Below, one piece after another: positions 1-64,000 of a stretch of 64,000 nucleotides of DNA. The stretch is taken from assembly GCA_019638805.1 (NCBI GenBank), contig JAHBTA010000001.1:372001-436000 (forward strand). Reading direction: 5' to 3'. Within the stretch, counting starts at the first letter, position 1. Every line of letters begins with the position of its first letter. Position numbers and translations under genes: made by a program. The stretch comes from Microbacteriaceae bacterium. Lineage in GTDB: Bacteria; Actinomycetota; Actinomycetes; Actinomycetales; Microbacteriaceae. The notes below the pieces were generated by a model. It had not been told where the DNA came from, did no database searches, and saw only the letters and a list, made by a program, of their open reading frames with translations.

Positions 1-969
1 CTGCACGTAGCTGTTCGCTCCGCCGGGAACGTACTCGCGGAAGAACCGCGCGATCTCGAGGACCTGAAGGCTCACCTCGATCGCGGCCCGTCCCGACCAC
101 CCGCTGTCCAGGGCGTCGCCCTGGACTCTCGAGAGGTTGACTATGGCCTCTCCGCGGCGGTGCCAGCCGGCGAGCTGGAGCTCGTCGCGATTCAGCGCGA
201 GGCGGCCGTCCGCCCTGGCCTGCGCCAGGAGGGCGCCGAAACCCCACAGGTGAAGCACGTCGTCGAGCGGCTCGCTGATCGAGCTGCCCTCGCGGAAGTC
301 CTCCGGATGCGACCGGAAGTAGCGGAGGAGCTCGTCGAAGTCGAGCGACCCGACCTTGAACAGCAGCGAGCTGGGCTGACGAGCGTCCGCCCAGTCGGTT
401 TGAAACGCCGCGCCCGCCTTGAACGCCACGTCGGCGTCCCCCGACGCGTCGATCACGACGGCGGGGCGAACCGCATGACGGCCGCCCTTGCCCTCGAGCA
501 CGACGTGGCTGATGACGGGGAGCGGGCCGGAACGGTCGAGGACGACGTCGACCACCATGGTGTTGAGCTGCACCCGCACGCCGGCCTCGCCGAGGAAGAC
601 CGCTTCGCACAGCCCGAGCTCGGCATGGTTGTAGGGCAGCCTGGTGACCGAGTACCCGGTCTGGTCCACGGTGTGCCCGGGAGACGAGCCGTAGTCGAGG
701 AGCATCTCGATGAGGCGTCCCACAAAACCCCTCACGATGAGGTTGCCCGCGGCGTCGTGGTAGCCGGCGCTGCCCTCGAGGAACTGCGCCACGAGAGTGC
801 CGCCGACCATGCCGCTCGCATCCACGAGCATCGTGCTGCGACCGGCTTCCGCGGCCGCCACGGCGGCCGCGATCCCCGCCGACCCGGCGCCGACGACCAA
901 GACGTCGACGTCGGCCTGGACCGGGATCGCTCGCCGCTGCTCCTCGAGCATCTCCGATTCGTTGACCAT
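1..969 (-). CDS. FAD-dependent oxidoreductase (3' end off window)
   Basis: This is a flavoprotein oxidoreductase of the FAD-dependent type with an N-terminal Rossmann fold. The dinucleotide-binding motif VVGAGSAGIAA lies at about residues 23-33, and an internal ATFD-like segment VVIDASGDADV sits near residue 160. The 323 visible residues run in frame to the left edge, where a typical VPGGANSYV segment is seen, so the C-terminus is missing. The ATG is chosen over an in-frame GTG three codons earlier because a GAAGGAG box lies 8 bases before it. It is the last visible gene of the leftward catabolic locus but has its own 190-bp leader with inverted operator-like repeats. The substrate cannot be told from sequence; oxidation of a sugar-derived hydroxy compound is an inference. 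Confidence 0.8.
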   Translation of the reverse strand, partial: MVNESEMLEEQRRAIPVQADVDVLVVGAGSAGIAAAVAAAEAGRSTMLVDASGMVGGTLVAQFLEGSAGYHDAAGNLIVRGFVGRLIEMLLDYGSSPGHTVDQTGYSVTRLPYNHAELGLCEAVFLGEAGVRVQLNTMVVDVVLDRSGPLPVISHVVLEGKGGRHAVRPAVVIDASGDADVAFKAGAAFQTDWADARQPSSLLFKVGSLDFDELLRYFRSHPEDFREGSSISEPLDDVLHLWGFGALLAQARADGRLALNRDELQLAGWHRRGEAIVNLSRVQGDALDSGWSGRAAIEVSLQVLEIARFFREYVPGGANSYVQ

Positions 970-992
970 GCCATCCACTCCTTCGGGGGGCT

Positions 993-1031
993 TGCTAAAG
1001 CGCCACAGCACGCAGGTTATCCGCTTTAGCA
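993..1031. promoter_or_regulatory. Inverted LacI-like half-sites upstream of the FAD oxidoreductase
   Basis: TGCTAAAGCG at 993-1002 and its exact reverse complement CGCTTTAGCA at 1022-1031 form a perfect 10-bp inverted repeat with a 19-bp spacer, just upstream of the FAD oxidoreductase start. The half-site matches TGCCAAAGCG in the 11957-11974 palindrome of the same locus, so both may be read by one LacI-family regulator. This is inferred from sequence likeness only. Confidence 0.55.
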
Positions 1032-1157
1032 CTCGCGAGTCAAGCACCGGACCCGTCGCCCGGATTCGGCAGGCCGCGGGGTCCACGAAGCGCAGACGTG
1101 GGGTGCCGGATACCCCTAGCCCAGACTGGGGCGCGTGGACCTCGCCCCCGGCCTGGA

Positions 1158-2174
1158 TCACGACGCTGTCTGGCTACCCTCGTGCCAGTGTGCGGCGGCC
1201 CGGGCCCCCGCCTCGCGGAGCCAGCGCGCCGGGTCGGCCATCGCGGCCTCGACCGATCCGGCCAGATCCGTGAGGCTCGCGCTCCAAGCGATGCCGTCGA
1301 GCGAGCCGGCGATGGAGCCGGCGACGACCCCGACGGGCGTGTCCTGTGCCAGTTCCAGCACGGCGCCCACCACCTTGCCCGTCCGCGAGGACGCGTCGAA
1401 GCGCCCCTCGCCGGTGAGCGCCAGGTCCGCGCGTCGGACTGCGTCGCCGAGGCCCGTCAACGTGGCGATATATTCCGAGCCCGGCTCCAGGCGTGCTCCC
1501 CAGCACGCGAGGCCGTAGCCGACACCGCCGGCGGCCCCCGCACCGGGAGCGTGCGGGTCGCCGCCCAACTGACGCGCGACCTTCTCGAGCCGCTCCTCGA
1601 GCACCGCGATCTCGCGCGCCGAGGCTCCCTTCTGGGGTCCGAACACGGCCGCCGCTCCGTCCGGGCCCAGGAGAGGGGCCCGAACGTCCGTGAGGACGAC
1701 GGCCCCGTCGACCGGCGGACGCCGGTGACCGATCGCCTCCAGCATCGGAACGCCGGCATCGGTGCTGGCCGACCCGCCGATCCCGAGCACCAGTCGCGGG
1801 GCACCGGCGTCGAGGACCGCCGCGATCACCTCGCCGAACCCGCGGCTCGTCGCGCCGAGCGCATCGAGCTCGGGCATGAGCGGGAGACCGGACATCTGGG
1901 CGAGCTCGATCACCGCGGTCCCGTCCGGCAGCTCGAGCCACTCGCCCGGAGTCGGCCTGCCGTCGGGTCCCGTGACGTCGCCGACCGTGCGGCGGACGCT
2001 GCCGGGGACCGCGCGCTCGACCGCGTCGACCGTCCCCTCTCCCCCGTCGGCCTGCGGCAGGAGGTGCAAGGTGTCGCCCTCGTAACGAGATCGCCATCCG
2101 TCCGCGATCGCCTGAACAACGTCGGCGGCACCCAAGGTGCCCTTGAACGAGTCCGCGGCGATGACGGCATCCAT
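1158..2174 (-). CDS. glxK: Glycerate kinase
   Basis: The 338-residue protein belongs to the glycerate kinase family (GlxK/GarK, PF02595), which phosphorylates D-glycerate. The N-terminus carries the family signature AADSFKGTLGA followed by QADGGEGTVDA, and the middle holds GIGGSASTDAG, the usual Gly-rich substrate and nucleotide region. It is somewhat shorter than the usual 370-380 residues, but start and end look intact. A weak Shine-Dalgarno sequence precedes the ATG. It lies in the leftward sugar operon between a decayed GH32 gene and an FAD oxidoreductase. A glycerate kinase fits a pathway that yields glycerate from a cleaved or oxidised sugar acid; the exact source is not evident. Confidence 0.9.
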   Translation of the reverse strand: MDAVIAADSFKGTLGAADVVQAIADGWRSRYEGDTLHLLPQADGGEGTVDAVERAVPGSVRRTVGDVTGPDGRPTPGEWLELPDGTAVIELAQMSGLPLMPELDALGATSRGFGEVIAAVLDAGAPRLVLGIGGSASTDAGVPMLEAIGHRRPPVDGAVVLTDVRAPLLGPDGAAAVFGPQKGASAREIAVLEERLEKVARQLGGDPHAPGAGAAGGVGYGLACWGARLEPGSEYIATLTGLGDAVRRADLALTGEGRFDASSRTGKVVGAVLELAQDTPVGVVAGSIAGSLDGIAWSASLTDLAGSVEAAMADPARWLREAGARAAAHWHEGSQTAS

Positions 2175-2183
2175 GCTTCGACG

Positions 2184-3165
2184 CTACTGGAACCTGTCGA
2201 GACGGCTCGCAGACCCCGGCTTTGCGCCGTCCGGCCGACCGGCCAGCGGCCACGCCTGCAATCTCCTCACGACGATGCCTCCGCCCACGGCAGTCAGCGC
2301 CAGGCGCGTGGGGAGCCGCGGCATATAGACGGCCGCGCTCATCGCCGTGTCAAACCGGCCGGCAAAGAGCTCGATGCTCGTCGAGTCGAGCACGACCGTC
2401 AGGTCGAGAAGCCCGCCGGGCTGGAGCTCCACGCGAGCGGTGGCGACCCCTCGCTCCACCCGTCGGCACCGTTCCGGTCCAGGGAAAGCACCTCGTCGTT
2501 CGGCCGATACGTCAACGAGATGGCATGTCGGCCGTCGTCCGCAAGAAGGCCCAGATCGACTCTCGCCAGTGAGTGAGGGATCTCCAGCTGGACCGCGAGT
2601 TCAACCGGCCCGGCCTCGGACTGGAGCGGAAGCTCATGTGTCCCCTCGTCGAGCACCGCATGAATGGGCTCCTCCTCGGCGCCTCGCAAGCGGTGCGTTT
2701 CGCGGACCGGAGCGAAGGTCAGCCGCTCGCCATCCCGGAGTCGTACTTCCTGCGGCAGCGACAGGCTGCCGCACCACGTCGTGATCCACGGTGGACCGAA
2801 GTCCGTGAATCCGGGCATCCAGTGCCAGGAGTTCATCCAGGCGATCAGCAGTCGCCGCCCGTCCGCGGAGACATAGGTCTGCGGCGCGTAGAAGTCGATG
2901 CCCTGATCGACCTGGCCGTGAGAGCGCCAGGTGAACCGGCACTCGGCGAAGTCCATCTCTCCGACGAGATAGATGGTCGTGACCGCTCCCGTCCCCATCG
3001 GCGAGAACATCAGCACCCACGTGTCGTCGACGGGGAACAGGTCGGGACATTCCCACATCGACCCCATGTCGTCGGTGCCCGAAGCCAGGACGCCGAGGTA
3101 CGTCCAGTGCGTCAACTCCTCGGCCGAATACAGCAGCGCGCACCCACGGCCGTCGATGCTCGAGC
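2184..3165 (-). pseudogene. GH32 beta-fructosidase remnant, N-terminally truncated and frameshifted
   Basis: The reading frame shows the middle and C-terminal parts of a glycoside hydrolase family 32 enzyme (sucrose/fructan hydrolase type). The acid/base motif is present in MWECPDLFPVDD, as are the downstream FYAPQTY and RRLLIAWMNSW blocks. The N-terminal WMNDPNG nucleophile region and the RDP motif are gone: homology starts abruptly at IDGRGCALLYS near 3157, where LacI-like sequence on the other strand begins. A second lesion is a one-base frame change near 2450-2462, after which the beta-sandwich tail (DLTVVLDSTSIELF) continues in another frame to the stop at 2184. Neither piece could make an active hydrolase. 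With the adjacent PfkB kinase, this looks like a decayed sucrose or fructan locus. Confidence 0.85.
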
Positions 3166-3451
3166 CGACTGGCCGGACGCGATCTTCGGCGCCAACGATC
3201 TCGTCGCCCTGGGTGCTCTTCAGGCGTGTCTGGGGGCTGGGATCCGCGTTCCGGAGGATCTCGCCATCATGGGATACGACGACATCGGCTTCGCCGCGCA
3301 AGCGGCGGTTCCCCTGACGACGGTCCGGCAGCCGGCCTACGAACTGGGTCGCGTCGCCGCGGAGATCCTACTCGCCGACGCGGGAGCCGGGCCCGACGTG
3401 GCGCGACACGTGACGTTCACGCCCGAGCTGATCGTCCGCGCCTCGGCGTGA
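3158..3451 (+). pseudogene. LacI-family regulator remnant (C-terminal fragment)
   Basis: About 95 codons in one frame match the C-terminal end of a LacI/GalR regulator: AIFGANDLVALGALQA, then the MGYDDIGFA block and LTTVRQPAYELGRVAAEIL. The helix-turn-helix and most of the ligand-binding domain are absent. The fragment begins where the oppositely oriented GH32 remnant ends (about 3158-3170), so one deletion removed both 5' ends and the divergent promoter between them. The open frame continues artificially upstream through antisense GH32 sequence. It is not expected to be functional. Confidence 0.85.
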
Positions 3452-3487
3452 ACCCAGCCCCGCGGTGGAGCATCGAGCCGCCGCGGT

Positions 3488-4402
3488 TCATCGCTCTTCG
3501 GAGGCGCGACGTGCGAGCTCGCGCTCGACCTCCTCGCGGGTCGGCAGGTCGGCGCCCGCTCTGCTCACCGTGATGGCCGCGGCGGCCGCCGCGCGTCGCC
3601 CCGCGGTCGTGAGAGCCTCGGCGTCGGACCCGAGTCGTGCGTCCGCGACGGTCGCCACCAGGGCCGCCATGAAGGTGTCGCCCGCACCGACACTGTCCTC
3701 GACCCGCTCGACGGGGTGAGCGACGCGTACGCGCGCGGCCTCCGACGCGATCAGCGCGCCGTCGCCGCCGAGGGTCACCGCGACGACGCGAGAGCCCGTC
3801 GCGAGGAAGTGATCGAGGATGTCGTCGAGGCCCGCGTCCGGATACAGCCACTCGGCGTCCTCACGGCTCAGCTTGATCAGGTCGCTCGCCGACGCGATCT
3901 CCCCGGTGGTGCGGATCGCGGCCTCCCGGTCGCCGATGAGCGAGGGCCTGATGTTCGGGTCGAAGGTCAGGCGCACGCGGTCGCCCCACGCTCGGAGCGC
4001 GTCGCGGACGCTCGAGGCGCCGGGTTCGACGAAGCACCCGACGGAGCCGACGTGGACGACGTGCGCGTCGCCGAGCTCGAGAGGCTCCCCGATGCGCCAC
4101 TCGATGTCGAACTCGTACCGCGCGTCGCCCTCCCGCGAGATGCGGGCCACGGCGCTCGACGTCCGGTCGAGCACGAACGACTCCGCCTCGACCTCGACCC
4201 CGGACGCGGCCAGGTGGTCGTGGATCCGCCTCCCGCGCTCGTCTCGCGCGAGGGCCGTCCGCAACCGCACGGGCAGGCCCAGCCGGCCGAGCCCGAGCGC
4301 GACGTTGGCGGGAGAGCCGCCCACGTGCTCTTCCGGCGCACGGCCTTCGCGTTCGACGACGTCGATCAGCGCTTCGCCGACGACGAGCACCCGATCAGCC
4401 AC
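3488..4402 (-). CDS. PfkB-family sugar kinase (fructokinase-like)
   Basis: The 304-residue protein is a ribokinase/PfkB-family carbohydrate kinase. The substrate-binding GGSPANVALGLGRLG block is near residue 30 and the C-terminal catalytic signature EDSVGAGDTFMAALV contains the aspartate base. The GTG start is preferred over an upstream ATG because it aligns with the usual family N-terminus (VLVVGEALID) and overlaps the stop of the preceding LacI-like gene by 8 bases, as expected for translational coupling. Its closeness to a GH32 remnant suggests it began as a fructokinase of a sucrose locus; it may now phosphorylate another sugar of the operon. Confidence 0.85.
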   Translation of the reverse strand: MADRVLVVGEALIDVVEREGRAPEEHVGGSPANVALGLGRLGLPVRLRTALARDERGRRIHDHLAASGVEVEAESFVLDRTSSAVARISREGDARYEFDIEWRIGEPLELGDAHVVHVGSVGCFVEPGASSVRDALRAWGDRVRLTFDPNIRPSLIGDREAAIRTTGEIASASDLIKLSREDAEWLYPDAGLDDILDHFLATGSRVVAVTLGGDGALIASEAARVRVAHPVERVEDSVGAGDTFMAALVATVADARLGSDAEALTTAGRRAAAAAAITVSRAGADLPTREEVERELARRASEER

Positions 4403-5069
4403 GCCGCACTCCCGCCTGGGTGGCGCCCCGCGGCGCATAGGACGCGCGCAGGACGGTCCGCTGCGGCGTGGCCAGCGGATCGGCGACCCGGCGGATGATC
4501 GCCTCGCCGGCGAGCCGACCCATCTCGCCGATCGGCTCCTCCAACCAGTGCGCGTCGTCCAGGGGGTAGGCGCCGTAGCCGGGGTCCCGATAGCCGAGGA
4601 TCTCGACGTTCCGGTGCGAGAGCGTGCCGGCGTGGAACGCCGCGAGCAGCTGGCTCGTCAGGACGTTGTTGCTCGCCACGATCGCCGTACATCCTGCGTC
4701 CATGAGGCTCTCGGCGCACGGCTGCACGGGGTCGCTCATGGACTCAAGGTAGCGGACGAGCGTCGGGTCGAGAGCCACCGAGTGCTTCGTCAACGCCGTC
4801 CGGTAGGCCCGGACGCGTTCGGCCGTCATGCTGAGATGGCGCACGCTCGCCATGAAGCCGATCCGGGTGTGCCCGTGGGCGATCAGCGCGGACACCCCTT
4901 CGGCGATGGCATCGGAGTTGTCGGTGGTGACGACGTCGACCGGGGCGTGGGCGAGGCCGCGGTCGATGAGCACGACGGGGAAGTGCCGAATCGAGAGCGC
5001 GATAAGCCGCGCTCCGACATCGACCCAGGGGGCCGGGATTCGACGCCGCCGCGCGACGCCGTCGCTCAC
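4395..5069 (-). pseudogene. LacI-type ligand-binding domain lacking DNA-binding region
   Basis: The frame encodes about 224 residues of a LacI/periplasmic-binding-protein-like sensor domain: FPVVLIDRGL, then VTTDNSDAIAEGVSALIAHGHTRIGFM and IVASNNVLTSQLLAAF. A full regulator is about 330-350 residues; here the helix-turn-helix and the first part of the N-terminal subdomain are missing. The only available start is a GTG that overlaps the stop of the rpiB-type gene as GTGA, while the isomerase upstream is complete. The simplest reading is a deletion that fused the downstream part of a regulator gene to the operon. The frame is still open, so a free sensor protein cannot be excluded. It differs in sequence from the other LacI fragment at 3158-3451. 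Confidence 0.65.
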
Positions 5070-5536
5070 GAAGGGCGGCGGCGCTCGAAGTCGGTGATCT
5101 CCGCGACCTTGTCGTTCGACGGCGACGCGGGATCGAATCGATAGCCGAGCCACTCCTGCGCGAGGCGGCGCGCGAGCTCGAGACCGATCACCCGCTCCCC
5201 CATCGTCAGCACCTGGCAGTCGTTCGACAGCACCGATCGCTCGCAGCTGTAAGAGTCGGCGACGACGGTCGCCCGGATGCCCGGGACCTTGTTCGCGCTG
5301 ATCGCCATCCCGATCCCGGTTCCGCAGATCAGGATGGCGCGATCCGCGTCGCCCGACGCGACCAGCTGGGCGGCCTCGATCCCGACCTGCGGATACGGCC
5401 GCACCTCGGCATCGAAGACACCCAGGTCGACGACCGACGACACGCGCGGGTCGCCGCGCAGGTCCTCGGCGATGCGATCCTTGTATCGACGGCCCGCCTC
5501 GTCGGCCCCGACGACGATGCGCCACTGCTCGGTCAC
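5066..5536 (-). CDS. RpiB/LacAB-family sugar-phosphate isomerase
   Basis: The 156-residue protein belongs to the RpiB/LacA/LacB family that interconverts aldose and ketose phosphates. The catalytic cysteine lies in ILICGTGIGMAISANK, and the phosphate-binding Arg-rich region and the tail EWLGYRFDPASPS are present. Together with the TIM-like gene of the same operon it matches the EryI/EryH (or DerI/LerI) isomerase pair known from erythritol and threitol catabolism, where the RpiB homologue makes D-erythrose 4-phosphate from D-erythrulose 4-phosphate. That assignment rests on context. The ATG overlaps the stop of the upstream Tm-1-like gene (ATGA). Confidence 0.85.
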   Translation of the reverse strand: MTEQWRIVVGADEAGRRYKDRIAEDLRGDPRVSSVVDLGVFDAEVRPYPQVGIEAAQLVASGDADRAILICGTGIGMAISANKVPGIRATVVADSYSCERSVLSNDCQVLTMGERVIGLELARRLAQEWLGYRFDPASPSNDKVAEITDFERRRPS

Positions 5537-6780
5537 CTGCGGTCCCCCTCTTGCTCGTGCAACGCGATGAATCGGTCGGCGACGGCATCCGCGAATGCCA
5601 CGTCGTTGATGTGGGAGTCGGACGTCGTCACCGTGATCTCGGGGCGGAGCGCGCCGACCAGGCGCTCGATGAAGGCCGCGTCGGACGCGGGATCCGCGAA
5701 CGGTCCCCCCGGCGCGTCGTAGCTGTCGAAGCCTCCGCGCGGGACGAGGACCTCGACGCTCCCGACCGCCGCGTTGAGCCGGGCCGCGACCTCGTCGGCG
5801 ATCCGGAAGAGCTCCTCCGGCGTCGCTCGCACCGCGGTCACCTGGGCGTTGTGCCGCACCAGCGGCCGGGATCCGTCGCGGAGCTGCTCGGGCACCGTGT
5901 CGAAGGCGCCGAAGTTGATCACCTCAACGGCGCCGGGCACCACGACGTGCGGGACGCCGAGTCGGCCCGCCGTACGCAGCCGATCGGGGCCCGCGACGAA
6001 GACGCCGCCGAGCAGGTCGTCGGTGACCTCCTTGATCGTGAGATCGATGACGCCGCTCAGCACGCCCTCGCCGACGAGGCTCTCGAGCGCCCGACCGCCG
6101 GAACCGACGGCATGGAAGACGATCGGGTCGAAACCCGCCCGCTCGAGGCGCTCGACGATGCGCAGGCCCGCCGGAGTCGTGACCCCGAGCATCGTCACGC
6201 CGACCGCGGGGGCGTGCTCGACCGCCGACTCCTCGGAGGTCGCCGCGATCATGCCGGCGAGCGCTCCCGCCGCGTTGCGGAGGATCGGCCGCGAGATGCG
6301 GTTGAGGCCCGCGATGTCGGTCACGGAGTGCAGGATGCACAGGTCGCTCGACTGCACGTACGGGCTCACGTCGCCGGATCCCATGGTCGAGACCAGGAGC
6401 TTGGGCACCCCGAGGGGAAGGGAGCGCATGACCGCGCTCAGCAGCGCGCTGCCGCCAGAGCCGCCCAGACCGAGCACGCCGTCGCAGCGCCCCGCCGCGC
6501 GGAGATCCGCGACGACGGCGATCGCACCCCGGCTCATGACCTCGAGTGCGTGGGCGCGGGTGTCGCTGCCCTCGCGAACGAAGCGGAGGTCGTCGAGCGA
6601 TACGCCTGCGGCGCGCGCGACCTCGGTCGCGCTCACGTCCACGGGGATCGCGGGATCGGCGAGCACGCCGACGTCGATCAGGACGACGTGGAGGGCGGCG
6701 CCTTCGAGCGCCGCGCGCACGAACTCGTACTCACGCCCCTTGGTGTCGAGCGCGCCGATCAGGACCGCGGTGCGCGTCAT
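5533..6780 (-). CDS. Tm-1-like ATP-binding (UPF0261) protein
   Basis: The 415-residue protein is a UPF0261/Tm-1-like family member. The N-terminal signature IGALDTKGREYEFVR belongs to the ATP-binding Tm-1 fold, followed by GVLGLGGSGGSALLSAVMR and a C-terminal half with PRGGFDSYDAPGGPF. Plant homologues form the N-terminal half of Tm-1, whose C-terminal half is the PEP-hydrolase-like TIM barrel. Here the two halves are separate neighbouring genes joined by an ATGA overlap, which supports a joint function. Their bacterial role is unsettled; in this operon a step in sugar-acid or tetrose metabolism is plausible. Confidence 0.85.
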   Translation of the reverse strand: MTRTAVLIGALDTKGREYEFVRAALEGAALHVVLIDVGVLADPAIPVDVSATEVARAAGVSLDDLRFVREGSDTRAHALEVMSRGAIAVVADLRAAGRCDGVLGLGGSGGSALLSAVMRSLPLGVPKLLVSTMGSGDVSPYVQSSDLCILHSVTDIAGLNRISRPILRNAAGALAGMIAATSEESAVEHAPAVGVTMLGVTTPAGLRIVERLERAGFDPIVFHAVGSGGRALESLVGEGVLSGVIDLTIKEVTDDLLGGVFVAGPDRLRTAGRLGVPHVVVPGAVEVINFGAFDTVPEQLRDGSRPLVRHNAQVTAVRATPEELFRIADEVAARLNAAVGSVEVLVPRGGFDSYDAPGGPFADPASDAAFIERLVGALRPEITVTTSDSHINDVAFADAVADRFIALHEQEGDRR

Positions 6781-7613
6781 CGCCCGCGGAGCCGGAGGTC
6801 GCGGAACGAACGGACGGTCTCCTCGATCGCGCGCTCGACGGGAAGCCGTTCGATGCTCGACGCGCCCAAGAAGCCGTCGACGTCGACCCGGTCGTACACC
6901 GCTTGCACGTTCTCGGGCTCATCGAAGGGTCCACCGTGGGCGACGACCCAGATCCCGGGACGCTCGGCGCGGGCGGCGACCGTCATCTCGGCCACCCGGT
7001 CGCACGCTTCGTCGAGCGCGAGCGCGTCCTGCGCGCCGATCATGCCGCCGACGGTGAGCCCCACGTGGGCTCCGATGACATCCGCGCCCGCGCGCGCCAT
7101 CCCCGCCGCCTCGTCGGGCGTGAACGCGTACGCGATCGAGAACACGTCCTGCCGGTCGCACGCGGCGATGAGCTCGACCTCGCGCGGGTATCCGAGGTCG
7201 GTGGCGTTGATGTGGGCTCGGAAAGTGCCGTCGTAGATGCCGGCGGTGGGGACGTTCGTGATCCCCGAGAAGCCCAGTTCGATCAGCTGCCCGATGAGGC
7301 GGATCGGGTCACGATACGGATCCGCCGCGCCGATGCCGGCGATCACCGGGGTGTCGCGCACGACCGGGAGCACGTGGCGAGCGAGGTCGATCGTCATGCC
7401 GTTCGAGTCGCCGTAGGCGAGATAGCCCGAGAGGGAACCGTGGCCGTCCATCCGGAACGGGCCCGTGTTGTACGCCATGAGCGCGTCGATCCCGGCGCGG
7501 TCGGCGGCCTTCGCGATCAGCCCGACACCCGCTCCGCCGATCACGAGCGGCTCGCGCGCCGCCACGCGAGCGGCGAAGCGTTCCCGAATCTGCTGTCGAG
7601 ACATTCCGGTCAT
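6777..7613 (-). CDS. Phosphoenolpyruvate hydrolase-like TIM-barrel protein
   Basis: The 278-residue protein matches the PEP-hydrolase-like family (PF09370). Its conserved pieces are AYNTGPFRMDGHGSLSGYLA, PVIAGIGAADPYRD, GFSGITNVPTAGIYDG and the VGLTVGGMIG loop near the C-terminus. The fold is an isocitrate-lyase-like TIM barrel. An AAGGAG box 9 bases before the ATG supports the start. The gene is coupled to the Tm-1-like gene downstream and follows the TIM-like isomerase, and Tm-1-like and PEP-hydrolase-like genes commonly travel as a pair. The true substrate is unknown; C-C bond cleavage or hydrolysis on a small keto-acid or sugar phosphate is an inference. Confidence 0.8.
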   Translation of the reverse strand: MTGMSRQQIRERFAARVAAREPLVIGGAGVGLIAKAADRAGIDALMAYNTGPFRMDGHGSLSGYLAYGDSNGMTIDLARHVLPVVRDTPVIAGIGAADPYRDPIRLIGQLIELGFSGITNVPTAGIYDGTFRAHINATDLGYPREVELIAACDRQDVFSIAYAFTPDEAAGMARAGADVIGAHVGLTVGGMIGAQDALALDEACDRVAEMTVAARAERPGIWVVAHGGPFDEPENVQAVYDRVDVDGFLGASSIERLPVERAIEETVRSFRDLRLRGR

Positions 7614-7619
7614 GAGCTG

Positions 7620-8414
7620 TCACTCCTTGACGGCCGCGAGGGCCGAGTCGATGATCTGGTCGAGCTGGATGAAGACGTCCACGTCGAGCGCGGCCCGGCC
7701 GACGAAGAGCCCGTCCACGTCGACCAGTGCGACGAGCTCCGCGGTGTTCTCCGGGCGGACGCCGCCGCCGTAGAGCACGGGCAGGCGCTCCCCCGCGGCG
7801 CCGAGGTCCTGCGCGGTGTGCCGGATCACGCGGTGCGCCTCGGCCACCTGGTCGGGGGTCGCCGGAGTTCCGTCGACTCCGATCGACCACGCCGGCTCGT
7901 ACGCCACCACAACGCGGTCCCACCCGTCGTCCGCGAGGCCGTGCAGGGCGACCCGCAGTTGCCGGTCGACCGTCGACGCGGCCGCGCCGACCCGGCGCTC
8001 GTGCCCGAGCTCGCCGACGCACAGCAGGGGCCGCAGCCCGGAGTCGAGCGCGCGGCGCACCTTCGCCCGCACGAGCTCGTCGTGCTCGTGGTGGTCCCGT
8101 CGGCGCTCCTGATGACCGATCTCCACGAGCGTCGCTCCGGCGTCGACGAGCATCCGGGCCGAGACGTCACCGGTATGCGCCCCGTCCGGTTCGGGATGCA
8201 CATCCTGCGCCCCGACGAGCACGCCGGAGCCGGCCAGGACCTGGGCCACGCGGGCGATCGCCGTGAACGGAGGGACGACGAAGAGCTGCGTCGTCGACGA
8301 CCGGGTGGCGGCGTACGCCGCCAGGCTCCGAGAGTACGCCTCCGCTTCCCCGAGCGTCTTGTTCATCTTCCACGACGTCCCCAGCCACGGGGCCGAGCGA
8401 GCGCCCGCGATCAT
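7620..8414 (-). CDS. Triosephosphate isomerase-like enzyme (tetrulose-phosphate isomerase candidate)
   Basis: The 264-residue protein is a triosephosphate isomerase homologue. It begins GTSWKMNKT where glycolytic TIM has GNWKMN, so the lysine is kept while the active-site Asn is replaced by Ser. The catalytic His is in VEIGHQERR (normally GHSERR) and the catalytic Glu in VAYEPAWSIGV. These changes are typical of the EryH/LerI class that isomerises L-erythrulose 1-phosphate to D-erythrulose 4-phosphate. An RpiB-type partner two genes downstream strengthens that view. Start ATG 8414 lies three bases after the preceding dehydrogenase stop. Residual triose-phosphate activity is possible. Confidence 0.8.
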   Translation of the reverse strand: MIAGARSAPWLGTSWKMNKTLGEAEAYSRSLAAYAATRSSTTQLFVVPPFTAIARVAQVLAGSGVLVGAQDVHPEPDGAHTGDVSARMLVDAGATLVEIGHQERRRDHHEHDELVRAKVRRALDSGLRPLLCVGELGHERRVGAAASTVDRQLRVALHGLADDGWDRVVVAYEPAWSIGVDGTPATPDQVAEAHRVIRHTAQDLGAAGERLPVLYGGGVRPENTAELVALVDVDGLFVGRAALDVDVFIQLDQIIDSALAAVKE

Positions 8415-8417
8415 CGG

Positions 8418-9542
8418 TCAGACCGCCGCCCGGTCCCGCGAAGCGCCCAAGAAGGCCTCCGCGACGGCGGGCGGGATGGCGACGTCGACCTCCTCGCGCG
8501 CCACGAGGCTGGAGGCGAGCGCCTCCATCGTGAAGGTGTTCACGACCGTCTCCGCGAGGGAGACCCGCGGCGCGGACGCCCCTCGGACGACCTCGGCGAC
8601 GTTCAGCAGCTGATCCTGGAACGCGTTGGAGCGCGGAACGGCGAGCCGGTCGTCGATGGTGCGGAAGATCCGCTCGCTGTCCCGATGACTCGTGGGGATG
8701 GAGCGGCGGATCGTGATCTCCGTCTCGTCGTAGATCGTCCAACTGAAGGGGAGGTAGAGCGTTCCCAGCTCGGCGGAGATCTGGAGCTCCTGCGTCGAGT
8801 CGGAGATCTCGCTCGCCTCGATCATGCCGACGACGCCGTTGGCGTAGTCGATGAGTCCGAGGATCTTGTCGCTCGTGCCGAACTCGTTCGCCGGGCGGCC
8901 GAACGCGGCGACCCGGGTGGGGATCGACGCCGCCACGTGGGTGCACGCGTTGATCGCGTAGGCGCCGATGTCGTAGAGCGCCCCGCCGCCCTGATCGGCG
9001 CGGAATCGCCACGGGCGGTTGGGGTCCTTCGGGTCGATCCCCAGCTCCGAGGCCAGGTTGACGTACGTGAAGCTGGCGCGGACGTGATCGATCGCGCCGA
9101 GGGCGCGCGCGTCGAGCAGCCCGTCGATCCGCGTGATCGCCGGGTGGTGGCGGTACATGAACGCCTCGGTGATGGTCGCACCGTAGCTCGCGGCGAGTTC
9201 CCAGACCTCGAACGCCTGGGCACCGGTGAGCACGAACGGCTTCTCGCAGAGGATGTGACGGACTCCCGCCTCGACGCACTGCCGGATGAGCTCGAGGTGG
9301 GTGCTCGGCCAGGTGGCGATGATGACGGCGTCGAGGTCCTCGACGCGGAGCATCTCGGCGACGTCGCCGTAGGCGTGCGCCCACCCGAAGCGTTCGGCGA
9401 GGGCGGCAGCCGCCGCGGGGTTGGCGTCGGCGACGGCGACGAACTCGACGTCACGCGGGATCGCAGCCGCGGCGGTGCCGTGCACGCCCGCGATGTAGCC
9501 GGCGCCGATGACGCCGAGACGGACGGGAGACTGAGCGGACAT
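8418..9542 (-). CDS. Gfo/Idh/MocA-family NAD(P)-dependent dehydrogenase
   Basis: The 374-residue protein has an N-terminal Rossmann fold (LGVIGAGYIAGVHG) and the family EKP motif in HILCEKPFVLTG, with catalytic-type residues in GGGALYDIGAYAINAC further on. Family members oxidise or reduce sugars, inositols and their derivatives using NAD(P). It is complete, with a purine-rich GGAAGAGAA leader, and lies between an amidohydrolase and the TIM-like isomerase. A role in oxidising the imported sugar or polyol is reasonable, but substrate specificity cannot be predicted. Confidence 0.85.
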   Translation of the reverse strand: MSAQSPVRLGVIGAGYIAGVHGTAAAAIPRDVEFVAVADANPAAAAALAERFGWAHAYGDVAEMLRVEDLDAVIIATWPSTHLELIRQCVEAGVRHILCEKPFVLTGAQAFEVWELAASYGATITEAFMYRHHPAITRIDGLLDARALGAIDHVRASFTYVNLASELGIDPKDPNRPWRFRADQGGGALYDIGAYAINACTHVAASIPTRVAAFGRPANEFGTSDKILGLIDYANGVVGMIEASEISDSTQELQISAELGTLYLPFSWTIYDETEITIRRSIPTSHRDSERIFRTIDDRLAVPRSNAFQDQLLNVAEVVRGASAPRVSLAETVVNTFTMEALASSLVAREEVDVAIPPAVAEAFLGASRDRAAV

Positions 9543-9571
9543 TCTTCTCTTCCTTTAGCGGTAGGCGGAGC

Positions 9572-10351
9572 TCAGCGATGAGCGTCCAGGACGCGTTGGA
9601 CGTTGGCGAACAGCACGTCGTCCTTGGCGGTCTCGGGGATGTCGGCGGCGAGCACGGATCGATGCACGTCGCCGAGGTCGTAGAACGGGGTGTCGCTGCC
9701 GAACACGACGCGATCGGAGCCCACGGCGGCGACGAGCTCCTCGGTCAGCGCGGGGTCCGACTGATAGGCGATGTCGAAGTAGACGTGCGGGAACTCGCGC
9801 ACGATCTCGATCGCCTCGGCCTTCTGCTGGGAGCTCAGGAAGGCGTGCCCGAGGAAGGTCGTGACGTTCGGGAACCGGCTGACGACCGTTCGCACGGCGG
9901 CGGCGGACTCACCCGACCCGGGGTCCGGCGAGCTGTGCATCAGGCAGATCGCCCGGCGGTCGTCGAGGATCTCCCAGAGCGGGTCGACCCGGAGCGGGGT
10001 GTCGAGGTAGTAGCCCTCGAGCGTCGGATGGACGGCGATGCCCGCGAGGCCGAGCTCGTCGAGGATGCGGATCAGCTCCGTGACGGCGTGCTCCTCGTGC
10101 CGCGGCTCCACGAGCCCGAAGCCCGTGGGGAAGCGATCGGGGTGATCCCGCACCGCCGCGGCGACGACGTCGTTCATGCGCCGCGTGTCGACGATGCCCT
10201 CGACCTGACGATCGGCCGCCGCCGGCGAGAGCAGCGCCTCGCTGACCGCCGCGGCATCCATGCGTCCGATCAGCTCGTCGACCGTCTGCCCGATGTTGTT
10301 CGCGACCGTCTTGCCCACGTGGGCGTGGACGTCGATCACCCGGCGCGTCAT
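9572..10351 (-). CDS. Amidohydrolase-family (Amidohydro_2) metal-dependent hydrolase
   Basis: The 259-residue protein shows the amidohydrolase-2 pattern: the metal site VIDVHAHVGKT at the start, AVHPTLEGYY, GHAFLSSQQ with another metal histidine, and VVFGSDTPFYD with the late aspartate. The ATG at 10351 is chosen because it overlaps the cupin stop (ATGA) and aligns with the family N-terminus; a longer frame upstream is antisense to the cupin gene. Relatives decarboxylate or hydrolyse small ring or lactone compounds, so lactone opening or decarboxylation of an oxidised sugar fits the operon. Evidence for a particular reaction is lacking. Confidence 0.8.
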   Translation of the reverse strand: MTRRVIDVHAHVGKTVANNIGQTVDELIGRMDAAAVSEALLSPAAADRQVEGIVDTRRMNDVVAAAVRDHPDRFPTGFGLVEPRHEEHAVTELIRILDELGLAGIAVHPTLEGYYLDTPLRVDPLWEILDDRRAICLMHSSPDPGSGESAAAVRTVVSRFPNVTTFLGHAFLSSQQKAEAIEIVREFPHVYFDIAYQSDPALTEELVAAVGSDRVVFGSDTPFYDLGDVHRSVLAADIPETAKDDVLFANVQRVLDAHR

Positions 10352-10779
10352 GGCGCGGTCTCGGTGTCGACGACGTCCGTGTGCATGAGGACGGGCTCGC
10401 CGGGGGCCACGATGAGGTGCGCGGTCTCGGGCGTGCCCGACTCGGGCCCCGCGGGGCTGTACATGACGAGCAGGCGCAGCGGCTCCCACCCGGTGTTGTG
10501 CGAGTCGTGCCCGACTCCCGTCGGGACGTAGACGGCGTCGCCGGGGCCGATCGGCATCCGCAGGTTCTCGCCGACCCCGAACGAGCCGTGGCCGGACAGG
10601 ACGTACACGATCTCATCGCTCTCCGGGTGGTCGTGCCACTCGTGCGACTTGCCCGGGAGCACGACGACCTCGCCGCACGACAGGGTCGAGCCGTGGGTCT
10701 TCTGGCTGACGAGCCACTTCGCGACGCCCCAGGACAGGACCGTGGTCTCGACGTCGTTCGCGTTGACGACGCCGGTCAC
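10348..10779 (-). CDS. Cupin-domain protein
   Basis: The 143-residue protein is a single-domain cupin. The first metal motif is in SHEWHDHPESDEIVYVLSG and the second in VPTGVGHDSHNTG, giving the usual His/His/Glu/His set. The GTG start overlaps the stop of the upstream reductase (GTGA) and aligns with the fold's beginning. Small cupins in catabolic operons act as sugar isomerases, lactone-related enzymes or ligand sensors, and nothing here separates these options. Confidence 0.8.
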   Translation of the reverse strand: MTGVVNANDVETTVLSWGVAKWLVSQKTHGSTLSCGEVVVLPGKSHEWHDHPESDEIVYVLSGHGSFGVGENLRMPIGPGDAVYVPTGVGHDSHNTGWEPLRLLVMYSPAGPESGTPETAHLIVAPGEPVLMHTDVVDTETAP

Positions 10780-11417
10780 CGGGCACGCTCCGTCGCGTCG
10801 GCCGGGAGCCCGGTGAAACGCCACCCGGTCTTCATCGTGAAGTCGCAGTACGTGCGGTCGAGGATGAGCATGAGGGAGACCATCCCGTCGATGAAGCGCG
10901 CGTTGTGCAGGGGGCCGCAGTCGAGCCAGCGGAGGCCGAGGTCGCTCGCGAGCTCGGCGACGGCCGCCTTGGCCGCTTCGTCGTCGCCCGCGATCTTGAC
11001 GTCGGGCCGCTCGGCGTCGTCGGCGTTGATGGTCGCCGCGAAGTTGTCCTTGAACGCGGCGACGAGTCCCTCGCTGCCGCCCAGGGCGTCCGCCGTGAAC
11101 TCGGCCGCCGCGCGCTCGTTGTGCGCGAGGTGATCGAACGGGTTTGAGATGTCGATGACGATCTTCCCGCGCAGCGCCTCGCGGAGGCTGGTCACCGTTG
11201 GGACGACCTCCGGGAACGGGATCGCCAGGACCACGAAGTCGGCGCCCTCGACCGCCTCGGCGGGCGTCCCCGCGAAGACCGGCGCGAACCCGAGCTTCTC
11301 CGCCGTGGCGTTCCCGGCGTCGCGCGTCCCGATCCGCACCGAGTGGCCGGCCCTCGTCCACCCCGCCCCGAGCGCCTTGGACATTAGTCCCGTTCCGAGG
11401 ATCGCGATGACGCTCAC
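10776..11417 (-). CDS. NADP-binding F420-dependent reductase-fold protein
   Basis: The 213-residue protein has a Rossmann N-terminus (AILGTGLMSKALGAG) with IGTRD after strand two, and belongs to the NADP oxidoreductase, coenzyme F420-dependent family (PF03807). The segments FVVLAIPFPEV, VIDISNPFDH and LDCGPLHNARFIDGM follow the family order. The GTG start overlaps the stop of the preceding small gene as GTGA. Many members use NADP alone, so F420 use is not proven. It is probably a redox step in the same pathway. Confidence 0.75.
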   Translation of the reverse strand: MSVIAILGTGLMSKALGAGWTRAGHSVRIGTRDAGNATAEKLGFAPVFAGTPAEAVEGADFVVLAIPFPEVVPTVTSLREALRGKIVIDISNPFDHLAHNERAAAEFTADALGGSEGLVAAFKDNFAATINADDAERPDVKIAGDDEAAKAAVAELASDLGLRWLDCGPLHNARFIDGMVSLMLILDRTYCDFTMKTGWRFTGLPADATERAR

Positions 11418-11725
11418 AGCTGGACCTCCCCGCCGAATGCCGAGGCGACGTGCGAGACCTGCGGGGCCGTGACGAGGAACGGCCCGATGAGCTCGTCGAA
11501 GGAGTGGAAACCCGGCGACGACACGAAGCGCTCCGTGTGGTCGCCGATCTCGCGCCACGTCACGAGGAACACGTAGTGCCCCGGGCGTTCGACGTCGGCC
11601 ATCAGCCGGGAGCCGAGGTGGCCCTCCGCCGCGCGCACGAAGGCCACGGCGTTCTCGAACACCTCCTCGAACTCGGCGCTGCGCTCGGTGTCGATCTCGA
11701 TCGCTGCAATCTCCAGAACGCTCAC
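11414..11725 (-). CDS. Antibiotic biosynthesis monooxygenase (ABM)-domain protein
   Basis: The 103-residue protein has the ABM ferredoxin-like fold pattern: an opening beta strand (VLEIAAIEID), an FVRAAEGHLGSRLMADV helix-strand region, YVFLVTWREIGDHTERFVSS and a short tail. YgiN-like relatives are small quinol monooxygenases or uncharacterised. It is the first gene of the leftward operon and directly faces the divergent control region at 11726-12114. Its place at the head of the operon may mean handling of a reactive intermediate, but this is speculative. Confidence 0.75.
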   Translation of the reverse strand: MSVLEIAAIEIDTERSAEFEEVFENAVAFVRAAEGHLGSRLMADVERPGHYVFLVTWREIGDHTERFVSSPGFHSFDELIGPFLVTAPQVSHVASAFGGEVQL

Positions 11726-12114
11726 GCGTCGGCTCCTTTCCGCGGCTCCGCGGTGTGAACATCGCCGGGGCTGGCACAGCGATGGGACGGGTCTGGCCAG
11801 CGCGGTGTGGCCGCACTGCCAAATGGATTGGGCCGACTCTAGCCGCGTGGGCGCGCCGGGGTCAAGTCGCCAAGACTTGGCGTGTTGACAGGCAACGAGG
11901 GGCCTGCTTTACTCGGCTCTCAAGTTGCGAAATGGATTGGGCACAGCCAAGGTGGCTGCCAAAGCGATTTTGCAACCCGAGCGGTCGCTGCGGCCCGTAG
12001 GGTCGCAGCGGGACCGCTCAGCGGCGGTTCGCACCCGCGGGCCGCGAATCCCTCACACCGTCGCGACGACCTCGAAAGCGCGGAGTCGCGCCGTAGGATG
12101 CAAAGGAGCACCAA
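11726..12114. promoter_or_regulatory. Divergent control region of the catabolic operon and ABC importer
   Basis: This 389-bp non-coding region separates the two operons. A leftward promoter is proposed with -35 TTGACC at 11860-11865 and -10 TAGAGT at 11836-11841 (18-bp spacer). A rightward one has -35 TTGACA at 11885-11890 and a weaker -10 TTTACT at 11908-11913. Between the two -35 boxes lies the perfect palindrome CGCCAAGACTTGGCG (11868-11882). The sequence AAATGGATTGGG occurs just downstream of each promoter, within 11818-11835 and 11926-11943. A LacI-type palindrome is at 11957-11974. The layout suggests one or more regulators control both operons together. Confidence 0.65.
11957..11974. 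promoter_or_regulatory. LacI-type operator palindrome
   Basis: TGCCAAAGCGATTTTGCA is an 18-bp imperfect palindrome with the central CG step typical of LacI/GalR operators (pattern TGCNAAANCGNTTTNGCA). It lies 140 bp upstream of the binding-protein start. The half-site recurs near the LacI gene (16401) and as TGCTAAAGCG upstream of the FAD oxidoreductase (993). Confidence 0.6.
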
Positions 12115-13428
12115 GTGAAGTTCACGAGGCATCGGCTAGCCGCAACCGTGATCGCAGCGGGACTCGTCGCCGGCCTGGCCGGCTGCGGGACCAGCGGCGG
12201 CACGGGCAACACGGGCACGACCGGCGACTATGTCGCGCCAGAGTCCGACATCACGGCCTCCCTTACCGTCTCCAACTGGGGCAACCCCGGTGACGAGGCG
12301 CTCTACAACGCCGCGATCGAGCGCTTCAACGAGCGATACCCAAACGTGACGGTCACCAACAACGTCACCCAGGTCGTCAACTGGAGCGACTACATCAACA
12401 AGATCCTGACGTCGATCGCGTCGGGCGACTCGCCCGACATCATCAACATCGCGACCGAGGGCGTCGAGTTCGGCTTGAGCAAGGACCTGTTCCTGCCCCT
12501 CACCAACTACATCAAGCAGGACGACTCGGTGCAGGCGCTGATCGACGACATCGACCCGACCCTCATCGACGGCTTCACCAAGGACGGCGACACATATCTG
12601 CTGCCGAACAACTGGAACGCCATGGTCATGTATTACAACAAGGCGATGTTCGACGCGGCCGGCATCGACCGCCCGAGCGACGACTGGACGTGGGACGACT
12701 TCCACGCGATCGCAGAGAAGCTGACGAGCGGCTCGGGAAGCGGCAAGACCTACGGGTTCGGGCTGCAGACCTACACGTTCGCCTACTACCCGTGGCTCTA
12801 CTCGAACGGCGGCTCGATCGCGACGGATGACCTGAGCGCCCCCGCCCTCGACTCGCCCGAGACAATCGAGGCCGTGCAGTTCCTCCAGGACCTCGTCCTC
12901 AAGGACGGCATCGCCCCGGACCCCGCGGGGACGGAAGCGAACCAGCTGTTCCAGGCCGGGAAGATCGCGATGACGGCCGCCCCGGCGAACCTGTCGGCCA
13001 TCCTGGTGCAGGACGTGCCCGACCTCGAGTTCGGCATCCTTCCGATGCCGCAGAAGAAAGAGAAGAAGACGGTGTTCGGCGCCGCCGGATTCTCCATCTA
13101 CAACGGGTCGCAGAACCAGGACCTGGCGTGGGAGCTCATCAAGGAGTTCGCCAGCCAGGACACGCAGGCCGGTTGGGCCGAGCTGGGCACTTCGAACCCG
13201 ACGACGCGCACCGCGGCGACCTCGGACGTGTTCGTCGACCGCCACCCGGACGCGTCGGTGCTCTACGACGCCATCCAGTACGCGGAGCCGGTCGCCGCTC
13301 CGACCTTCTTCACCACGCTGGAGCCCGCGTTCCAGCGAGCGCTACAGGCCATCATGGCCGGCGGCGACGTCGCTGACGAGCTCTCCAAGGCGCAGGCGGA
13401 AGTCGAGGCAACTGTCGGCAATGGCTGA
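12115..13428 (+). CDS. Sugar ABC transporter substrate-binding lipoprotein
   Basis: The 437-residue protein is a family-1 extracellular solute-binding protein for carbohydrate uptake. A basic, hydrophobic signal peptide ends in the lipobox LAGC, with lipidated Cys24, followed by a Gly/Thr-rich linker. The mature part has typical segments (TVSNWGNPGDEALYNAAIERF, LLPNNWNAMVMYYNKAMFD). A strong AAAGGAG precedes the GTG start by 7 bases. It heads a three-gene importer operon with two permeases and no ATPase, so a shared MsiK-like ATPase encoded elsewhere is likely. It probably delivers the sugar or polyol used by the divergent catabolic operon. Confidence 0.9.
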   Translation: MKFTRHRLAATVIAAGLVAGLAGCGTSGGTGNTGTTGDYVAPESDITASLTVSNWGNPGDEALYNAAIERFNERYPNVTVTNNVTQVVNWSDYINKILTSIASGDSPDIINIATEGVEFGLSKDLFLPLTNYIKQDDSVQALIDDIDPTLIDGFTKDGDTYLLPNNWNAMVMYYNKAMFDAAGIDRPSDDWTWDDFHAIAEKLTSGSGSGKTYGFGLQTYTFAYYPWLYSNGGSIATDDLSAPALDSPETIEAVQFLQDLVLKDGIAPDPAGTEANQLFQAGKIAMTAAPANLSAILVQDVPDLEFGILPMPQKKEKKTVFGAAGFSIYNGSQNQDLAWELIKEFASQDTQAGWAELGTSNPTTRTAATSDVFVDRHPDASVLYDAIQYAEPVAAPTFFTTLEPAFQRALQAIMAGGDVADELSKAQAEVEATVGNG

Positions 13429-14371
13429 CCTAATCACCCGCGACGCCACGTCGCAGACCTTCCGGGCGGGACGCGCGCGTCCCGCCCGGAAGGGCCCCGG
13501 CCGACGTGAAGCGATCGCCGGCTACCTGTTCGTAGCCCCGTCCGTCCTCGGCTTCCTGGTCTTCGTGCTCGGGCCCCTGCTCGCGGCACTGTGGTTCAGC
13601 TTCACTCGCTACGACGTCATCTCGCCGCCGACCTTCATCGGCCTGGACAACTACGTCCGTCTGTTCCGCGACGAGCGACTCGGCCTCGTCTACTTCAACA
13701 CGATCATCTACGTGATCGCGGCGGTGGTGCTCATCAACGGGCTCGGTCTGCTCTTCGCGGTGCTCATCAACGCCCGGATGCCGCGAGCCCTGACCTACGT
13801 GTTCCGTTCGGTCTACTTCTTCCCCTCCCTGGTCGCCCTGGCCTACATCTCGCTCATCTGGCAAGCGCTCTTCCAGCGCGACACCGGGGTCATCAACTAC
13901 TACCTCGAGGTCATCGGCGCCGACCCGGTCAACTGGCTGAACAGCTCGAGCCAGTCGCGGTTGAGTGTCATCATCGTCGACGTCTGGCGCAACGTCGGCT
14001 TCGCGATGCTGATCTACGTCGCGGCACTGCAGGAGGTTCCGAAGGAGCTGGAGGAGGCGGCGCAGATCGACGGCGCGGGGCCATTCACGCAGTTCCGACG
14101 GATCACGGTCCCGATGATCAGCCAGGCGATCTTCTTCAACGTCACGATCACCGTCATCGGTGCGTTCCAGATCTACGAGTCGATCATCGTCCTCACCAAG
14201 GGCGGACCCGGCGACTCGACGCGCAGCATCGTCATGTACATCGCCGAGAAGGCCTTCGCCGACTTCGACCTGGGATACGCGGCCGCCATCTCGATGACGC
14301 TCTTCGCGATCATCCTCCTCGTAACGATCGTCCAATTCCGAATCCGGAGAGCCTGGGTCCACTATGAGTAG
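13421..14371 (+). CDS. Sugar ABC transporter permease (MalF/UgpA type)
   Basis: The 316-residue membrane protein has six predicted transmembrane segments after a basic N-terminus (first at LFVAPSVLGFLVFVLGPLLA). The permease EAA loop is EEAAQIDGAGPFTQFRRITVP, which contacts the ATPase. It overlaps the binding-protein gene by 8 bases and the second permease by 8 bases, so the three are co-translated. The pair forms the channel of a carbohydrate uptake (CUT1) importer. Confidence 0.9.
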   Translation: MADLITRDATSQTFRAGRARPARKGPGRREAIAGYLFVAPSVLGFLVFVLGPLLAALWFSFTRYDVISPPTFIGLDNYVRLFRDERLGLVYFNTIIYVIAAVVLINGLGLLFAVLINARMPRALTYVFRSVYFFPSLVALAYISLIWQALFQRDTGVINYYLEVIGADPVNWLNSSSQSRLSVIIVDVWRNVGFAMLIYVAALQEVPKELEEAAQIDGAGPFTQFRRITVPMISQAIFFNVTITVIGAFQIYESIIVLTKGGPGDSTRSIVMYIAEKAFADFDLGYAAAISMTLFAIILLVTIVQFRIRRAWVHYE

Positions 14372-15245
14372 CGCCGCCGTCCTCCCCTCGCGACCGCGGT
14401 CCCGGCGACGTCGGTTCCCGGTCGGCAGCGCCGTCGCCGTCGTCATCCTGAGCCTGGGCGGGATCGGGATGATCGCGCCGTTCCTGTGGATGATCGTCAC
14501 GGCGCTGAAGTCCCCGGAGCACCTGTTCGACGTGCCGCCGAACTGGATCCCGCTCGAGTTCGAGTGGGACAACTTCTGGAAGGCCGTGAACGGTCCGCTG
14601 CCTCTGTTGCGGAACCTGTTCAACAGCACGTTCATCGCCGTCGTCGGGACGCTCGGCATCCTCATCACGGCGCCGATGGCCGGATACGCGTTCGCGCGGC
14701 TGCAGTTCCGCGGTCAGAACGCGATCTTCCTGGGCCTGCTCGCCTCGCTCATGGTGCCGGTCCAGGTGACGATCATCCCGCTGTTCCTCATCATGCGGAA
14801 TCTGGGCGTCATCAACACCCCTTGGAGCCTCATCCTCCCCGCTCTCACGTGGGCGTTCGGGGTCTTCCTGATGCGCCAGTTCTTCCTCACGGTGCCGAAG
14901 GAGATCCTCGAGGCGGCGCGCATCGACGGGGCGGGTCCATGGAAGACCTACCGCCTGGTCGCGCTTCCGCTGGTGAAGAACGGGCTCAGCGCGCTCGGCG
15001 TCATCGCATTCCTCAACAATCCCTACCTGTGGAATGCGTACTTCGCGCCGTCGATCTTCCTCAACAGTCAGGACACGGCGACCCTGCCGCTTGCCCTCGT
15101 GCTGATGCAAGGGCCGTTCAGCACCGGTCAGATGAACGTCGTCATGGCGGCGACGACCCTCGCGGTGCTCCCGGCTCTGATCGTCTTCCTCGTTGCGCAG
15201 CGCTGGATCATCGCCAGCCTCACGCAATCCGGGGTCAAGGGCTGA
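14364..15245 (+). CDS. Sugar ABC transporter permease (MalG/UgpE type)
   Basis: The 293-residue membrane protein is the second channel subunit. It has six predicted membrane spans and the EAA motif EAARIDGAGPWKTYRLVALP. The long loop after the first membrane segment and the length match the MalG class. Its stop overlaps the 3' end of the convergent LacI gene by 11 bases. No nucleotide-binding subunit follows, a common situation in actinobacteria where one ATPase serves many importers. Confidence 0.9.
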   Translation: MSSAAVLPSRPRSRRRRFPVGSAVAVVILSLGGIGMIAPFLWMIVTALKSPEHLFDVPPNWIPLEFEWDNFWKAVNGPLPLLRNLFNSTFIAVVGTLGILITAPMAGYAFARLQFRGQNAIFLGLLASLMVPVQVTIIPLFLIMRNLGVINTPWSLILPALTWAFGVFLMRQFFLTVPKEILEAARIDGAGPWKTYRLVALPLVKNGLSALGVIAFLNNPYLWNAYFAPSIFLNSQDTATLPLALVLMQGPFSTGQMNVVMAATTLAVLPALIVFLVAQRWIIASLTQSGVKG

Positions 15246-16272
15246 CGCCGAGGCGGCGGATCGACTCGCGCCGCACCAGCGTGCTGGCGATGGCCATGTG
15301 CTTCTCCGTGCGCAGCGGCTCGCCCTTGAGCTCGGCGACCAGGATGTCGACCGCCACGGCACCCATCTCGTAGTAAGGCAACGCCAGCGTCGTCAACGCT
15401 GGTGATAGCGCCTCGGCCACGATCTCCTGATTGTCGAATCCGACGACGGAAAGATCCTTGGGGATCGCGAGGCCTGCCTCCCGCGCTGCGCGATAGGTGC
15501 CCATCGCCATCCGATCGTTGAAACAGAACACGGCGGTCGGGCGCCGTGAGCGGAAGAGCGCCGACGCTGCCTCGTAGCCATCCATGGCGAACGTACTGCG
15601 GCCTGCCACTACGAGAGACCTGTTGAACCGGATCCCCGCGTCCCTCAGCGCGGCGCGATATCCCTCAAGTCGTCCTTCGCGCGCGGGGATGGAGGTCATC
15701 GTGTTGATAAAGGCGATCGACGTGTGGCCGGCACGGATCAGCTCTTCCGTCGCGGCGTAGCCGCCCTGATACTCGTCGGGGTAGACCGAGCGATGAGCTC
15801 GCTGAGTCGATTCAGCGTTGACAACGATGAGAGGCTTTCCGTCGAGTGAAGTGGGCACGTCAAGTACACGATGATGCCCTGCGGCATATAAGACACCATC
15901 AACCTGATGCCGCCATATCGCAGAGATTTCGCGCTCTTCGACAATCTTCAGCTTGCCGGTGGTCATTACGATCAGGAGCCATCCGTGACGCGATGCCGCT
16001 TCCTGCGCGCCAAGAATCAGCTTGCCCGCATATGGAGTCGTTGCTATCTCATCGCTGAGCAGAGCAAGGGTGTTCGATCGATGGGTTCGGAGTGCGCGCG
16101 CGAGTCCATTGGGCTGATAGCCCAGTTCTCGGGCCGCGATCTCGACTCGTTCGCGAGTCGCATCCGCCACCCGCGCACCCGGAACTCTGTTGAGCACGTG
16201 CGACACTGTCGTCGGAGACACGCCGGCGCGGAGCGCGATGTCGGTGATGTTCGGACGTCCCTGTCGAGTCAC
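15235..16272 (-). CDS. LacI-family transcriptional regulator
   Basis: The 345-residue protein is a complete LacI/GalR regulator. The N-terminal helix-turn-helix ITDIALRAGVSPTTVSHVLN and hinge helix PNGLARALR are followed by a periplasmic-binding-type sensor domain with VFCFNDRMAMGTYRAAREAG and VVGFDNQEIVAEALSP. It is convergent with the importer operon. It is the only intact regulator in the catabolic locus and therefore the best candidate to bind the LacI-type sites at 993-1031, 11957-11974 and 16390-16410. The inducer is presumably the transported sugar. Its codon use is slightly less GC-rich than its neighbours. Confidence 0.9.
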   Translation of the reverse strand: MTRQGRPNITDIALRAGVSPTTVSHVLNRVPGARVADATRERVEIAARELGYQPNGLARALRTHRSNTLALLSDEIATTPYAGKLILGAQEAASRHGWLLIVMTTGKLKIVEEREISAIWRHQVDGVLYAAGHHRVLDVPTSLDGKPLIVVNAESTQRAHRSVYPDEYQGGYAATEELIRAGHTSIAFINTMTSIPAREGRLEGYRAALRDAGIRFNRSLVVAGRSTFAMDGYEAASALFRSRRPTAVFCFNDRMAMGTYRAAREAGLAIPKDLSVVGFDNQEIVAEALSPALTTLALPYYEMGAVAVDILVAELKGEPLRTEKHMAIASTLVRRESIRRLGVSP

Positions 16273-16389
16273 CTGGCGCCCTCCCGGTGGATCATTTTGA
16301 GTACGAGTCTATGCGGCACGCTTGAAGGTCAGCCTTCATGGTCGGGTACGCCGGGTCTCAGCGAGCCGGGGACTTGATCTCGGCCGGAT

Positions 16390-16426
16390 TGCCAAAGCTG
16401 TGCCAAATCGTTACGGCGCGTAGAGT
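16390..16426 (+). promoter_or_regulatory. LacI-like half-sites and promoter of the 16456 stub
   Basis: TGCCAAA occurs twice as direct copies at 16390-16396 and 16401-16407, the second within TGCCAAATCG, equal to the left half of the LacI-type operator at 11957. A possible -10 TAGAGT follows at 16421-16426, and a GGAGGGG ribosome-binding site precedes an ATG at 16456. This is probably a regulated promoter of the same catabolic regulon. Confidence 0.45.
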
Positions 16427-16455
16427 AGACCGGAACGATTGTGCGGAGGGGACGC

Positions 16456-16554
16456 ATGACTGAATTGCAGACAGGCAAGCGAATCATCGTCAACACAGAG
16501 TTGGCGTCGAAAGTTGACTGTCATGCGCAACGTTCAGCGGGAGACGGTGCGTAG
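16456..16554 (+). pseudogene. 5' stub of an interrupted gene
   Basis: A 32-codon frame begins at an ATG with an excellent GGAGGGG Shine-Dalgarno sequence 4 bases upstream and operator-like repeats further up. It reads MTELQTGKRIIVNTE before becoming low-quality sequence that ends in TAG. The start resembles nucleoside-hydrolase-like proteins of sugar loci (KRIIVNTD...), so I read it as the first 15 or so codons of a lost gene cut off where the conjugative element sequence begins. The family is a guess from few residues. Confidence 0.4.
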
Positions 16555-16577
16555 TGCGTCCGGGTGGACCTGGTGGT

Positions 16578-16913
16578 TCACAACTCACCGATGGCCTGTC
16601 CGAGCTGGAGGTACATCCGGCTGACGATTTCGTCGTCCACGGTGTAGCGGATGCGTTGTCCGCTGCGGGCTTGGTCGATAGGTGGGTCGGCGCGCAGCAG
16701 GCCGGCTTGGAGCATGGCCTGGAGGGAGGCGGCGACCGTGGGGGTGGGGAGTTCGAGCGCTGCCGCGATCTGTCCGCGGGTGGCGGGTCCGTGTTCTCGG
16801 AGGTAGCCGATGATGCCGGCGCGGACGAGGTTGCCGAGAGCCTTGATGGGATCCTCCAGCCACTCGCTCCATCCGTTCGAGTTAGTCGCTGGTCGTCTAG
16901 ACATGGGACCCAT
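16578..16913 (-). CDS. Winged helix-turn-helix regulator of the conjugation operon
   Basis: The 111-residue protein has an ArsR/MarR-like winged helix: ALGNLVRAGIIGYLREHG, then RGQIAAALELPTPTVAASLQAML as the helix-turn-helix, and a wing region with GQRIRYTVDDE. An alternative ATG three codons in (16904) has a better spaced ribosome-binding site. It is transcribed away from the conjugation operon and shares its 115-bp intergenic region, which holds direct repeats, so it probably controls the transfer genes. It lacks metal-binding cysteines. Confidence 0.75.
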   Translation of the reverse strand: MGPMSRRPATNSNGWSEWLEDPIKALGNLVRAGIIGYLREHGPATRGQIAAALELPTPTVAASLQAMLQAGLLRADPPIDQARSGQRIRYTVDDEIVSRMYLQLGQAIGEL

Positions 16914-16956
16914 TCTCCCGTTCTGTCGTCCTCGAGCTACCAGCCGAGCGGATGTA

Positions 16957-17000
16957 TTGACTATTCGCTTGTCGAGAGCGTATACCTATAGCATTCGCTT
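16957..17000 (+). promoter_or_regulatory. Promoter and direct repeats ahead of the conjugation operon
   Basis: TTGACT at 16957-16962 and TATACC at 16981-16986 form a -35/-10 pair with an 18-bp spacer, 43 bp upstream of the first transfer gene. ATTCGCTT occurs twice, at 16963-16970 and 16993-17000, flanking the -10, a good position for the divergent wHTH regulator. The reading is from sequence pattern only. Confidence 0.55.
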
Positions 17001-17028
17001 TACAACCAGGACGATTGGGGGAAAGTCA

Positions 17029-17760
17029 GTGGCCGCAACGAATCGAAACCGCCCGCGGGTTCTTGTCATTGCGGTTGGCGCACTGCTGTTGGCGGTACTG
17101 GCGATTGCGTTGATCGTCGGCCTGATCGCACGGAACGATGGCCCGACTAACCCGGGGACCGGATCCACTCCGTCGCCCGGCGGCAGCGGTCCGTCCTCGT
17201 CGCCTCCAGCGGGGGACGGTGTGGTTGACGTTTCGGTGGGCGATCGCGGGTGGGTGGCGGAGCCAATCACGGTGGATCCCGGTCGCTACATCAGAGCGGC
17301 GCTCGAGGCCGCCGGCACGTTCGACACGACGTTGTCGACTCGGTCGGAGTGGGTGGAGTGGTTGGAGACATGGTTCACGCCGAGCCCGCTCTATGACGAC
17401 GAGGCGGACGCACTCGAGCAGATGGCCGGCTACAAGGATGAGCTCGACACTTCCGTCCTGTTGCCTCAAGCGGACTGGGACGACCTCGCAGCCGAGGGCG
17501 GTCGCGTTGAGGCGCACGTCTCGGGGGCCATCGACTACCTCGAGCTTCCCGAAACCACGGAGAAGAAGGTATGGACCGGGACCGCTCAGGTGGTGCTGAC
17601 ATACAGCCGCACCGCCGAGGGGCAGTCCTACAGCTATGAGGACACCGTCCGGGTGAGTGTGCAGGTGGTCTGCGGCGGCGACAGCGTCCCGACGCCGGGT
17701 TCGGCGCAGCGCCCCTCGGACTGCAAGGTGGTCCGCTTCTTCGATGAAGCGGTGGGCTGA
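17029..17760 (+). CDS. Membrane-anchored conjugal transfer protein, unknown family
   Basis: The 243-residue protein has a short basic N-terminus, one membrane segment (about residues 10-32, VLVIAVGALLLAVLAIALIV), a Gly/Ser/Pro linker and an extracytoplasmic domain of about 190 residues. The GTG start has a GGGGGAAAG box. I do not recognise the domain; its topology (N-in, single pass, external globular part) resembles VirB8/TcpC-type assembly proteins. It is first in the transfer operon, four bases before the peptidase gene. Confidence 0.65.
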   Translation: MAATNRNRPRVLVIAVGALLLAVLAIALIVGLIARNDGPTNPGTGSTPSPGGSGPSSSPPAGDGVVDVSVGDRGWVAEPITVDPGRYIRAALEAAGTFDTTLSTRSEWVEWLETWFTPSPLYDDEADALEQMAGYKDELDTSVLLPQADWDDLAAEGGRVEAHVSGAIDYLELPETTEKKVWTGTAQVVLTYSRTAEGQSYSYEDTVRVSVQVVCGGDSVPTPGSAQRPSDCKVVRFFDEAVG

Positions 17761-17763
17761 GCT

Positions 17764-18363
17764 GTGCCGAAGCCTGTGCTGCTGATTGCGGGTGCGGCCG
17801 CACGTTCCAAGACGGTGCGGCGCCTGGTTGTCGGCGCGGTCGCGGTCGGTCTCATGCTCACGCTGTCGCTCGCGACTCCTCTGCTGGCTGTCCCTCTCAT
17901 GCTGTCCGGCTCCGGGGCGACAGCGGGCGGGTCGCTGGTGGTCGGTGAGTGGGGGTACCCGCTGGCCGGCGACTACAACAAAGGGCGCGGCTTCGGGTGG
18001 CACCCAGTGGAGGGGTGCGCGTACTGCAGCAAGGACCACAAGGGCTACGACATGGATCAGCCTTGCGGCGCCACGGTCTACGCGACCGGCCCCGGTCGGG
18101 TCGTCCGCGCGGGGCCCTGGGACTCGTTCGGCAACGCGGTGGAGATCGACCACGGCGGCGGAGTCGTGACGGTCTACGGCCACATGCAGTGGGACTCCCT
18201 CTATGTGACTGAGGGCAGCCGTGTCGTTGCCGGCACGCCGCTCGGACTAGAAGGCACGACCGGGGTGTCGACCGGATGCCATGTGCACTTCGAGATCCGG
18301 GTCGACGGGGTCCCGGTGGATCCGGAACCGTTCATGGCCGCACTCGGCCTGCCATTGAAGTAG
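17764..18363 (+). CDS. M23-family peptidoglycan endopeptidase of the transfer apparatus
   Basis: The 199-residue protein has an N-terminal membrane or signal segment and a LytM/M23 metallopeptidase domain. Zinc ligands are visible in HKGYDMD and the HVHFEI motif, with VYGHM between. Such enzymes cut peptide cross-links in the cell wall and open a path for the secretion channel in conjugative elements. GTG is the start. The gene sits between a membrane-anchored protein and a pilin-like gene. Confidence 0.85.
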   Translation: MPKPVLLIAGAAARSKTVRRLVVGAVAVGLMLTLSLATPLLAVPLMLSGSGATAGGSLVVGEWGYPLAGDYNKGRGFGWHPVEGCAYCSKDHKGYDMDQPCGATVYATGPGRVVRAGPWDSFGNAVEIDHGGGVVTVYGHMQWDSLYVTEGSRVVAGTPLGLEGTTGVSTGCHVHFEIRVDGVPVDPEPFMAALGLPLK

Positions 18364-18383
18364 CCCAGATCAAGAGGAGAACG

Positions 18384-18677
18384 ATGCGCACCGACCAGCT
18401 TCCGTCCGTCGATGTTCCGCCGATCGACCCTGACTTCTCAGCCCCGTTCTTCCAGGGACTGCAGGTGATCGCGTCGTACCTGCTGGCCGCCGCGATGATC
18501 GTCGTGTTCATCATGCTGGTGATCGCGATCGCCGCGCTGGCGTTCCGGGGACTGGCGCCGGAGCGGGTGCGGACCTGGGCGGGGGAGAACATCGTCTGGA
18601 TCTTCCTCGCCGCGGCCGGGCTGGGCGCCGCATCCGGTCTGTTCCAGTGGTTCGTGAACTTCGACTTCGGATTCTGA
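18384..18677 (+). CDS. Small pilin-like (VirB2/TrbC-like) membrane protein
   Basis: The 97-residue protein has two hydrophobic segments (about residues 30-53 and 68-85) separated by a short basic loop (RGLAPERVRTWAG). This is the layout of VirB2-type major pilins or small channel subunits. A GAGGAGA ribosome-binding site precedes the ATG. There is no clear cleavable signal peptide, so the assignment is from size, topology and position right before the VirB6-like gene. Confidence 0.6.
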   Translation: MRTDQLPSVDVPPIDPDFSAPFFQGLQVIASYLLAAAMIVVFIMLVIAIAALAFRGLAPERVRTWAGENIVWIFLAAAGLGAASGLFQWFVNFDFGF

Positions 18678-18681
18678 CGCA

Positions 18682-20046
18682 ATGGTCGGCCTGGCTTCGG
18701 CGATCACGGCGGCAGCGCTCGCGGCCGCCGGTCTCCTTGGTGCCGCGTCCGCCGCAGTCCCCGCCAGAGGAGTCCCCGCCGCCGTCAATGAGGATGCGGT
18801 CCCAGTGACGGGCTTGTCGTGGTCTTCGCCAGCGTTCCCGGTGGACTGCTCCTCGGCGAGCCGGCAGGTGAGCTGCACCCCGGAAGACCCGACCGAAGTG
18901 CGCCCGCAGACCTGCTTCACCGGAGTGCCGTTCGAGGGCAGCACTGCGATGGTGTGCACTACCTACGAGGACCATCAGGACGCGCTCCGCGCCGTCGGCG
19001 GACGCATGGTCTCGGTCTCCTACGGCTGCAGCTTCGGGGACCTGGTGTGCTCGACGTTCGAGAACTTCGGGCGCGCGATGGCGATCGGCGCGACCGCGTC
19101 CGCCTTCGCCATGGCGATCAGCACATCGTTCGACACCACCTCCCCACTGTGGGAAGCGGCGGTCGACGAGTGGTCGTTCTGGCATTGGGCGGTGCTCGCC
19201 GTGCTGTTCGGGGCGATGGTCTGGTCGATCGCCGCCGCCGTGGTCTCTCGCGACCGGGACCAGCTGGTGTCCGCGCTGGTGCGGTCCTTCATCGCTGTCC
19301 CGGCCGTTCCGATCACACTGTGGGGGATCGGGCATCTGGTGAACGCGCTGGATGACATGACCTGGTACATCCTGAACCGCGACGGGCCCGGGTCGCTGTA
19401 CATCACGCTGCAGAAGGTGATGTGGGCCGGCGGGGAGTCGAACTACTTCTTCGCCTTCCTCGTCCACGGCCTCCTGCTGCTGGGGATGCTGTTGCTGACG
19501 TTCGTGTTCATGTTCCGCAACCTCTCCCTCGCCGTGCTGATCGCGGTCGGCCCGTTGGCGTGGATGCTGTTCCCCGTCCAGAGCGTGGGACCGCAGTGGG
19601 TGACCCGCTACATCTCTGCCCTGACCGCGCTGCTGCTGACCGGCCCGCTGACGATCGGGTTCCTGTCGCTTATCGTTAATGGCCTCGCGGACCTGGAGAC
19701 GATCTGGGATCCCCGCGCCTGGCCGTTGTTGATCGGGCTCGTGATGGTGGTGTTCGCCCCGTTCGCGGTATTCAGCCTGTTCAGCTTCGTCACCGGCGCC
19801 GCAGCCGACGCGATCGGCTCCCGGCTCGGCAGCGGCGCCGCTCGGAGCACCGGCTTTGCCGCTCGCACCGCGGCGACCCTTCCTACCCGCGTCGCCGCGC
19901 TCCCCGCCGGTGGCGGTGCCGGGGCAGGAGGCGGCGGCGCGCCACGCCCGTCGGCACCGCCGACGCGGGTCGGGGCGGCCCCGGCAGCCCAGCCGCAGCG
20001 TCAACCCGTGGCAACCGCAAGTCCAAGTTCAGGGAGGCCACGATGA
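18682..20046 (+). CDS. Polytopic conjugal transfer protein (VirB6/TrbL-like)
   Basis: The 454-residue protein begins with a signal-like hydrophobic stretch, has an external Cys-containing region (about residues 35-120, with CSSASRQVSC and CSFGDLVC), then at least five membrane spans, and ends in an Ala/Gly/Pro-rich cytoplasmic tail. That arrangement is typical of VirB6/TrbL channel proteins of Gram-positive secretion systems. Paired cysteines in the outer part may form disulfides. Its TGA overlaps the next ATG. Confidence 0.7.
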   Translation: MVGLASAITAAALAAAGLLGAASAAVPARGVPAAVNEDAVPVTGLSWSSPAFPVDCSSASRQVSCTPEDPTEVRPQTCFTGVPFEGSTAMVCTTYEDHQDALRAVGGRMVSVSYGCSFGDLVCSTFENFGRAMAIGATASAFAMAISTSFDTTSPLWEAAVDEWSFWHWAVLAVLFGAMVWSIAAAVVSRDRDQLVSALVRSFIAVPAVPITLWGIGHLVNALDDMTWYILNRDGPGSLYITLQKVMWAGGESNYFFAFLVHGLLLLGMLLLTFVFMFRNLSLAVLIAVGPLAWMLFPVQSVGPQWVTRYISALTALLLTGPLTIGFLSLIVNGLADLETIWDPRAWPLLIGLVMVVFAPFAVFSLFSFVTGAAADAIGSRLGSGAARSTGFAARTAATLPTRVAALPAGGGAGAGGGGAPRPSAPPTRVGAAPAAQPQRQPVATASPSSGRPR

Positions 20047-21548
20047 GCGCCACCGTCCATGCCAGTCCGGATCCCGCGCGGCCGGTCAGGCTGCCACACC
20101 GCTCACGGCAGGGCATCGTCCTGGGGCTCGATGGGTGGCAGCTCACCTTCCTTATCGCTGCGGCTGCGGTGGTGCTGATCGCGGTGAACCGGTTCGGCCT
20201 TGTCGGGCTCTTGTTCGCCGCGCCCATGTATCTCGCGCTGGGCGGGGTCGCGCTGGTGACGGTGCAGCACCTGTCGGCGCCGCGGATGTTGGGTCTGTGG
20301 CTGTCCAAGCAGACCCGTCATCTGGCTGGCGCGTCCACTCACCAGTTCCGTCCGGAGCGGGCACGGCTCGCAGGGACGCTGAACCTGCCGGGAGTGCGGG
20401 CGTCGGTGCAGCTATGGGATGCGGACGGGATCGCGTCGGTGTACTACCCGCAGCAGCGGACGGTGTCGATCACCGCGGAGCTCGAGGTGCAGGGGTTCCT
20501 GATGACGGATGCGCCAGGCCGGCTGGATCTCGCGCGGGCGTGGTCGCCGGTGCTGGCGTCACTGACTCAGCGGCCGGGGATCAGCCGCGTGACCTTGCAG
20601 GAGCGCACCACCCGCACCACCATCCGACCGGCCCGCGACAGCTACGAGCAGGCGTCCCGCACCCGCCTCGTCGACCCGGCAGGGCCGGCGGCGGTCAACT
20701 ACGAGGCTGTGCTGGATGCCTCGGAACGGTTTGCGGTCGGGCATCGCAACTACCTCACCCTGACCCTCGACCTCGTCGCCCTCGGTGCCCAGCTGAAGGG
20801 GCTCGGTGGGGGCCGCCAGGCGATCCAGGCGCTCGCGTCAGTCGAGGCCGGCAACCTGACCGAAGCGCTCACCGCCGCGCACGTTAGGGTGCGCCGCTGG
20901 CTCACGCCCCGCGACGTCGCCGAGCTCGCCCGCACGGCATTCGATCCCGCGTCCATCCCGATGCTGAGGAACCGACCCGCGGACCTGGCCGGGGTCGATC
21001 CGGTCGGGATCGGGCCGATGTATCTGGAGGAGCCGCGCGGACGGAACGGGATTGTGTTGACCGATTCGGCCGTGCACACCACCATGTGGGTGCACGAATG
21101 GCCCCGCTCGGATGCCCCGATCGGATTCCTGTCCCCGCTGGTGTTCGCGCGGCACCCGGTCACCAACGAAGCGGTGTCGCACGTTCTGTCGATCGTCGCC
21201 TCGCCGATCCCGGTCGGGAAGGCGCTGCGGAACATCCGGGACGAGAAGAAGGTGTGGCGCGGCAACGAACGCCTCCGCAGCCGCCGCGGCACCCACGGGT
21301 CGATCGTGGACGAGGCGGACTGGTTGGCACTCGAGCAGCGCGAGCAGGAACTCGTCGCCGGGCACGGCGAATTCTCCTACGGCGCGTACCTCACCGTCTC
21401 CGCCGACACCGAGGAGCAGCTCGAGCAGGCCGTCGCCGGCGCCCGCAACGCGCTGTCGGTGGCGGGGATGGAGGCGCAGATTCTCTACTGCCAGCAAGCC
21501 GAAGCCCTACTGGTAAACGCACTGCCGCTCGGGCTGGGGATCCGATGA
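20043..21548 (+). CDS. SCO6880-family type IV secretion protein
   Basis: The 501-residue protein matches the actinobacterial SCO6880 family found beside VirB4 in conjugative elements. It has a short basic N-terminus, two membrane segments (about residues 33-75, PrgI-like), then a large cytoplasmic domain resembling the N-terminal part of VirB4 (TRTTIRPARDSYEQASR, RNYLTLTLDLVALGAQLKG). No Walker motif is present: the ATPase half is the next gene, overlapping by 4 bases. PrgI/VirB3, VirB4-N and VirB4-C functions therefore appear split across two genes. Confidence 0.8.
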   Translation: MSATVHASPDPARPVRLPHRSRQGIVLGLDGWQLTFLIAAAAVVLIAVNRFGLVGLLFAAPMYLALGGVALVTVQHLSAPRMLGLWLSKQTRHLAGASTHQFRPERARLAGTLNLPGVRASVQLWDADGIASVYYPQQRTVSITAELEVQGFLMTDAPGRLDLARAWSPVLASLTQRPGISRVTLQERTTRTTIRPARDSYEQASRTRLVDPAGPAAVNYEAVLDASERFAVGHRNYLTLTLDLVALGAQLKGLGGGRQAIQALASVEAGNLTEALTAAHVRVRRWLTPRDVAELARTAFDPASIPMLRNRPADLAGVDPVGIGPMYLEEPRGRNGIVLTDSAVHTTMWVHEWPRSDAPIGFLSPLVFARHPVTNEAVSHVLSIVASPIPVGKALRNIRDEKKVWRGNERLRSRRGTHGSIVDEADWLALEQREQELVAGHGEFSYGAYLTVSADTEEQLEQAVAGARNALSVAGMEAQILYCQQAEALLVNALPLGLGIR

Positions 21549-23101
21549 CCGGGCAACTGCTGCAGTTCACCCCGCCGCGGGAAACCCGCGAACAGAAGCG
21601 CGCCCGACGGGAACTGATCCGCGACCTGGAGCGTGCGATCCGACCCGAACGGGCATCGCGGGCCGAGCGGGCTCTGCCCGAGCCGGCAGTGCCGGGGCCG
21701 TTCGGTCCCGGCCTCCAACAAGGCGGCTACTGGAACCTCGCGTCCGCGTTCATCCCGCCGCACCGCGCCACCAGTCAGCACCTTGCCGGGATCTACCCGT
21801 TCGTCGCCGACACCGGCATCGGCCACGCCGGCCCGGTCATTGGGGCGGATCTGAATGCGGACGCGCTGTGGCACTTCTCCCCCTGGGACGCCTACGCAGA
21901 CACCTCCGATCGGGGCGCGTTCTCCACCAACATCCTCGTGCTCGGCGCCTACCGATCCGGGAAATCCGCCGTCGTGAAGACCCTCGCGGTCCGCTCCCTC
22001 GCCTTCGGTCACCAGGCTGTCGTCCCCTCCGACGCGAAAGGAGAGTGGGTGGTCGTCGCCGAAGCGGTCGGCGGAACCGTGATCCGCCTCGGCGGTGGCG
22101 GAACCGCCCGGCTCAACCCGCTCGACCGCGGACCCCGCCGCACCGGCAGCAGCGACGAACAGGATGAGCAGATGGTGCGGCAACGTCGCGCCGCCACCCT
22201 CATCTCGCTGATCGAGCTCACCGTCGACACCGGCCGGCTCACTGCCGCCGAGCACGCCAGCATCCACCTCGCGCTGCAACGCGCGGTCGAACACACCGGC
22301 GGCGAACCCACGCTGCGGCACGTCTACACAGAGCTGGAGGCGATCGCGACCAGCAAGGGCGCGAAGGACGCCGACCTCCGCGACGCGGCAACCGGTCCCC
22401 GCTATGCGCTGCGCCGCTTCGTCGAAGGAGACCTGTCGGGACTGTTCGAAGACGCCTCGACCGTCGCCTTCGACGAGACCGCCCCGATGGTGGTTGTCGA
22501 CACCAGCGAGCTGTTTGCGCGCGGCGACCTCGTCGCCCGCCTGACGCAGGTGTGCACGACTGCGTGGGTGCAGGCGGTGATCTCCGACCGCAACGCCCGG
22601 CGCACCCGGTATCTGATCCGCGAGGAAGGGTGGCGGGATATGTCGTCCCTGCCGGCGCTGCAGATGTACCAGCAGTGGCTGAAGCTGTCCCGGCACTACG
22701 GGATCAGCAACATCGTGATCCTGCACAAGATGGGCGACCTCGACGCGGTCGGCGACGCCGACTCCCAGGAGCGCAGCCTCGCCTACAGCGTGGTCGGCGA
22801 CATCGAGAACAAGTTCATCTTCCGCACCAACCAGCAATCCGCCGCCGACCTGCGTGCCCGCCTGGATATGTCCGAGTTCCACGTCGAGATGGCCCGGCAA
22901 CTGCGGCAAGGACAGTTCATCGGCTACGTCGGTCAGTACGCCTACCTGGTCGACGCATTCGCCACCTCGACCGCGTGGGAGTACCAGCTGTTCAAGACCG
23001 ACGACGCGCTGCTGGGCGACAAGGCCGACGCGGGCGACATCCTGCTGCCCGATCACCGCAGCGACATCTGGGCTACCCGAACCGACCTCGAGGAGACGTG
23101 A
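21545..23101 (+). CDS. VirB4-like conjugation ATPase
   Basis: The 518-residue protein is the ATPase part of a VirB4/TraC-like energiser. Walker A is GAYRSGKSAVVK at about residue 136; the Walker B-like strand is in RYLIREEGWRDM with an acidic pair; NIVILHKMGDLDAVG and NKFIFRTNQQSAADLRARL follow as in the family. The ATG overlaps the upstream stop (ATGA), so the long open frame starting at 21086 is not the gene. It powers assembly of the transfer channel at the inner face of the membrane. Confidence 0.85.
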   Translation: MTGQLLQFTPPRETREQKRARRELIRDLERAIRPERASRAERALPEPAVPGPFGPGLQQGGYWNLASAFIPPHRATSQHLAGIYPFVADTGIGHAGPVIGADLNADALWHFSPWDAYADTSDRGAFSTNILVLGAYRSGKSAVVKTLAVRSLAFGHQAVVPSDAKGEWVVVAEAVGGTVIRLGGGGTARLNPLDRGPRRTGSSDEQDEQMVRQRRAATLISLIELTVDTGRLTAAEHASIHLALQRAVEHTGGEPTLRHVYTELEAIATSKGAKDADLRDAATGPRYALRRFVEGDLSGLFEDASTVAFDETAPMVVVDTSELFARGDLVARLTQVCTTAWVQAVISDRNARRTRYLIREEGWRDMSSLPALQMYQQWLKLSRHYGISNIVILHKMGDLDAVGDADSQERSLAYSVVGDIENKFIFRTNQQSAADLRARLDMSEFHVEMARQLRQGQFIGYVGQYAYLVDAFATSTAWEYQLFKTDDALLGDKADAGDILLPDHRSDIWATRTDLEET

Positions 23102-24387
23102 TGGGACGCACCGACACGCCGCGCGCGTTTGCCGACATCGCTGGAACGAATGCCGACTACCGCAGTCCCGGCGCCGACAAAGCCGATGGCCTCATCGGGG
23201 CTAGCAGCGAGTCAATCCGTGCCCTGGTGCTGCGCCGCACGATCTGGGAGGCACGCCGGCTCGGCAGTTCCGTCGAGTTGACGACCGCGGGCGACCAGGG
23301 CGAGCACCGCATCCTTGTCACCCCGGACGGGCAGCTCAGCGCCGCTGACAAGGGCAGCAGCGCGGATGTCTTCATCGAGCTCCTCGCCGACGCCGGCGAC
23401 GTGCACGATGTGGCACCCCTCCACGCGCTCCGCACACCGGCCCCCCTGCCCGGTCGGACGCCACCCAAGGTCGATTCCGTGCGTCCGTCGTTCATCGACC
23501 CAGCACTGGCGACGACCGCGGACGGGCTGGTCGGGGCGCTCACTAGGTGGGGTGCGCCGATCAGGCCCACCGCGGCGCAGGCGCGCCACCTGGAGAACGT
23601 GCGGGCGACCTCGAGGCATTGGGCGGGATACCGCGCGATCGCGGTCGCCAACGGGAAGGGCGGCGTTGGCAAGACGATGACCAGTGCGATGCTCGCCGCG
23701 GTGTTCGCCCGCAACGGTGGCGGCGGGGTGCTGGCCTGGGACAACAACGACACCCGCGGCACTCTGGGCTGGCGCACCGAGTCCGCCGATCACGACGCCA
23801 CGATCATCGACGCCGTCGCCGCCGCACCGGCGCTGCTCGACCCGGCGGCGTCCGCGGCTGACATTGCTGGGGTCGTGCACCACCAGGGCGAGGACCGGTA
23901 CGACGTGCTGCGCTCCAACCCGCAACTGCTCGCGACCGAGCAGCGCATCGGCGGCGTCGAGTTCGATCAGCTGCTGCAGGTCGCGGCGCGCTACTACCGG
24001 CTGGTGATCTTCGACTCCGGCAACGACGAGTCAGCCCCGAGATGGCTGCGGATGATCGACTCGGCCCACCAGCTGGTGATCCCCACGCTCACCGCACCCG
24101 AGTCCGCGGAATCGGCAGCGCTGCTGCTGGAGGCGCTCGCTGACCGGGACGAGCGATCCGCCGAACTCGCCCACGATGCGGTGGTGGTCGTGACCCAGGC
24201 CGAACGGGGCGACGCCGCCGAAGCTGTGCGGGTCGGCGAAGCATTCGCGGGCCTGGTCCGTGCAGTGCAGGTGATCCCGTTCGACCCGGTGCTGAAGCGC
24301 GGGCCGCTGCGGTTCGACGCGCTGCGCCCGGTCACCCGACGCGCGTGGGTTGCCGCGGGTGCTGCGATCGCCACGGGACTGCACTAG
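23101..24387 (+). CDS. ParA/MinD-like ATPase of the transfer operon
   Basis: The 428-residue protein has an N-terminal region of about 175 residues of unknown fold and a C-terminal SIMIBI ATPase with the deviant Walker A NGKGGVGKTMTS near residue 185 and IFDSGNDESAP as the Walker B region. ParA-like proteins inside conjugation operons may position the apparatus or help maintain the excised circle. The ATG shares its A with the preceding TGA, and the next gene begins 12 bases downstream. Confidence 0.8.
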   Translation: MGRTDTPRAFADIAGTNADYRSPGADKADGLIGASSESIRALVLRRTIWEARRLGSSVELTTAGDQGEHRILVTPDGQLSAADKGSSADVFIELLADAGDVHDVAPLHALRTPAPLPGRTPPKVDSVRPSFIDPALATTADGLVGALTRWGAPIRPTAAQARHLENVRATSRHWAGYRAIAVANGKGGVGKTMTSAMLAAVFARNGGGGVLAWDNNDTRGTLGWRTESADHDATIIDAVAAAPALLDPAASAADIAGVVHHQGEDRYDVLRSNPQLLATEQRIGGVEFDQLLQVAARYYRLVIFDSGNDESAPRWLRMIDSAHQLVIPTLTAPESAESAALLLEALADRDERSAELAHDAVVVVTQAERGDAAEAVRVGEAFAGLVRAVQVIPFDPVLKRGPLRFDALRPVTRRAWVAAGAAIATGLH

Positions 24388-24398
24388 GGGCCGGCGTC

Positions 24399-26231
24399 GT
24401 GGTGCGGGACGAGTTCTGGCCGAAAGCCTTCGCCGTCGTGGTGGCGGGGCTGATTCTGCTGAACGTCCTGTTCGCGTTCGTCGCCGAGACGATCACGGCC
24501 CTCACCTGCGGCACTCGGCCGCAGCCGAGCGGACCCCTGTCGGGCACCTGGCTGGCGCTCAGCGGCGACCGCGCCGCCTATACGGTCGACGCTGCTTGTG
24601 AGATCCCGGTGCTGCCGATCCGGCTCGCGGACCTCGCGGCGCTCGTCCTCATCATCGCCTCGGCGGTGGTCGCGGTCACGGCGTGGTGGCGGTATCAGCA
24701 GTCGGATGCGAAGTTCGTCGCCGACCTTCGCCGTCGCCCCGGCTTCGCCACCGCCCCGGAGGTGCGCCGCCACCTCTCCGCCGCGGCGGTCCTGCGGCGC
24801 TCCGCCGTCCTTCGCCCCGGACAGCCCCGAACCTCAGCCGCCGATGTGGGGTGGCGGGTGGGCCGGTCCCGCGGGATGGACGTGTACGTGTCGATCGAGG
24901 ACTCGGTCGCACTCGAAGGGCCACCCCGCTCCGGCAAGGGGTACCGGATCCTGATCTCGGCGATCCTCGACTGGGCCGGTCCCCTGGTGACTACCTCGAC
25001 GACGAACGACAACCTCACCGCCACCTTGCAGATGCGTCGCCGCCGCGGCGAGGTGTTCGTGTTCGACCCGCAGCACTTCTCCGGCATCCGCGACACCCTC
25101 CGTATCGACCCGATCGCCGGCTGCCAGGACCCGCTGGTCGCCGTGCAGCGCGGCACCGCGATCGTCACCGGCACCGCACTCGGCGCCTCCGCGCACAACC
25201 AGGAGTGGGCGGCCGCCTCCGCCACAGTGTTGTCGCGGCTGCTGCACGCCGCTGCGCTCGCCGGACGGGAGGTCGCCGAGCTCCACGAGTGGGGGTCGAC
25301 CCCAGCGCTCGCCCGCGGCGCTGTCGAGATCCTTCGAGCGGACGGCGCCCCCGGCTGGGGCGACGGTCTCGAGGCGGTCCTGGTCGGCGACGAGAAGCTG
25401 CTGTCCTCCACCTGGTTCGGGGTGCAGGCCGCCGTCGCACCGCTCGCAATCCCCCAGATCCGCGCCGCGCTCCAACCCCGGCCGGGCGACCCGACCTTCG
25501 AGCCCGATGAATTCCTGAACGGGCAGAACACGCTCTACCTCCTCGGCTCCGGCTCCGGCGCCGGCGCGATGGGCGGGTTCCTCGCCGCGATCCTGGATGA
25601 CCTGGTCGAAGTCGCCCGCCGCAAAGCCCTCGCCTCGCCCGGCGCCCGCCTTCCTCAGCCGCTCGGGCTGATTCTGGATGAGATCGCGAACATGCTGCGC
25701 TGGGCGGCACTGCCGCGGGTGATGGCCGACGGCGGCGGCCGCGGCATCTGCACGTTCGTCGTCCTCCAAGCCCTCTCCCAAGCCGAGACCGCCTGGTCAC
25801 GCGCCGAGGCCGACACCATCTGGGGGGCATCCACCGCCAAAGTGCTGCTGGGCGGCGCGTCCAACGCTGGCCACCTGCGCGACATCGAGGCGCTCCTCGG
25901 GTTCCGGGAGCGGAGGCGGACGCAGCGGTCCTGGAACAGCCAGCAGCCCGGAGTGCACGGGATGGAGCACTTCGAGCGGCTTCCGCTGATGACGGTCGAC
26001 GAGATCCGCCGCCTCCCCCAGGATGTCGGCCTGCTCACCTACCGCAACCGCCGCAGCGTCCTGCTGGACCTGACGGCGTGGAACGAACGCCGCGACGCCG
26101 CCACGATCACGGCGACAAAACGCAGCACGGAGCTCGAGCAGGAGGGCGTCTTCGCCGAACGCTACGCCGCGTCCAGCGACGGCCCGCGGAGCTCCGAACC
26201 TGCCACGCCCGAGGCTTCGGAGAATCCGTGA
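24399..26231 (+). CDS. Type IV coupling protein (TraD/TraG/VirD4-like ATPase)
   Basis: The protein (about 610 residues) has two N-terminal membrane segments (FAVVVAGLILLNVLFAFVA and LAALVLIIASAVVAV) and a cytoplasmic motor domain. Walker A is GPPRSGKGYR near residue 173, Walker B lies in PLGLILDEIANM, and a TraG-type GGGRGICTFVVLQALSQAE block follows. It docks the relaxase-DNA complex to the secretion channel. Two adjacent GTG codons (24399, 24402) are possible starts; the longer open frame upstream is antisense or out of frame to the ParA-like gene. Its stop overlaps the next start as GTGA. Confidence 0.85.
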   Translation: MVRDEFWPKAFAVVVAGLILLNVLFAFVAETITALTCGTRPQPSGPLSGTWLALSGDRAAYTVDAACEIPVLPIRLADLAALVLIIASAVVAVTAWWRYQQSDAKFVADLRRRPGFATAPEVRRHLSAAAVLRRSAVLRPGQPRTSAADVGWRVGRSRGMDVYVSIEDSVALEGPPRSGKGYRILISAILDWAGPLVTTSTTNDNLTATLQMRRRRGEVFVFDPQHFSGIRDTLRIDPIAGCQDPLVAVQRGTAIVTGTALGASAHNQEWAAASATVLSRLLHAAALAGREVAELHEWGSTPALARGAVEILRADGAPGWGDGLEAVLVGDEKLLSSTWFGVQAAVAPLAIPQIRAALQPRPGDPTFEPDEFLNGQNTLYLLGSGSGAGAMGGFLAAILDDLVEVARRKALASPGARLPQPLGLILDEIANMLRWAALPRVMADGGGRGICTFVVLQALSQAETAWSRAEADTIWGASTAKVLLGGASNAGHLRDIEALLGFRERRRTQRSWNSQQPGVHGMEHFERLPLMTVDEIRRLPQDVGLLTYRNRRSVLLDLTAWNERRDAATITATKRSTELEQEGVFAERYAASSDGPRSSEPATPEASENP

Positions 26232-26623
26232 GCAACGGCCGCCGACCCGCCACCGGAAACCGGTACCGCACCGGCTACCTGCGCTCGCCCGCGTGGTTCC
26301 GCCGCCGCGACCAGTGGTTCACCGAGCAGACCGCCCGCACCGAGGAACTCCGCTGCGTCGTCTGCTGGCAGGTTGCCGTGCGCCGCGATCTCGAACTGCA
26401 TCATCTCGACTACCGCCGGGTCGCCTGCGACCGCGGTCGGTGGCGCGCCGGCGAGGAGCACGAAGACCTCTGCGCGATGCACCCCGGCTGCCACGAGCTC
26501 GTGCACGGGATCATCGAAGCGGACCCGGTCCTGCGCCGGCACCGCAGTCGGCCCATCGCCACCGTGCACGCTATCCGCGTCGCCCGCGCCCGCCGCGCCG
26601 CCCATGCCGAGGCGCAGTCATGA
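26228..26623 (+). CDS. HNH-like zinc-binding endonuclease-fold protein
   Basis: The 131-residue protein has an HNH-type layout: a CVVC knuckle, LELHHLDYRRVACDRG with the HH pair, then CAMHPGCHELVHGII with the second metal cluster. The family comprises small nucleases, but some act only as structural zinc proteins. GTG overlaps the coupling protein stop and the gene itself overlaps the next ATG by 4 bases. A role in element DNA processing is possible but unproven. Confidence 0.7.
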   Translation: MSNGRRPATGNRYRTGYLRSPAWFRRRDQWFTEQTARTEELRCVVCWQVAVRRDLELHHLDYRRVACDRGRWRAGEEHEDLCAMHPGCHELVHGIIEADPVLRRHRSRPIATVHAIRVARARRAAHAEAQS

Positions 26624-27117
26624 AGAACGAGTACGACGACGAGGAAGCCTGGGGCCCGGTCGAGGACCTGATCGCAGGACTCGACCTCGACCCGCGCGAC
26701 CCGCTCGGCCGGGGCGGGTCGGACGCAGCGGCCGGCAGCCGCGCTGTCCGGTGGCGCGACCTGCCCTCGGATCAGGCCCGCGGGGAATGGCAGGCACTCC
26801 GTGACTGGGTCGAATGGGTCACGGTCCGGTTCAACGTGCCCCTCAGCCTCATCCCGAACTGCTGGTGGAAACACCCGGCCCTCGTCGAAGAGCTCTCCGC
26901 GCTCCACGTCGCCTGGCGCACTGCATACGACCCGCAGGACAGCGGGCTCGGACCGGTCATGTGGCTCGAGCGGTGGAGCGCAGCCAGACCCCGCCTGCGC
27001 GAAGCCCACACCGGCTCCTGCAGCAACGGGCACAAAGACCCCAAGAGACGTTCCTGGGCGGACGTAACCGACCAGGGCGAGTGGGACGCCTGGGCGACCG
27101 ACGCCCACGGCGACTGA
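26620..27117 (+). CDS. DUF4913-like conserved protein
   Basis: The 165-residue protein has an acidic N-terminus and a domain with WQALRDWVEWVTVRF, IPNCWWKHPALVEELSALHVAW and a conserved Trp-rich core, matching the DUF4913 pattern that recurs beside SSB and transfer genes in actinobacterial elements. The function is unknown. The C-terminal part (CSNGHKDPKRRSW) includes a single Cys and His. Confidence 0.65.
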   Translation: MKNEYDDEEAWGPVEDLIAGLDLDPRDPLGRGGSDAAAGSRAVRWRDLPSDQARGEWQALRDWVEWVTVRFNVPLSLIPNCWWKHPALVEELSALHVAWRTAYDPQDSGLGPVMWLERWSAARPRLREAHTGSCSNGHKDPKRRSWADVTDQGEWDAWATDAHGD

Positions 27118-27134
27118 GAAGAAGGGAAAGAGAG

Positions 27135-27572
27135 ATGACAACCAAGATCCCGGTCACGATCGAGGGCAACCTCACCGCGGACCCGGAGCACGGCACCAGC
27201 GACGACGGAACTGAGTACGCCCGGTTCTCCGTCGCGGTCAACGACCGCCGACTCAACGAGCAGACCGGCCAGTGGGAGGACGGGGACACCGTCTTCCACC
27301 GGGTCGTCGCGTTCAACGAGCAGTCCCGGCACATCGTCGACAGCCTCCACAAGGGCGACCGCGTGCTCGTCGCCGGCGACCTGCGGTTCCGCAGCTACAC
27401 CGACAAGGACGGCAACACCCGGGAGGGCCGTGACATCGTCGCCGACACCGTCGGCGCGTCGCTGCGGTTCGCGACGGCGATCGTCGAGCGCGCCCCAAAA
27501 GCTAGCGGCCCCAACGCATACGCGGAGGGGCCGGTAGCCGCGTCGGCGGCAACCGGCGCAGGGATCCGCTGA
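27135..27572 (+). CDS. ssb: Single-stranded DNA-binding protein
   Basis: The 145-residue protein has an SSB OB-fold: VTIEGNLTADPEHG, ARFSVAVNDRRLNEQTGQWEDG, FHRVVAFNEQSRHIVDSLHKGDRVLVAGDLR and YTDKDGNTREGRDIVADTVGASLRFAT. The acidic C-terminal tip of housekeeping SSB is missing (it ends GAGIR), as in many element-encoded copies. It likely coats the transferred strand. A GGGAAAGAGAG leader precedes the ATG. It ends the operon, followed by a strong hairpin. Confidence 0.9.
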   Translation: MTTKIPVTIEGNLTADPEHGTSDDGTEYARFSVAVNDRRLNEQTGQWEDGDTVFHRVVAFNEQSRHIVDSLHKGDRVLVAGDLRFRSYTDKDGNTREGRDIVADTVGASLRFATAIVERAPKASGPNAYAEGPVAASAATGAGIR

Positions 27573-27586
27573 CAGCTGCACAGCCG

Positions 27587-27622
27587 AGAGCGGGCGAGAG
27601 TCATGTTACTCTCGCCCGCTCT
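27587..27622 (+). terminator. Hairpin after the conjugation operon
   Basis: AGAGCGGGCGAGAG (27587-27600) pairs perfectly with CTCTCGCCCGCTCT (27609-27622) around an 8-base loop, giving a 14-bp GC-rich stem 14 bp after ssb. The following U-run is short. It would separate the transfer operon from the Fic gene. Confidence 0.75.
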
Positions 27623-27746
27623 TGGCGTTTCACCGCTCACCACACCCCGGCGGCCATCGATCCATGGCGACGCACGACCCGAGGTACTGTTGCTTCGCCG
27701 CATGTTCACTAACGTTTATGGCGCTAAGTGTTATTAGGAGGTGGCC

Positions 27747-28973
27747 ATGATCCCGCTTAGTTCCACGCCGGTGCCGATTCCGCCTGTAGGCCGGGCGCGG
27801 GCATTCTGGGCCGTGCCGGATGACTCGCCCGCGAGCAGAGCCGACCGCGAACGATTCACCGGCTCCTACGAGTCCGCGATCCCAGCGCCGATCGCCGACC
27901 TGGGGCTCTTCATCCCGGCCTCCCTTGCCGCCGATGTCGATGAGGCGACTGCTGCGATCCGCGACCTCGACGGCTATGCCCAGCAGCGGCTGGGTCCGGA
28001 AAGCGCCGCGGCGGGCCCGATGAGCGCGATCCTGCTGCGGACTGAGAGCGCCTCCAGCTCGCAGATCGAGAACCTCACTGTCGGGGCACGCCAGCTCGCG
28101 CTCGCGGAGCTCGAGGAGTCCCGGTCCGAGAACGCGCGGCTCGTGGTCTCGAACGTGCACGCCATGGAGGCGGCGTTGCGGCTGGCGAACCGGCTCGACG
28201 CGGACAGCATCCTGGAGATGCACCGGGTGCTGATGCAGTATGCGCGCGGGTGGGAGGAGCACGCGGGACGATTCCGTGACGAGCTGGTGTGGGTCGGGAC
28301 CTCCGGGGTCGGGCCGGTCGGCGCCGTTCACGTCGCCCCGCAGGCCGAACTCGTGCCCGCCGCCATCGATGACCTGGTGCGGTTCGTTGCCCGGGAGGAT
28401 ATCCCGCCGATCATCCAGGCCGCCGTCGCGCACGCCCAGTTCGAGACCATCCACCCCTTCGGAGACGGCAACGGTCGCACCGGACGCGCGCTGGTGCACG
28501 CGTTGCTGCGCGGGAAGGGCATGACCCGCTCGACGACGATCCCGGTCTCCGCCGGGCTGCTCACCGACACCCAGCGCTACTTCGATGCCCTCACCGCCTT
28601 CCGCGAGGGCGACGCCGCACCGATCATCGAACGGCTCGCGTTCGCCTCCCGCTACGCCTCGATCTCGGGGCGACGCCTCATCGACGAGCTGGACGCCGTG
28701 CTGATCGACGCCCGCACCCGCACCGCTCATCTGCGCGCCGACGCCGCGGCGCTCCGGCTCATCCCGGCCCTGATCGGCCAGCCGGTCATCAACGTCAAGT
28801 TCGCCCGACAGGCGCTGGGCACCAACGACATGACAGCGCAGCGGGCAATCGCCGCCCTGGTCGACGCAGGCGTCCTCACCGAGCGCACCGGCCTGCGCCG
28901 CAACCGCGTCTACCAGCAGGAGGACGTGATCGCTGCCCTGGAGAGCTTCGCCCAACGCATCCACCGCCGCTAG
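27747..28973 (+). CDS. Fic-family AMP-transferase with N-terminal inhibitory helix
   Basis: The 408-residue protein carries the active-site motif HPFGDGNGRTGR at about residue 236 and so should transfer AMP (or another nucleotide) to target proteins. An inhibitory motif of the (S/T)xxxE(G/N) type, SSQIEN, is visible near residue 102, making it a class II Fic whose activity is self-restrained. The C-terminal third has a winged-helix pattern (TNDMTAQRAIAALVDAGVLTE). ATG 27747 is preceded by AGGAGG with 5-base spacing. It is convergent with the relaxase gene and may serve as an element-borne toxin or host modulator. Confidence 0.85.
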   Translation: MIPLSSTPVPIPPVGRARAFWAVPDDSPASRADRERFTGSYESAIPAPIADLGLFIPASLAADVDEATAAIRDLDGYAQQRLGPESAAAGPMSAILLRTESASSSQIENLTVGARQLALAELEESRSENARLVVSNVHAMEAALRLANRLDADSILEMHRVLMQYARGWEEHAGRFRDELVWVGTSGVGPVGAVHVAPQAELVPAAIDDLVRFVAREDIPPIIQAAVAHAQFETIHPFGDGNGRTGRALVHALLRGKGMTRSTTIPVSAGLLTDTQRYFDALTAFREGDAAPIIERLAFASRYASISGRRLIDELDAVLIDARTRTAHLRADAAALRLIPALIGQPVINVKFARQALGTNDMTAQRAIAALVDAGVLTERTGLRRNRVYQQEDVIAALESFAQRIHRR

Positions 28974-28996
28974 CGACCACAGCGACGGTTCCCCGG

Positions 28997-31900
28997 CTAC
29001 AGGCCCAGCGTCGGCCCGCTCCCGCCCGGCGGCACCACCGGATCCCATTCGGCCCCCAGAGCCATGTCCTCAGTGCGGGTTGGGTCGCGGTCGGCCTGGT
29101 AGTCGCGCAGCAGCGCATCCATCCGGTCGCGCTCGGCATCCAACGCACCCCTCAGCGCACGCCGCCGCACGGCTATTTCTCGGACTGCATCCTCGGCGGC
29201 GGACGAGTGCTGCCGGCCGTGACCCGCGGCGTTCAAGGCGGCGTCGCGCACATCGATCTGGCGCAGCGCATCCCGCAACGCGCGCTGGCGCTCGTCCGCC
29301 GCGGCGAGCTGCTCGACGATCGGCGGCCGGTGCGGGTCGCGAGCGGCACGTCCGAGCTCGCTGCGCGCGGCGTGGCGAGAGTCGTCGAGGGTGACCTCGG
29401 GCTTGCCGCGCTTCATCGTGTCCGCCAGCTGCTCGATCACATCCTCCCGGTTTCGTGCGATGGTCATCGCCGTGTTGGCGACACGGCCACGGGTCATGCC
29501 GACATAGAGGCCGGAGGCGTCGATGCCGGGGCCGATGTAGGAGGCGTGCACCGTCTCGCCCTGGATGCCGTGCACGGTGGACGCGTACGCCAAGTGCACA
29601 TGCTCGGCGGCATAGGTGCGGGTGATGGTGCGGCGGTCCCCGGAGTCGGTGATCGAGGCAAGGTCGATGCGGTCTCGGCGGATGCGGGTGATGGTCCAGG
29701 TGGCGCGGTTGTCGACACCGGTGTCGGTGTCGTTGCGACGGGTCTGGACGATGTCGCCGACCAGGAGGTACTGCCCGTGCTGCCCGAGCGCGAACCGGTT
29801 CGGTGTGAGCTGGTGGCGGTCGAGGCGTTCCTGCTGGATGCGGTCGTTGATCTGCTGGGCCTCGGCGTTGGTCGCGGTGACCAGCGCGACCCGCTCGCCG
29901 CGGGCGGCGTGGTGCAGCCAGGCGGCGACCATCCGCTCGCGGGCCTCATACTCGCTGCCGACGGCCTTGAGCTGTCCTCGGTCGCAGAGCTCGCGGGTCA
30001 CCGCGACGGCAGCGTCGTGATCGGCGGGGTCGCGCAGCCTGAGCGTGAGCGCGGCGTAGTCGGAGTCCTTAAACCGGTGCACGGCGGTCAGTTCGACGAC
30101 GCTCCCGGAGCGGCGCTGCGCGGTCGCCATCGCCCCGGAATGCCCGACCGGGAGCGCCTGGAGGTGATCGCCGACCATCGCGATCCCCGCCCCCGTGTCC
30201 AGGGCGAGCTGGGCGACCGCGTTCGCGAGCTGCAGGTCGACCATCCCGCCCTCGTCGACCACGATCCGATCCCCGGGCCGGATCGGGTAGCGGCGCGGGC
30301 CCGAATAGACGACCCCGGTCACCTCGTCGGCGTCACCATTGACGAGCCGGGTCCAGACCGTCCGGCCGGTAGCGTCTTCGGCGAACCGGTAGCCGTGGTC
30401 GACCAGCAGGGCGTGGAGGCTGGACGCGGCGGTGCCAATCTCGCGGCCCGCGACAGTCGCCGCCTTCCGGGTCGGGGCGACCACGACCATCCCCCGCCCC
30501 TGGTCGTGCAGTGCGCGGCGCGCGACCTTCAGGAGGGTGGTCTTGCCGGTGCCGGCTGGCCCGGTCACCGTGACCACCCGGTTGGTGCCGGCGACTGCTC
30601 CGGCTGCGCCGACTTGTCCCGGATCTAGGTTGGTGTCCGCGTCGAGAACCACCTCAGCAAGCCGAACGATCTCCCCAAAGGGTAGGTCATGACCTGGCTC
30701 GTTGAGCCGGTCGAGGCGGGTGGCGAGGTCGAGCTTGTCCTGGGCGGTCTGCAGCGACATGAACTGCTTGACGTGTCCCGGCACCGCGGTCTCGCCGTCG
30801 AGGAAGTCGACCACGTGCGCGGTCAGGGCGCGGTGAGTGATGTCCTCGACGATTTCGTCGAGCAGTGTCCGGTCGGTGACGATCCCGGAACCAGCCAAGG
30901 CGCGCAGCGTCCCGGCGCGCACGTCGTACCGGCTGAACCGGCCTCCGCTTCCTGCTGAACGCCGGTCCGCGTCGGCGATCGCCGTCCCCGCCAGCAGGTC
31001 CCGATCCAGCCCGCCCAGCGGTGTCGTCGCGACCTTGGCGGCTGGGCGTGGCAAGTCGGCCCGCGCGTCGAGTTCGGCGATCTCCGAGCGGACCAGGTCC
31101 TGCCAGGCGACCTCGTCCAGGTGCTCGGGTTTCCCCGGGCGGTGCTGCGCCCACGCCCACCGGTCGATCGAAGCCAGCACCGCGTGGTCGGGGTGCTGTC
31201 CGGGATGAGCCTGCCGCCACCGGGCCAGGCGCAGCGCCCGGTTTGCTTCGATCTGGTTCGATCGGCGCGACAGCGGCCGCACCAGGTGAGCGAGCTGGGC
31301 GATCTCGCCGTCGGCGTCGAGGGTGTAGCCGTGGGTAGCGAGAGCGGCGACCCAGGTCGGGTCGGTGCGGGAGGCGAGATCGCCCTCGGCGTTCACGACG
31401 GTGTGCAGCTTCATCGCGACCCGCGAGTCCACGTTCGACCACTTCCCGTCCTCGCCCAGCACCTTCACCCCCAGCCACAGGTGACGGTGGATGTGCGGGT
31501 CCAGCGCGCGGGACCGCTCATGCCGCAGCTCCACCACCTCGAGCCGCGCAATCGACTCCCGGATCAGCCCGCCCGCTCCCCGCCGCGCGTTGAGCTCCCG
31601 CTGCCACATCGTCAGGGTGCGATCACGGATGCGATCCTGTAGCGCCTCGAAGCCGTCCCGCAGCTCCGGGGTCAGGAGCACCGCGAGGCTGTACGACTTG
31701 GGCATGTTCATCGTCGCGTCCAGAAACAGGTCCGCGTCCGGACTGGTCAGTACCCGCCCGCGCGGCACCCCGGTCACCGGGTCCGCACCATCAACCCACC
31801 GCGCGAACGATCCGGCATCGAGGGGGAACTCGTCGATACCCGCGCCCGTCACCGTGAAGCGGGCTATGGTGCCGCCGCCGGCACCGCCGTAGCCGACAGC

Positions 31901-32026
31901 GTGCTCGATCCCGCCGGATTGTTGGGCGCGAGGCGCGTCGCAGGTGCCCTCAAACGCGTAGGCGACCGCCTGCTGCACGCCATCCGATGCGACACCGCGC
32001 TTCCACCGCTCCAACCCACCCCTCAC
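28997..32026 (-). CDS. MobF-family conjugative relaxase-helicase (TrwC/TraI-like)
   Basis: The 1009-residue protein combines a TrwC-type relaxase and a RecD/TraI-like helicase. The relaxase region shows MNMPKSYSLAVLL and the metal-binding histidines in DPHIHRHLWLGV near residue 174. The helicase has Walker A GPAGTGKTTLLK near residue 485, IVVDEGGMVDL as motif II and HGIQGETVHASYIG near the end. It nicks at oriT, stays attached to the 5' end and unwinds the strand for transfer. A basic, coiled C-terminal tail of about 120 residues follows. GTG is the start. The 112-bp leader contains repeats and is a candidate oriT. Confidence 0.9.
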   Translation of the reverse strand: MRGGLERWKRGVASDGVQQAVAYAFEGTCDAPRAQQSGGIEHAVGYGGAGGGTIARFTVTGAGIDEFPLDAGSFARWVDGADPVTGVPRGRVLTSPDADLFLDATMNMPKSYSLAVLLTPELRDGFEALQDRIRDRTLTMWQRELNARRGAGGLIRESIARLEVVELRHERSRALDPHIHRHLWLGVKVLGEDGKWSNVDSRVAMKLHTVVNAEGDLASRTDPTWVAALATHGYTLDADGEIAQLAHLVRPLSRRSNQIEANRALRLARWRQAHPGQHPDHAVLASIDRWAWAQHRPGKPEHLDEVAWQDLVRSEIAELDARADLPRPAAKVATTPLGGLDRDLLAGTAIADADRRSAGSGGRFSRYDVRAGTLRALAGSGIVTDRTLLDEIVEDITHRALTAHVVDFLDGETAVPGHVKQFMSLQTAQDKLDLATRLDRLNEPGHDLPFGEIVRLAEVVLDADTNLDPGQVGAAGAVAGTNRVVTVTGPAGTGKTTLLKVARRALHDQGRGMVVVAPTRKAATVAGREIGTAASSLHALLVDHGYRFAEDATGRTVWTRLVNGDADEVTGVVYSGPRRYPIRPGDRIVVDEGGMVDLQLANAVAQLALDTGAGIAMVGDHLQALPVGHSGAMATAQRRSGSVVELTAVHRFKDSDYAALTLRLRDPADHDAAVAVTRELCDRGQLKAVGSEYEARERMVAAWLHHAARGERVALVTATNAEAQQINDRIQQERLDRHQLTPNRFALGQHGQYLLVGDIVQTRRNDTDTGVDNRATWTITRIRRDRIDLASITDSGDRRTITRTYAAEHVHLAYASTVHGIQGETVHASYIGPGIDASGLYVGMTRGRVANTAMTIARNREDVIEQLADTMKRGKPEVTLDDSRHAARSELGRAARDPHRPPIVEQLAAADERQRALRDALRQIDVRDAALNAAGHGRQHSSAAEDAVREIAVRRRALRGALDAERDRMDALLRDYQADRDPTRTEDMALGAEWDPVVPPGGSGPTLGL

Positions 32027-32061
32027 GGATCCACGGTAAGCGCGCAGCGTCGGCCCACGCC

Positions 32062-32125
32062 CGAGTGCCTGCGTGCATCACCCGAAGTCTGTTACTGGGT
32101 GCATCAAGTCTGTCGCGGGGACGGA
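32062..32125. other. Candidate oriT region upstream of the relaxase
   Basis: The 112 bp between the relaxase start and the PIN gene contain GTGCATCA twice, each followed by AGTCTGT (directly in one copy, after CCCGA in the other), plus CACCC/GGGTG as a short inverted pair between them. Relaxase genes of conjugative elements often abut their oriT. No known nic consensus was recognised, so this is positional evidence only. Confidence 0.35.
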
Positions 32126-32138
32126 GTCCGGGACCACA

Positions 32139-32579
32139 TCAGTCGAGAAGAGCAAGACGAGGAGCGTTCTCGAAGTGCCGTCGATTTCCGGTGAGGAGCG
32201 GAAGGTCCTTCGCGATGGCACACGCGGCAATCCAGCGGTCGCCGACGTGGTTCCGCTTGTCGCCCAACGGGTGGCCGGCCTTCTGAGCCTCAGCGAGTAA
32301 CCGCGCATAGGCAGCGATCACTTCGACGTCCTCGTCGATCGTCGGCGCAGCATCCAAGATCTCCTGGACTGTGGCGAGTCGCCGCTCCCCCCAGCCGTTG
32401 AGCAACGCGCCGGAGAGAATCTCCGCGCGCGTTTGGAAGGAGATGAGCGGGCGTCGCCCGGTCAGGGCCTCCGTCCATTCGTCGACAGGATGACCTTGCC
32501 TCAGTGCATTCTCACGCGGGGTGACGTAGAGCGCGCTGAAGACGTCCGTGTCGACCAGAACTGCCTGAGCGACTGCCAC
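32139..32579 (-). CDS. PIN-domain ribonuclease (VapC-like toxin)
   Basis: The 146-residue protein is a PIN-domain nuclease. The acidic metal-binding residues appear in LVDTDVFSALY at the start, RAEILSGALL in the first third and KRNHVGDRWIAACAI in the last third. Such proteins are VapC-type toxins or defence effectors cutting tRNA or other RNA. Its GTG directly abuts the stop of the 286-residue upstream gene, and no ordinary short VapB antitoxin is present. The upstream protein ends in a tail like those of toxin-binding antitoxins. The gene is last in a four-gene leftward unit starting with a helicase. Confidence 0.8.
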   Translation of the reverse strand: MAVAQAVLVDTDVFSALYVTPRENALRQGHPVDEWTEALTGRRPLISFQTRAEILSGALLNGWGERRLATVQEILDAAPTIDEDVEVIAAYARLLAEAQKAGHPLGDKRNHVGDRWIAACAIAKDLPLLTGNRRHFENAPRLALLD

Positions 32580-33440
32580 TCATCGCCCGATCGCCTCGAA
32601 GAAGGACGCCGCCTCTTCGTCGGTGAGTCCGGGGATACCCCCGAGCTTCGGTCCGGGCGCGCTGGCAAGAATCTGGTCGACCGGGACTACGCCGCGTACG
32701 CCAGCCGTCCCAGGAACGGGTGCTGCGGCTTCAATGACAGCGTCATGGATCAGGGCCAAGCGTCCTTTGGCGTCTCGCTCGGGAGCGCCGACGACGGAGA
32801 CGTAGCCCCCCAGCAGACGACCAACTTCGGTGTCATCCGTCACGTTCGGCAGAGCAATCTTGTTCCCGACGTCGTCGGTGACCTGAAGGCGATGGGTGTC
32901 GAGGTTCACAGCACGGAGCCGTCCGACGAAAGTGACCGCTTCGGGTGTGCCGGCTGTGTCAGCCGACTTCCACGTCTCTCTTAGGGTGTCTGCGGTCTTG
33001 AAGGAGCGCGTCACCTGCCCGCTGACTTTGAACTCGACTTTCGGCGCCGCCTTCTCGAGCGCTCCTCGAAGATCACCGACGGCGATAGCGAGGGTGTCCG
33101 TAACCCAACTCGGTCGCTCGTTGAGCGCGATGGATTCGACTACGGCTTGGAACTTCTCGTCGAAGGTCTTCTCCTCTTCGAGGTCGAAGTCGAGCGAATC
33201 CTCGTCGTCGGCTCGGCGGACCAATACTTTGGTGCTTCCGGGGGCGAGCCCGATCGTGAGTCTTGCGACACGCTGCGTGCGCTTCGGCGGTCGACCTACG
33301 GCATCAGCCTCGGTCTCCGCACGTCCGAGCTTGGTGGCCACGTCCTTGAGGCTCTGCACGATGGCGATGAGGTGGTCAGCTTCGAGCTCGCCCTCTGGGG
33401 CGTCGGCGTCGATCAGTCTAAATTCGAACTGTGTTGCCAT
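32580..33440 (-). CDS. Unknown protein with OB-like domain, candidate PIN partner
   Basis: I do not recognise this 286-residue family. It begins MATQFEFRLID and has a helix with LIAIVQSLKDVATKLGRAE. Residues 170-240 (VGRLRAVNLDTHRLQVTDD, GYVSVVGAPERDAKGRLAL) look like a small OB- or beta-barrel fold. The tail GIPGLTDEEAASFFEAIGR resembles toxin-binding C-termini of PIN antitoxins. The gene directly precedes the PIN gene without a gap, so neutralising the nuclease is a sensible hypothesis, but it is several times longer than normal antitoxins. It could instead sense a ligand or nucleic acid and switch the PIN enzyme. Lower GC than the surrounding transfer genes suggests separate acquisition. 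Confidence 0.55.
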   Translation of the reverse strand: MATQFEFRLIDADAPEGELEADHLIAIVQSLKDVATKLGRAETEADAVGRPPKRTQRVARLTIGLAPGSTKVLVRRADDEDSLDFDLEEEKTFDEKFQAVVESIALNERPSWVTDTLAIAVGDLRGALEKAAPKVEFKVSGQVTRSFKTADTLRETWKSADTAGTPEAVTFVGRLRAVNLDTHRLQVTDDVGNKIALPNVTDDTEVGRLLGGYVSVVGAPERDAKGRLALIHDAVIEAAAPVPGTAGVRGVVPVDQILASAPGPKLGGIPGLTDEEAASFFEAIGR

Positions 33441-33566
33441 CTGGATTCACCTCCGCCCTGCTCGCGCACCTGAAGCGGCCAAGGGTATCGACACGGTCTG
33501 ACCTTGGTCGTCGCTCCAGGCTAGCGGCGCGGGTGCTGGATCGGGGAGGGTGCCCTCCGATCGTGT

Positions 33567-33794
33567 TCAGCCCAGTGCGACCCGTAGGGCCTGGAGATCG
33601 TCGGCAGCCTGATCGAGGATCGCGAGAGCGTGCTCAGGGCAATAGTTCTTGGACCCTCCGGTTGTCGGATCCTTGATGACCAGGCAGACAGTGCCGCTTT
33701 CGATGTTGTGATTCTTTCGCGTCCGGTGACAGATTCTTCTCCGCTGAGCCGTTTCGACGCTGCACACGCCGAGCACCTTCCTGACTTGAGGCAT
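33567..33794 (-). CDS. Cys/His-rich mini-protein of the helicase-PIN unit
   Basis: The 75-residue protein has cysteines and histidines spaced like a zinc-binding module: C11, C22-H23, C37 and CPEH at 52-55, then a helical tail (ALAILDQAADDLQALRVAL). Its ATG overlaps the helicase stop (ATGA), so it is co-translated with the helicase. No known family was recognised; it may be a small adaptor or nucleic-acid-binding subunit. Confidence 0.6.
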   Translation of the reverse strand: MPQVRKVLGVCSVETAQRRRICHRTRKNHNIESGTVCLVIKDPTTGGSKNYCPEHALAILDQAADDLQALRVALG

Positions 33795-35857
33795 CAGCGA
33801 CTCCTTTCGATTTTGGTGCGGATGCGATCACGCACGGCGTCGCCCAGATTGTCGAGTTCGGCCAGCGCCTGTTCGGTCTGCTGCGCCGTGAGGGTCCCGC
33901 GAGCACCGGAGCCGATGCCGAGGTGCTCGTTGATCTCACGATTGAGCAGCCTGATCACGGCCTGCACATTGGAGCCGCCCCCCTGGCCGAGCCCGACCCT
34001 CGCGATGTCTCGGCCGGCGCGGGAAAGTCCGAGGTCCTGGAGCACACGAGCGACTACGGAGTTGCTGCGCTCCGCCAGTCGACCTCGCGCCGCTCTGCGG
34101 CGGCGTTGCGGTGTGATCGGAAGAGGCTGTGGTGTGTCGGCGGCTCTGTCCGAGCGCTGGGCGCGAAGGCGTTCACGCAGCTGCTCGCGGGTGACGATGT
34201 CGCCGAGGGTAAAACCTCCGGCCAGTGCCTGGGCGAGCATCTGATCGAGCACGCGGTCGTCTTCTGGGTCGAGGTACTCGTTGTCGACGAAGTGACTGAT
34301 GATCTCGTCGTTGACCAGCATCCCGCCGTCGAAACGCCGCGGCGTCCCCTCGCCCTCACCCTCTGGCTCGGCGTCCTCTTCGCCCCGCAGCCAGGACTGC
34401 ACCAACTGCTGCTCGTCGAGGTCGAGCTCCCGGAACTCGCTCCATCTCGCTTCGTTGTTGAGGCCGACGTGGGAGACGACGTACGCGGTGTTGTCAGGGT
34501 GGCTCGGCTCGTTCTGGACCACGACGCGCATGACCCGTCCGATGAATTGGATGTAGGGGGCAAGGCTGCGGAACGGCCGGAACACCGCGGCGACGCTGAG
34601 CCGCGGGTGGTCGAAGCCTTCGCCGAGCATCTGGACCTGCACGATGCAATCGAGCTGTCCGATGCGCAGCCGTTCGAGCACAGCCTCCTGCTCGTCGGGA
34701 TCCATGTCACTGTGGATCTCTGCCGCGCGGTACCCCAACTCTTGATAGATCGCGCGCACTTGGCGAGCGTGATCCACTGAGCACGCGGAGGCGATGACCT
34801 GGTGTGCGAGGCCGGTCTGGGCGCGCAGCGCCTCGCAGCGATTGATGCTGGCCTCGGCAATGTGGCGGTTGCACTCGGGCGACAAGGCCACGCCGCGACG
34901 GAACCACTGCTCTTCTCGTAGCTGCAGGACCTCGTCGAGCGTGTGCCGCCTGGTGTCGTCGCGGTACGTGAAGTAGACCTCCTGCGGAGCGACGGACCGG
35001 GAGTGGACTTGCTTGATGAATCCGTTCACCATCGCTCGTGCGAACGAGTACCGGTAGATCACTTCACCCTGGAGAGGCTGTTGATCGGATCGAAAAGGTG
35101 TGGCCGTCATGCTGACGACCTTCGCGTTGGGGAAGCGGCGGAAGACCTTCTGCCAGCTGGGTGCGGCGGCGTGGTGGCCTTCGTCGACAAGGATCATGTC
35201 GAAGAAGTCGGGCGGGAACTGCGGGAGCCATCGGTCCGCCTGGCTAGCGAGTTGCTGGATGTTCGTAACGACGAAGTGGCTTTCGATGCAGTCGTTCAGA
35301 TTCGCGGTAGGACCATCCAGGACCGCAGTCCAGGGGCCTGCGGTGAAGTCGGACAGAACTCGAGTCCGAGCCCAGAAGCACTCCCTGCTCGCGATGTCGA
35401 GCGCGTCGGTGACACCCTTCCTGATCGTCAGGTTTGGTGTGATCACGAGCACGCGACCTTCGGCGATGCCGAACGGCAACGTCGCCATCACGCCGGTCTT
35501 CCCACAGCCGACCGGGATCACGATCACGGCCGGCTCATCGGAAGTCTGGAAGTGCTCACGGACGCTGCGGTGAGCATCCCGTTGGGGTTCGCGCAACCGG
35601 TCGTTGGCTTCGATGTTCGCGTTTGCGGTGAGGAAGATCTCGCCGCCGTCCTCTACGGCGTCGGCCGCGCGACGGTACTCGAGGCGGAAGGGCTCGAGGT
35701 CGGATCGGCGGTAGTACCGATAGCCGTTCTCTGGTCTCCGCACCGCCACCAGGCGACCGTCGCGATCCCAACGACGGAGGGTCTGCGTGGAAACACCGAG
35801 ATAGTCCGCTGCCTCACTAACCAGAAGAAAGTCAGGATTCGGTGCTTCGTCAACCAT
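33794..35857 (-). CDS. MerR-type HTH fused to SF2 DEAD/DEAH helicase
   Basis: The 687-residue protein starts with an excisionase/MerR-like helix-turn-helix (LLVSEAADYLGVSTQTLRRWD, then GYRYYRRSDL, residues 10-60). A superfamily 2 helicase core follows: Walker A VGCGKT near residue 118, motif II DEGHH near 222, motif III MTATPFR and motif VI QFIGRVMRV. A C-terminal region of about 220 residues is unassigned. Type III/I restriction-like helicases share the DEGHH-type motif II, but no methylase or nuclease domain is present here. ATG 35857 is preferred to an upstream TTG. Three 10-bp repeats lie directly upstream. It leads a unit with a Cys-rich mini-protein, an OB-like protein and a PIN nuclease, probably a defence or element-control system. 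Confidence 0.75.
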   Translation of the reverse strand: MVDEAPNPDFLLVSEAADYLGVSTQTLRRWDRDGRLVAVRRPENGYRYYRRSDLEPFRLEYRRAADAVEDGGEIFLTANANIEANDRLREPQRDAHRSVREHFQTSDEPAVIVIPVGCGKTGVMATLPFGIAEGRVLVITPNLTIRKGVTDALDIASRECFWARTRVLSDFTAGPWTAVLDGPTANLNDCIESHFVVTNIQQLASQADRWLPQFPPDFFDMILVDEGHHAAAPSWQKVFRRFPNAKVVSMTATPFRSDQQPLQGEVIYRYSFARAMVNGFIKQVHSRSVAPQEVYFTYRDDTRRHTLDEVLQLREEQWFRRGVALSPECNRHIAEASINRCEALRAQTGLAHQVIASACSVDHARQVRAIYQELGYRAAEIHSDMDPDEQEAVLERLRIGQLDCIVQVQMLGEGFDHPRLSVAAVFRPFRSLAPYIQFIGRVMRVVVQNEPSHPDNTAYVVSHVGLNNEARWSEFRELDLDEQQLVQSWLRGEEDAEPEGEGEGTPRRFDGGMLVNDEIISHFVDNEYLDPEDDRVLDQMLAQALAGGFTLGDIVTREQLRERLRAQRSDRAADTPQPLPITPQRRRRAARGRLAERSNSVVARVLQDLGLSRAGRDIARVGLGQGGGSNVQAVIRLLNREINEHLGIGSGARGTLTAQQTEQALAELDNLGDAVRDRIRTKIERSR

Positions 35858-35865
35858 GCCGATAC

Positions 35866-35895
35866 CATACAACCTATCTCAACCTTATACAACTC
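35866..35895 (-). promoter_or_regulatory. Three 10-bp direct repeats at the helicase gene start
   Basis: On the plus strand CATACAACCT, ATCTCAACCT and TATACAACTC stand head to tail at 35866-35895, one helical turn apart and just 9 bp before the helicase ATG (minus strand). The TATAAG within them could be a -10 box. The fused MerR-type HTH might bind here to control its own gene. Confidence 0.5.
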
Positions 35896-36128
35896 CCGCC
35901 GCGACGGTCGCCGGAGTCCCCACGCGCTGTTCCGTCTCCACCACTAAGGTTCCGCGCGGCCTCGGTTCCGCGCCTAAGCGGGCCGATGACTTGACAGCCC
36001 GATGCTGCCGTCACTGGCAGAGGACGAGGAGCAGATGACGGTGTAGTTCCGCGGCCCGGGCTGTCGGCGGCGCGGGGCGCAGCGCGCGGTGTGCGGCTTC
36101 TCCTCTGCCATGCCAGGAAGGTGTCCGC

Positions 36129-37298
36129 CTACATCGTGAAGATGGTGGTGCGCCAGTGGCGCGGGCCGTATCGGACACCGAACCGGTCCGCGGCCCGGGC
36201 GAGCACCGCGGCCGGCACGCCTAGCGATTTGACGATGACCAGGGTGACGAGCATGCGGGTCGCATCCCGAACGGCTCGTGACTCGGCCTCGTCGACGTAT
36301 CGCGTGCCGCGGGTGTTGTTGGGTGCACCCTCGTGGGCGATGTCGTTGCGCACCCAAACCAGGTGATCGAGCCATTCCGACGCGTCCACCTTGGTCGCTG
36401 ACATCAGAGCCGGTCCCAGGTCGTCGATGAGCGCCTGCATGCCACTGCGGAAGCTATCGCTGTACGGGACGCGCAGCAGCTCGCGGGCGGTGCGCTGGGC
36501 GATCGCGGACAGGGCGATGATCGAACTTTCCACGTATCCCGGCTGGTAGAGGGTCCCGGCGAGCACCTGCGTCACCGGACGCAGATCGACGCGGGCGCGC
36601 CACCATCGGTCGATCGCCGCGGCGCTGTAGGTCCCCGAGAGGCGGAACGTCAGGTCGTAGGGCTCCCGAGATCGCCGGTTGAACGGCGCGAAGCGATCGT
36701 GGCCGTGGACCCTCACGGTGCGACCCGCGGCGTCTATCGCGGCGAGCGAGAGCCGCCCGATCGGCTGGTCCTCGATGATCGTCAGGAGGTCCTGGAAGGC
36801 GGCCAGGTGGGCGTCGTACTCCGTCAGAGCAGCGGGTGCAGCCGACCTAAGAACGGCCGCGGCCCCGGCGCTGGGAAAGCGCAGCTCCATCGCACGGGCC
36901 TGCTCGACCGCCGGAAGCTGGATCGGGTCATCAGGGGATCGGGCGGCGCCATCCTCGAAGCGGTACGCGGTGCTGGCCGCGCCATGCTCGTAGACAGCTC
37001 GGACCTCGACGTATTCCGGCGTTAACTCGTCCGACCCGACGCTCAGCTCGGACAGGAGCAGCCCTCGTTGGCCGCCGCCGATCCAGGTGTCCCCGCGCAG
37101 CGCCACCTGCTCGCCGTCGAGGGAGCCCTGAACCTCACGCTGGGTGGAGGTGCCTGTGCGAATCGAGAACGAGTGACCCGTGACGAGGACCACGCGCCCC
37201 TCGTGCTCCACGAGCTGACCATGACCCCACCCGGCATCGACGCCGACTACCGTGAAGTCGAGGTCCGCCGGCAGCGTCAGCCCGCTGGAGAACAGCAT
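36129..37298 (-). CDS. ApeA-like HEPN protein (candidate phage-defence effector)
   Basis: The 389-residue protein has an N-terminal beta-rich region (about residues 1-120) and a helical C-terminal half ending in a HEPN ribonuclease signature, RNDIAH in WLDHLVWVRNDIAHEG near residue 318 (RNxxxH). The region DLTFRLSGTYSAAAIDRWW through YVESSIIALSAIAQRTARELL follows the ApeA-like HEPN pattern. ApeA proteins act in abortive phage defence, presumably by RNA cleavage. The ATG at 37298 follows the stop of a 51-residue gene by 13 bases; the longer open frame upstream is a shadow of the two small genes. Confidence 0.7.
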   Translation of the reverse strand: MLFSSGLTLPADLDFTVVGVDAGWGHGQLVEHEGRVVLVTGHSFSIRTGTSTQREVQGSLDGEQVALRGDTWIGGGQRGLLLSELSVGSDELTPEYVEVRAVYEHGAASTAYRFEDGAARSPDDPIQLPAVEQARAMELRFPSAGAAAVLRSAAPAALTEYDAHLAAFQDLLTIIEDQPIGRLSLAAIDAAGRTVRVHGHDRFAPFNRRSREPYDLTFRLSGTYSAAAIDRWWRARVDLRPVTQVLAGTLYQPGYVESSIIALSAIAQRTARELLRVPYSDSFRSGMQALIDDLGPALMSATKVDASEWLDHLVWVRNDIAHEGAPNNTRGTRYVDEAESRAVRDATRMLVTLVIVKSLGVPAAVLARAADRFGVRYGPRHWRTTIFTM

Positions 37299-37311
37299 CG
37301 GGTCGCCTAAC

Positions 37312-37467
37312 TCAGTCCTCGATGCGGCGCATGTTGGCGATGGTCGCGTGGCGCTGCAAGCTGGTCCTGACCTGTCTCGTCGTCGAGCTAAGCTCGCACC
37401 CCTCCACCCCGGGATTAGTGACCTCGACCCTGGCCCGGATCTTGTGGCCCACATCCCACCGGGTCAC
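37312..37467 (-). CDS. 51-residue protein between the 84-residue gene and ApeA-like gene
   Basis: A GTG overlapping the preceding stop as GTGA opens a 51-codon frame (TRWDVGHKIRARVEVTN ... NMRRIED). It has a short beta-like section and a basic helical end. The perfect start overlap and the 13-base gap to the ApeA-like gene support co-translation. The family is unknown; it may be a partner or regulator of the HEPN effector. Confidence 0.5.
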   Translation of the reverse strand: MTRWDVGHKIRARVEVTNPGVEGCELSSTTRQVRTSLQRHATIANMRRIED

Positions 37468-37718
37468 GCCGTGGTCCCCGATCCGGTATCTGACCCGGCC
37501 GTGTCCGGGAGCGATTCCAGCCACTCCTCCGCCGCTGGGGAAGGATAGAAGCCAGTCGGGCCCGCGCTCTGCCCGACCCACCACGCGTCGGAGGTGACGA
37601 TGCCGCCGGCGACAGCGATCTCCTCGATCACCGCCGCAGGCAGCGGGGCACCGGGGTGCTCGATCAGCCAGTCCTGAGTCCTGGGGCGCAGTTTCGGCCA
37701 CCAGTCGGCGATGTCCAT
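37464..37718 (-). CDS. 84-residue conserved-looking protein heading the ApeA-like unit
   Basis: The 84-residue protein starts MDIADWWPKLRPRTQDWLIEHPG, continues with a helical VIEEIAVAGG segment and an aromatic WWVGQSAGPTGFYPS, and ends in an acidic tail. Similar small proteins of unknown role exist next to restriction or toxin genes, but I cannot name the family. It is the first of three overlapping or adjacent leftward genes (84, 51 and 389 residues). Confidence 0.55.
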   Translation of the reverse strand: MDIADWWPKLRPRTQDWLIEHPGAPLPAAVIEEIAVAGGIVTSDAWWVGQSAGPTGFYPSPAAEEWLESLPDTAGSDTGSGTTA

Positions 37719-37928
37719 GCGGGCAGTGTGGCATACCCATCAAGCGGCACGCGCTGCGCAACCGACCGCCCGTGCTCGGGTCTCGCCGGGCAGTGCAGTC
37801 GTTTCCTTACGAACTCGCCGGTCAATCTTTCGACGACGAACTCTTCGCCCGGCAACGGACGCGGTCCTCGAGGGCCTCAGACCGAACAAGTACGTCGGAC
37901 CATGAACTAGATACAACAAGGGAACGTC

Positions 37929-37981
37929 TTGACCCTCTGAGTGCGTGGGGCTACTCTTGCGCTTTCGAACATACGTTCGAA
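37929..37981 (+). promoter_or_regulatory. SOS-regulated promoter with perfect LexA box
   Basis: -35 TTGACC (37929-37934) and -10 TACTCT (37952-37957) are spaced 17 bp. At the expected transcription start lies TTCGAACATACGTTCGAA (37964-37981), with perfect 7-bp arms matching the actinobacterial/Gram-positive LexA operator (CGAAC-N4-GTTCG). A repressor there would block transcription of the downstream small genes until DNA damage. Confidence 0.8.
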
Positions 37982-37996
37982 TGCGGATGGAGCGTC

Positions 37997-38260
37997 GTGA
38001 GTCTTGCGCATCCTGCTCGTGCAGGCACGATGGTCGCACTTTGGCTGGTCGACGGTGTACCAGTGCGGCTCGTGCATGAGGGGCGTCGCTTCCGGGTCAG
38101 CGACATGCCAACGCGGCTGGAGGATGAGAACCCTGACTTGGCGTACCGGCTCGGGTTCACCGGGTGGCGTTTCCAGGGCACCGGTGACGACGGGCGCGCT
38201 CTGATGTTCGTGGTCCGTCGGGCGGGGGACGAGTGGCGGTTGATTCAGACCTATGACTGA
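37997..38260 (+). CDS. Small protein under an SOS box
   Basis: The 87-residue protein (GTG start, GGAG 4 bases upstream; an internal ATG at 38030 is less favoured) reads VALWLVDGVPVRLVHEGRRF, TRLEDENPDLAYRLGFTGW and DEWRLIQTYD. It looks like a small beta-rich domain, reminiscent of the short proteins encoded near translesion polymerase genes in actinobacteria, but this is unverified. A LexA box ends 15 bp upstream, so it should be induced by DNA damage, which is also the signal that mobilises many elements. It overlaps the next gene by 8 bases. Confidence 0.6.
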   Translation: MSLAHPARAGTMVALWLVDGVPVRLVHEGRRFRVSDMPTRLEDENPDLAYRLGFTGWRFQGTGDDGRALMFVVRRAGDEWRLIQTYD

Positions 38261-38582
38261 GCCGGACCTCGAGCACGCCGGCGTCGAGATTCGGAGACTG
38301 CTTCCCTCAACGCGTCGCCGCAGCGAGCCGCCGCGGTGGGAGGTGTCGGTCGACCGGAGGGTGATCGGGTGGATCGACGGTCACACGATTCCTGGCGCTG
38401 CGGCGACCTTCTATTTCGCGACCGGTGTGCACCCGTCGAGCGGCAAGGAGTACCGGCTGGAGGGGTCGACTGACTTCCACGAGCGCGTCGATGTGCTCTG
38501 CCGGTTTCACGATGATCCCATGACGAGCCGCCAGCACCTCGGCATGGGTCTGATGCCGGAGTTCCAGCGGCGCGACGTCTGA
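38253..38582 (+). CDS. 109-residue protein, second gene of the SOS unit
   Basis: The 109-residue protein begins MTEPDLEHAGVEIRRLLPS and has a beta-rich middle (RWEVSVDRRVIGWIDGH, TFYFATGVHPSSGKEYRL) and a charged end. No family is recognised. The 8-base overlap with the preceding gene indicates a two-gene transcript controlled by the same LexA box. Confidence 0.6.
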   Translation: MTEPDLEHAGVEIRRLLPSTRRRSEPPRWEVSVDRRVIGWIDGHTIPGAAATFYFATGVHPSSGKEYRLEGSTDFHERVDVLCRFHDDPMTSRQHLGMGLMPEFQRRDV

Positions 38583-38629
38583 GCGCACACGTCGACCCGA
38601 CGAGCCGACAAGCCCGGTTAGGCGGTGAC

Positions 38630-39646
38630 CTACCGGATCTCGATCTGCGCCGGCGCTACGTCTTGCGTTAGGTCGGCGGCGACCTCGGGGCCGTTTCGGT
38701 CGTCGGCGGCGCGGCGCAGGGCGATGAGCTGCTCGGTGACCGCTTGCTGGATGAAGCGTGCCTGCGGAGAGTCGGAGGCGACGCTGAGCTTGGGGACCAC
38801 CTCGCGCAGGGCTTGCTCGTGCGCGGCATCGAGCAACTCAGCAACCTCGGGCGAGAGCCGGCCGGAGGCGATCGCGTAACCGGTGATCTGCTTGAGTTCC
38901 CCGAGCAGCTCCATCGTGGAGCGTGCACCCCACGAGTCTGGGTGACGGCCTTCCTCGAGCGCTGTGGTCGCGGTCTCGAATCCCTCGGCGGAGTCGTGGG
39001 GGGCGTCGAACAGGGTCTGGCCGTTGCGGCTGATGATGCTGATCCGGTCGACCGGGTTGGCGCTACCGACGGTTTCGATGAGGCGGGTGGTGCCGTCGTA
39101 GCCGCGGTCGTGCGCGGAGAGCCGGGTGAAGCGTGCCGGGTGGCCGAGCTTGCGGTCGCGCAGATAGCGGGAGGCGGCGGAGACGAGGCTGAGGACTCGG
39201 GGGGAGGCGATGGCGACGATGCGGACTCGGAAGCCGGCTTGCTGGAAACGCGCTGCGGTCGCGAGCGTGACGTCCGGGTCGCCGAAGGTTCCCTCGAGCA
39301 GCAGGCTGCGGCGGCTGGTGAGCGCCTCGTCGAGGGCCGCTCGCACCCATCCTCGGGTTGCCTCGACGAGGACGCCTCCGGCTTGTTCGGGTTGGTTGAC
39401 GGTGAGGTCGCGGTAGCGGGGATGGAAGATGCGTAGGTCGTCGCCGGTGAGGGCGGCCATGTCGTCGTACTCGGCCAAGAGTCGGCCGGTGGCTCGGGAC
39501 TTGCCCGCGCCGGGTTGTGCGCCGAGCATCAGCAGCGTGGGTTGTTCCTGCCCCTCGGGAACGCCGTCGAAGATGATGGGTTGCACGAACGCGCGGTATA
39601 GCTCGGTCAGCTCGTCTGGGTCTGGCGGTTGAACGTCAGCGACCAT
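38630..39646 (-). CDS. Zeta-type toxin kinase
   Basis: The 338-residue protein is a zeta toxin/PezT-type kinase. Walker A is LGAQPGAGKSRATG near residue 40, the substrate-binding GDDLRIFHPRY follows, and SLLLEGTFGDPD contains the second conserved Glu region. Such enzymes phosphorylate UDP-N-acetylglucosamine (or related substrates), blocking wall synthesis. The ATG overlaps the end of the small antitoxin gene by 11 bases. It would stabilise the element by post-segregational killing. Confidence 0.85.
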   Translation of the reverse strand: MVADVQPPDPDELTELYRAFVQPIIFDGVPEGQEQPTLLMLGAQPGAGKSRATGRLLAEYDDMAALTGDDLRIFHPRYRDLTVNQPEQAGGVLVEATRGWVRAALDEALTSRRSLLLEGTFGDPDVTLATAARFQQAGFRVRIVAIASPRVLSLVSAASRYLRDRKLGHPARFTRLSAHDRGYDGTTRLIETVGSANPVDRISIISRNGQTLFDAPHDSAEGFETATTALEEGRHPDSWGARSTMELLGELKQITGYAIASGRLSPEVAELLDAAHEQALREVVPKLSVASDSPQARFIQQAVTEQLIALRRAADDRNGPEVAADLTQDVAPAQIEIR

Positions 39647-39890
39647 CTGCGACTCGGGCGAGCTCGGCGTCGCGGCGCTGCAGTTGCTGACTGAACGCGT
39701 CGACGGCATCGCGGTCGTAGCCGTCGACAGCGAGCGTCGCGCGGCGGATCTCGAGCAGCTCGGCGCGAGCGCTACCGTCGCCGTCGCGCTCCCGGTCGAG
39801 GAGGTGGGATTGGACGTTGACGGACAGTTCGCGCATGGCGTCGAAGGCGACCACGTCATTGACGTGCCACATCGCCTGTTCTGCGGCCAT
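39636..39890 (-). CDS. Epsilon-type antitoxin of the zeta pair
   Basis: The 84-residue protein (ATG 39890 with AAGGAG 7 bases upstream; the longer frame from 39941 lacks such a site) is mostly helical: AFDAMRELSVNVQSHLLDRE and DAFSQQLQRRDAELARV. Size, position directly before a zeta toxin and overlap identify it as the antidote by context. Sequence resemblance to classical epsilon is weak. Confidence 0.7.
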   Translation of the reverse strand: MAAEQAMWHVNDVVAFDAMRELSVNVQSHLLDRERDGDGSARAELLEIRRATLAVDGYDRDAVDAFSQQLQRRDAELARVADGR

Positions 39891-40017
39891 GTCCCTGCTC
39901 CTTCCGCTTGGCGCCGATTCTACCGTTGCGCTCTCCGCCACGGATCGAGCGGTGGAAGCTCGTGCCCGCGAATGGTTGTGAGGGAGCGACCTTCGGCCCG
40001 ACTTCGCTCCTCGATTC

Positions 40018-40305
40018 CTAGGGGTCGACCGCGATGATGGTGCGCGGGTCGAGCCAGTAGTCGTCGCTGGTCACGACGACTCGCTGCCCGTCGAGCAGAG
40101 TGGCGCGATACCCCGGGGTGGAGCGGTCGGCTGGTTCGATGAAGGTGACTCCGAGGACGGTCACGCCTTCGGAGTGGCTGACCCAGTCGAGGGTGCCGAA
40201 CGGGGTGTCCTGCTCGAGGAGCGCCTCGGGGTCGGGGATCGTCCAGCTCACCTGCGACCCGGCGTGATCGTAGGTGAGCTGTCCGGCTGGGACTGTCACG
40301 GTCAT
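40018..40305 (-). CDS. 95-residue accessory protein, unknown
   Basis: The 95-residue protein is beta-rich (TVTVPAGQLTYDHAGSQVSW, TVLGVTFIEPA, GQRVVVTSDDYWLD). No family was recognised. It overlaps the 3' end of the next upstream gene by 4 bases (ATGA), and both lie in a series of small leftward accessory genes typical of actinobacterial elements. Confidence 0.6.
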   Translation of the reverse strand: MTVTVPAGQLTYDHAGSQVSWTIPDPEALLEQDTPFGTLDWVSHSEGVTVLGVTFIEPADRSTPGYRATLLDGQRVVVTSDDYWLDPRTIIAVDP

Positions 40306-40685
40306 GGCTGTTCCTGCGGTGCTTCGGTGAGGCTGTAGTGGTCGCGGGCGAGGAGCCCGGGAAGGGCTTCGAGGGAGTAGGTGTCCTTGTCGGTGGCGAC
40401 GCTCCAGCTGCCCAGGGTGATCTGCCCGTTGCGGGTGTAGGCGATGAAGACGTCGTCGTCGCTGCGTTCGGTGGTGGCCCACAAGGAGCGGCGGCGGCCC
40501 CGGTCGGCGAGCGTCCAGGCGTCGAGGATCGCGCAAACCTGGTCGACGCCGATGCACGGGTCGAGGTCGCCACGCCAGGTCTTCTGGTAGGTCGCGGTGA
40601 CGGTGACGGACTCGCCGCCTGCTGGGGCGAAGATGAAGTCGCGCTGCTCGTCGGCTGCCGGCGTGGCGTGGGTGTGCTTGGTCAT
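40302..40685 (-). CDS. 127-residue accessory protein, unknown
   Basis: The 127-residue protein has an N-terminal low-complexity part and a beta/alpha domain (VTVTATYQKTWRGDLDP, FIAYTRNGQITLGSWSV, LEALPGLLARDHYSLTEA). The family is unknown. It is translationally coupled to the 95-residue gene and lies 13 bases downstream of the frameshifted DUF6349-like gene. Confidence 0.6.
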   Translation of the reverse strand: MTKHTHATPAADEQRDFIFAPAGGESVTVTATYQKTWRGDLDPCIGVDQVCAILDAWTLADRGRRRSLWATTERSDDDVFIAYTRNGQITLGSWSVATDKDTYSLEALPGLLARDHYSLTEAPQEQP

Positions 40686-40698
40686 TGCTGTCTCCTTG

Positions 40699-41360
40699 TC
40701 ATTCGTGGCTGGGGTCGCCGGTTCGGTGGGTGGTGGCGGAGAGGTCGAAGCCTCCCCAGGGGCTGCGGCGGGGCACATGCCGGGTGCCGAGCCCGGAGCG
40801 TTCGGTGATGATCGGTGCGCCGGGTACCTGCCAGTCGGCGGGGTAGTGTTCCTCGATCCAGGCGGCGAGCTTCTTGCTGGGTCGGTTCTGGTCGTCACGT
40901 TTGGTGATCGCTGCCGGGATGGTGGGGAGGGTGCCCCAGCCGGGCCAGGCGTGGTCGTGCCATGCCTCGACGACGTGCTGTTCGGTGCCGTCGGCGTGCC
41001 AGCAGCACTGCTCGCAGATGGCCCGGTACATCAGGTCGCCGACGCACTGGCAGGGCTGGCCGTAGTGCTCGCAGCGCAGGTCGGCAGACAGCACGGTGAG
41101 GTCGTGTCCTGCGGTGTCGGTGTTGGCGCCGTCCATGGTGATGCGGGGTGCCACATGTGGGACCGGGGGATGCAGCCGAAGCTGCCGTGCTCGAACACCC
41201 ACCGCGCGAACGCTGCAGCGAGATCGTCCGGCGGGTAGTAGGCGCTGGTGAAGTGCAGCGGTGCGGGCCCGTCCCACGGTGGCGCGGCCTGCAGGTCGGC
41301 GTCGTGGATCAGGGTGTCGATATCGAAGGCGAGCTGTCCAGCCGCCGCGGTGCTTCCCAT
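40699..41360 (-). pseudogene. DUF6349-like accessory gene with a one-base frameshift
   Basis: Two frames together encode one protein. The first (from 41360) reads AFDIDTLIHDADLQAAPPW to FGCIPRSHMWHP; the second continues RITMDGANTDTAGHDL through DLRCEHYGQPCQCVGDLMY and CEQCCWHADG to the stop at 40699. The break falls at a run of four G (41145-41148, plus strand): a fifth base would restore HPRITMDG. The cysteine-rich end suggests zinc binding. The family name is from memory of similar element genes. Either a recent mutation or a sequencing/assembly error in a homopolymer explains it. Confidence 0.7.
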
Positions 41361-41561
41361 CGGGACGCGTCCTTTCTCTTCTTCTCAGATGCCGTCCGGC
41401 ACCCTTGCCGGTTCCGGGTCCGGCGGCGGCTGGTCAAGGCCGGAGAGCGAAAAGTTCTCGGAGGGAGGCACGACCGAAGGGAAGTTTTCGCGTGCCTTGA
41501 CGAGTCACCGACGGACCCGCACAATCGGGGCCTGCCGGACGGTGCCGGTGCTTGGGCGCGA

Positions 41562-44500
41562 TCAGCCCAGGGAGGGTCCGGCGCCAGGCGAGCTCTGGGT
41601 GATCGTCGAGTAGTCGGCCGTCGCAGGCTGCGTGACAGGCGCTGCGGCCTTCGGCGTCGATGCCGGCGGCGCGGGGGTGCTGTCAGGTGCGAGCCCGGCG
41701 AGGGCCGCGTCGACGCGTTCGAGTTCGGCGCGCACGGCGTCGAGCGCGTCGCGGTGTTTGAACGGGGAGCCGAGGTTGCGTTCGGCGTCGGCGCGGGACT
41801 CCTCTGCGTCGGCGATGCGTTGCTGGGTCTTGGTGATCAGGTCGGGGATGTTGGCGGCGCGGTGTTCGAGTTGGCGGATCAGGCCGAGGGCGTCGTCGAG
41901 GACTTTGTCTACGGGGCTGATGGCGGCGGAGCCGGGGACGCCTTCCAGGTTGAGTTCGAGCAGGATGTTGCCCAGGTCGGTGCGGGTGCGGGCGATGATC
42001 GGGAAGCCGCTGATCTGCCCGAGCGGGCCGTGGCCGCGGTCGTCCCGGATGGGGCGGGCGTACTGGAGGGACCTGCCGCGCGCCCATTGTGCGATCGCGG
42101 TGGCGGCGTCGGTGCGGGAGGTGTACTGGCCGCGGCCGATGGTGATGCGGAATCGGTCCCCGGAGAGGTCTTCGACTTTGCCCAGTGCGGCTTCGAGTGC
42201 GGACTGTTCCGCCTGAAGTCGGTCCAGGGTGCGGTTGGAGGAGTCGATGGCGAAGCGGAGGGTGGTCTGGGCGCGGTGGTAGGCGCGCTCCAGCCGTTCC
42301 AGCCGGGTGGCTTCGTTGAGCGCGACGGACCGTTCCAGCAGGAGCGGGTTGCCGGAGGCGAGGGCTTTGGCTTCCGCGGCGGAGAGGCTGTCGCTTCCGA
42401 GGTCGTCGATCTCGCGCACGTCGAGCCGTCCGCGCATGACTTGGCCGATGAACTTGGACTTCCGTTCGATGGCCTGCCACATGTAGGCGGCGAAGGTGTG
42501 CTCGGTGACGTACTGGATCACCTCCACCTCCGCGTTTTGGTTGCCCTGCCGCAGGATCCGTCCGTGGCGTTGGGCGACGTCGGCGGGCCGCCAGGGGCAG
42601 TCCACGTCGTGCAGCGCGACCGCGCGGGCCTGGACGTTGGTGCCGACGCCGGCCTTGCTGGTGGAGGCGATCAGGATCGCGACCTTCCCGTCCCGGCAGG
42701 CGGCGAACAGGCGAGCCTTCTCGGCGTCGTTGCGGGCCTCGTGCACGAACCGGACCCCGCTCTCCGGCACGCCGCGGGCGATCAGCCCGATCTTCAAGTA
42801 GTCGTAGGCGTTCCATTTGGTCGGGTTGGGGGTGCCGAGGTCGCAGAACACGATTTGCAGCGCGCCGGGCAGAGGGGAAGGCTGCCCGGTGCGCGTGTCC
42901 AGGTAGGTGGTGCCGGCGTGGGCGTGGTGGATGTGCGCGATGCGGTCGGCGATCTCGTTCAGCGGGACGATGGCGGGGTTCGCGGCGGGGTCGACCATGC
43001 GGATGTCCAGCGCGGCCTTGCGGCCGTCGGTGGAGATGTTCAGCATGTTGTCCTCGGACGGCGGCACCGACCGGTTGGCGACGCGTTCCGCGCGTTGGCC
43101 GAGCTGGGCGACGTAGTCGCGGACTTCCTCGCCGGGGGTGAGGACGACGGTTTCGGGGATGCGTCGCCCGTCGGGTCGTTCCTTGATGAGTGGGGTGGGT
43201 AGGTCGAGGTCTTCGGCGGTCTTCACGTCGGCGAAGACGTGCCAGATGCGCAGCATCTCGGGGACGTTCTGGAACTTCGCGAACCGGGTTTTGACGCGGA
43301 AGTTGCTGCCGCCGGTGGGGGCCATCTCGACCTCGGTGACGGTCTTGCCGAAGGTGGCGGCCCAGGCATCGAAGGGCAGTACGCCGGCCTCGTTCAGCAG
43401 GTCCGGGCGCAGGTACCGGGTCATCACGTGGGCTTCGGTGATGCTGTTGGCGATCGGTGTCGCGGTGGCGAACGTGGCGTACCGGGACGGGTGGCTGCGG
43501 CGCAGGTAGTCGATCTTGAGCGCGAGGTCGAACGCGCGGGCGGACCCGTCGATGGCGGCGTCGGGGATGTTGGAGGTGGTGACCAGGTTCTTGTAGTCGT
43601 GGGCCTCGTCGACGATGGCGTAGTCGATGCCGGTGGCCTCGAAGGTGACGCCGGCATCCCTCGGGGTGTCGAGCATCTTCTTGACCTTCTCCTCCTCACG
43701 GGCGATGGCCTTCTCGATCTGCTTCAGGGTTCGACCGTCGTCCTCGGCCGTGAAGTCCAGCGCCTGCTTCAGCACGGTCAGGTGCTGGTTGGTGAATGCG
43801 GTGAGGTTCTCCGGTTCCAGGTCGAGGCGTTGGAACGCGGTGCGGGTGAGGATGATCCCGTCCCAGTCGTTCGCCGCCGCGCGGGCGACGAAGATGCGCC
43901 GCTTGTCACCGGCGAGGGTGTCGCTGTTCGCGGCGAGGATGCGGGCCTGCGGGTACAGCTGCAGCCACTCCCTAGAGAACTGCTCGAGCATGTGGTTGGG
44001 AACCACGATCGCCGGCTTGCGGACCATCCCCAGGCGCCGGAGCTCCATCGCCCCGACGACCATCTCGGCGGTCTTCCCGGCGCCGACCTCGTGGAACAGG
44101 CCGACCGCGGGTTCGGCGATCATCCGCGCGACCGCGGCCCGCTGGTGCGGGCGCAGCTCGAACGCCTCGGTCATGCCCGGCAGGGACAGGTACTCGCCGT
44201 CGCTGCTGTAGTCGCGAAGGCTGATCGAGTTGAACCGGCGGTTGTACTCCGCGGCGAGCTCACGGGCACGGTCGGGGTCTTCCCACACCCACTCCTCGAA
44301 CCGTTCGATGAGCTGCCCGGCCATGTCCTGCGCGGCGGCGGTCTCGGTCGGGTTGAACACCGAGCGTTCGCGCCCGTCGGCGTCCTTGTAGGTGTCGTCG
44401 ACCCGGATCGGGGTCTGGTTCGCGATCAGCTCGAACAGGTCAGGAGCCGGGCGCCGTTCGGTGCCCCACTCCTGGGAGGCGCGGACGGTGAACCGCATCC

Positions 44501-46589
44501 CGCCGCGCACCTTCCACGTCGCCGGCAGCGGGCAGGTGACCTTGACCCCCTGATCGCCGAGCAGTTCGCGGAGGAACTGCTGGTGAATCTCGGGCCTGAT
44601 CCACACCGCGCCGATCTTCGCGGTGATCTCCTCCGGCCCCAACGGGTCGGGCAGCACCCGCTGGAGGGCCTCGACGTTCACTAGGAACCGGTCGTCCTGC
44701 TCGGCGGCGAACCGGGCTGCCTCGATCTTCGGGTAGATCGACCCCGACAGGTAGGCGGGTGCGTGGACCAGGGCGCCGTCCTGCTCGGGGTCGTCGTAGA
44801 CCAGGTCGCCCAGCGATTCGCGCGCCTGCTCCGGGGTCTCGCCGAGCAGGTCGGCAATCGTGGCCAGGTCGATGCGGCCCAGCCGGTCCAGGCAGATCTG
44901 CACCGCCTCCGCCGGGGTCTCGGCCCCGAGTCGCTCCGGACGCGGGGCGACTACCCGGCGGGTCAGCAACGCGGCGGGTTCGGCTTCCTGGGTGTCGTCG
45001 TCGAAGATCTCCAACGCGAACACCAACGGTCCGAACGGGTCGCCGCGAAGCAGCCGGGTCGCCGCGGGGGTGCGGCGGGCCATGATCGGTTCCCCGTCAT
45101 CGCCGGTGCGGCCGGTCGGGGTGCGGGTGAACCGGTTGATCGGCCCGAACCGGTAGAGGTAGGACTGCCACTCGGCGAGCAGGCTCGCGCGGCTGGTGCT
45201 GATCTCGATCGTGTCGTCCACCGTGGCGCGCTCCAAGGCGAGCTGCCGGGCGGCCTGGTCCCGCAGTCGCAGCAGGTGCCGCAGCTCCTTCGCCGCGGAC
45301 GCCGGCACCTTCAGCGGCTCTCTCCGACCGGCGGTGACGATCGTGAATCCGCCGTCGGGTTCGGCGGCGATCGTGCCGTCCCACGCCGTGCCCGCGCCCT
45401 GCCCGTCGAGGTCGACTGTCTCCGCTCGCTCGAAGGGCCGTTCGGTGAGCACCAGTCCGGCGGTGTGAGCGTCCGCGACGATGCGGTCGAGGGCGTCCCG
45501 CAGGCGGACCGGGACGTCGGTGAGGTCGCCGCGAACGTGGAGAGTGTCGGCGTTGTACATGCCGTGCCGCATCGTGAGCGTGCCGAGCACGTTCTTCGGA
45601 TGCTGGTCGAAGTAGGCGTTCAGCTTCACCGCCGCACCGTCGACTTCACGGGTGGTGACGGCTTCCCAGGTGGTGTCGTGGGGGGTGCGGTCGGGTTCGC
45701 GACGGCGGAGGATCAGCAGGTCGGTGAGGGCCTCGGTGCCGGCGGTGCGCCGGTGCGCACCGTTCGGCAGCCGGATCGCACCCAGCAGGTCCGCGTAGCG
45801 GGACATCTCGCGCCGCGCCGCCGGGTTGGCGGCGTCGAGCGTGAAGTGGGAGGTGAGTGCCGCGACGATCCCGCCGGGCCGGGTCAGCCGCAGTGCCTTG
45901 AGCAGGAAGTGGTTGTGGATCGAGTGCCGGTTCGCGTTGTCCACCGGGTCGTGCAGCGCGATGTCGGCGAACGGGACGTTCCCGACGGCGGCGTCGAACC
46001 AGCCGCCGGCGAACCGGGTGTCGGCGAACGACCCCGCCCGCACCTGATGCTGCGGGTAGAGCGCCTGCGCGATCCGAGCGCTCGTCGAGTCCAACTCCAC
46101 CCCGACCATGCGGGCGCCGTCGGGCGCGAGTCCCAGGAAGGTGCCGCAGCCGCACCCCGGTTCCAGCACCCGCCCGCTCGTGAAGCCGAGGCCCTCGAGC
46201 GCCTGCCAGATCGCCGCGACGTAGCCGGGGTCGGTGTAGTGCGCGTTCAGCACCGTGCGGCGAGCCCGCGTGTACTCGGTCTCAGACAGCAGCTCCTTGA
46301 GCACCGCGCGTTCGTCCGCCCAGGTCGAGTCGCGGTCGTCGAACACGGCCGGGACGGCTCCCCAACTCGACCACCCGGCCAGCACCACCTGCTCGTCCGC
46401 GGTCGCGGGACGTTCCTCGGCTTCCAGGGTGCGCAGCATCCGGATCGCGGCGAGGTTCGCCTGCAACCTGGCCCGGTCCCCGGACGGTGCCAGCAGGGTG
46501 GCCGGGTCGGGCCGGAAGGAGACGGCTACCGGTCGGTCGACTCCGTATTCAGGTAACGCTGCCAGCGCGCCTGCACCGACGCCTGCCAT
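41562..46589 (-). CDS. DarB-like giant DNA methyltransferase-helicase fusion
   Basis: The protein of about 1675 residues joins an N-terminal adenine-methyltransferase-like domain (SAM motif LEPGCGCGTFLG near residue 143, catalytic-type motif GNVPF soon after) to an SF2/Snf2-like helicase (Walker A EVGAGKTAEM near 831, DEAHDYKN near 995, QRHGRILRQGNQN as motif VI), with a coiled C-terminus. It resembles phage P1 DarB and other element-borne antirestriction proteins that protect incoming DNA. ATG 46589 is chosen because it gives the family's short leader before RPVAVSFRPDPATLLAPSG. The open frame runs another 770 bases upstream, but that stretch is antisense or out of frame to two smaller genes. 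Confidence 0.85.
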   Translation of the reverse strand: MAGVGAGALAALPEYGVDRPVAVSFRPDPATLLAPSGDRARLQANLAAIRMLRTLEAEERPATADEQVVLAGWSSWGAVPAVFDDRDSTWADERAVLKELLSETEYTRARRTVLNAHYTDPGYVAAIWQALEGLGFTSGRVLEPGCGCGTFLGLAPDGARMVGVELDSTSARIAQALYPQHQVRAGSFADTRFAGGWFDAAVGNVPFADIALHDPVDNANRHSIHNHFLLKALRLTRPGGIVAALTSHFTLDAANPAARREMSRYADLLGAIRLPNGAHRRTAGTEALTDLLILRRREPDRTPHDTTWEAVTTREVDGAAVKLNAYFDQHPKNVLGTLTMRHGMYNADTLHVRGDLTDVPVRLRDALDRIVADAHTAGLVLTERPFERAETVDLDGQGAGTAWDGTIAAEPDGGFTIVTAGRREPLKVPASAAKELRHLLRLRDQAARQLALERATVDDTIEISTSRASLLAEWQSYLYRFGPINRFTRTPTGRTGDDGEPIMARRTPAATRLLRGDPFGPLVFALEIFDDDTQEAEPAALLTRRVVAPRPERLGAETPAEAVQICLDRLGRIDLATIADLLGETPEQARESLGDLVYDDPEQDGALVHAPAYLSGSIYPKIEAARFAAEQDDRFLVNVEALQRVLPDPLGPEEITAKIGAVWIRPEIHQQFLRELLGDQGVKVTCPLPATWKVRGGMRFTVRASQEWGTERRPAPDLFELIANQTPIRVDDTYKDADGRERSVFNPTETAAAQDMAGQLIERFEEWVWEDPDRARELAAEYNRRFNSISLRDYSSDGEYLSLPGMTEAFELRPHQRAAVARMIAEPAVGLFHEVGAGKTAEMVVGAMELRRLGMVRKPAIVVPNHMLEQFSREWLQLYPQARILAANSDTLAGDKRRIFVARAAANDWDGIILTRTAFQRLDLEPENLTAFTNQHLTVLKQALDFTAEDDGRTLKQIEKAIAREEEKVKKMLDTPRDAGVTFEATGIDYAIVDEAHDYKNLVTTSNIPDAAIDGSARAFDLALKIDYLRRSHPSRYATFATATPIANSITEAHVMTRYLRPDLLNEAGVLPFDAWAATFGKTVTEVEMAPTGGSNFRVKTRFAKFQNVPEMLRIWHVFADVKTAEDLDLPTPLIKERPDGRRIPETVVLTPGEEVRDYVAQLGQRAERVANRSVPPSEDNMLNISTDGRKAALDIRMVDPAANPAIVPLNEIADRIAHIHHAHAGTTYLDTRTGQPSPLPGALQIVFCDLGTPNPTKWNAYDYLKIGLIARGVPESGVRFVHEARNDAEKARLFAACRDGKVAILIASTSKAGVGTNVQARAVALHDVDCPWRPADVAQRHGRILRQGNQNAEVEVIQYVTEHTFAAYMWQAIERKSKFIGQVMRGRLDVREIDDLGSDSLSAAEAKALASGNPLLLERSVALNEATRLERLERAYHRAQTTLRFAIDSSNRTLDRLQAEQSALEAALGKVEDLSGDRFRITIGRGQYTSRTDAATAIAQWARGRSLQYARPIRDDRGHGPLGQISGFPIIARTRTDLGNILLELNLEGVPGSAAISPVDKVLDDALGLIRQLEHRAANIPDLITKTQQRIADAEESRADAERNLGSPFKHRDALDAVRAELERVDAALAGLAPDSTPAPPASTPKAAAPVTQPATADYSTITQSSPGAGPSLG

Positions 46590-47140
46590 TCCTGGGGGTG
46601 CCTCTTCCAGAACTGCCAGGGAGAAGAGGCCGTCGTCATCTCTTCGAGGTACGTCCTCGGCAGCATCCACTCCGTCGCCGCCTGCTCGAAGTCCAGGGTC
46701 GTCTCCGCCAGCCCCTCCTGCTGCGCCTGCATCCGCCACGCCCAGTCGATCAGCGCGTCCTCCTGCGGGCTGGTCTGCAGCCATTCCTCGAAGGTCGGCT
46801 CCGGCTCGGGGAACATGCCCGACTCCGTCCGCGTGATCGCCTCCGCCTCCGACCGGGCGCGGTTCAGCCGGGCCACCTTGTCCAGGTAGTCCTCCCCCGG
46901 CAGGTCCGGCCCCGCCAGCTGCGTCGTCAGCGCGTCCACCTGGGTCAGCATTTCCTCGCCGGCCCGGGTGAAGAACGCCTCCGGGTCGGTCAGCTCCCGG
47001 TAGGCGGTCGGCCGGTGCAGGCGCCAGTGCTCCATCGCCTGCCGCCCGTACTGGTTCATCCGTCCACTCTCCCCGATCCTCAGCAGCATCGCGATCGTTC
47101 CTGCCAGCACCGTCAGCCACATCGGCTTCACCCGGCTCAT
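46526..47140 (-). CDS. Accessory protein upstream of the DarB-like gene
   Basis: The 204-residue frame begins with a hydrophobic segment (MWLTVLAGTIAMLLRIG) after an AAGGAG box with 7-base spacing. An alternative ATG at 47059 (MNQYGRQAMEHW) also has a GGGGAG box and corresponds to the core domain. The core contains PEAFFTRAGEEMLTQVDALT, EEWLQTSPQEDALIDWAWRMQ and a Trp-rich end. Similar proteins accompany large methylase-helicases in actinobacterial elements; the function is unknown. It overlaps the DarB-like start by 64 bases. Confidence 0.65.
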   Translation of the reverse strand: MSRVKPMWLTVLAGTIAMLLRIGESGRMNQYGRQAMEHWRLHRPTAYRELTDPEAFFTRAGEEMLTQVDALTTQLAGPDLPGEDYLDKVARLNRARSEAEAITRTESGMFPEPEPTFEEWLQTSPQEDALIDWAWRMQAQQEGLAETTLDFEQAATEWMLPRTYLEEMTTASSPWQFWKRHPQEWQASVQARWQRYLNTESTDR

Positions 47141-47235
47141 CGGTCTGCTCCTTCCCCTGGTCCGGTTCCTCCTCGCCCCACAGGTCGAAGGCGAGTTGCG
47201 TCGGCGAAGGCTCCGTCCGGCGCCGCACCACGCTG

Positions 47236-47616
47236 CTACCTCCGCGGCTCGGTGTCGGTTCTCTGCCCATCCCCGAGCTCGAACAGGGCCGGCCCCTGCG
47301 AGATGGGCGGGGGTTCGTCGAGGACAGACGCGCGCAGTTCGGCCTCGCTGTTGCCAACCAGCCGGTCCGCCCGCTCCAGCAGCAGATCGATTCCGACCCG
47401 GATCAGCGTGTTCTCGGTCAGCCGCGGCCCGCTGCGCACGGTGCGACGTCGCCCGAGCACCTGCACCAGCCGGGACAGGGCGACGTACTGGTCCTCCCGC
47501 ACCCGCGCTTCCTTCCGCGCCATCCGCTGATACAGCGGCGTCGACGGTCGCCACCGCGCCGATGCCGGTGCCAGTGCCCGCACTCCCGGCGTCCGGGGCG
47601 GCCTGGACTCACTCAT
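47236..47616 (-). CDS. Ribbon-helix-helix-like DNA-binding accessory protein
   Basis: The 126-residue protein has a basic N-terminus and RVREDQYVALSRLVQVLGRR, then RLTENTLIRVGIDLLLERADRLVGNSEAEL, a strand-helix-helix pattern seen in element-borne regulators and MobC/ParG-like proteins. ATG 47616 follows GGAG by 6 bases and overlaps the stop of the upstream gene by 8 bases. It might bind the origin or repress accessory genes. Confidence 0.6.
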   Translation of the reverse strand: MSESRPPRTPGVRALAPASARWRPSTPLYQRMARKEARVREDQYVALSRLVQVLGRRRTVRSGPRLTENTLIRVGIDLLLERADRLVGNSEAELRASVLDEPPPISQGPALFELGDGQRTDTEPRR

Positions 47617-47887
47617 CACGCGCTCCTGTGGACCCGAGGTCGGCGAGGGACTTTAGGTGACGGATGAAGCCCTGGCGGTCGGCGCCGGGGTCGGTGATGA
47701 GCGCGCGGATCCGCTCGCGGAGTGCCTCGAGCTCGGTGTGCGGCAGTCGCTGGAGTGGGCGGAGGCACCAGTCGAGGTCCTCGTCGAGCGTGTAGCCGGG
47801 TTCGGCCTCGGGCCGGTCCGGGTAGTAGGTGAAGGCGGCGACGGCGACCCGGTACACGGCGGCGTCGACTTGCGATCGGTCGAGCAT
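47609..47887 (-). CDS. 92-residue accessory protein, unknown
   Basis: The 92-residue helical protein starts MLDRSQVDAAVYRVAVAAF after a strong AAGAGGAG ribosome-binding site. Segments DEDLDWCLRPLQRLPHTELEA and FIRHLKSLADL suggest a small helical bundle. No function is recognised. It is coupled to the RHH-like gene by overlap. Confidence 0.65.
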   Translation of the reverse strand: MLDRSQVDAAVYRVAVAAFTYYPDRPEAEPGYTLDEDLDWCLRPLQRLPHTELEALRERIRALITDPGADRQGFIRHLKSLADLGSTGARDE

Positions 47888-48039
47888 GGGATGCTCCTCT
47901 TCTCTGGGTGGTTGCGGTGGGCGGTTGGCGATGTGCGCCGCCGCAGCGAGCGGACGGCGGCGGCTGAATGACGGTCGGGCGGCCGGAGGGGTTGCGGCGG
48001 CCCGACCGCGCGGCGGGTACTTCCGGCTGGGCACGGCGC

Positions 48040-49011
48040 TCATAGTCCGATCCCCCCGGTGGACGCCGCCGGGGCAACTGGCTCGTAAGGGTCGGGCTGC
48101 CGGCACGGCTCCGGCCGCCGCGGCGTGATCCGCAGCCGGTCGTTGATAACGCGGGCGATGGCGTCCATGCGCTCCTCCTCAGCGGTTCGACGATTGACGA
48201 CAGCGGAACTGGTCTCGGGATGCTTCAGCGCGTACTGCTCCGCACGGAACCGCTCGCACTCCCGCTCCCACGCGGCGATCAGCTCGGGCGGGGTGCGCAG
48301 CTCTGCCTCGAGACGCGCTTGGTACTCCGGCGTCAGCGTGCGGCCGAAGAACTCCTCCGCGGCCGCCGAGTCCGCAGCACGCTCTTCTGCGCCGATCCGA
48401 TGCAGGCGCCGCACCGGCAGGCCCGCCTCTTTACGGCGGCGGTCGCGGGCGCGCCACTGCCGCGATCGCTCTCGGTCCTGCTCGCGATGCGCCTCGCGGT
48501 AGCGGCGGCTGTACTCGCGGCGCTCCTCGGCATGCTCCACGTAGTACGCCTGCGCTCGCCGCGCATTGGCGCTCGGGTCGAGGCGCTTCTTCTCCCGCTG
48601 CCGCCGGTTGACCTCCTCGCGGTTCCGCGCCCGCCAGGCATCGTTACGGCGCTTCTTCCCCTCCCGGAAGCCATCCGGGTCGGCCGCCCGCCGTCCGGCG
48701 AGATACTCGCGGACCTTCGCCCGGCTCGCCTCGACATCGGCGTGGTAGCGCGCACGCGAGTAAGCGGCCTTCCGCAGCCGACGCTCCTCCGTCTTGCGCC
48801 CCTCGGCGGCGCGGCGGCGCATGTACTCCCGGTTCGACTGTCGAGCACTGTCCAGGTTGGCCTCGCGCCACCGCTTCCGATACGCGGCGATCTCCTCGGC
48901 GTGCTCCTCCCGGTACTTCTTGGCGTAGGCGGCCCGCTCCTCGGCATGCTCCGCGCGGTAGCGCCGGCCACGCTCGAGGCGCTGACGCCGTTCCCGTTCC
49001 GCCTTGTTCAC
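48040..49011 (-). CDS. Highly charged Arg/Glu repeat protein
   Basis: The 323-residue protein is dominated by alternating basic and acidic residues with an imprecise repeat of the type Y-R-E/A-E-H-A-E-E-x3-Y/Y-x-K/R-R-Y-R (for example YRAEHAEERAAYAKKYREEH). It should form one long charged helix. Similar repeats occur as N-terminal arms of phage or element HNH proteins, but no HNH core is present. The last 100 residues are less repetitive (RTLTPEYQARLEAELRTPPE). Nucleic-acid binding is plausible. A divergent promoter region lies immediately upstream. Confidence 0.65.
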   Translation of the reverse strand: MNKAERERRQRLERGRRYRAEHAEERAAYAKKYREEHAEEIAAYRKRWREANLDSARQSNREYMRRRAAEGRKTEERRLRKAAYSRARYHADVEASRAKVREYLAGRRAADPDGFREGKKRRNDAWRARNREEVNRRQREKKRLDPSANARRAQAYYVEHAEERREYSRRYREAHREQDRERSRQWRARDRRRKEAGLPVRRLHRIGAEERAADSAAAEEFFGRTLTPEYQARLEAELRTPPELIAAWERECERFRAEQYALKHPETSSAVVNRRTAEEERMDAIARVINDRLRITPRRPEPCRQPDPYEPVAPAASTGGIGL

Positions 49012-49032
49012 GCCGCCCCACCTTTGTTAGTT

Positions 49033-49080
49033 CGTGTCACGGATTGACACACGATAGACAGGCGTGTAGAACCGTGTCAA
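49033..49080. promoter_or_regulatory. Overlapping divergent promoters with inverted repeat
   Basis: Rightward: -35 TTGACA (49044-49049) and -10 TAGAAC (49067-49072), 17-bp spacer. Leftward: -35 TTGACA (minus strand, 49075-49080) and -10 TATCGT (49051-49056), 18-bp spacer. GTGTCA (49034-49039) and TGACAC (49045-49050) form an inverted repeat, and CGTGTCA recurs at 49073-49079. Two face-to-face promoters with shared repeats look like a switch between the integrase arm and the leftward accessory operon. Confidence 0.6.
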
Positions 49081-49126
49081 GTAATCGCAATAGCGAATCC
49101 GTGACGCGGAAGGGCAAACTAGGGAG

Positions 49127-49717
49127 GTGAAGATCGACGTGCGTACCCCCGACGGCCAGCGCATGACGTGGAGACACGCCACGCTGCCGCTCGGGTCCGC
49201 GTTGCGGATCGCTCCGGCGTTCACCGCCACCGCCACCGCTGACGACATCCAGGTGGAATCCACCATCGAGGCCGTCTACTCAGCGGACGCCGGCCGGTAC
49301 CGGATCGCTGCCACCGCCCACCGCGCCACCTCGAGCACCGGTGAGATCACACCCACCGTGCTCCGTCAGGTCCGACTCGGTGAGTTGCTGACGGCCGCGG
49401 TGCCGCACTGCGTGACCGTGGAGTTCGAAGGCAAGCAGCGCACCGTCCACGACCTGCTGGCCACCGGCGGACGAGTCGTCCCAGAGCCGCTCGCGGCAAT
49501 CGCGGTCGCAGCGGGGCCCACCGCCGACACGTTGGGACTGGTCCAACTCATCTACGGGGTCGCAGCACTCGCCGCGTCACCCCCCATGCGCGCCGTCGCC
49601 AACGAGCTCGGTATCCCCGAGCGCACCGCGACCCACTGGATCAGCAAGGCGCGGGCCGCGGGACTCCTCGAGGGCATCAGGTACGTCGTCGGTCGCCAGC
49701 CGGATGGAGCCCGCTGA
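49127..49717 (+). CDS. Element regulatory protein with C-terminal HTH
   Basis: The 196-residue frame has an N-terminal beta-rich region (about residues 1-90) and a C-terminal helix-turn-helix in AVANELGIPERTATHWISKARAAGLLEG. The first GTG (49127) overlaps an AGGGAGG sequence; if that sequence is the ribosome-binding site, GTG 49139 is the true start. Proteins of this kind precede excisionase and integrase genes in actinobacterial elements and probably control them. It overlaps the next gene by 14 bases. Confidence 0.65.
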   Translation: MKIDVRTPDGQRMTWRHATLPLGSALRIAPAFTATATADDIQVESTIEAVYSADAGRYRIAATAHRATSSTGEITPTVLRQVRLGELLTAAVPHCVTVEFEGKQRTVHDLLATGGRVVPEPLAAIAVAAGPTADTLGLVQLIYGVAALAASPPMRAVANELGIPERTATHWISKARAAGLLEGIRYVVGRQPDGAR

Positions 49718-49937
49718 GCCGTATGCCCCCCGTACGCCGCACCCGCTGGCGGAAGGCACGAACGGCAGTCTTTTCTACTCCGAGACCGAGGCTGCGGCGC
49801 GCCTGGGCTTGCACCGCACGACCCTCCGCGCGCTCGCGCTGGCTGGCCGCGCTCCCGTCGAGCCGATCCCGCTGACCGAGCATCGCCGCGTCTACCGCCG
49901 CGCCGACATCCACCGGCTCGCCGGCCTCGAGCAGTAG
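49704..49937 (+). CDS. Excisionase-like MerR-type HTH protein
   Basis: The 77-residue protein has the compact winged helix of excisionases: FYSETEAAARLGLHRTTLRALALAG followed by RRVYRRADIHRLAGLE. Position (overlapping a regulator, 9 bases before the integrase) supports a directionality factor for excision of the element. Confidence 0.75.
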   Translation: MEPAEPYAPRTPHPLAEGTNGSLFYSETEAAARLGLHRTTLRALALAGRAPVEPIPLTEHRRVYRRADIHRLAGLEQ

Positions 49938-49946
49938 GCCGCGGGC

Positions 49947-51200
49947 ATGGGCAGCGTCAAGCCATACGAGACCGCGAACGGCCGCAGGTATCGCGTCCAG
50001 TACCGCAAACCGGACCAGACGAACACCACCAAGCGGGGCTTCACGACGAAGAAGGCCGCCGAGCTGTTCCTGGCAACCGTCGACGTCGACATGTCCCAGG
50101 GCCGCTACATCGACCCGTCCCTGGCAAAGGTGACACTCGCCGAGTGGCTGAAAACCTGGCTTGACGCGCGCAATGACCTGCGGGCGACCACCCGCAGCCG
50201 GGTGGAATCGATCATCGATACCCACATCAGGCCGGAGCTCGGCAACATCAAGATCGGCAACCTCACCCGGCTGCGCATCCAGGAGTGGGCCTCCGGACTG
50301 CCTGGTGCCCCGGCGACTGTACGGAAGACCGTCAACGTTCTCTCCGGAGCGCTGCGCTTCGCCGTCGAAGATGGGCGGCTCGTCAACAATCCTGCACACC
50401 GGCTCCGGCTGCCGAAGGTCGTCAAGAAGGTCCGCCGCTACCTAAACCACGAGCAGGTCGCCGCCCTCGCCCGCGCGGTCGGCGGGATCTCCGACGGCAC
50501 CCGGCACGGCTACCACCTCATCGTGCTCACCCTCGCGTACTGCGGGCTGCGATGGGGCGAGCTATCAGGCTTGCGGATCATGGACCTCGACCTCACCCAA
50601 GCGCGCCTGACCATCCGGCAGACTGTCGTCGCCGATCGCGGCTACCAGCGGATCGAGCCGCCTAAGGACTACGAGCAGCGCACGATCCCGATCCCGGCGT
50701 TCCTGTGCCGGCTGCTCACGCCCCACATCGCGGACCGGAGCCCCGAGGAGCCGGTGTTCTATGGCATCCGCACCGGCACCTGGCTGCGCAATCACGTCTT
50801 CCGCGTCGGCTGGTTCGACCGCGCCGCCGCCGAGATCGGCATCAAGGGCCTCACGCCGCACGAGATGCGCCACACCGCCGCGAGCCTCGCCGTCTCCGCC
50901 GGCGCCAATGTCAAGGCCGTCCAACGGATGTTGGGACACGCCTCCGCTGCGATCACCCTGGACGTCTACAGCGACCTGTTCGACGAAGACCTCGACAAGG
51001 TCGCTATCTCCCTCGACCGCGTCGCCATGCAGACCTCCATCGCCGAGCTGCTCGGTAAAACCGAGACGTTCGAACTCGAACCCGAGCGTGTTGCACGTCC
51101 CGGATTGGTCGAGCTGCCAGCCGCGGTGCGACGCTCGCCGTGGGACGACGTGCCCCCACTGCCCGATCCGCCGATGACCGGCGCCGGCCCTGGCCTCTGA
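49947..51200 (+). CDS. int: Tyrosine site-specific integrase
   Basis: The 417-residue protein is a tyrosine recombinase. It has an arm-type DNA-binding N-terminus, a SAM-like core-binding domain (VTLAEWLKTWLDARND) and a catalytic domain with Arg in GLRWGEL (about 201), Lys in PPKDYEQRTIPI, HEMRHT (about 305), LGHASAAIT and the nucleophile Tyr in LDVYSDL (about 340). A Pro-rich tail of about 60 residues follows. It lies 280 bp from the 3' end of tRNA-Glu, the probable attachment site, and should integrate and excise the conjugative element. Confidence 0.92.
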   Translation: MGSVKPYETANGRRYRVQYRKPDQTNTTKRGFTTKKAAELFLATVDVDMSQGRYIDPSLAKVTLAEWLKTWLDARNDLRATTRSRVESIIDTHIRPELGNIKIGNLTRLRIQEWASGLPGAPATVRKTVNVLSGALRFAVEDGRLVNNPAHRLRLPKVVKKVRRYLNHEQVAALARAVGGISDGTRHGYHLIVLTLAYCGLRWGELSGLRIMDLDLTQARLTIRQTVVADRGYQRIEPPKDYEQRTIPIPAFLCRLLTPHIADRSPEEPVFYGIRTGTWLRNHVFRVGWFDRAAAEIGIKGLTPHEMRHTAASLAVSAGANVKAVQRMLGHASAAITLDVYSDLFDEDLDKVAISLDRVAMQTSIAELLGKTETFELEPERVARPGLVELPAAVRRSPWDDVPPLPDPPMTGAGPGL

Positions 51201-51385
51201 CCCGTACCGGCACGCCGTACTACTCAACCCACGGCTCGGGCGCACCCCCACGCCGAGAGACGCCGGCCCCTGGAGCGGCGCTGACTCGCGTCGCCTCGCG
51301 CGATTCGCCTGCGAGGGGACGCCAGACAGGAACGACACAAGCCGCCGTGCCCCCAGACCCACCGAACGGGCGCTGCTTCCGCGAT

Positions 51386-51420
51386 TGCAGTCAAAATGCA
51401 GTCAAGCCCGAATATTGGGC
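51386..51420. other. Candidate integrase arm sites near the attachment end
   Basis: TGCAGTCAA occurs twice at 51386-51394 and 51397-51405 (11-bp period), followed by the near-palindrome GCCCGAATATTGGGC (51406-51420). Short direct repeats between an integrase gene and its tRNA target are typical arm-type binding sites. Confidence 0.4.
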
Positions 51421-51445
51421 ACTCGGCGGGGTGCGGCTGAAACAC

Positions 51446-51472
51446 GAAATCCCTGGTATGACCAGGGATTTC
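51446..51472 (-). terminator. Hairpin following tRNA-Glu
   Basis: GAAATCCCTGGT (51446-51457) and ACCAGGGATTTC (51461-51472) pair perfectly over 12 bp around a 3-base loop, 4 bases past the CCA end of tRNA-Glu. In the tRNA direction this is a good terminator; it lies on the element side of the junction. Confidence 0.7.
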
Positions 51473-51476
51473 TGTG

Positions 51477-51552
51477 TGGTGACCCCAGCGGGATTCGAAC
51501 CCGCGTTACCGCCGTGAGAGGGCGGCGTACTAGGCCACTATACGATGGGGCC
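51477..51552 (-). tRNA. tRNA-Glu (anticodon CTC)
   Basis: Read on the minus strand, the 76-nt gene starts GGCCCCATCGTATAGTGG, has the anticodon stem CCGCC/GGCGG with loop CTCTCAC (anticodon CTC, Glu), a T-arm with GGTTCGAATCC and encodes CCA. All arms pair. Its 3' end faces the integrase gene, which makes it the likely attachment site of the conjugative element; the gene itself is intact. Confidence 0.95.
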
Positions 51553-51630
51553 GTCACGACAACCGTACGAGTATATGCCATACGCGGGCTCGCTCAGTCC
51601 GGTCGATCGCCCGGACCATGACACGTCCCG

Positions 51631-52599
51631 TCAGCCATGGTGCACCGAGTTCGGGCCGGGGTTCGGCGCCAGCACCCGCACCGCGCCGGGCACCGCCTCG
51701 ATGTCGATGGGGAGGGGCGCGATCCGCTCGCCGTCCGCGTAGGCGACCATGTCATCCGCCTCGAGTCGGATGCTGCGCGCCCGCAGAATCGTGACGCGTG
51801 CGTCCGTGACGTGCGTGCCCTTGAACACGCGCGGGAAGATCCTCAGGAACGCCGCCCGGCCCAGAGGTTTCACGATCAGGACGTCGAGCAGGCCGTCGTC
51901 GAGCTTCGCGTCGGGGGTGATCCGCATGCCGCCGCCGAGCGAGACGCTGTTGCCCACCGAGACCAGCGCACCCTCGGTCTCGAGTACGCGACCGTCCAGG
52001 GTGAGGCGGTACGCGATCCGCTTGAGGCGGGCCAGCTCGACCATGAGCGCGATGATGTAGCGGCTGGGGCCCTTGGGGTTGCGCATGTTGTTGGCGCGCT
52101 CGTTGACGATCGCGTCGAAGCCGGCGCTCAGCGCGCACAGGAACCAGCGCTGCGCGGGCTCGCCCGTCGTGTCGTCGACGTAGGAGATGCGAGCGGCGTC
52201 GATCGTGCGCGGACCGTCGCGCAGGGCCGCGGTCAGGGTCGCGATGGCCGCCTCGGTATCCTCGTGCGGGATCCCGAGGCCACGGGCCATGTCGTTGCCG
52301 GTGCCCGAGGGGATGATGCCCAGCGGCACGCGCGTACCCGCCACCAGGTTGGCGCCCAGGTTCACGATCCCGTCGCCGCCCACCACGATGAGCGCGTCCG
52401 GCCGGGACTTGACGGCCGCGCGCGCCGAGGCCAGCAGTTCGAGCCAGCTCGGCTCGGTGAGCGAGTGCACCTCGTGCCCCTCGGCGCGCAGGGTTTGCAC
52501 GAGCGCCGGGCCGATGTCGCTCTTGGCTCCGAACGACGCCGACGGGTTGATCGCGACCACGACACGCTTCGGCTTCGTGACGCGGGGCTTCGGGCTCAC
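51631..52599 (-). CDS. Diacylglycerol/lipid kinase family protein
   Basis: The 322-residue protein is a DagK/YegS-type lipid kinase. VVAINPSASFG opens the fold, the nucleotide motif is IVVGGDGIVNLGAN and PLGIIPSGTGNDMARGLG follows; the C-terminal half has the usual beta-sandwich (SLGGGMRITPDAKLDDGLLDV). It phosphorylates diacylglycerol or a related lipid at the membrane. GTG is the start. It is separated from the tRNA by 78 bp, so it is chromosomal rather than element cargo. Confidence 0.88.
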   Translation of the reverse strand: MSPKPRVTKPKRVVVAINPSASFGAKSDIGPALVQTLRAEGHEVHSLTEPSWLELLASARAAVKSRPDALIVVGGDGIVNLGANLVAGTRVPLGIIPSGTGNDMARGLGIPHEDTEAAIATLTAALRDGPRTIDAARISYVDDTTGEPAQRWFLCALSAGFDAIVNERANNMRNPKGPSRYIIALMVELARLKRIAYRLTLDGRVLETEGALVSVGNSVSLGGGMRITPDAKLDDGLLDVLIVKPLGRAAFLRIFPRVFKGTHVTDARVTILRARSIRLEADDMVAYADGERIAPLPIDIEAVPGAVRVLAPNPGPNSVHHG

Positions 52600-52630
52600 G
52601 CGCTCAGGCTAGCGGCACGGCGTCCCGCCG

Positions 52631-52707
52631 AAAACTGAGGACTTTCGCGCGACGTCTCGCGCCAAGCGTGCCGCGAGCGGCGTCGCACCGCGAAAGTCCT
52701 CAGTTTT
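52631..52707. terminator. Long inverted repeat between metal ATPase and lipid kinase
   Basis: AAAACTGAGGACTTTCGCG (52631-52649) pairs perfectly over 19 bp with 52689-52707, and the inner 39 bases contain further complementary GC stretches. It begins 3 bp after the ATPase stop and has flanking A/T tracts on both sides, so it would end transcription in either direction. It may also be a member of a dispersed repeat family. Confidence 0.7.
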
Positions 52708-52709
52708 GA

Positions 52710-54839
52710 TCAGCCGCGGGCGAAGCGCGTCCGGCGCAGGAGCTGCGCGTTCAGCGCCACCACGATCGTGGACACCGACATGACCGCGGCGCCGACCGCG
52801 GGCGGCATGAGGAACCCCGCCCCCGCCAGCACCCCCGCCGCGAGCGGCAGCCCCACCGCGTTGTACCCGGTCGCCCAGACCAGGTTCTGCAGCATCTTGC
52901 GGTAGCTCGCCCGGCTGAGCGTCACGGTGTCGGCCACCCCGCGCGGGTCGCTCGAGGCCAGCACGACACCGGCCGACTCGATCGCCACGTCGGTTCCCGC
53001 ACCGATCGCGATGCCGAGGTCGGCCCTCGCCAGCGCAGGCGCGTCGTTGATGCCATCGCCGACCATCGCGACGCGCTTCGCCCCCTCCTGCTGCAGGCGC
53101 GCCACGACCTCCGCCTTCTGACCGGGCAGCACCTCGGCGAAGACCTCCTCGATGCCCAGTTGCGCCGCGACGTGCTCCGCCACCGCGTGCGAGTCCCCGG
53201 TCAGCATCGCCACGCGCGCACCCTGCGCCTTCAGCAGTCGCACGGCCTCGGCCGACTCCGGCCGGATCACGTCGGCCAGCCCGAACATCGCCAGCGCCCG
53301 GTCGCCCTCCAGCAGGTACACCACGCCCTCCCCCGCCTCCGCGGCCTCGCGCGTCGCCGCCACGAGCCCGGGCTCGAGATGGATGCCGCGCTCGGCCACC
53401 AGCCGCCCGCTCGCGACCGCGACGTCCCGGCCCTCGATCTGCACGGAGACCCCGCGCCCCGCCAGCGACTCGAACCCGGTGGACTGCGGTACGGACACCC
53501 CGCGGGCCTCGGCCGCGGCGAGCAGGGCCCGCGCGATGGGGTGCTCCGACCGCGACTCGGCGGCCGCGGCGAGCGCGACGTTCCGGGCGCTGTCGGTGCC
53601 CGCGGCATCCACGGTGCGCACGACGCCCTGCCGACCCTCGGTGAGGGTGCCGGTCTTGTCGAACAGCACGACGTCCACATCCCGCGCCTGCTCGAGCGCG
53701 GCCCGGCTGCGCACCAGGATCCCGCGACGCGCGCCGATCGCCGTGGACAGCGATGCGACGAGCGGGATCGCGAGCCCGAGCGCGTGCGGGCAGGCGATCA
53801 CGAGCACGGTCACGACGCGTTCGAGCACGAATGCCGGGTCACCCGGGTTCAGGACCACCCACACCACGGCTGTCACGATCGCGGCGGCGAGGGCGACGTA
53901 GAACAGCAGCGCCGCGGCGCGGTCGGCCAGCAGCTGGGCGCGGCCCTTGCTGGCCTGCGCGTCGGCGACGAGCCGCATGACACCGGCCAGGGCGGTGTCA
54001 TCGCCCGTGCTCGTGACCTCGACCGTCAGGGCGCCCGAGACGTTGACGCTGCCGCCCACCACGGAGTCGCCGGCGTCCTTGCGCACGGGCGCGGACTCGC
54101 CGGTGAGCAGTGACTCGTCCACCTCCGAGCCGCCCTCGACCACCCGCCCGTCGACCGGGATCGACGCACCGGGCCGGACGAGCACGCGGTCGCCGACGCG
54201 CAGCTGCGCGACCGGCATGGTCATGCGGTGATCGCCGTGCAGAACCTCGGCCTCGTCGGGGATGAGCCTTGCGAGCTCGCCGAGGGCGTTCTGCGCCCCG
54301 GTGACGGCGGACATCTCGATCCAGTGCCCGAGCAGCATGATCGTGGTGAGGGTCGCGAGCTCCCACCAGAAGTCCATGCCCGGCAGCCCGAGCGTGACCG
54401 CGAGCGAGTAGCCGAACGCGACCACGAGCGCGAGCGAGATGAGCGTCATCATGCCCGGGCTCTTGGAGCGCAGCTCGGCGAGCGCACCGCTCAGGAACAC
54501 GCGCCCGCCGATCACGAAGATGAGCAGGCCGAATACGGCCGGGATAAACGGGCTGCCGGGGAAGCGCGGACCGGACAGGCCGAGGATGTCGTGGAGACCC
54601 TCGCTGAACACCAGCGTCGGGATCGTGAGGGCCAGGTTCACCCAGAACAGCCGGCGGAAGACCGCGGGATCGTGGTGGGAGTGGTCGGCGTGGTTGTGCG
54701 ACGTGTGATCGTGGTGCGCGTGCCCCGCGTGGCCGTGGTGCTCGTGCCCCTCGTGGTGCTCGTGCCCCTCGTGGTGCTCGTGCCCCGCGTGGTGCTCGTG
54801 CCCGGCGTGCTCGTGCCCCGCGTGCTCGTGCTCCATCAC
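52710..54839 (-). CDS. P1B-type heavy-metal ATPase, CPH class (CopB-like)
   Basis: The protein (709 residues) begins with about 55 residues very rich in His (HEHAGHEHH-type repeats) instead of an HMA domain. Eight membrane segments, LTGES, the CPH metal-binding motif ([11 protein letters not shown], about residue 348), phosphorylation site DKTGTLT (about 394), HP motif in SEHPIAR and GDGINDAP are present. CPH enzymes (P1B-3, CopB) export Cu2+/Ag+ or Cu+; the His-rich arm probably gathers metal. GTG 54837-54839 overlaps the stop of the repressor gene (GTGA); the next ATG is also possible. It is in one operon with the repressor. Confidence 0.9.
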
Positions 54840-55117
54840 GCCCCCCGGTTGTTCTGCAGTTCGTACACGTTCAGCAGCTCGGCGACCGCCGCATCCCGCT
54901 GCGCCCCGCCCGCGTCGAACATGTGCGTGACGTGCGTGCGCAGGTGGTTCTCGACGAGCAGCTTGTTGAGGCTGCGCAGCGACTTCTGGATCGCGAGGGT
55001 CTGCGTGATGATCTCGACGCAGTAGTCCTCGTTCTCGATCATCTTCTCCACCCCGCGCAGCTGCCCCTCGAGGATGCGGGCGCGATGCAGGGCGCGCTTC
55101 TTCAGGTGGTCGATCAT
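54836..55117 (-). CDS. CsoR/RcnR-family metal-responsive repressor
   Basis: The 93-residue all-helical protein matches the CsoR/RcnR family: [24 protein letters not shown] and [29 protein letters not shown]. The ligand positions read Cys (DYC), His (ENH) and His (RTH) where CsoR has Cys-His-Cys; with His4 near the N-terminus the set is closer to RcnR. It sits directly before the metal ATPase and downstream of a G-tract palindrome, so it should repress this operon until metal binds. Which metal is open: copper by the ATPase class, nickel or cobalt by the ligand set. Confidence 0.88.
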
Positions 55118-55128
55118 GTCGGCATCCT

Positions 55129-55145
55129 ATACCCCCAGGGGGTAT
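55129..55145. promoter_or_regulatory. CsoR-type operator
   Basis: ATACCCCCAGGGGGTAT is a perfect 17-bp palindrome (8+1+8) 11 bp upstream of the repressor gene. Paired G/C tracts flanked by ATA/TAT are the hallmark of CsoR/RcnR operators. It also lies 24 bp before the divergent hydrolase gene and may affect both directions. Confidence 0.85.
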
Positions 55146-55168
55146 CTGTCTGGCGTAGGGTCGCAGGC

Positions 55169-55801
55169 ATGAAGGTCACCAAGTACGAACACGCGACCCT
55201 CGTGGTCTCGGTCGGCGACGACGCCCTGGTCATCGACCCCGGCATGTTCCTCTCGGCGGTCGACATCGGCGACGTGAGCGCCGTCGTCATCACGCACGAG
55301 CACGGCGACCACTGGACCCCCGATCACCTCGAGCGCATCCTCGAGCGCAACCCCGACGCCGTCGTCTACGGACCCGCCGGGGTCAAGGCGGCGGTCTCCG
55401 GCATCGACGTGCACGTCGTCAAGCACGGCGACACCATCGAGCGCGGGCCCTACACCCTGCGCTTCTTCGGCGAGAAGCACAACGTCATCCACGAGAGCAT
55501 CCCGGTGATCGACAACGTGGGAGTCCTGGTCAACGACGAGCTGTACTACGCCGGCGACTCGTACACCGTTCCCGACGTCGAGGTCGGCACCCTCGCCGCT
55601 CCGATCGGCGGGCCGTGGCTGAAGATCGGCGAGGCGATGGACTTCATCCTCGCCGTCAAGCCCAAGCGCGCGTTCTACACGCACGACATGCCGCTCTCGA
55701 CCGCGGGCCGGAAGATGTCGATCCCGCGCCTGCAGTGGGCGACCGAGCAGAACGGCGGCGCCTTCCACTCGCTCGAGGTCGGCGAGTCGATCGACGTCTG
55801 A
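55169..55801 (+). CDS. Metallo-beta-lactamase-fold hydrolase
   Basis: The 210-residue protein has the UlaG-like/MBL fold: [21 protein letters not shown], the metal motif [20 protein letters not shown] with the late aspartate and FYTHDMPLS. It is complete and divergent from the metal repressor, sharing its operator region. The substrate is unknown; housekeeping phosphodiesterase or lactonase activities are typical. Confidence 0.85.
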
Positions 55802-55867
55802 GGCCGGTGGCCCGGGTGCGCATCCGGGGGCTGGCCCCGGGTCGGTAGCCGGGCGCACAATGGCCGC

Positions 55868-56455
55868 ATGAGCGTGCGGGTGGTCCCGGTCGTCGACGCG
55901 CCGTGGGATGACGTGCGCACCGTATTCGGCACGCGCGGCGACCCGGCGCGCTGCTGGTGCCAGTACTTCAAGGTGACAGCGGCGACCTGGAAGGCGCAGG
56001 ACATCGCGGGCTTCGAGCGCGGCCTGTGCGACCAGGTGGATGCGGCGCGCACCTCCCACGGGGCCGGTCCCGGGCTGCTCGCCTACGAGGGCGATGACCC
56101 GGTGGGCTGGGTGGCGATCGAGCCCCGTCCGGCGTACCCGCGCATCCTGAGCTCGCGCATGGCCGAGCACAGCGCCGAGCCGGCTGACGCGGAGGACGTG
56201 TGGTTCGTGTCGTGCTTCGTGGTGCGGGTGGGGCACCGGCGCAAGGGCATCGCGGGGGCGCTCCTGGCGGGCGCGGTCGAGCACGCGCGGGCCAACGGGG
56301 CGCGAGTCGTGGAGGCCTTCCCGGTCCAGGCGCTTCCGGGTACCTCGAGCGCCGATCTCTACCACGGGCCGCTCTCGGCGTTCGAGGCCGCGGGGTTCGA
56401 GGTGGTGGCGCGGCCCGCCGAGGCTCGCGCGGTCGTGCGCCTCGCCCTGGGTTAG
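55868..56455 (+). CDS. GNAT-family N-acetyltransferase
   Basis: The 195-residue protein has a GNAT core: GDDPVGWVAIEPR, VWFVSCFVVRVGHRRKGIAGALLAGAVEHARANGA (acetyl-CoA binding Q/RxxGxG/A-type loop RRKGIA) and the closing strand with Phe-rich end. The N-terminal RCWCQYF segment is common in a subgroup of uncharacterised actinobacterial acetyltransferases. The substrate is unknown. Its end overlaps the convergent permease gene by 4 bases. Confidence 0.85.
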   Translation: MSVRVVPVVDAPWDDVRTVFGTRGDPARCWCQYFKVTAATWKAQDIAGFERGLCDQVDAARTSHGAGPGLLAYEGDDPVGWVAIEPRPAYPRILSSRMAEHSAEPADAEDVWFVSCFVVRVGHRRKGIAGALLAGAVEHARANGARVVEAFPVQALPGTSSADLYHGPLSAFEAAGFEVVARPAEARAVVRLALG

Positions 56456-57273
56456 CTGTCGCCGCGCGCCGAGCGGCGGGCCCGGATCGCACGGTGGGTC
56501 AGCTCGATCGACACGACGAGCATGAGGACGCCGAACAGCACCGCCGACAGCCGCGGGGGAAGCAGGAATGCCAGGGCCACCCCGCCCAGGCTGGCGAGCA
56601 CGGCAGCGCCCCCGACGATGAGCCCGTCGCTCGGACGGACCATGCCCGCGCGGGCGTTCGCGACGGTCCCGGTCGTCGCCGTCGGGATCATCGCCACCAG
56701 TGAGGTGCCCTTCGCGATCAGGTCGCTCACCCCGAACACGGTGATCAGCACCGGCACGATGATGACTCCGCCCCCGATTCCGAACATCCCGGCGGCGATG
56801 CCGATCACGAGGCCGAGCACGACGAGTCCGGCGACGACACCCGGCGACAGTTCGAGCCCGGTGCCACGCGCGGGCACCTCGAGGAACATGCGCGCGGCGA
56901 CCATCACGAGCAGCACGATGAACATCCAGCGCAGCCATCCCAGGGGCAGGGTGCGCAGCAGCTTCGTACCGACAAGGCTGCCCGCCATGCCGCCGGCGGC
57001 GATCAGCAGGGCCGCGACCAGGTCGAGCTCGCCATTGACCAGATAGCCGACCGAGCCGGCTACGGCGGTGGGCACGATGGCGGCCAGTGAGGTCGCTGCG
57101 GCCCTGCGCTGATCGAAACCGGCCAGCCAGATCATGAGCGGCACCATGATGGTGCCGCCCCCGACCCCGAAGGCACCCGAGAGCAGTCCCCCGAGCGCGC
57201 CGACCAGCAGAAGGGCCAGGACGCGCCGCGGAGTGTACGGCTCGCGCGCTGCGGGAGCGGGCGCGGTCGTCAC
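56452..57273 (-). CDS. TauE/SafE (TSUP) family permease
   Basis: The 273-residue protein has eight hydrophobic segments in two halves, each with the family glycine-rich block: GGLLSGAFGVGGGTIMVPLMI and GIAAGMFGIGGGVIIVPVLI. TSUP permeases export or import sulfur anions and small organic acids. The GTG start at 57273 (TTAPAPAAREPYTPRRV) removes an unlikely 49-residue extension. It stands alone between a GNAT gene and the tRNA-Gln repeat. Confidence 0.85.
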   Translation of the reverse strand: MTTAPAPAAREPYTPRRVLALLLVGALGGLLSGAFGVGGGTIMVPLMIWLAGFDQRRAAATSLAAIVPTAVAGSVGYLVNGELDLVAALLIAAGGMAGSLVGTKLLRTLPLGWLRWMFIVLLVMVAARMFLEVPARGTGLELSPGVVAGLVVLGLVIGIAAGMFGIGGGVIIVPVLITVFGVSDLIAKGTSLVAMIPTATTGTVANARAGMVRPSDGLIVGGAAVLASLGGVALAFLLPPRLSAVLFGVLMLVVSIELTHRAIRARRSARGDS

Positions 57274-57315
57274 CGGCCCAGTCTGCCGGATCGCGCTGCC
57301 GGTGGGTTTCTCATC

Positions 57316-57336
57316 ACATTGGCTGGGGTACCTGGA
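57316..57336. repeat. Copy of the tRNA-Gln 3' end (left attachment-like repeat)
   Basis: The 21 bases from 57316 are identical to 58072-58092, which form the last 17 bases of tRNA-Gln (including CCA) plus 4 bases beyond. The copy lies 25 bp before the MntA start and has no tRNA body. Such a displaced tRNA end marks the far side of an integrated element. Confidence 0.85.
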
Positions 57337-57360
57337 ATCCTCCCCCGGTATCCTGGAGGC

Positions 57361-57690
57361 ATGTCCGCTACCGCCGCTACGCCCGAGACGCTCGCCCTGC
57401 GCGAGCTCCTCGCTGCGCACCGTGGCGAGTTCCAGATGCTCCTAGAGAAGTACGCGGCGAGCGACCCGCGACTCTTCGGGTCGGTGGCGCGGGGCACTGC
57501 AGACGAAGGCAGCGACATCGACATCCTCGTCGAGATGGACCCGGCGGACGGCAACCTCCTCATGCGCGCCTCGGGGCTCATGGAGGAGGCCCGCGTGCTC
57601 TTCGGTCGCGACGACATCGACGTCTTCCCGGTGCAGTTGCTCAGGCGGCCGATCTCAGAGTCGGCACTCATGGACGCCGTCGCCCTGTGA
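57361..57690 (+). CDS. mntA: MntA-type nucleotidyltransferase antitoxin
   Basis: The 109-residue protein is a minimal nucleotidyltransferase. The catalytic pattern GSVARGTADEGSDIDILVEM provides GS and the DxD pair, and the third aspartate is in DDIDVFPVQ. MntA antitoxins AMPylate a tyrosine of the paired HEPN toxin. The ATG at 57361 has GGAGG just upstream; an earlier ATG at 57319 lies inside the tRNA-Gln repeat. It overlaps hepT by 4 bases. Confidence 0.85.
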   Translation: MSATAATPETLALRELLAAHRGEFQMLLEKYAASDPRLFGSVARGTADEGSDIDILVEMDPADGNLLMRASGLMEEARVLFGRDDIDVFPVQLLRRPISESALMDAVAL

Positions 57691-58022
57691 GCCGAGGCAC
57701 CGAACAGCGCGTCGCCGATATCCTCCAGGCGATCGAACGCTGCCGGCGCTACGTCGACGCGCTCGACAGCGATGACCAGGACCTCGTTGACATGGCAGAG
57801 GATGCCGTCGAGCGGAATCTGCAGATCATCGGTGAGGCGACAAACCACCTCCCGGAAGAGATCACTGGCGCCCACCCGGAGATCGCCTGGCCGCAGATCC
57901 GCGGCTTCCGGAACATCCTCGTCCACCAGTACTTCGGCGTCGACGTCGCCACCGTCCGGGATGTGGTTGAGACGCACCTGCCGCCGCTCGCTGAAGCGTT
58001 ACGGGGTCACATCAGAGCGTAG
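57687..58022 (+). CDS. hepT: HepT-type HEPN ribonuclease toxin
   Basis: The 111-residue helical protein ends its third helix with RNILVHQYF, the RX4HXY motif of HepT toxins, in which the Tyr is the AMPylation target. The GTG start overlaps the mntA stop. Together they form a complete MntA-HepT toxin-antitoxin module, lying between tRNA-Gln and a duplicated piece of it. Confidence 0.88.
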   Translation: MSRGTEQRVADILQAIERCRRYVDALDSDDQDLVDMAEDAVERNLQIIGEATNHLPEEITGAHPEIAWPQIRGFRNILVHQYFGVDVATVRDVVETHLPPLAEALRGHIRA

Positions 58023-58071
58023 AGATTGCGCGCCGTGGAGATATTCATATCGGATCGCACGGGCGCGGCCG

Positions 58072-58092
58072 ACATTGGCTGGGGTACCTGGA
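58072..58092. repeat. Right copy of the 21-bp tRNA-Gln end repeat
   Basis: This is the genuine 3' end of tRNA-Gln plus 4 downstream bases; it matches 57316-57336 exactly and in the same orientation. The two copies bracket 735 bp containing only mntA and hepT. Confidence 0.85.
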
Positions 58093-58150
58093 CTCGAACC
58101 AAGAACAACTGAACCAGAATCAGCCGTGTTGCCAATTACACCATACCCCA
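58076..58150 (-). tRNA. tRNA-Gln (anticodon CTG)
   Basis: On the minus strand the 75-nt gene starts TGGGGTATGGTGTAATTGG, has an anticodon loop TTCTGGT (anticodon CTG, Gln), a T-loop GTTCGAGTC and a closing acceptor TACCCCA followed by G and encoded CCA. The acceptor stem pairs over 7 bp. It is intact and its 3' end is duplicated 756 bp to the left. Confidence 0.93.
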
Positions 58151-58153
58151 AGG

Positions 58154-58177
58154 AAAACCCCTGATCAGAGGGGTTTT
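58154..58177 (-). terminator. Terminator of the beta-helix protein gene
   Basis: AAAACCCCT (58154-58162) and AGGGGTTTT (58169-58177) form a 9-bp stem with a 6-base loop; read leftward it ends in a T-run-like tract. It lies between the beta-helix gene and tRNA-Gln and would separate the two. Confidence 0.75.
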
Positions 58178-58267
58178 ACCCGGCCCCGCCGCGCTCCGGG
58201 GAGCGCTGCGGGCCAGCGTCCAGTGTACGGCACTCCACGAGGTGGTCGTGCCGCACCCGGGCGCCGG

Positions 58268-59986
58268 TCAGGCCCGCACGCGCCGCCTGCGGGTCAGCAG
58301 AAGGAAGAACGCACCGAGCGCGACGAGCGATCCGCCGGCCAGACCGGCCGCGATCGCCGTCGATCCGTCGCTGCCCGTCGCCGCGAGCGCCGGGAGCACC
58401 CGCAGCGCGAGCGTCACCGGGTCGCCGAGCTGGTTGCCCCCGGTGAGGGCGCGCAGATCGATCTGCACGGTGATGGTGTCGCTGCCGGCCGTGGACGGCG
58501 CGTGGTAGGTGCCCGACGTGGCGAGCGCGCCACCCAGGGCACCGGGTGCCGGGGTGATGCTGCCGCGCGTGGCCGACCAGACCACGGGCAGCCCGACGAA
58601 CGAGGCGGGCAGGTTCGATGCCGTGCCGTCGCTCAGGGTGTCGAGGCTCGCGTTCACGGTGAGCGTGCCGCCCTCGCCGACCTGCGGCGCCGACAGCGAG
58701 GCGGTCGTGACGACCCAGGGTCCGGTCGTGATGGCGCCCGCTCCCGTGTTGGAAGCCGTGGAGCAGCCGGTGGCCGCGACCGCGGGGTCGAGCTGGCATC
58801 CCCACCAGTTGCCGGACGCGTCGACCGTCGCCGTGGTGGAGTTCGAGACGCCCGTCACGTTCGCGAAGAGCGAGTTGCGGTTGATGGTCACCGAAACCGG
58901 GTTCTGCGACTTCACCTGCTGCACGACGACGCCCGAGGTGAGCCCGATGAACTGGTTGTCCTCGATGATGGCTTCGTCGACGGCGCCCCCGATGGTCACA
59001 GCCGTCACATTCGCCGCCGACTGGTCGCCGATCATGGTGTTCCCGGTGATCGTCACCTTGCCGATGCGGGTGGCGGCTGCGCCGTCGCTCGAGTTCGAGG
59101 CCACGAACGCGAGGAAGTCGTTCGCCCCGAAGCCCGTTACGGTGTTGCCCTGGATCGTGATCTCCTTGAACCCGCCCAGGGTCGAGAACATGTTGAGGTT
59201 CTGAACCCAGACCAGGCGCCCGACACTCGTGTTGTTCCGGATGATCACCGGGTTCTCGATCTGGTTCGGCGTGTACTCGTTGAACACGAGCAGCGCAGAG
59301 CTGCCGCCCAGGCCCTCGCGCAGGTCGTTGTCCTCGATCGTCACGTCACCGCGATACGCGTCGACACCGATTGCGTTGTAGACGTGATCCGTGAACGACG
59401 AATCGTGAATCCAGAGGTCGGGGGCGTCGCGGTCGTTGCCGCCCGAGTACCCGCCGTCGGCGTAGACCCCGTAGCCGGGCTTGGCGATGTTGCCGGTGCC
59501 GATGACCTCCAGGCCGCCCAACTCGATCAGATCGATCCCCGTGGTGACCTGCTTGACCCCGATCGAGATGTCGAAGTAGGTCGTCGAGGTGGCACCCGGG
59601 TTCTGCAACGTCATGTTGGTGATGATGATCGACCCGACGCCGTTCCCGACGACGCCGGGGAGGATGCGGAAGATCCCGGGATTGGCACTGCCGGTCGCGC
59701 CGCCGCCGTCCAGGATGGTCACGCCCTTTCCTGCCCCGACGATCGTGAGCGGCTTGTTGATGACCACGCCCATGACGTTGTAGGTGCCCGCGGCGATGGT
59801 GATGGTGTCGTTCGCGGCCGCGGCCGTCACCGCGGCCTGCACCGTCGAGTACGTGCACCCCACCGCGCACACGTCCCGGGTGGCCGCGCGCGCGGGAGCG
59901 GAGACCAGCGCCTGGACGGCGAGGGCGCACACGAGGGCGAGCAGCATGGCCAGCAGGCGAACGGAGGATCGCGCGACAGAACTCAC
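58268..59986 (-). CDS. Secreted right-handed beta-helix protein with sortase-type anchor
   Basis: The 572-residue protein has a signal peptide (LLALVCALAVQALVSAPARA), then CTYSTVQAAVTAAAANDTITIAAGTYN, typical of pectate-lyase-like beta-helix proteins, with repeated strands (TIVGAGKGVTILDGGG, VTIEDNDLREG, PVIIRNNTSVG). The C-terminus carries LAATG followed by a hydrophobic span and an RRRRVRA tail, a class E-type sortase signal (LAXTG). It is therefore probably wall-anchored, with polysaccharide binding or cleavage likely. The GTG start has AAAGG 10 bases upstream. It is divergent from the cytochrome b-type gene. Confidence 0.8.
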   Translation of the reverse strand: MSSVARSSVRLLAMLLALVCALAVQALVSAPARAATRDVCAVGCTYSTVQAAVTAAAANDTITIAAGTYNVMGVVINKPLTIVGAGKGVTILDGGGATGSANPGIFRILPGVVGNGVGSIIITNMTLQNPGATSTTYFDISIGVKQVTTGIDLIELGGLEVIGTGNIAKPGYGVYADGGYSGGNDRDAPDLWIHDSSFTDHVYNAIGVDAYRGDVTIEDNDLREGLGGSSALLVFNEYTPNQIENPVIIRNNTSVGRLVWVQNLNMFSTLGGFKEITIQGNTVTGFGANDFLAFVASNSSDGAAATRIGKVTITGNTMIGDQSAANVTAVTIGGAVDEAIIEDNQFIGLTSGVVVQQVKSQNPVSVTINRNSLFANVTGVSNSTTATVDASGNWWGCQLDPAVAATGCSTASNTGAGAITTGPWVVTTASLSAPQVGEGGTLTVNASLDTLSDGTASNLPASFVGLPVVWSATRGSITPAPGALGGALATSGTYHAPSTAGSDTITVQIDLRALTGGNQLGDPVTLALRVLPALAATGSDGSTAIAAGLAGGSLVALGAFFLLLTRRRRVRA

Positions 59987-60131
59987 AACAACAGACCTTT
60001 CGGGTAGGCCGGAACTCTGACCGGCCCGGCGCCTCGCGAGATGGGGTAGCTCGAGACAGCGAACAGATCTCGCGAATCGTACCGCACCGCTCCGACACGG
60101 GCAAAGCGCGCCACCCCGGTACGGTGGAGGC

Positions 60132-61040
60132 GTGACGGACGAGCGCGCGCGCGGCATCCCCGTGCTCGTCCTCCTCATCCCGGCGGCTCTGGGCGCGTTC
60201 GGCATGGCCGTGCTGTTCGCGCGCGCCCTTTTCGAGATCCCGGTCACGGCATCCTTCTTCCAGACCTACCCGGGGATGTCGCAGCCCTGGCCCGGCACAC
60301 CCGTCGGCTTCCCGGCGTGGCTGAGCTGGACCCACTTCCTCAACGCATTCCTGATGCTGTTCGTGGTGCGCTCGGGTCTGCTCATCCGGTCCAAGCGCCG
60401 GCCACCCGCCTTCGTCACGCGACGCGCCGCGGGGGCGCGGCGGCTCGGGCTCCACGCCTGGTGGCACATCGTGGTCGACGTGCTGTGGGCGCTCAACGGC
60501 GCGGTGTACCTGGTTCTGCTCGTGATCTCGGGGCAGTGGAAGCGGCTGATCCCGGCGGACTGGGACGTCATCCCGAACGCCGTCTCAGCGGGCCTGCAAT
60601 ACCTCGCCTTCGAGTGGCCCGAGCACGACGGCTGGGTGCACTACAACGCGCTGCAGCTGCTCATGTACGGGTTCACGGTCTTCGTTGCGGGACCGCTCGC
60701 CGTGGTCGCGGGGGTTCGGCTGTCCCCGATCTGGCCCCTGCGCTGGTCCCGGCCGCGCGGCGTGCTGAGCGACGCCTTCGCCCGCGCCGCCCACTGGTGG
60801 ATCGCGGTGTACCTCATCGCGTTCACGGTCCTGCATGTGACCCTCGTGCTCACGACCGGGGTGCTGCGCAATCTCAACCACATGTACGCGGGGCGCGACG
60901 ACGACACCTGGATCGGGGCGGGTGTCTTCGCGGTCTCGATCGTCGTGAGCCTCGTGGCGTTCGTGCTGCTCGGGCCGCGCGTGCAGACCCGGCTCGCCGA
61001 GCTCGCCCGCAACGACGTCAGGCGGATGCCTCCGGCGTAG
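60132..61040 (+). CDS. Cytochrome b/b561-type membrane protein
   Basis: The 302-residue protein has about five hydrophobic segments with histidines on several of them (LSWTHFLNAFLML, LHAWWHIVVDVLWALNG, AAHWWIAVYLIAFTVLHVTLVL), the layout of di-haem cytochrome b subunits of the Ni/Fe-hydrogenase or formate-dehydrogenase type (PF01292). No catalytic partner is encoded next to it in the window, so it could pair with a sulfoxide-reductase-like enzyme elsewhere. GTG is the start. Confidence 0.7.
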   Translation: MTDERARGIPVLVLLIPAALGAFGMAVLFARALFEIPVTASFFQTYPGMSQPWPGTPVGFPAWLSWTHFLNAFLMLFVVRSGLLIRSKRRPPAFVTRRAAGARRLGLHAWWHIVVDVLWALNGAVYLVLLVISGQWKRLIPADWDVIPNAVSAGLQYLAFEWPEHDGWVHYNALQLLMYGFTVFVAGPLAVVAGVRLSPIWPLRWSRPRGVLSDAFARAAHWWIAVYLIAFTVLHVTLVLTTGVLRNLNHMYAGRDDDTWIGAGVFAVSIVVSLVAFVLLGPRVQTRLAELARNDVRRMPPA

Positions 61041-61068
61041 CGGCGCGGCGCCTCAGCAGCGCGGCGCG

Positions 61069-62577
61069 TCAGCCCGCCAGGCGCCGCCGCAGCCGCTCGA
61101 GCCGGGCCAGCGTCGACGCCTTGCCGAGGATCTCCATCGACTCGAACAGCGGCGGGCTCACCCGCCGGCCCGAGACCGCGGTGCGCAGCGGCCCGAATGC
61201 GACCCGCGGCTTGAGGCCGGCGCCGTCGACGAGCGCCGTGCGCAGGGCGGTCTCGATCGCGGAGGCGGAGAAGTCGCCGAGACCCTCCAGAGCGGCGGTG
61301 GAGGCCTCGAGCACCACACGCGCCCCGTCCGCGTCGGCGGGCATGGCATCCGCCTCGTACTCGATCGCATCGTCGGGCGTGAACAGGAAGGCGAGCATGC
61401 CGCGCGCCTCGCCCAGCAGGTTCACGCGCTCCTGCACGAGCGGGGCCGCCTCGCGCAGGATCGCCTGCTGCGCCTGCGTCGGCGGATCGCTCACCAGGCC
61501 GTCCAGGTACGGCACGATCCGCGCGGTGAAGTCCGGGGTCGCGAGCATGCGGATGTGATCGCCGTTGATCGACTCGGCCTTCTTCAGGTCGAACCGGGCC
61601 GGGTTGGGGTTGACGTCGGCCACGTCGAAGGCCGCGATGAGCTCCTCGCGCGTGAACACGTCCCGGTCGGGCCCGATCGACCAGCCCAGCAGCGAGAGGT
61701 AGTTGAGCAGCCCCTCGGGCACGAATCCGCGCTCGCGGTGGTGGAAGAGGTTCGACTCCGGGTCTCGCTTGCTGAGCTTCTTGTTGCCCTCGCCCATGAC
61801 GTAGGGCAGGTGACCGAAGCGGGGCACGAAGTCCGTGACGCCGAGGTCGATGAGCGCTGCGTAGAGCGCGATCTGCCGCGGGGTGGAGGACAGCAGATCC
61901 TCGCCGCGCAGGACGTGCGTCACGCCCATGAGCGCATCGTCGACCGGGTTGACGAAGGTGTACAGCGGCGCGCCGTTGGGGCGCACGACGACGAAGTCGG
62001 TGGTCGAGCCGGCCGGGAAGGTGATGGGTCCGCGCACCAGGTCCTCGAAGGACAGCTCGGTGTCGGGAACCCGCAGGCGCAGCGCCGGGACCCGCCCCTC
62101 GGCGCGGTAGGCGGCGCGCTGCTCGTTCGTCAGATCGCGCTCGAAGTTGTCGTAACCCTGCTGGCGGTCGCGGCCGTTCGCGTCGTTGCGGGCGTCCATC
62201 TCCTCGGGCGTGACGAAGCTCTCGTAGAGGTGACCGGACTCCTTGAGGCGCTCGATGAGGTCGAGGTAGATGTCCGTGCGCTGCGACTGTCGGTACGGCC
62301 CGTGCGGACCGCCCGTCTCGACGCCCTCGTCCCAGTCCAGCTCGAGCCAGCGCAGAGCGTCGATGAGCTGCAGGTAGCTCTCCTCGCTGTCGCGCGCCGC
62401 GTCGGTGTCCTCGATGCGGAAGATCAGCTTGCCCCCGGTGTGCCGCGCGTACGCCCAGTTGAACAGGGCCGTTCGCACCATGCCCACGTGCGGCGTGCCG
62501 GTCGGGCTCGGGCAGAACCGCACGCGCACGTCGGCGCCGGTCGCGGTGGAGAACGGGAGGTCGGTCGAGGCGCTCAT
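61069..62577 (-). CDS. gltX: Glutamyl-tRNA synthetase
   Basis: The 502-residue enzyme charges tRNA-Glu. Class I signatures are intact: [20 protein letters not shown] (HIGH variant HVGM) at the start, FRIEDTD, and KLSKRD near residue 269. The length is normal. It also misacylates tRNA-Gln in bacteria using the amidotransferase route. It is a housekeeping gene that marks this part of the window as chromosome. Confidence 0.96.
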
Positions 62578-62683
62578 GGCGCTTTCCAGCCTACCGACGC
62601 GGCCGTGACGCGGCCGACGTTCGGTCCGACGCGCTGCCGGAGGCCCGCCCGAGGCGGCCAGTCCGAAGCGCAGCCCGAGGCGC

Positions 62684-63544
62684 TCAGCCGACGAGCACGA
62701 GGGTCGCGGCGCCCGCGATCGCCAGCACCACGCCGACGCCCTGCAGCAGCGTGAGACGCTCGCGCAGCACCGCGATCGCCAGCACGACCGTGCCCAGCGG
62801 GTACAGCGAGTTGAGCACTGCCATGACCGCGAGATCTCCCAGGTGCAGACCGACCACGAGCAGAATGTTGCCGGTGACCAGCAGCGCCCCCGCCGCGAGC
62901 GCGAGCAGAGTCGCCCGGCGGTCGCGGATGCCGCGCAACTCCGCGGGTCCGTTGCGGATCCGCCGCACGGCCAGCGCTCCCGCGAAAAGGATGCCGCCCG
63001 CGATCAGGTCCACGAGCAGGGGCACCAGCCCGGACTCCGGGGGCGTGGCGTCGATCGCGATGATGTACCCGGCGAACGCCACGCCCGCGATCGCGGCGTA
63101 GGCGAGCGCCCGGCCGCTCGGCCGCGTGGCACCGCCGGACTCTGGCGTGGCCGCGAGCAGGATTCCCGCGATCACCACGACCACGAGCGCGGCGTACCCG
63201 AGCGGGCCGAACCGCTCCCCCAGCACGATGCCCACCACCGCGGGCAGCACGGCGTAGATCGCCGCGACCCCGGGCGAGAGCACGCTCATGGGCCCCACCG
63301 CGAGACACGCGTACAGCGCGAGCGTGCCGATCGACCCCGCGACGCCGGCGATCGCGCCGAGCACCACGGCATCCATGGACCACTCGGGCCGCTCGACGAT
63401 CACCGCGACGATCGTCACAAGGGTCGCCACGACGAAGCCGATGAAACTCGCCAGCAGAGCGGTCATGCGCCGCGAGGCGAGCCCCCCGAGGAAGTCGGAC
63501 GCGCCGTAGACGACGGCGCTCACGAAACCGAGGATGGCGACCAC
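62684..63544 (-). CDS. EamA/DMT-superfamily transporter
   Basis: The 286-residue protein has ten hydrophobic segments arranged as two five-helix repeats ([20 protein letters not shown] and the second unit from [18 protein letters not shown]), the EamA fold of drug/metabolite exporters. The GTG start at 63544 lies 5 bases past the MFS stop, so both may be co-transcribed. The substrate is unknown. Confidence 0.85.
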
Positions 63545-63549
63545 GACGA

Positions 63550-64000
63550 TCAGGCGGTGCGGCCGGACCGGCGCGCCGAGCGGTAGGCGACGGCGATGAG
63601 CACCGTCGCGACCAGCAGCACCGCGAGCAGGGCGAGCCCCTCGTAGGCAAGGGCGGCGAGCGCGGGTCCGGCGAGTGCCCCGCCCACGGCACCCGCGGCG
63701 CTCATGGTCAGGTCCGCCCTGCCCTGGATGACCGTGCGGCGCAGCGGGTCGGCCGACTCGGCGACCAGGGCGGATGCCGACACGGTCGCCGCGCTCCACC
63801 CCAGTCCCAGCAACACGAGCGCCACCATCACGATGTCGGTGTGATCCCCGCCGAGGAACACCAGGACGAGGGATGCCAGCAGGACCCCCTGCCCGAGCGC
63901 GATGACCGCCTCGCGGCCCACGCGATCCGAGAGCCAGCCGAACACCGGAGACAGGGCGAACATGCCGGCCACGTGCAGGCTGATGGTGAGCCCCACGATC
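63550..64000 (-). CDS. MFS transporter, C-terminal part (5' end off window)
   Basis: The visible 149 residues show the second half of a major facilitator: SLHVAGMFALSPVFGWLSDRVGRE contains the conserved loop between helices (GxxxDRxGR), followed by four further membrane segments and a basic tail. The gene runs past the right edge. It is upstream of, and probably co-transcribed with, the EamA transporter. Confidence 0.85.
   Translation of the reverse strand, partial: IVGLTISLHVAGMFALSPVFGWLSDRVGREAVIALGQGVLLASLVLVFLGGDHTDIVMVALVLLGLGWSAATVSASALVAESADPLRRTVIQGRADLTMSAAGAVGGALAGPALAALAYEGLALLAVLLVATVLIAVAYRSARRSGRTA

Follow-up and report, generated by a model that had tools for sequence, protein, structure and literature searches.

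Stumps of a GH32 gene and a LacI-family gene, probably not former partners, at a likely deletion scar in a Microbacteriaceae genome

The window analysed here, a stretch of 64,000 nucleotides (372001 to 436000 on contig 1 of a draft genome of 3.14 Mb, with 10 contigs, 98.2% completeness and 69% G+C), carries the stumps of a GH32 gene and a LacI-family gene placed head to head between the open frames of a glycerate kinase and a PfkB-family sugar kinase (Table 1). Our analyses point to a scar of gene decay, in which a deletion most likely joined the stumps of two genes that were probably not partners and left both non-functional. The decay at this locus is real but ordinary, and it struck one gene out of several related ones.

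The GH32 remnant was delimited with Pfam (GH32N, PF00251) and with an HMM built from 15 homologs. The last homologous residue lies at approximately 3163 (position 187 of 497 of the model). No single open frame runs through both GH32 domains; the 3' end of the remnant, which corresponds to model positions 430-491, is read in another frame, and the frameshift claimed in the preliminary description was thus confirmed. Since the adjacent genes have open frames, the frame change does not reflect a stretch that is rich in errors throughout. Alignment with four homologs (two from the same genome, one from G736 and one from G987, the last with its C-terminus cut by a contig end) revealed that the remnant has no WMNDPNG and no FRDP motif and retains WECPD; all three motifs were present in 4/4 homologs, the first as W-I/L/M-NDPNG. 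In GH32 enzymes the Asp of WMNDPNG is the nucleophile, FRDP stabilises the transition state and the Glu of EC(P) is the acid/base catalyst. Because WMNDPNG and FRDP are missing, the product of the GH32 remnant should be dead.

The LacI remnant was examined in the same manner using an HMM of 42 LacI homologs. Homology begins at approximately 3155 by the HMM (position 286 of 399), and pairwise matches to intact LacI proteins begin at 3158 or later. These end points agree with the earlier placement of the GH32 end near 3157 and of the LacI start within a dozen bases. The accompanying claim that both genes lack their 5' halves was roughly right, as approximately 37% of the GH32 model and 70% of a LacI protein are missing. 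The genome contains 11 matches to the LacI helix-turn-helix domain (HTH, PF00356), none of them at this remnant, and with its DNA-binding domain absent the product should also be dead. Judged from sequence, the Pfam scores of the GH32 and LacI remnants exclude chance.

Table 1. Coordinates of the stumps, their junction and the adjacent genes in the window
Feature	Positions	Strand	Basis
Glycerate kinase	1158..2174	minus	Open frame; ORF list, Pfam/NCBIfam
GH32 remnant, 3' end (end of GH32C domain)	2184..2459	minus	Other frame; Pfam GH32C (PF08244) 95-158/158, E 5.2e-7
GH32 frame-change zone	2441..2467	minus	Match ends in one frame and starts in the other (HMM)
GH32 remnant, main part	2465..3163	minus	Pfam GH32N 148-307/307, E 9.5e-30; HMM positions 187-423 of 497
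Junction between the stumps	3155..3166		HMM end points of GH32 and LacI
LacI remnant no. 1, last 97 codons	3158..3451	plus	Peripla_BP_3 75-166/167, E 1.3e-25
PfkB-family sugar kinase	3488..4438	minus	Open frame
Second decapitated LacI-family gene, without HTH	4395..5033	minus	Pfam; HMM positions 176-386 of 399

The GH32 and LacI HMM matches overlap by approximately 10 bp, and the junction is therefore tight. It contains an 8-bp palindrome (GCTCGAGC, 3158-3165) that occurs in 10 copies in the window; some 8-bp palindrome is present in 6% of 16-bp windows, and this one was set aside as probably due to chance. We also searched the genome for the missing fronts of the two genes. Four GH32N matches were identified at E 0.001, and the three outside the remnant begin at profile position 1 or 2. 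Ten of the 11 LacI HTH matches belong to frames of 329-468 aa. The remaining one (C3:717898), which at 23 bits falls short of the cut-off, is in a 101-aa frame preceded by a 92-aa frame and was rejected as the missing LacI front since it looks antitoxin-like by eye. The tandem 92-aa and 101-aa frames (L181 1287-1870, contig 3 near 717900) resemble, by eye, a HigBA-type toxin-antitoxin pair. Neither front was found in the genome, in a search that could miss a fragment that is very short, more diverged or located in the missing 2%. With neither front found, deletion is the simplest cause, and the earlier proposal that a single deletion removed both is likely to be right. Comparing the HMM positions with how long intact relatives are, we estimate a loss of at least ~0.5 kb of GH32 and ~0.7 kb of LacI, plus the intervening DNA. 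A deletion of at least ~1.2 kb would thus have taken the GH32 front with the nucleophile and transition-state motifs, the LacI front with the whole DNA-binding domain and anything between, and would have joined the stumps head to head at ~3155-3166; a second lesion would have shifted the GH32 frame at 2441-2467. The region is packed with sugar-use units, and the deletion probably brought together two of them that were unrelated.

Stumps that touch in the right orientation would also be accounted for by an ancestral divergent GH32-LacI pair that lost its shared promoter and both 5' ends in one small deletion. We surveyed gene order among relatives by classifying the nearest LacI gene for 70 GH32 genes in 61 stretches. 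One stretch (L005) is from the same genome, 54 are from other genomes of the family, including one from the sole other genome of the genus compared, and 6 are from the same order. Several stretches could come from a single genome, all except L005 and L084 were hand-picked from the better matches, and in some cases adjoining GH32 genes share an entry. The nearest LacI was on the same strand within 600 bp in 25/70 cases and farther away in 10/70, divergent within 600 bp in 2/70 (both directly adjacent; L142 and L168) and farther away in 9/70, and convergent within 600 bp in 2/70 and farther away in 2/70; no LacI was present in 20/70, a class affected by the stretch lengths of 8-20 kb. The 9 more distant divergent cases have 1.4-3.4 kb between GH32 and LacI, and the two gaps tested contain a DUF2961 gene (L112) and a LacY-type permease (L101). 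Directly divergent pairs are a minority (2/70). A LacI within 600 bp accompanies 29 of the GH32 genes; it is on the same strand in 25 of these, divergent in 2 and convergent in 2. Divergent cases, two adjacent and nine gapped, do occur among relatives, with no ortholog of this locus found; the predominance of same-strand neighbours argues against a divergent pair as its ancestor.

To this can be added the affinity of the LacI stump itself. The best 19 matching loci in 299 family genomes displayed 56-65% identity to the stump, and no GH32 gene was found in the 16 larger stretches taken around 15 of these loci and around the best match in the same genome (63%). Ten neighbour proteins from 9 of the 16 stretches were tested against NCBIfam. 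This analysis revealed an L-rhamnose isomerase beside the LacI gene in L085, L120 and L124 (above the curated cut-off) and a RhaD-type aldolase-dehydrogenase in L129, from the same genome as the stump (above the cut-off), together with rhamnulokinase-like proteins below the cut-off in L123 and L129. Nothing rhamnose-specific was identified in 4/9 stretches, which gave three sugar ABC ATPases below the cut-offs (L116, L117, L125) and one oxidase-like protein (L121). A full-length LacI of the stump's clade in this genome (C1:715491) adjoins a RhaD-type gene. Compared with the proteins of the 61 GH32 stretches the stump reached at best 69 bits (40%), with 45-50% identity over shorter spans, whereas its 12 best rhamnose-type LacI matches scored 108-118 bits (56-62.5%).

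In a tree of 77 intact LacIs the stump fell within a 24-member clade (support 0.94, a placement that rests on 95 aligned columns, with 0.36-0.77 at the nodes just around the stump) that contains 0/45 LacIs from the GH32 stretches. A tree on the columns of the fragment alone gave a wider clade of 26 members with support 0.68. The rhamnose-type stretches were chosen since their LacIs matched the stump best, and it is therefore the exclusion of the GH32-stretch LacIs alone that is informative. The stump is probably a member of a rhamnose-type (RhaR-like) clade, judging by these comparisons, and on this basis the two genes probably never formed a regulator-target pair. Taken together, the gene-order survey and the LacI tree speak against the shared promoter of a cognate pair put forward in the preliminary description, and we consider an ancestral divergent pair unlikely. 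No rhamnose gene was identified beside the stump among the tested neighbours (GH32, PfkB, LacI, RpiB, glycerate kinase and UPF0261). Its clade also holds LacIs beside UPF0261 genes (L082, L083), and there is a UPF0261 gene at a distance of 2 kb from the stump, which may instead derive from the UPF0261 cluster next to it.

That cluster seems to have a full-length LacI of its own at 15235-16272 of the window, which is 54% identical to the LacI of a paralogous cluster on contig 8 (UPF0261 63%, PEP_hydrolase 74%, Gfo/Idh-like 65%, RpiB 43% and TIM 38% identity). The UPF0261 and PEP_hydrolase genes of the window (5533-7613) overlap by 4 bp. Three UPF0261 genes were identified in the genome at E 1e-40, and the other two also adjoin a PEP_hydrolase-like gene. 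The plant virus-resistance protein Tm-1 is described as a UPF0261 domain fused to a TIM-barrel domain (PMC5028733). A literature search turned up no bacterial function. We take the TIM-barrel domain of Tm-1 to be of the PEP_hydrolase family.

The second decapitated LacI gene (region 4395-5066) is a separate scar. It overlaps the start of PfkB and has lost roughly its first third; a gap of ~30 bp separates the stump from the rpiB stop codon, and the rpiB frame is open. The two decapitated LacI genes fall within a 2-kb span, ~1 kb from each other; their remnants show 29% identity over 65 residues, and the second is thus a different LacI. The neighbouring frames are all open (glycerate kinase, PfkB, RpiB, UPF0261, PEP_hydrolase, TIM and Gfo/Idh-like, the last named by eye), and from Gfo/Idh-like to glycerate kinase every gene apart from the LacI stump is on the minus strand. 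PfkB, whose best NCBIfam match is the fructokinase PRK09434 with a score far under the family cut-off, ends 36 bp beyond the stop codon of LacI remnant no. 1, and glycerate kinase starts 9 bp past the stop codon of the GH32 remnant on the same strand. It is conceivable, though quite doubtful, that two deletions (of the two LacI heads and the promoter of the GH32 unit) merged neighbouring sugar-use operons, so that decay would have rewired their regulation and not just cost a gene. One long minus-strand transcript would then start with Gfo/Idh-TIM-PEP_hydrolase-UPF0261-RpiB-PfkB, cross the stumps and continue into glycerate kinase and beyond. A simple scan of 1000-10500 identified no terminator-like site on the minus strand and one on the plus strand (shuffles gave a mean of 1.1), although such scans say little in a genome of this G+C content.

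The scar of decay that we favour was also weighed against an artefact, with a misjoin at the junction and a sequencing error as the frame change. The assembly is a draft, and the locus was found in no second genome; the sole other genome of the genus compared has no match to the neighbouring UPF0261 gene at E 1e-40, and its best match to the GH32 remnant reaches 38% identity. Against this stand the open frames of the adjacent genes, the clustering of separate lesions (the frame change and the second decapitated LacI) within the same 3 kb, and a self-comparison of 2100-5700, which revealed only short imperfect repeats around the junction and nothing favouring a misjoin. An artefact is on this evidence improbable. 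Inversion of part of an ancestral tandem LacI-GH32 pair, followed by loss of the reciprocal junction, starts from the commonest adjacent arrangement (25/29) and by reasoning yields an identical junction when the GH32-front/LacI-back segment is flipped, but it needs two events, neither front was found in the genome or after the LacI stop codon, where PfkB ends, and we regard it as highly improbable.

Intact relatives of the GH32 remnant had been suggested as a means of fixing the breakpoints. No close intact ortholog was found in 398 family, 396 order and 396 phylum genomes, where the top-scoring non-self matches showed 31%, 43% and 39% identity, respectively, and among the matches listed identity never exceeded 44%. 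A short-pattern scan of the genome contigs found no relative, and matches in plasmids (968 records) were each below 60% identity. With no ortholog found, the ancestral breakpoints could not be fixed by this route. A tree of 57 homologs placed the remnant on a long branch beside G736 (support 0.65), too weak for use, and was set aside. The highest-scoring relative (L177 2143-3459, G987:C202) comes from a distant genome, where it borders the end of a contig of 3.5 kb. By eye the protein looks Bacillota-like, perhaps reflecting contamination of that draft genome, and no LacI was found on this contig. A full-text literature search for GH32 and LacI pseudogenes made by deletion gave no match.

Three further GH32 genes are retained in the genome, and their frames are full-length (468, 485 and 525 aa). 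Two of these lie 6-10 kb upstream of the window, accompanied by two LacI genes with HTH and by apparent ABC-transporter genes (named by eye), and the third is on contig 5. The remnant is 28-32% identical to the two upstream paralogs, a level that does not imply a shared substrate. A second PfkB gene, 44-46% identical to that of the window, is located on contig 4. Because three full-length GH32 genes and a second PfkB remain, the loss of sucrose/fructan use that had been read into this locus is not supported by the gene content. Since other GH32 genes were kept, the loss of one among several GH32 copies is the likely consequence.

Recombinase-like frames were observed elsewhere on contig 1. A tyrosine integrase (Pfam) is present at 49947-51200 of the window beside a small frame, with a 1931-aa frame upstream at 41562-47357, and by eye 32000-51200 is perhaps an integrated mobile element. 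An open frame situated approximately 8 kb ahead of the window (L005 11873-12502) resembles by eye the end of a tyrosine recombinase; it carries a perfect 24-bp unit four times in frame and had no Pfam match at E 1e-5.

By itself the GH32/LacI scar is of little importance. The neighbourhood survey and the LacI tree caution that adjacent gene stumps need not be former partners, and a truncated copy is no proof of trait loss when full-length GH32 genes lie a few kb away. The locus would matter more if deletions had indeed fused two operons.

The best solved relative of the GH32 remnant is PDB 7vco (E 4.4e-26, residues 2-221 of 232), from the GH32 sucrose-6-phosphate hydrolases/beta-fructosidases. 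Like these enzymes the remnant keeps WECPD; unlike them it has the nucleophile and FRDP motifs deleted and its C-terminal domain partly out of frame. A LacI-type RhaR is described in Actinomycetales (PMC3870299), and the LacI stump groups with LacIs to which it is 56-65% identical and some of which adjoin an L-rhamnose isomerase. In contrast to these regulators, the stump consists of the last 97 codons, is without HTH and has no identified rhamnose gene alongside. Ordinary bacterial pseudogenes arise by deletion, and those so made likewise combine truncation, a second lesion in one gene and the retention of other gene copies; the GH32/LacI scar differs from them in nothing of kind.

Follow-up and report, generated by a model that had tools for sequence, protein, structure and literature searches.

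Several described systems come close to the locus reported here. Cis-mobilizable elements (CIMEs) have been defined as a class (PMC5704250), and 15 integrase-less units from the Dehalococcoides ssrA islands have been described and proposed as possible CIMEs (PMC3146451). CALIN cassettes depend on an integron integrase (PMC11389934). MntA-HepT toxin-antitoxin pairs are defined by two motifs, GSX10DXD in MntA and RX4HXY in HepT (PMC7641770). In a 64,000-nucleotide stretch of a Microbacteriaceae genome (here referred to as the window), a pair of this type is the only content between two copies of the tRNA-Gln gene's 3' end (Table 1). We interpret the locus as a 756-bp CIME reduced to its addiction module, the remnant of an island in tRNA-Gln(CTG), and place the probability of this interpretation at slightly below 0.6.

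Table 1. Features of the tRNA-Gln locus, in window coordinates
Feature	Position	Strand	Evidence
Permease gene (TauE/SafE), ancestrally next to the tRNA 3' end	56452..57273	-	PF01925, 7.9e-45; adjoins tRNA-Gln in congener G001
Left repeat copy, displaced tRNA-Gln 3' end, attR-like	57316..57336	+	Exact match to 58072-58092
Element interior, only mntA-hepT	57337..58071		Missing from congener G001, flanks syntenic there
TATCCT, -10-like box 7-12 bp ahead of the mntA ATG	57349..57354	+	Conserved at -12..-7 in 38 homologues
mntA, MNT-domain antitoxin, 109 aa	57361..57690	+	PF01909 (NTP_transf_2), 2.1e-9; GSX10DXD intact
hepT, HEPN RNase toxin, 111 aa	57687..58022	+	PF01934 (HepT-like), 7.3e-26; RX4HXY intact
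Right repeat copy, attL-like, inside and just past the tRNA-Gln 3' end	58072..58092	+	Exact 21-bp match
Intact tRNA-Gln(CTG)	58076..58150	-	ARAGORN

The repeat, ACATTGGCTGGGGTACCTGGA, is present as two exact copies in direct orientation with a spacing of 756 bp. Seventeen of its 21 bases belong to tRNA-Gln, comprising the CCA, the discriminator, the acceptor 3' strand, the T-stem 3' strand and the last base of the T-loop, and the remaining four lie past the end of the tRNA. None of 100 shuffled sequences gave such a 21-bp repeat, which serves as the chance expectation. When up to two mismatches were allowed, the 18-base core TTGGCTGGGGTACCTGGA was found at two sites only in the 3,139,123-bp (3.14-Mb) assembly, and these are the two repeat copies. 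Considering also that the locus lies well within a 733-kb contig and that a congener carries the empty arrangement, a chance repeat or an assembly artefact can be regarded as refuted. A preliminary description of this DNA had reported a 21-base direct repeat containing 17 tRNA-Gln bases and enclosing only mntA and hepT; exact matching, ARAGORN, the open reading frames and the Pfam domains agree with it on each point. Its end coordinate of 58150, which takes in the tRNA gene, is right. It had named a repeat common elsewhere in the genome as the outcome that would count against its reading, and the repeat is not common there.

The two genes overlap by 4 bp. The MntA motif reads GSVARGTADEGSDID and the HepT motif reads RNILVHQY. 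The NCBIfam equivalog scores of the two proteins (32.8 and 46.7 bits) are each below the 60-bit cut-off, which is a naming threshold and lies outside the biological definition of type VII toxin-antitoxin systems. The TATCCT-like box is common to 38 homologues, among which no position upstream of -14 from the mntA ATG exceeds 0.5 bit, and translation of mntA is predicted to begin from a leaderless start. Since the regulatory signal is confined to the 14 bp before the ATG, the unit may bring its own minimal promoter wherever it lands.

We compared the locus with one genome of the same genus (G001, 77% complete), which is syntenic with the window on both sides (~51-57 kb and ~60-64 kb). This congener has one copy of the tRNA-Gln end, followed directly by the TauE/SafE gene, and contains no HepT match. 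When the window flanks were joined across one copy of the repeat, they aligned to the congener through the whole tRNA. The empty tRNA-Gln site that the preliminary description had suggested looking for in a relative was thus found, with a single copy, no pair and synteny on both sides; a relative that lacks the pair and keeps both copies, the contrary outcome, is not what this genome represents. Because the comparison covers a single, incomplete congener, loss of the unit in its lineage, instead of gain in that of the window, is an alternative. The insertion parts TauE/SafE from tRNA-Gln (window 57273-58150), two genes that abut on the same strand in the congener, and the permease may consequently have lost read-through from the tRNA promoter.

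To characterize the target, the 14-mer CTGGGGTACCTGGA was searched in 400 genomes of the family. It normally occurs once per genome, in tRNA-Gln. Extra copies were present in about 20 of the 400 genomes, on the same contig and strand at distances of 1.2 to ~140 kb, and some form tandem arrays of three or four at tRNA-Gln; a few distant copies are plain coding matches (L106 and L110). Larger elements with the same tRNA end do exist in the family, as had been anticipated. One genome (G021) carries a 24-kb island in tRNA-Gln(CTG) with a displaced tRNA copy of 35 nt and, at the tRNA end, a tyrosine integrase with a small open reading frame beside it, and integrases related to this one adjoin tRNA-Gln in other genomes too. 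Tandem integrase-less units of metabolic genes were seen at tRNA-Gln in two further genomes (G089 and G212). Across the family, tRNA-Gln(CTG) is thus a hot spot of integration, used by elements with an integrase and by others that have none. Together with the empty site in the congener, the larger elements make the proposed footprint of site-specific integration well supported.

Import without a dedicated integrase, either by homologous recombination from a strain with this arrangement or by microhomology repair that duplicated the tRNA end, is also worth considering, given that the flanks are homologous across the genus and that the pair occurs widely among actinobacteria, in many settings that have no repeats. 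We judge it improbable. Microhomology repair gives no reason why the duplicated stretch should be exactly a tRNA 3' end at a hot spot, and homologous import would leave the donor's arrangement still to be explained.

There is no integrase either between the repeat copies or next to them; the nearest, at 49947-51200, belongs to a tRNA-Glu island. The preliminary description had treated this absence as noteworthy; the absence itself is real, but it is not peculiar to the locus, since most of the small att-delimited units read at tRNA-Gln carry no intact tyrosine integrase. Using a profile built from local integrases, we detected an intact one in none of eight att-delimited units from other genomes, which range from 1.24 to 17 kb. 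Integrase-less units measure 1.24, 5.1, 6.7, 8.9, 10.6, 15 and 17 kb (among them L123 at 1.24 kb, L124 at 5.1 kb and L224-L226), and a 5.2-kb unit (L125) holds a 144-aa integrase fragment. One integrase-less unit encodes HipBA, a DNA adenine methyltransferase and a 545-aa protein without a Pfam match. Another contains a single unknown 170-aa open reading frame.

The tRNA-Glu integrase closes an island-like region (~20000-51552 of the window) beside tRNA-Glu(CTC) at 51477-51552; no second tRNA-Glu end for this region was found within the window. As a helper for the tRNA-Gln unit we rejected this integrase, given its location and its merely distant relationship to the tRNA-Gln type. The 3.1-Mb window genome (G000) has 12 tyrosine-recombinase matches (contigs C1, C3, C4, C5 and C7; L131-L142), some of which adjoin tRNA-Pro, tRNA-Ile, tRNA-Leu and tRNA-Thr/Met. 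Two of its integrases are relatives of the G021 integrase that targets tRNA-Gln; they are located at tRNA-Pro and tRNA-Ile, and were set aside as helpers because action on tRNA-Gln is possible but unsupported. Neither a second unit nor an integrase beside tRNA-Gln was found in the window genome assembly.

We also looked for a parent element. No larger tRNA-Gln island with both ends and the window's pair inside it was found. Two genomes in which HepT lies 7 kb (G139) and 51 kb (G073) from tRNA-Gln were discarded as intermediates because no second att copy was found in either. A viral origin was rejected, as IMG/VR contained no HepT relative, and the tRNA-Gln matches listed in annotated phage records were mostly tRNA genes and not attP sites; a 16-mer is common to 12 IMG/VR stretches. 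A plasmid origin was likewise rejected, the only relatives having less than 60% identity.

The left copy of the repeat bears directly on how the unit arose. In other tRNA-Gln elements, the left copies are ~32-35 nt long, beginning at the tRNA 3' end and reaching the anticodon loop, and many of them have an arm-like stretch next to them on the inner side. The window left copy has 17 nt of tRNA, stops sharply at the T-loop and is shorter than in every other element seen; no arm-like motif lies beside it, and the mntA promoter region begins directly after it. As the copies of other elements reach the anticodon loop, the window copy looks truncated, which favours a remnant over a mobile mini-island at this locus. 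A simple explanation of the short copy would be a deletion with one end within it and the other immediately ahead of mntA. Alternatively, the integrase may have crossed over nearer the 3' end, since a repeat of 17-21 bp would be normal for an acceptor-stem crossover. Similarity to the closest homologue, which is in G069 and 80.5% identical at the DNA level, sets in 3-4 bp past the left copy and continues as far as the hepT stop. In that genome hepT is frameshifted (L086, ~11193-12090), and an att-like tRNA-Gln sequence in degraded form (ACTCGAACCGACAACAACTGA, then AAGTTCCGCG) lies ~0.5 kb past hepT.

For the CIME-remnant interpretation, we propose that an element integrated site-specifically at the tRNA-Gln(CTG) 3' end, most likely after the split from the congener, and that a tyrosine integrase would have catalysed this step. 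Deletion would then have removed the remainder of the island, with one breakpoint within the left att copy and the other shortly before the -10 box of mntA. By adenylylating HepT, an RNase, MntA would keep it inactive; loss of the pair would therefore be selected against, and the pair would outlast the island. Given an apparently truncated left copy and an assembly in which no integrase was seen at tRNA-Gln, the unit is probably not mobile by itself now, and we infer its remnant status from the short copy and the missing helper. What counts against this interpretation is that shrinkage of this kind would have had to recur many times to account for the pairs that stand alone elsewhere.

A scan of 84,980 genomes for related pairs yielded 66 loci, mostly actinobacterial. 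Exact flanking repeats of at least 17 bp, within at most 300 bp on each side, were present at 7 of the 43 usable loci (the window left out), compared to 7 of 812 control pseudo-modules put in the same loci (Fisher p = 1.3e-6, with the kinship of the species ignored); as three of the seven loci come from Demequina that are close relatives of each other, fewer than seven are effectively independent. The 3' end of ychF serves as the repeat in Demequina, Rothia nasimurium, Gulosibacter hominis, Gordonia hydrophobica and others. In Actinomyces glycerinitolerans, the pair is flanked by copies of the 3' terminus of a gene for a putative membrane protein, and in Microbacteriaceae UBA6152 the flanking repeat is a 187-bp stretch. 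Beyond the 300-bp test, Brevibacterium sp. 68QC2CO has the pair between tRNA-Ala 3' halves in a 2.8-kb unit. A tree of MntA and HepT has a backbone without resolution and is firm only for a mainly Demequina ychF group, so target switches are not countable.

A single unit of 638-1259 bp, delimited by copies of the ychF end, is occupied by the pair in Demequina, Gulosibacter, Rothia and others, and at ychF the pair is often one unit of a one-directional array of degenerate copies (GGTTGTTCGGCTACGGAACGYGGTSGAGTTCMGSTTCAACGTGTAG; arrays L167, L152, L148, L146, L162 [Demequina], L160 [Gulosibacter hominis], L154, L159, L179, L174 and L180). The highest count, nine sites in 8 kb, is in Demequina soli. 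Units neighbouring the pair carry PIN, HEPN and HTH genes. Across the arrays, units span ~0.46-2.5 kb and hold small toxin-antitoxin-like genes. No tyrosine recombinase was found beside the arrays in the five genomes searched. Prophages in ychF are known from Streptococcus pneumoniae (PMC6375853). We found no earlier report of ychF-end arrays in Actinobacteria, which is weak evidence of novelty because subscription papers were mostly outside the literature search.

These loci keep a second explanation of the window alive, namely that an integrase encoded at another locus inserts and excises the pair together with its short ends. Both this route and the shrinkage of a larger element had been put forward in the preliminary description. 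The excess of flanking repeats over controls, the differing duplicated targets (the ychF end, tRNA-Ala, a membrane-protein gene end and another gene) and the occurrence of the pair as one unit in arrays would all fit such movement, and the conserved signal close to the ATG would allow a unit this small to be self-sufficient. At the window itself, the left copy is without the arm-like motif of many tRNA-Gln elements and the genome offers neither a second unit nor a tRNA-Gln-adjacent integrase, while the ychF arrays have no tyrosine recombinase beside them; on balance, we consider a mobile unit possible but unlikely. A broader proposal, which we regard as speculative and rather doubtful, is that MntA-HepT and other small toxin-antitoxin genes circulate in Actinobacteria as integrase-less cassettes of ~0.6-1.3 kb captured at tRNA and ychF 3' ends, with arrays built by a trans recombinase; the window would then be a single-cassette array at tRNA-Gln.

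Taken together, these data suggest that MntA-HepT pairs outlive, or travel as, minimal islands. The window locus looks like a minimal surviving genomic island, consisting of an att site, an addiction pair and an att site. More surprising than the locus itself is that such pairs recur where the ends of unrelated genes have been duplicated, a pattern that allows a test of whether toxin-antitoxin genes outlive islands or move as units. If one trans recombinase does drive the ychF-end arrays, they would constitute an actinobacterial gene-capture system outside integrons.

Among known systems, the locus is best filed as a CIME, the new aspect being a very small variant cut down to an addiction pair. 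It has attL and attR flanks, no integrase or transfer genes inside and an empty site in a relative; having no integrase of its own, it does not qualify as an autonomous element (ICE, IME or prophage). Similar to CIMEs (PMC5704250), it keeps both att sites without integration or transfer genes and occupies a tRNA hot spot at which relatives show tandem accretion; unlike them, it is 0.76 kb long with a toxin-antitoxin pair as its sole cargo, its left att copy is shorter than those of its neighbours, and its parent element was not found. The Dehalococcoides islands (PMC3146451) resemble it in that 20-bp copies of an RNA-gene 3' end bound units with or without an integration module, but they differ in their ssrA target, serine recombinase and reductive dehalogenase cargo. 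In the tRNA-Trp island CGI48 of Shewanella putrefaciens, a toxin-antitoxin pair, HipAB on GI21, likewise stabilises a tRNA-integrated island, although that island is large and acted on by an integrase and an excisionase (PMC8978831). The pair itself matches type VII MntA-HepT (HEPN/MNT; PMC7641770) in Pfam domains, gene order and both motifs, while falling under the NCBIfam equivalog cut-offs and having a toxin-antitoxin role predicted from sequence. Finally, the ychF-end arrays are like CALIN and integron arrays by analogy only (PMC11389934): both comprise small units and short sites with the recombinase not beside them, whereas the sites of the ychF-end arrays are copies of a gene end.
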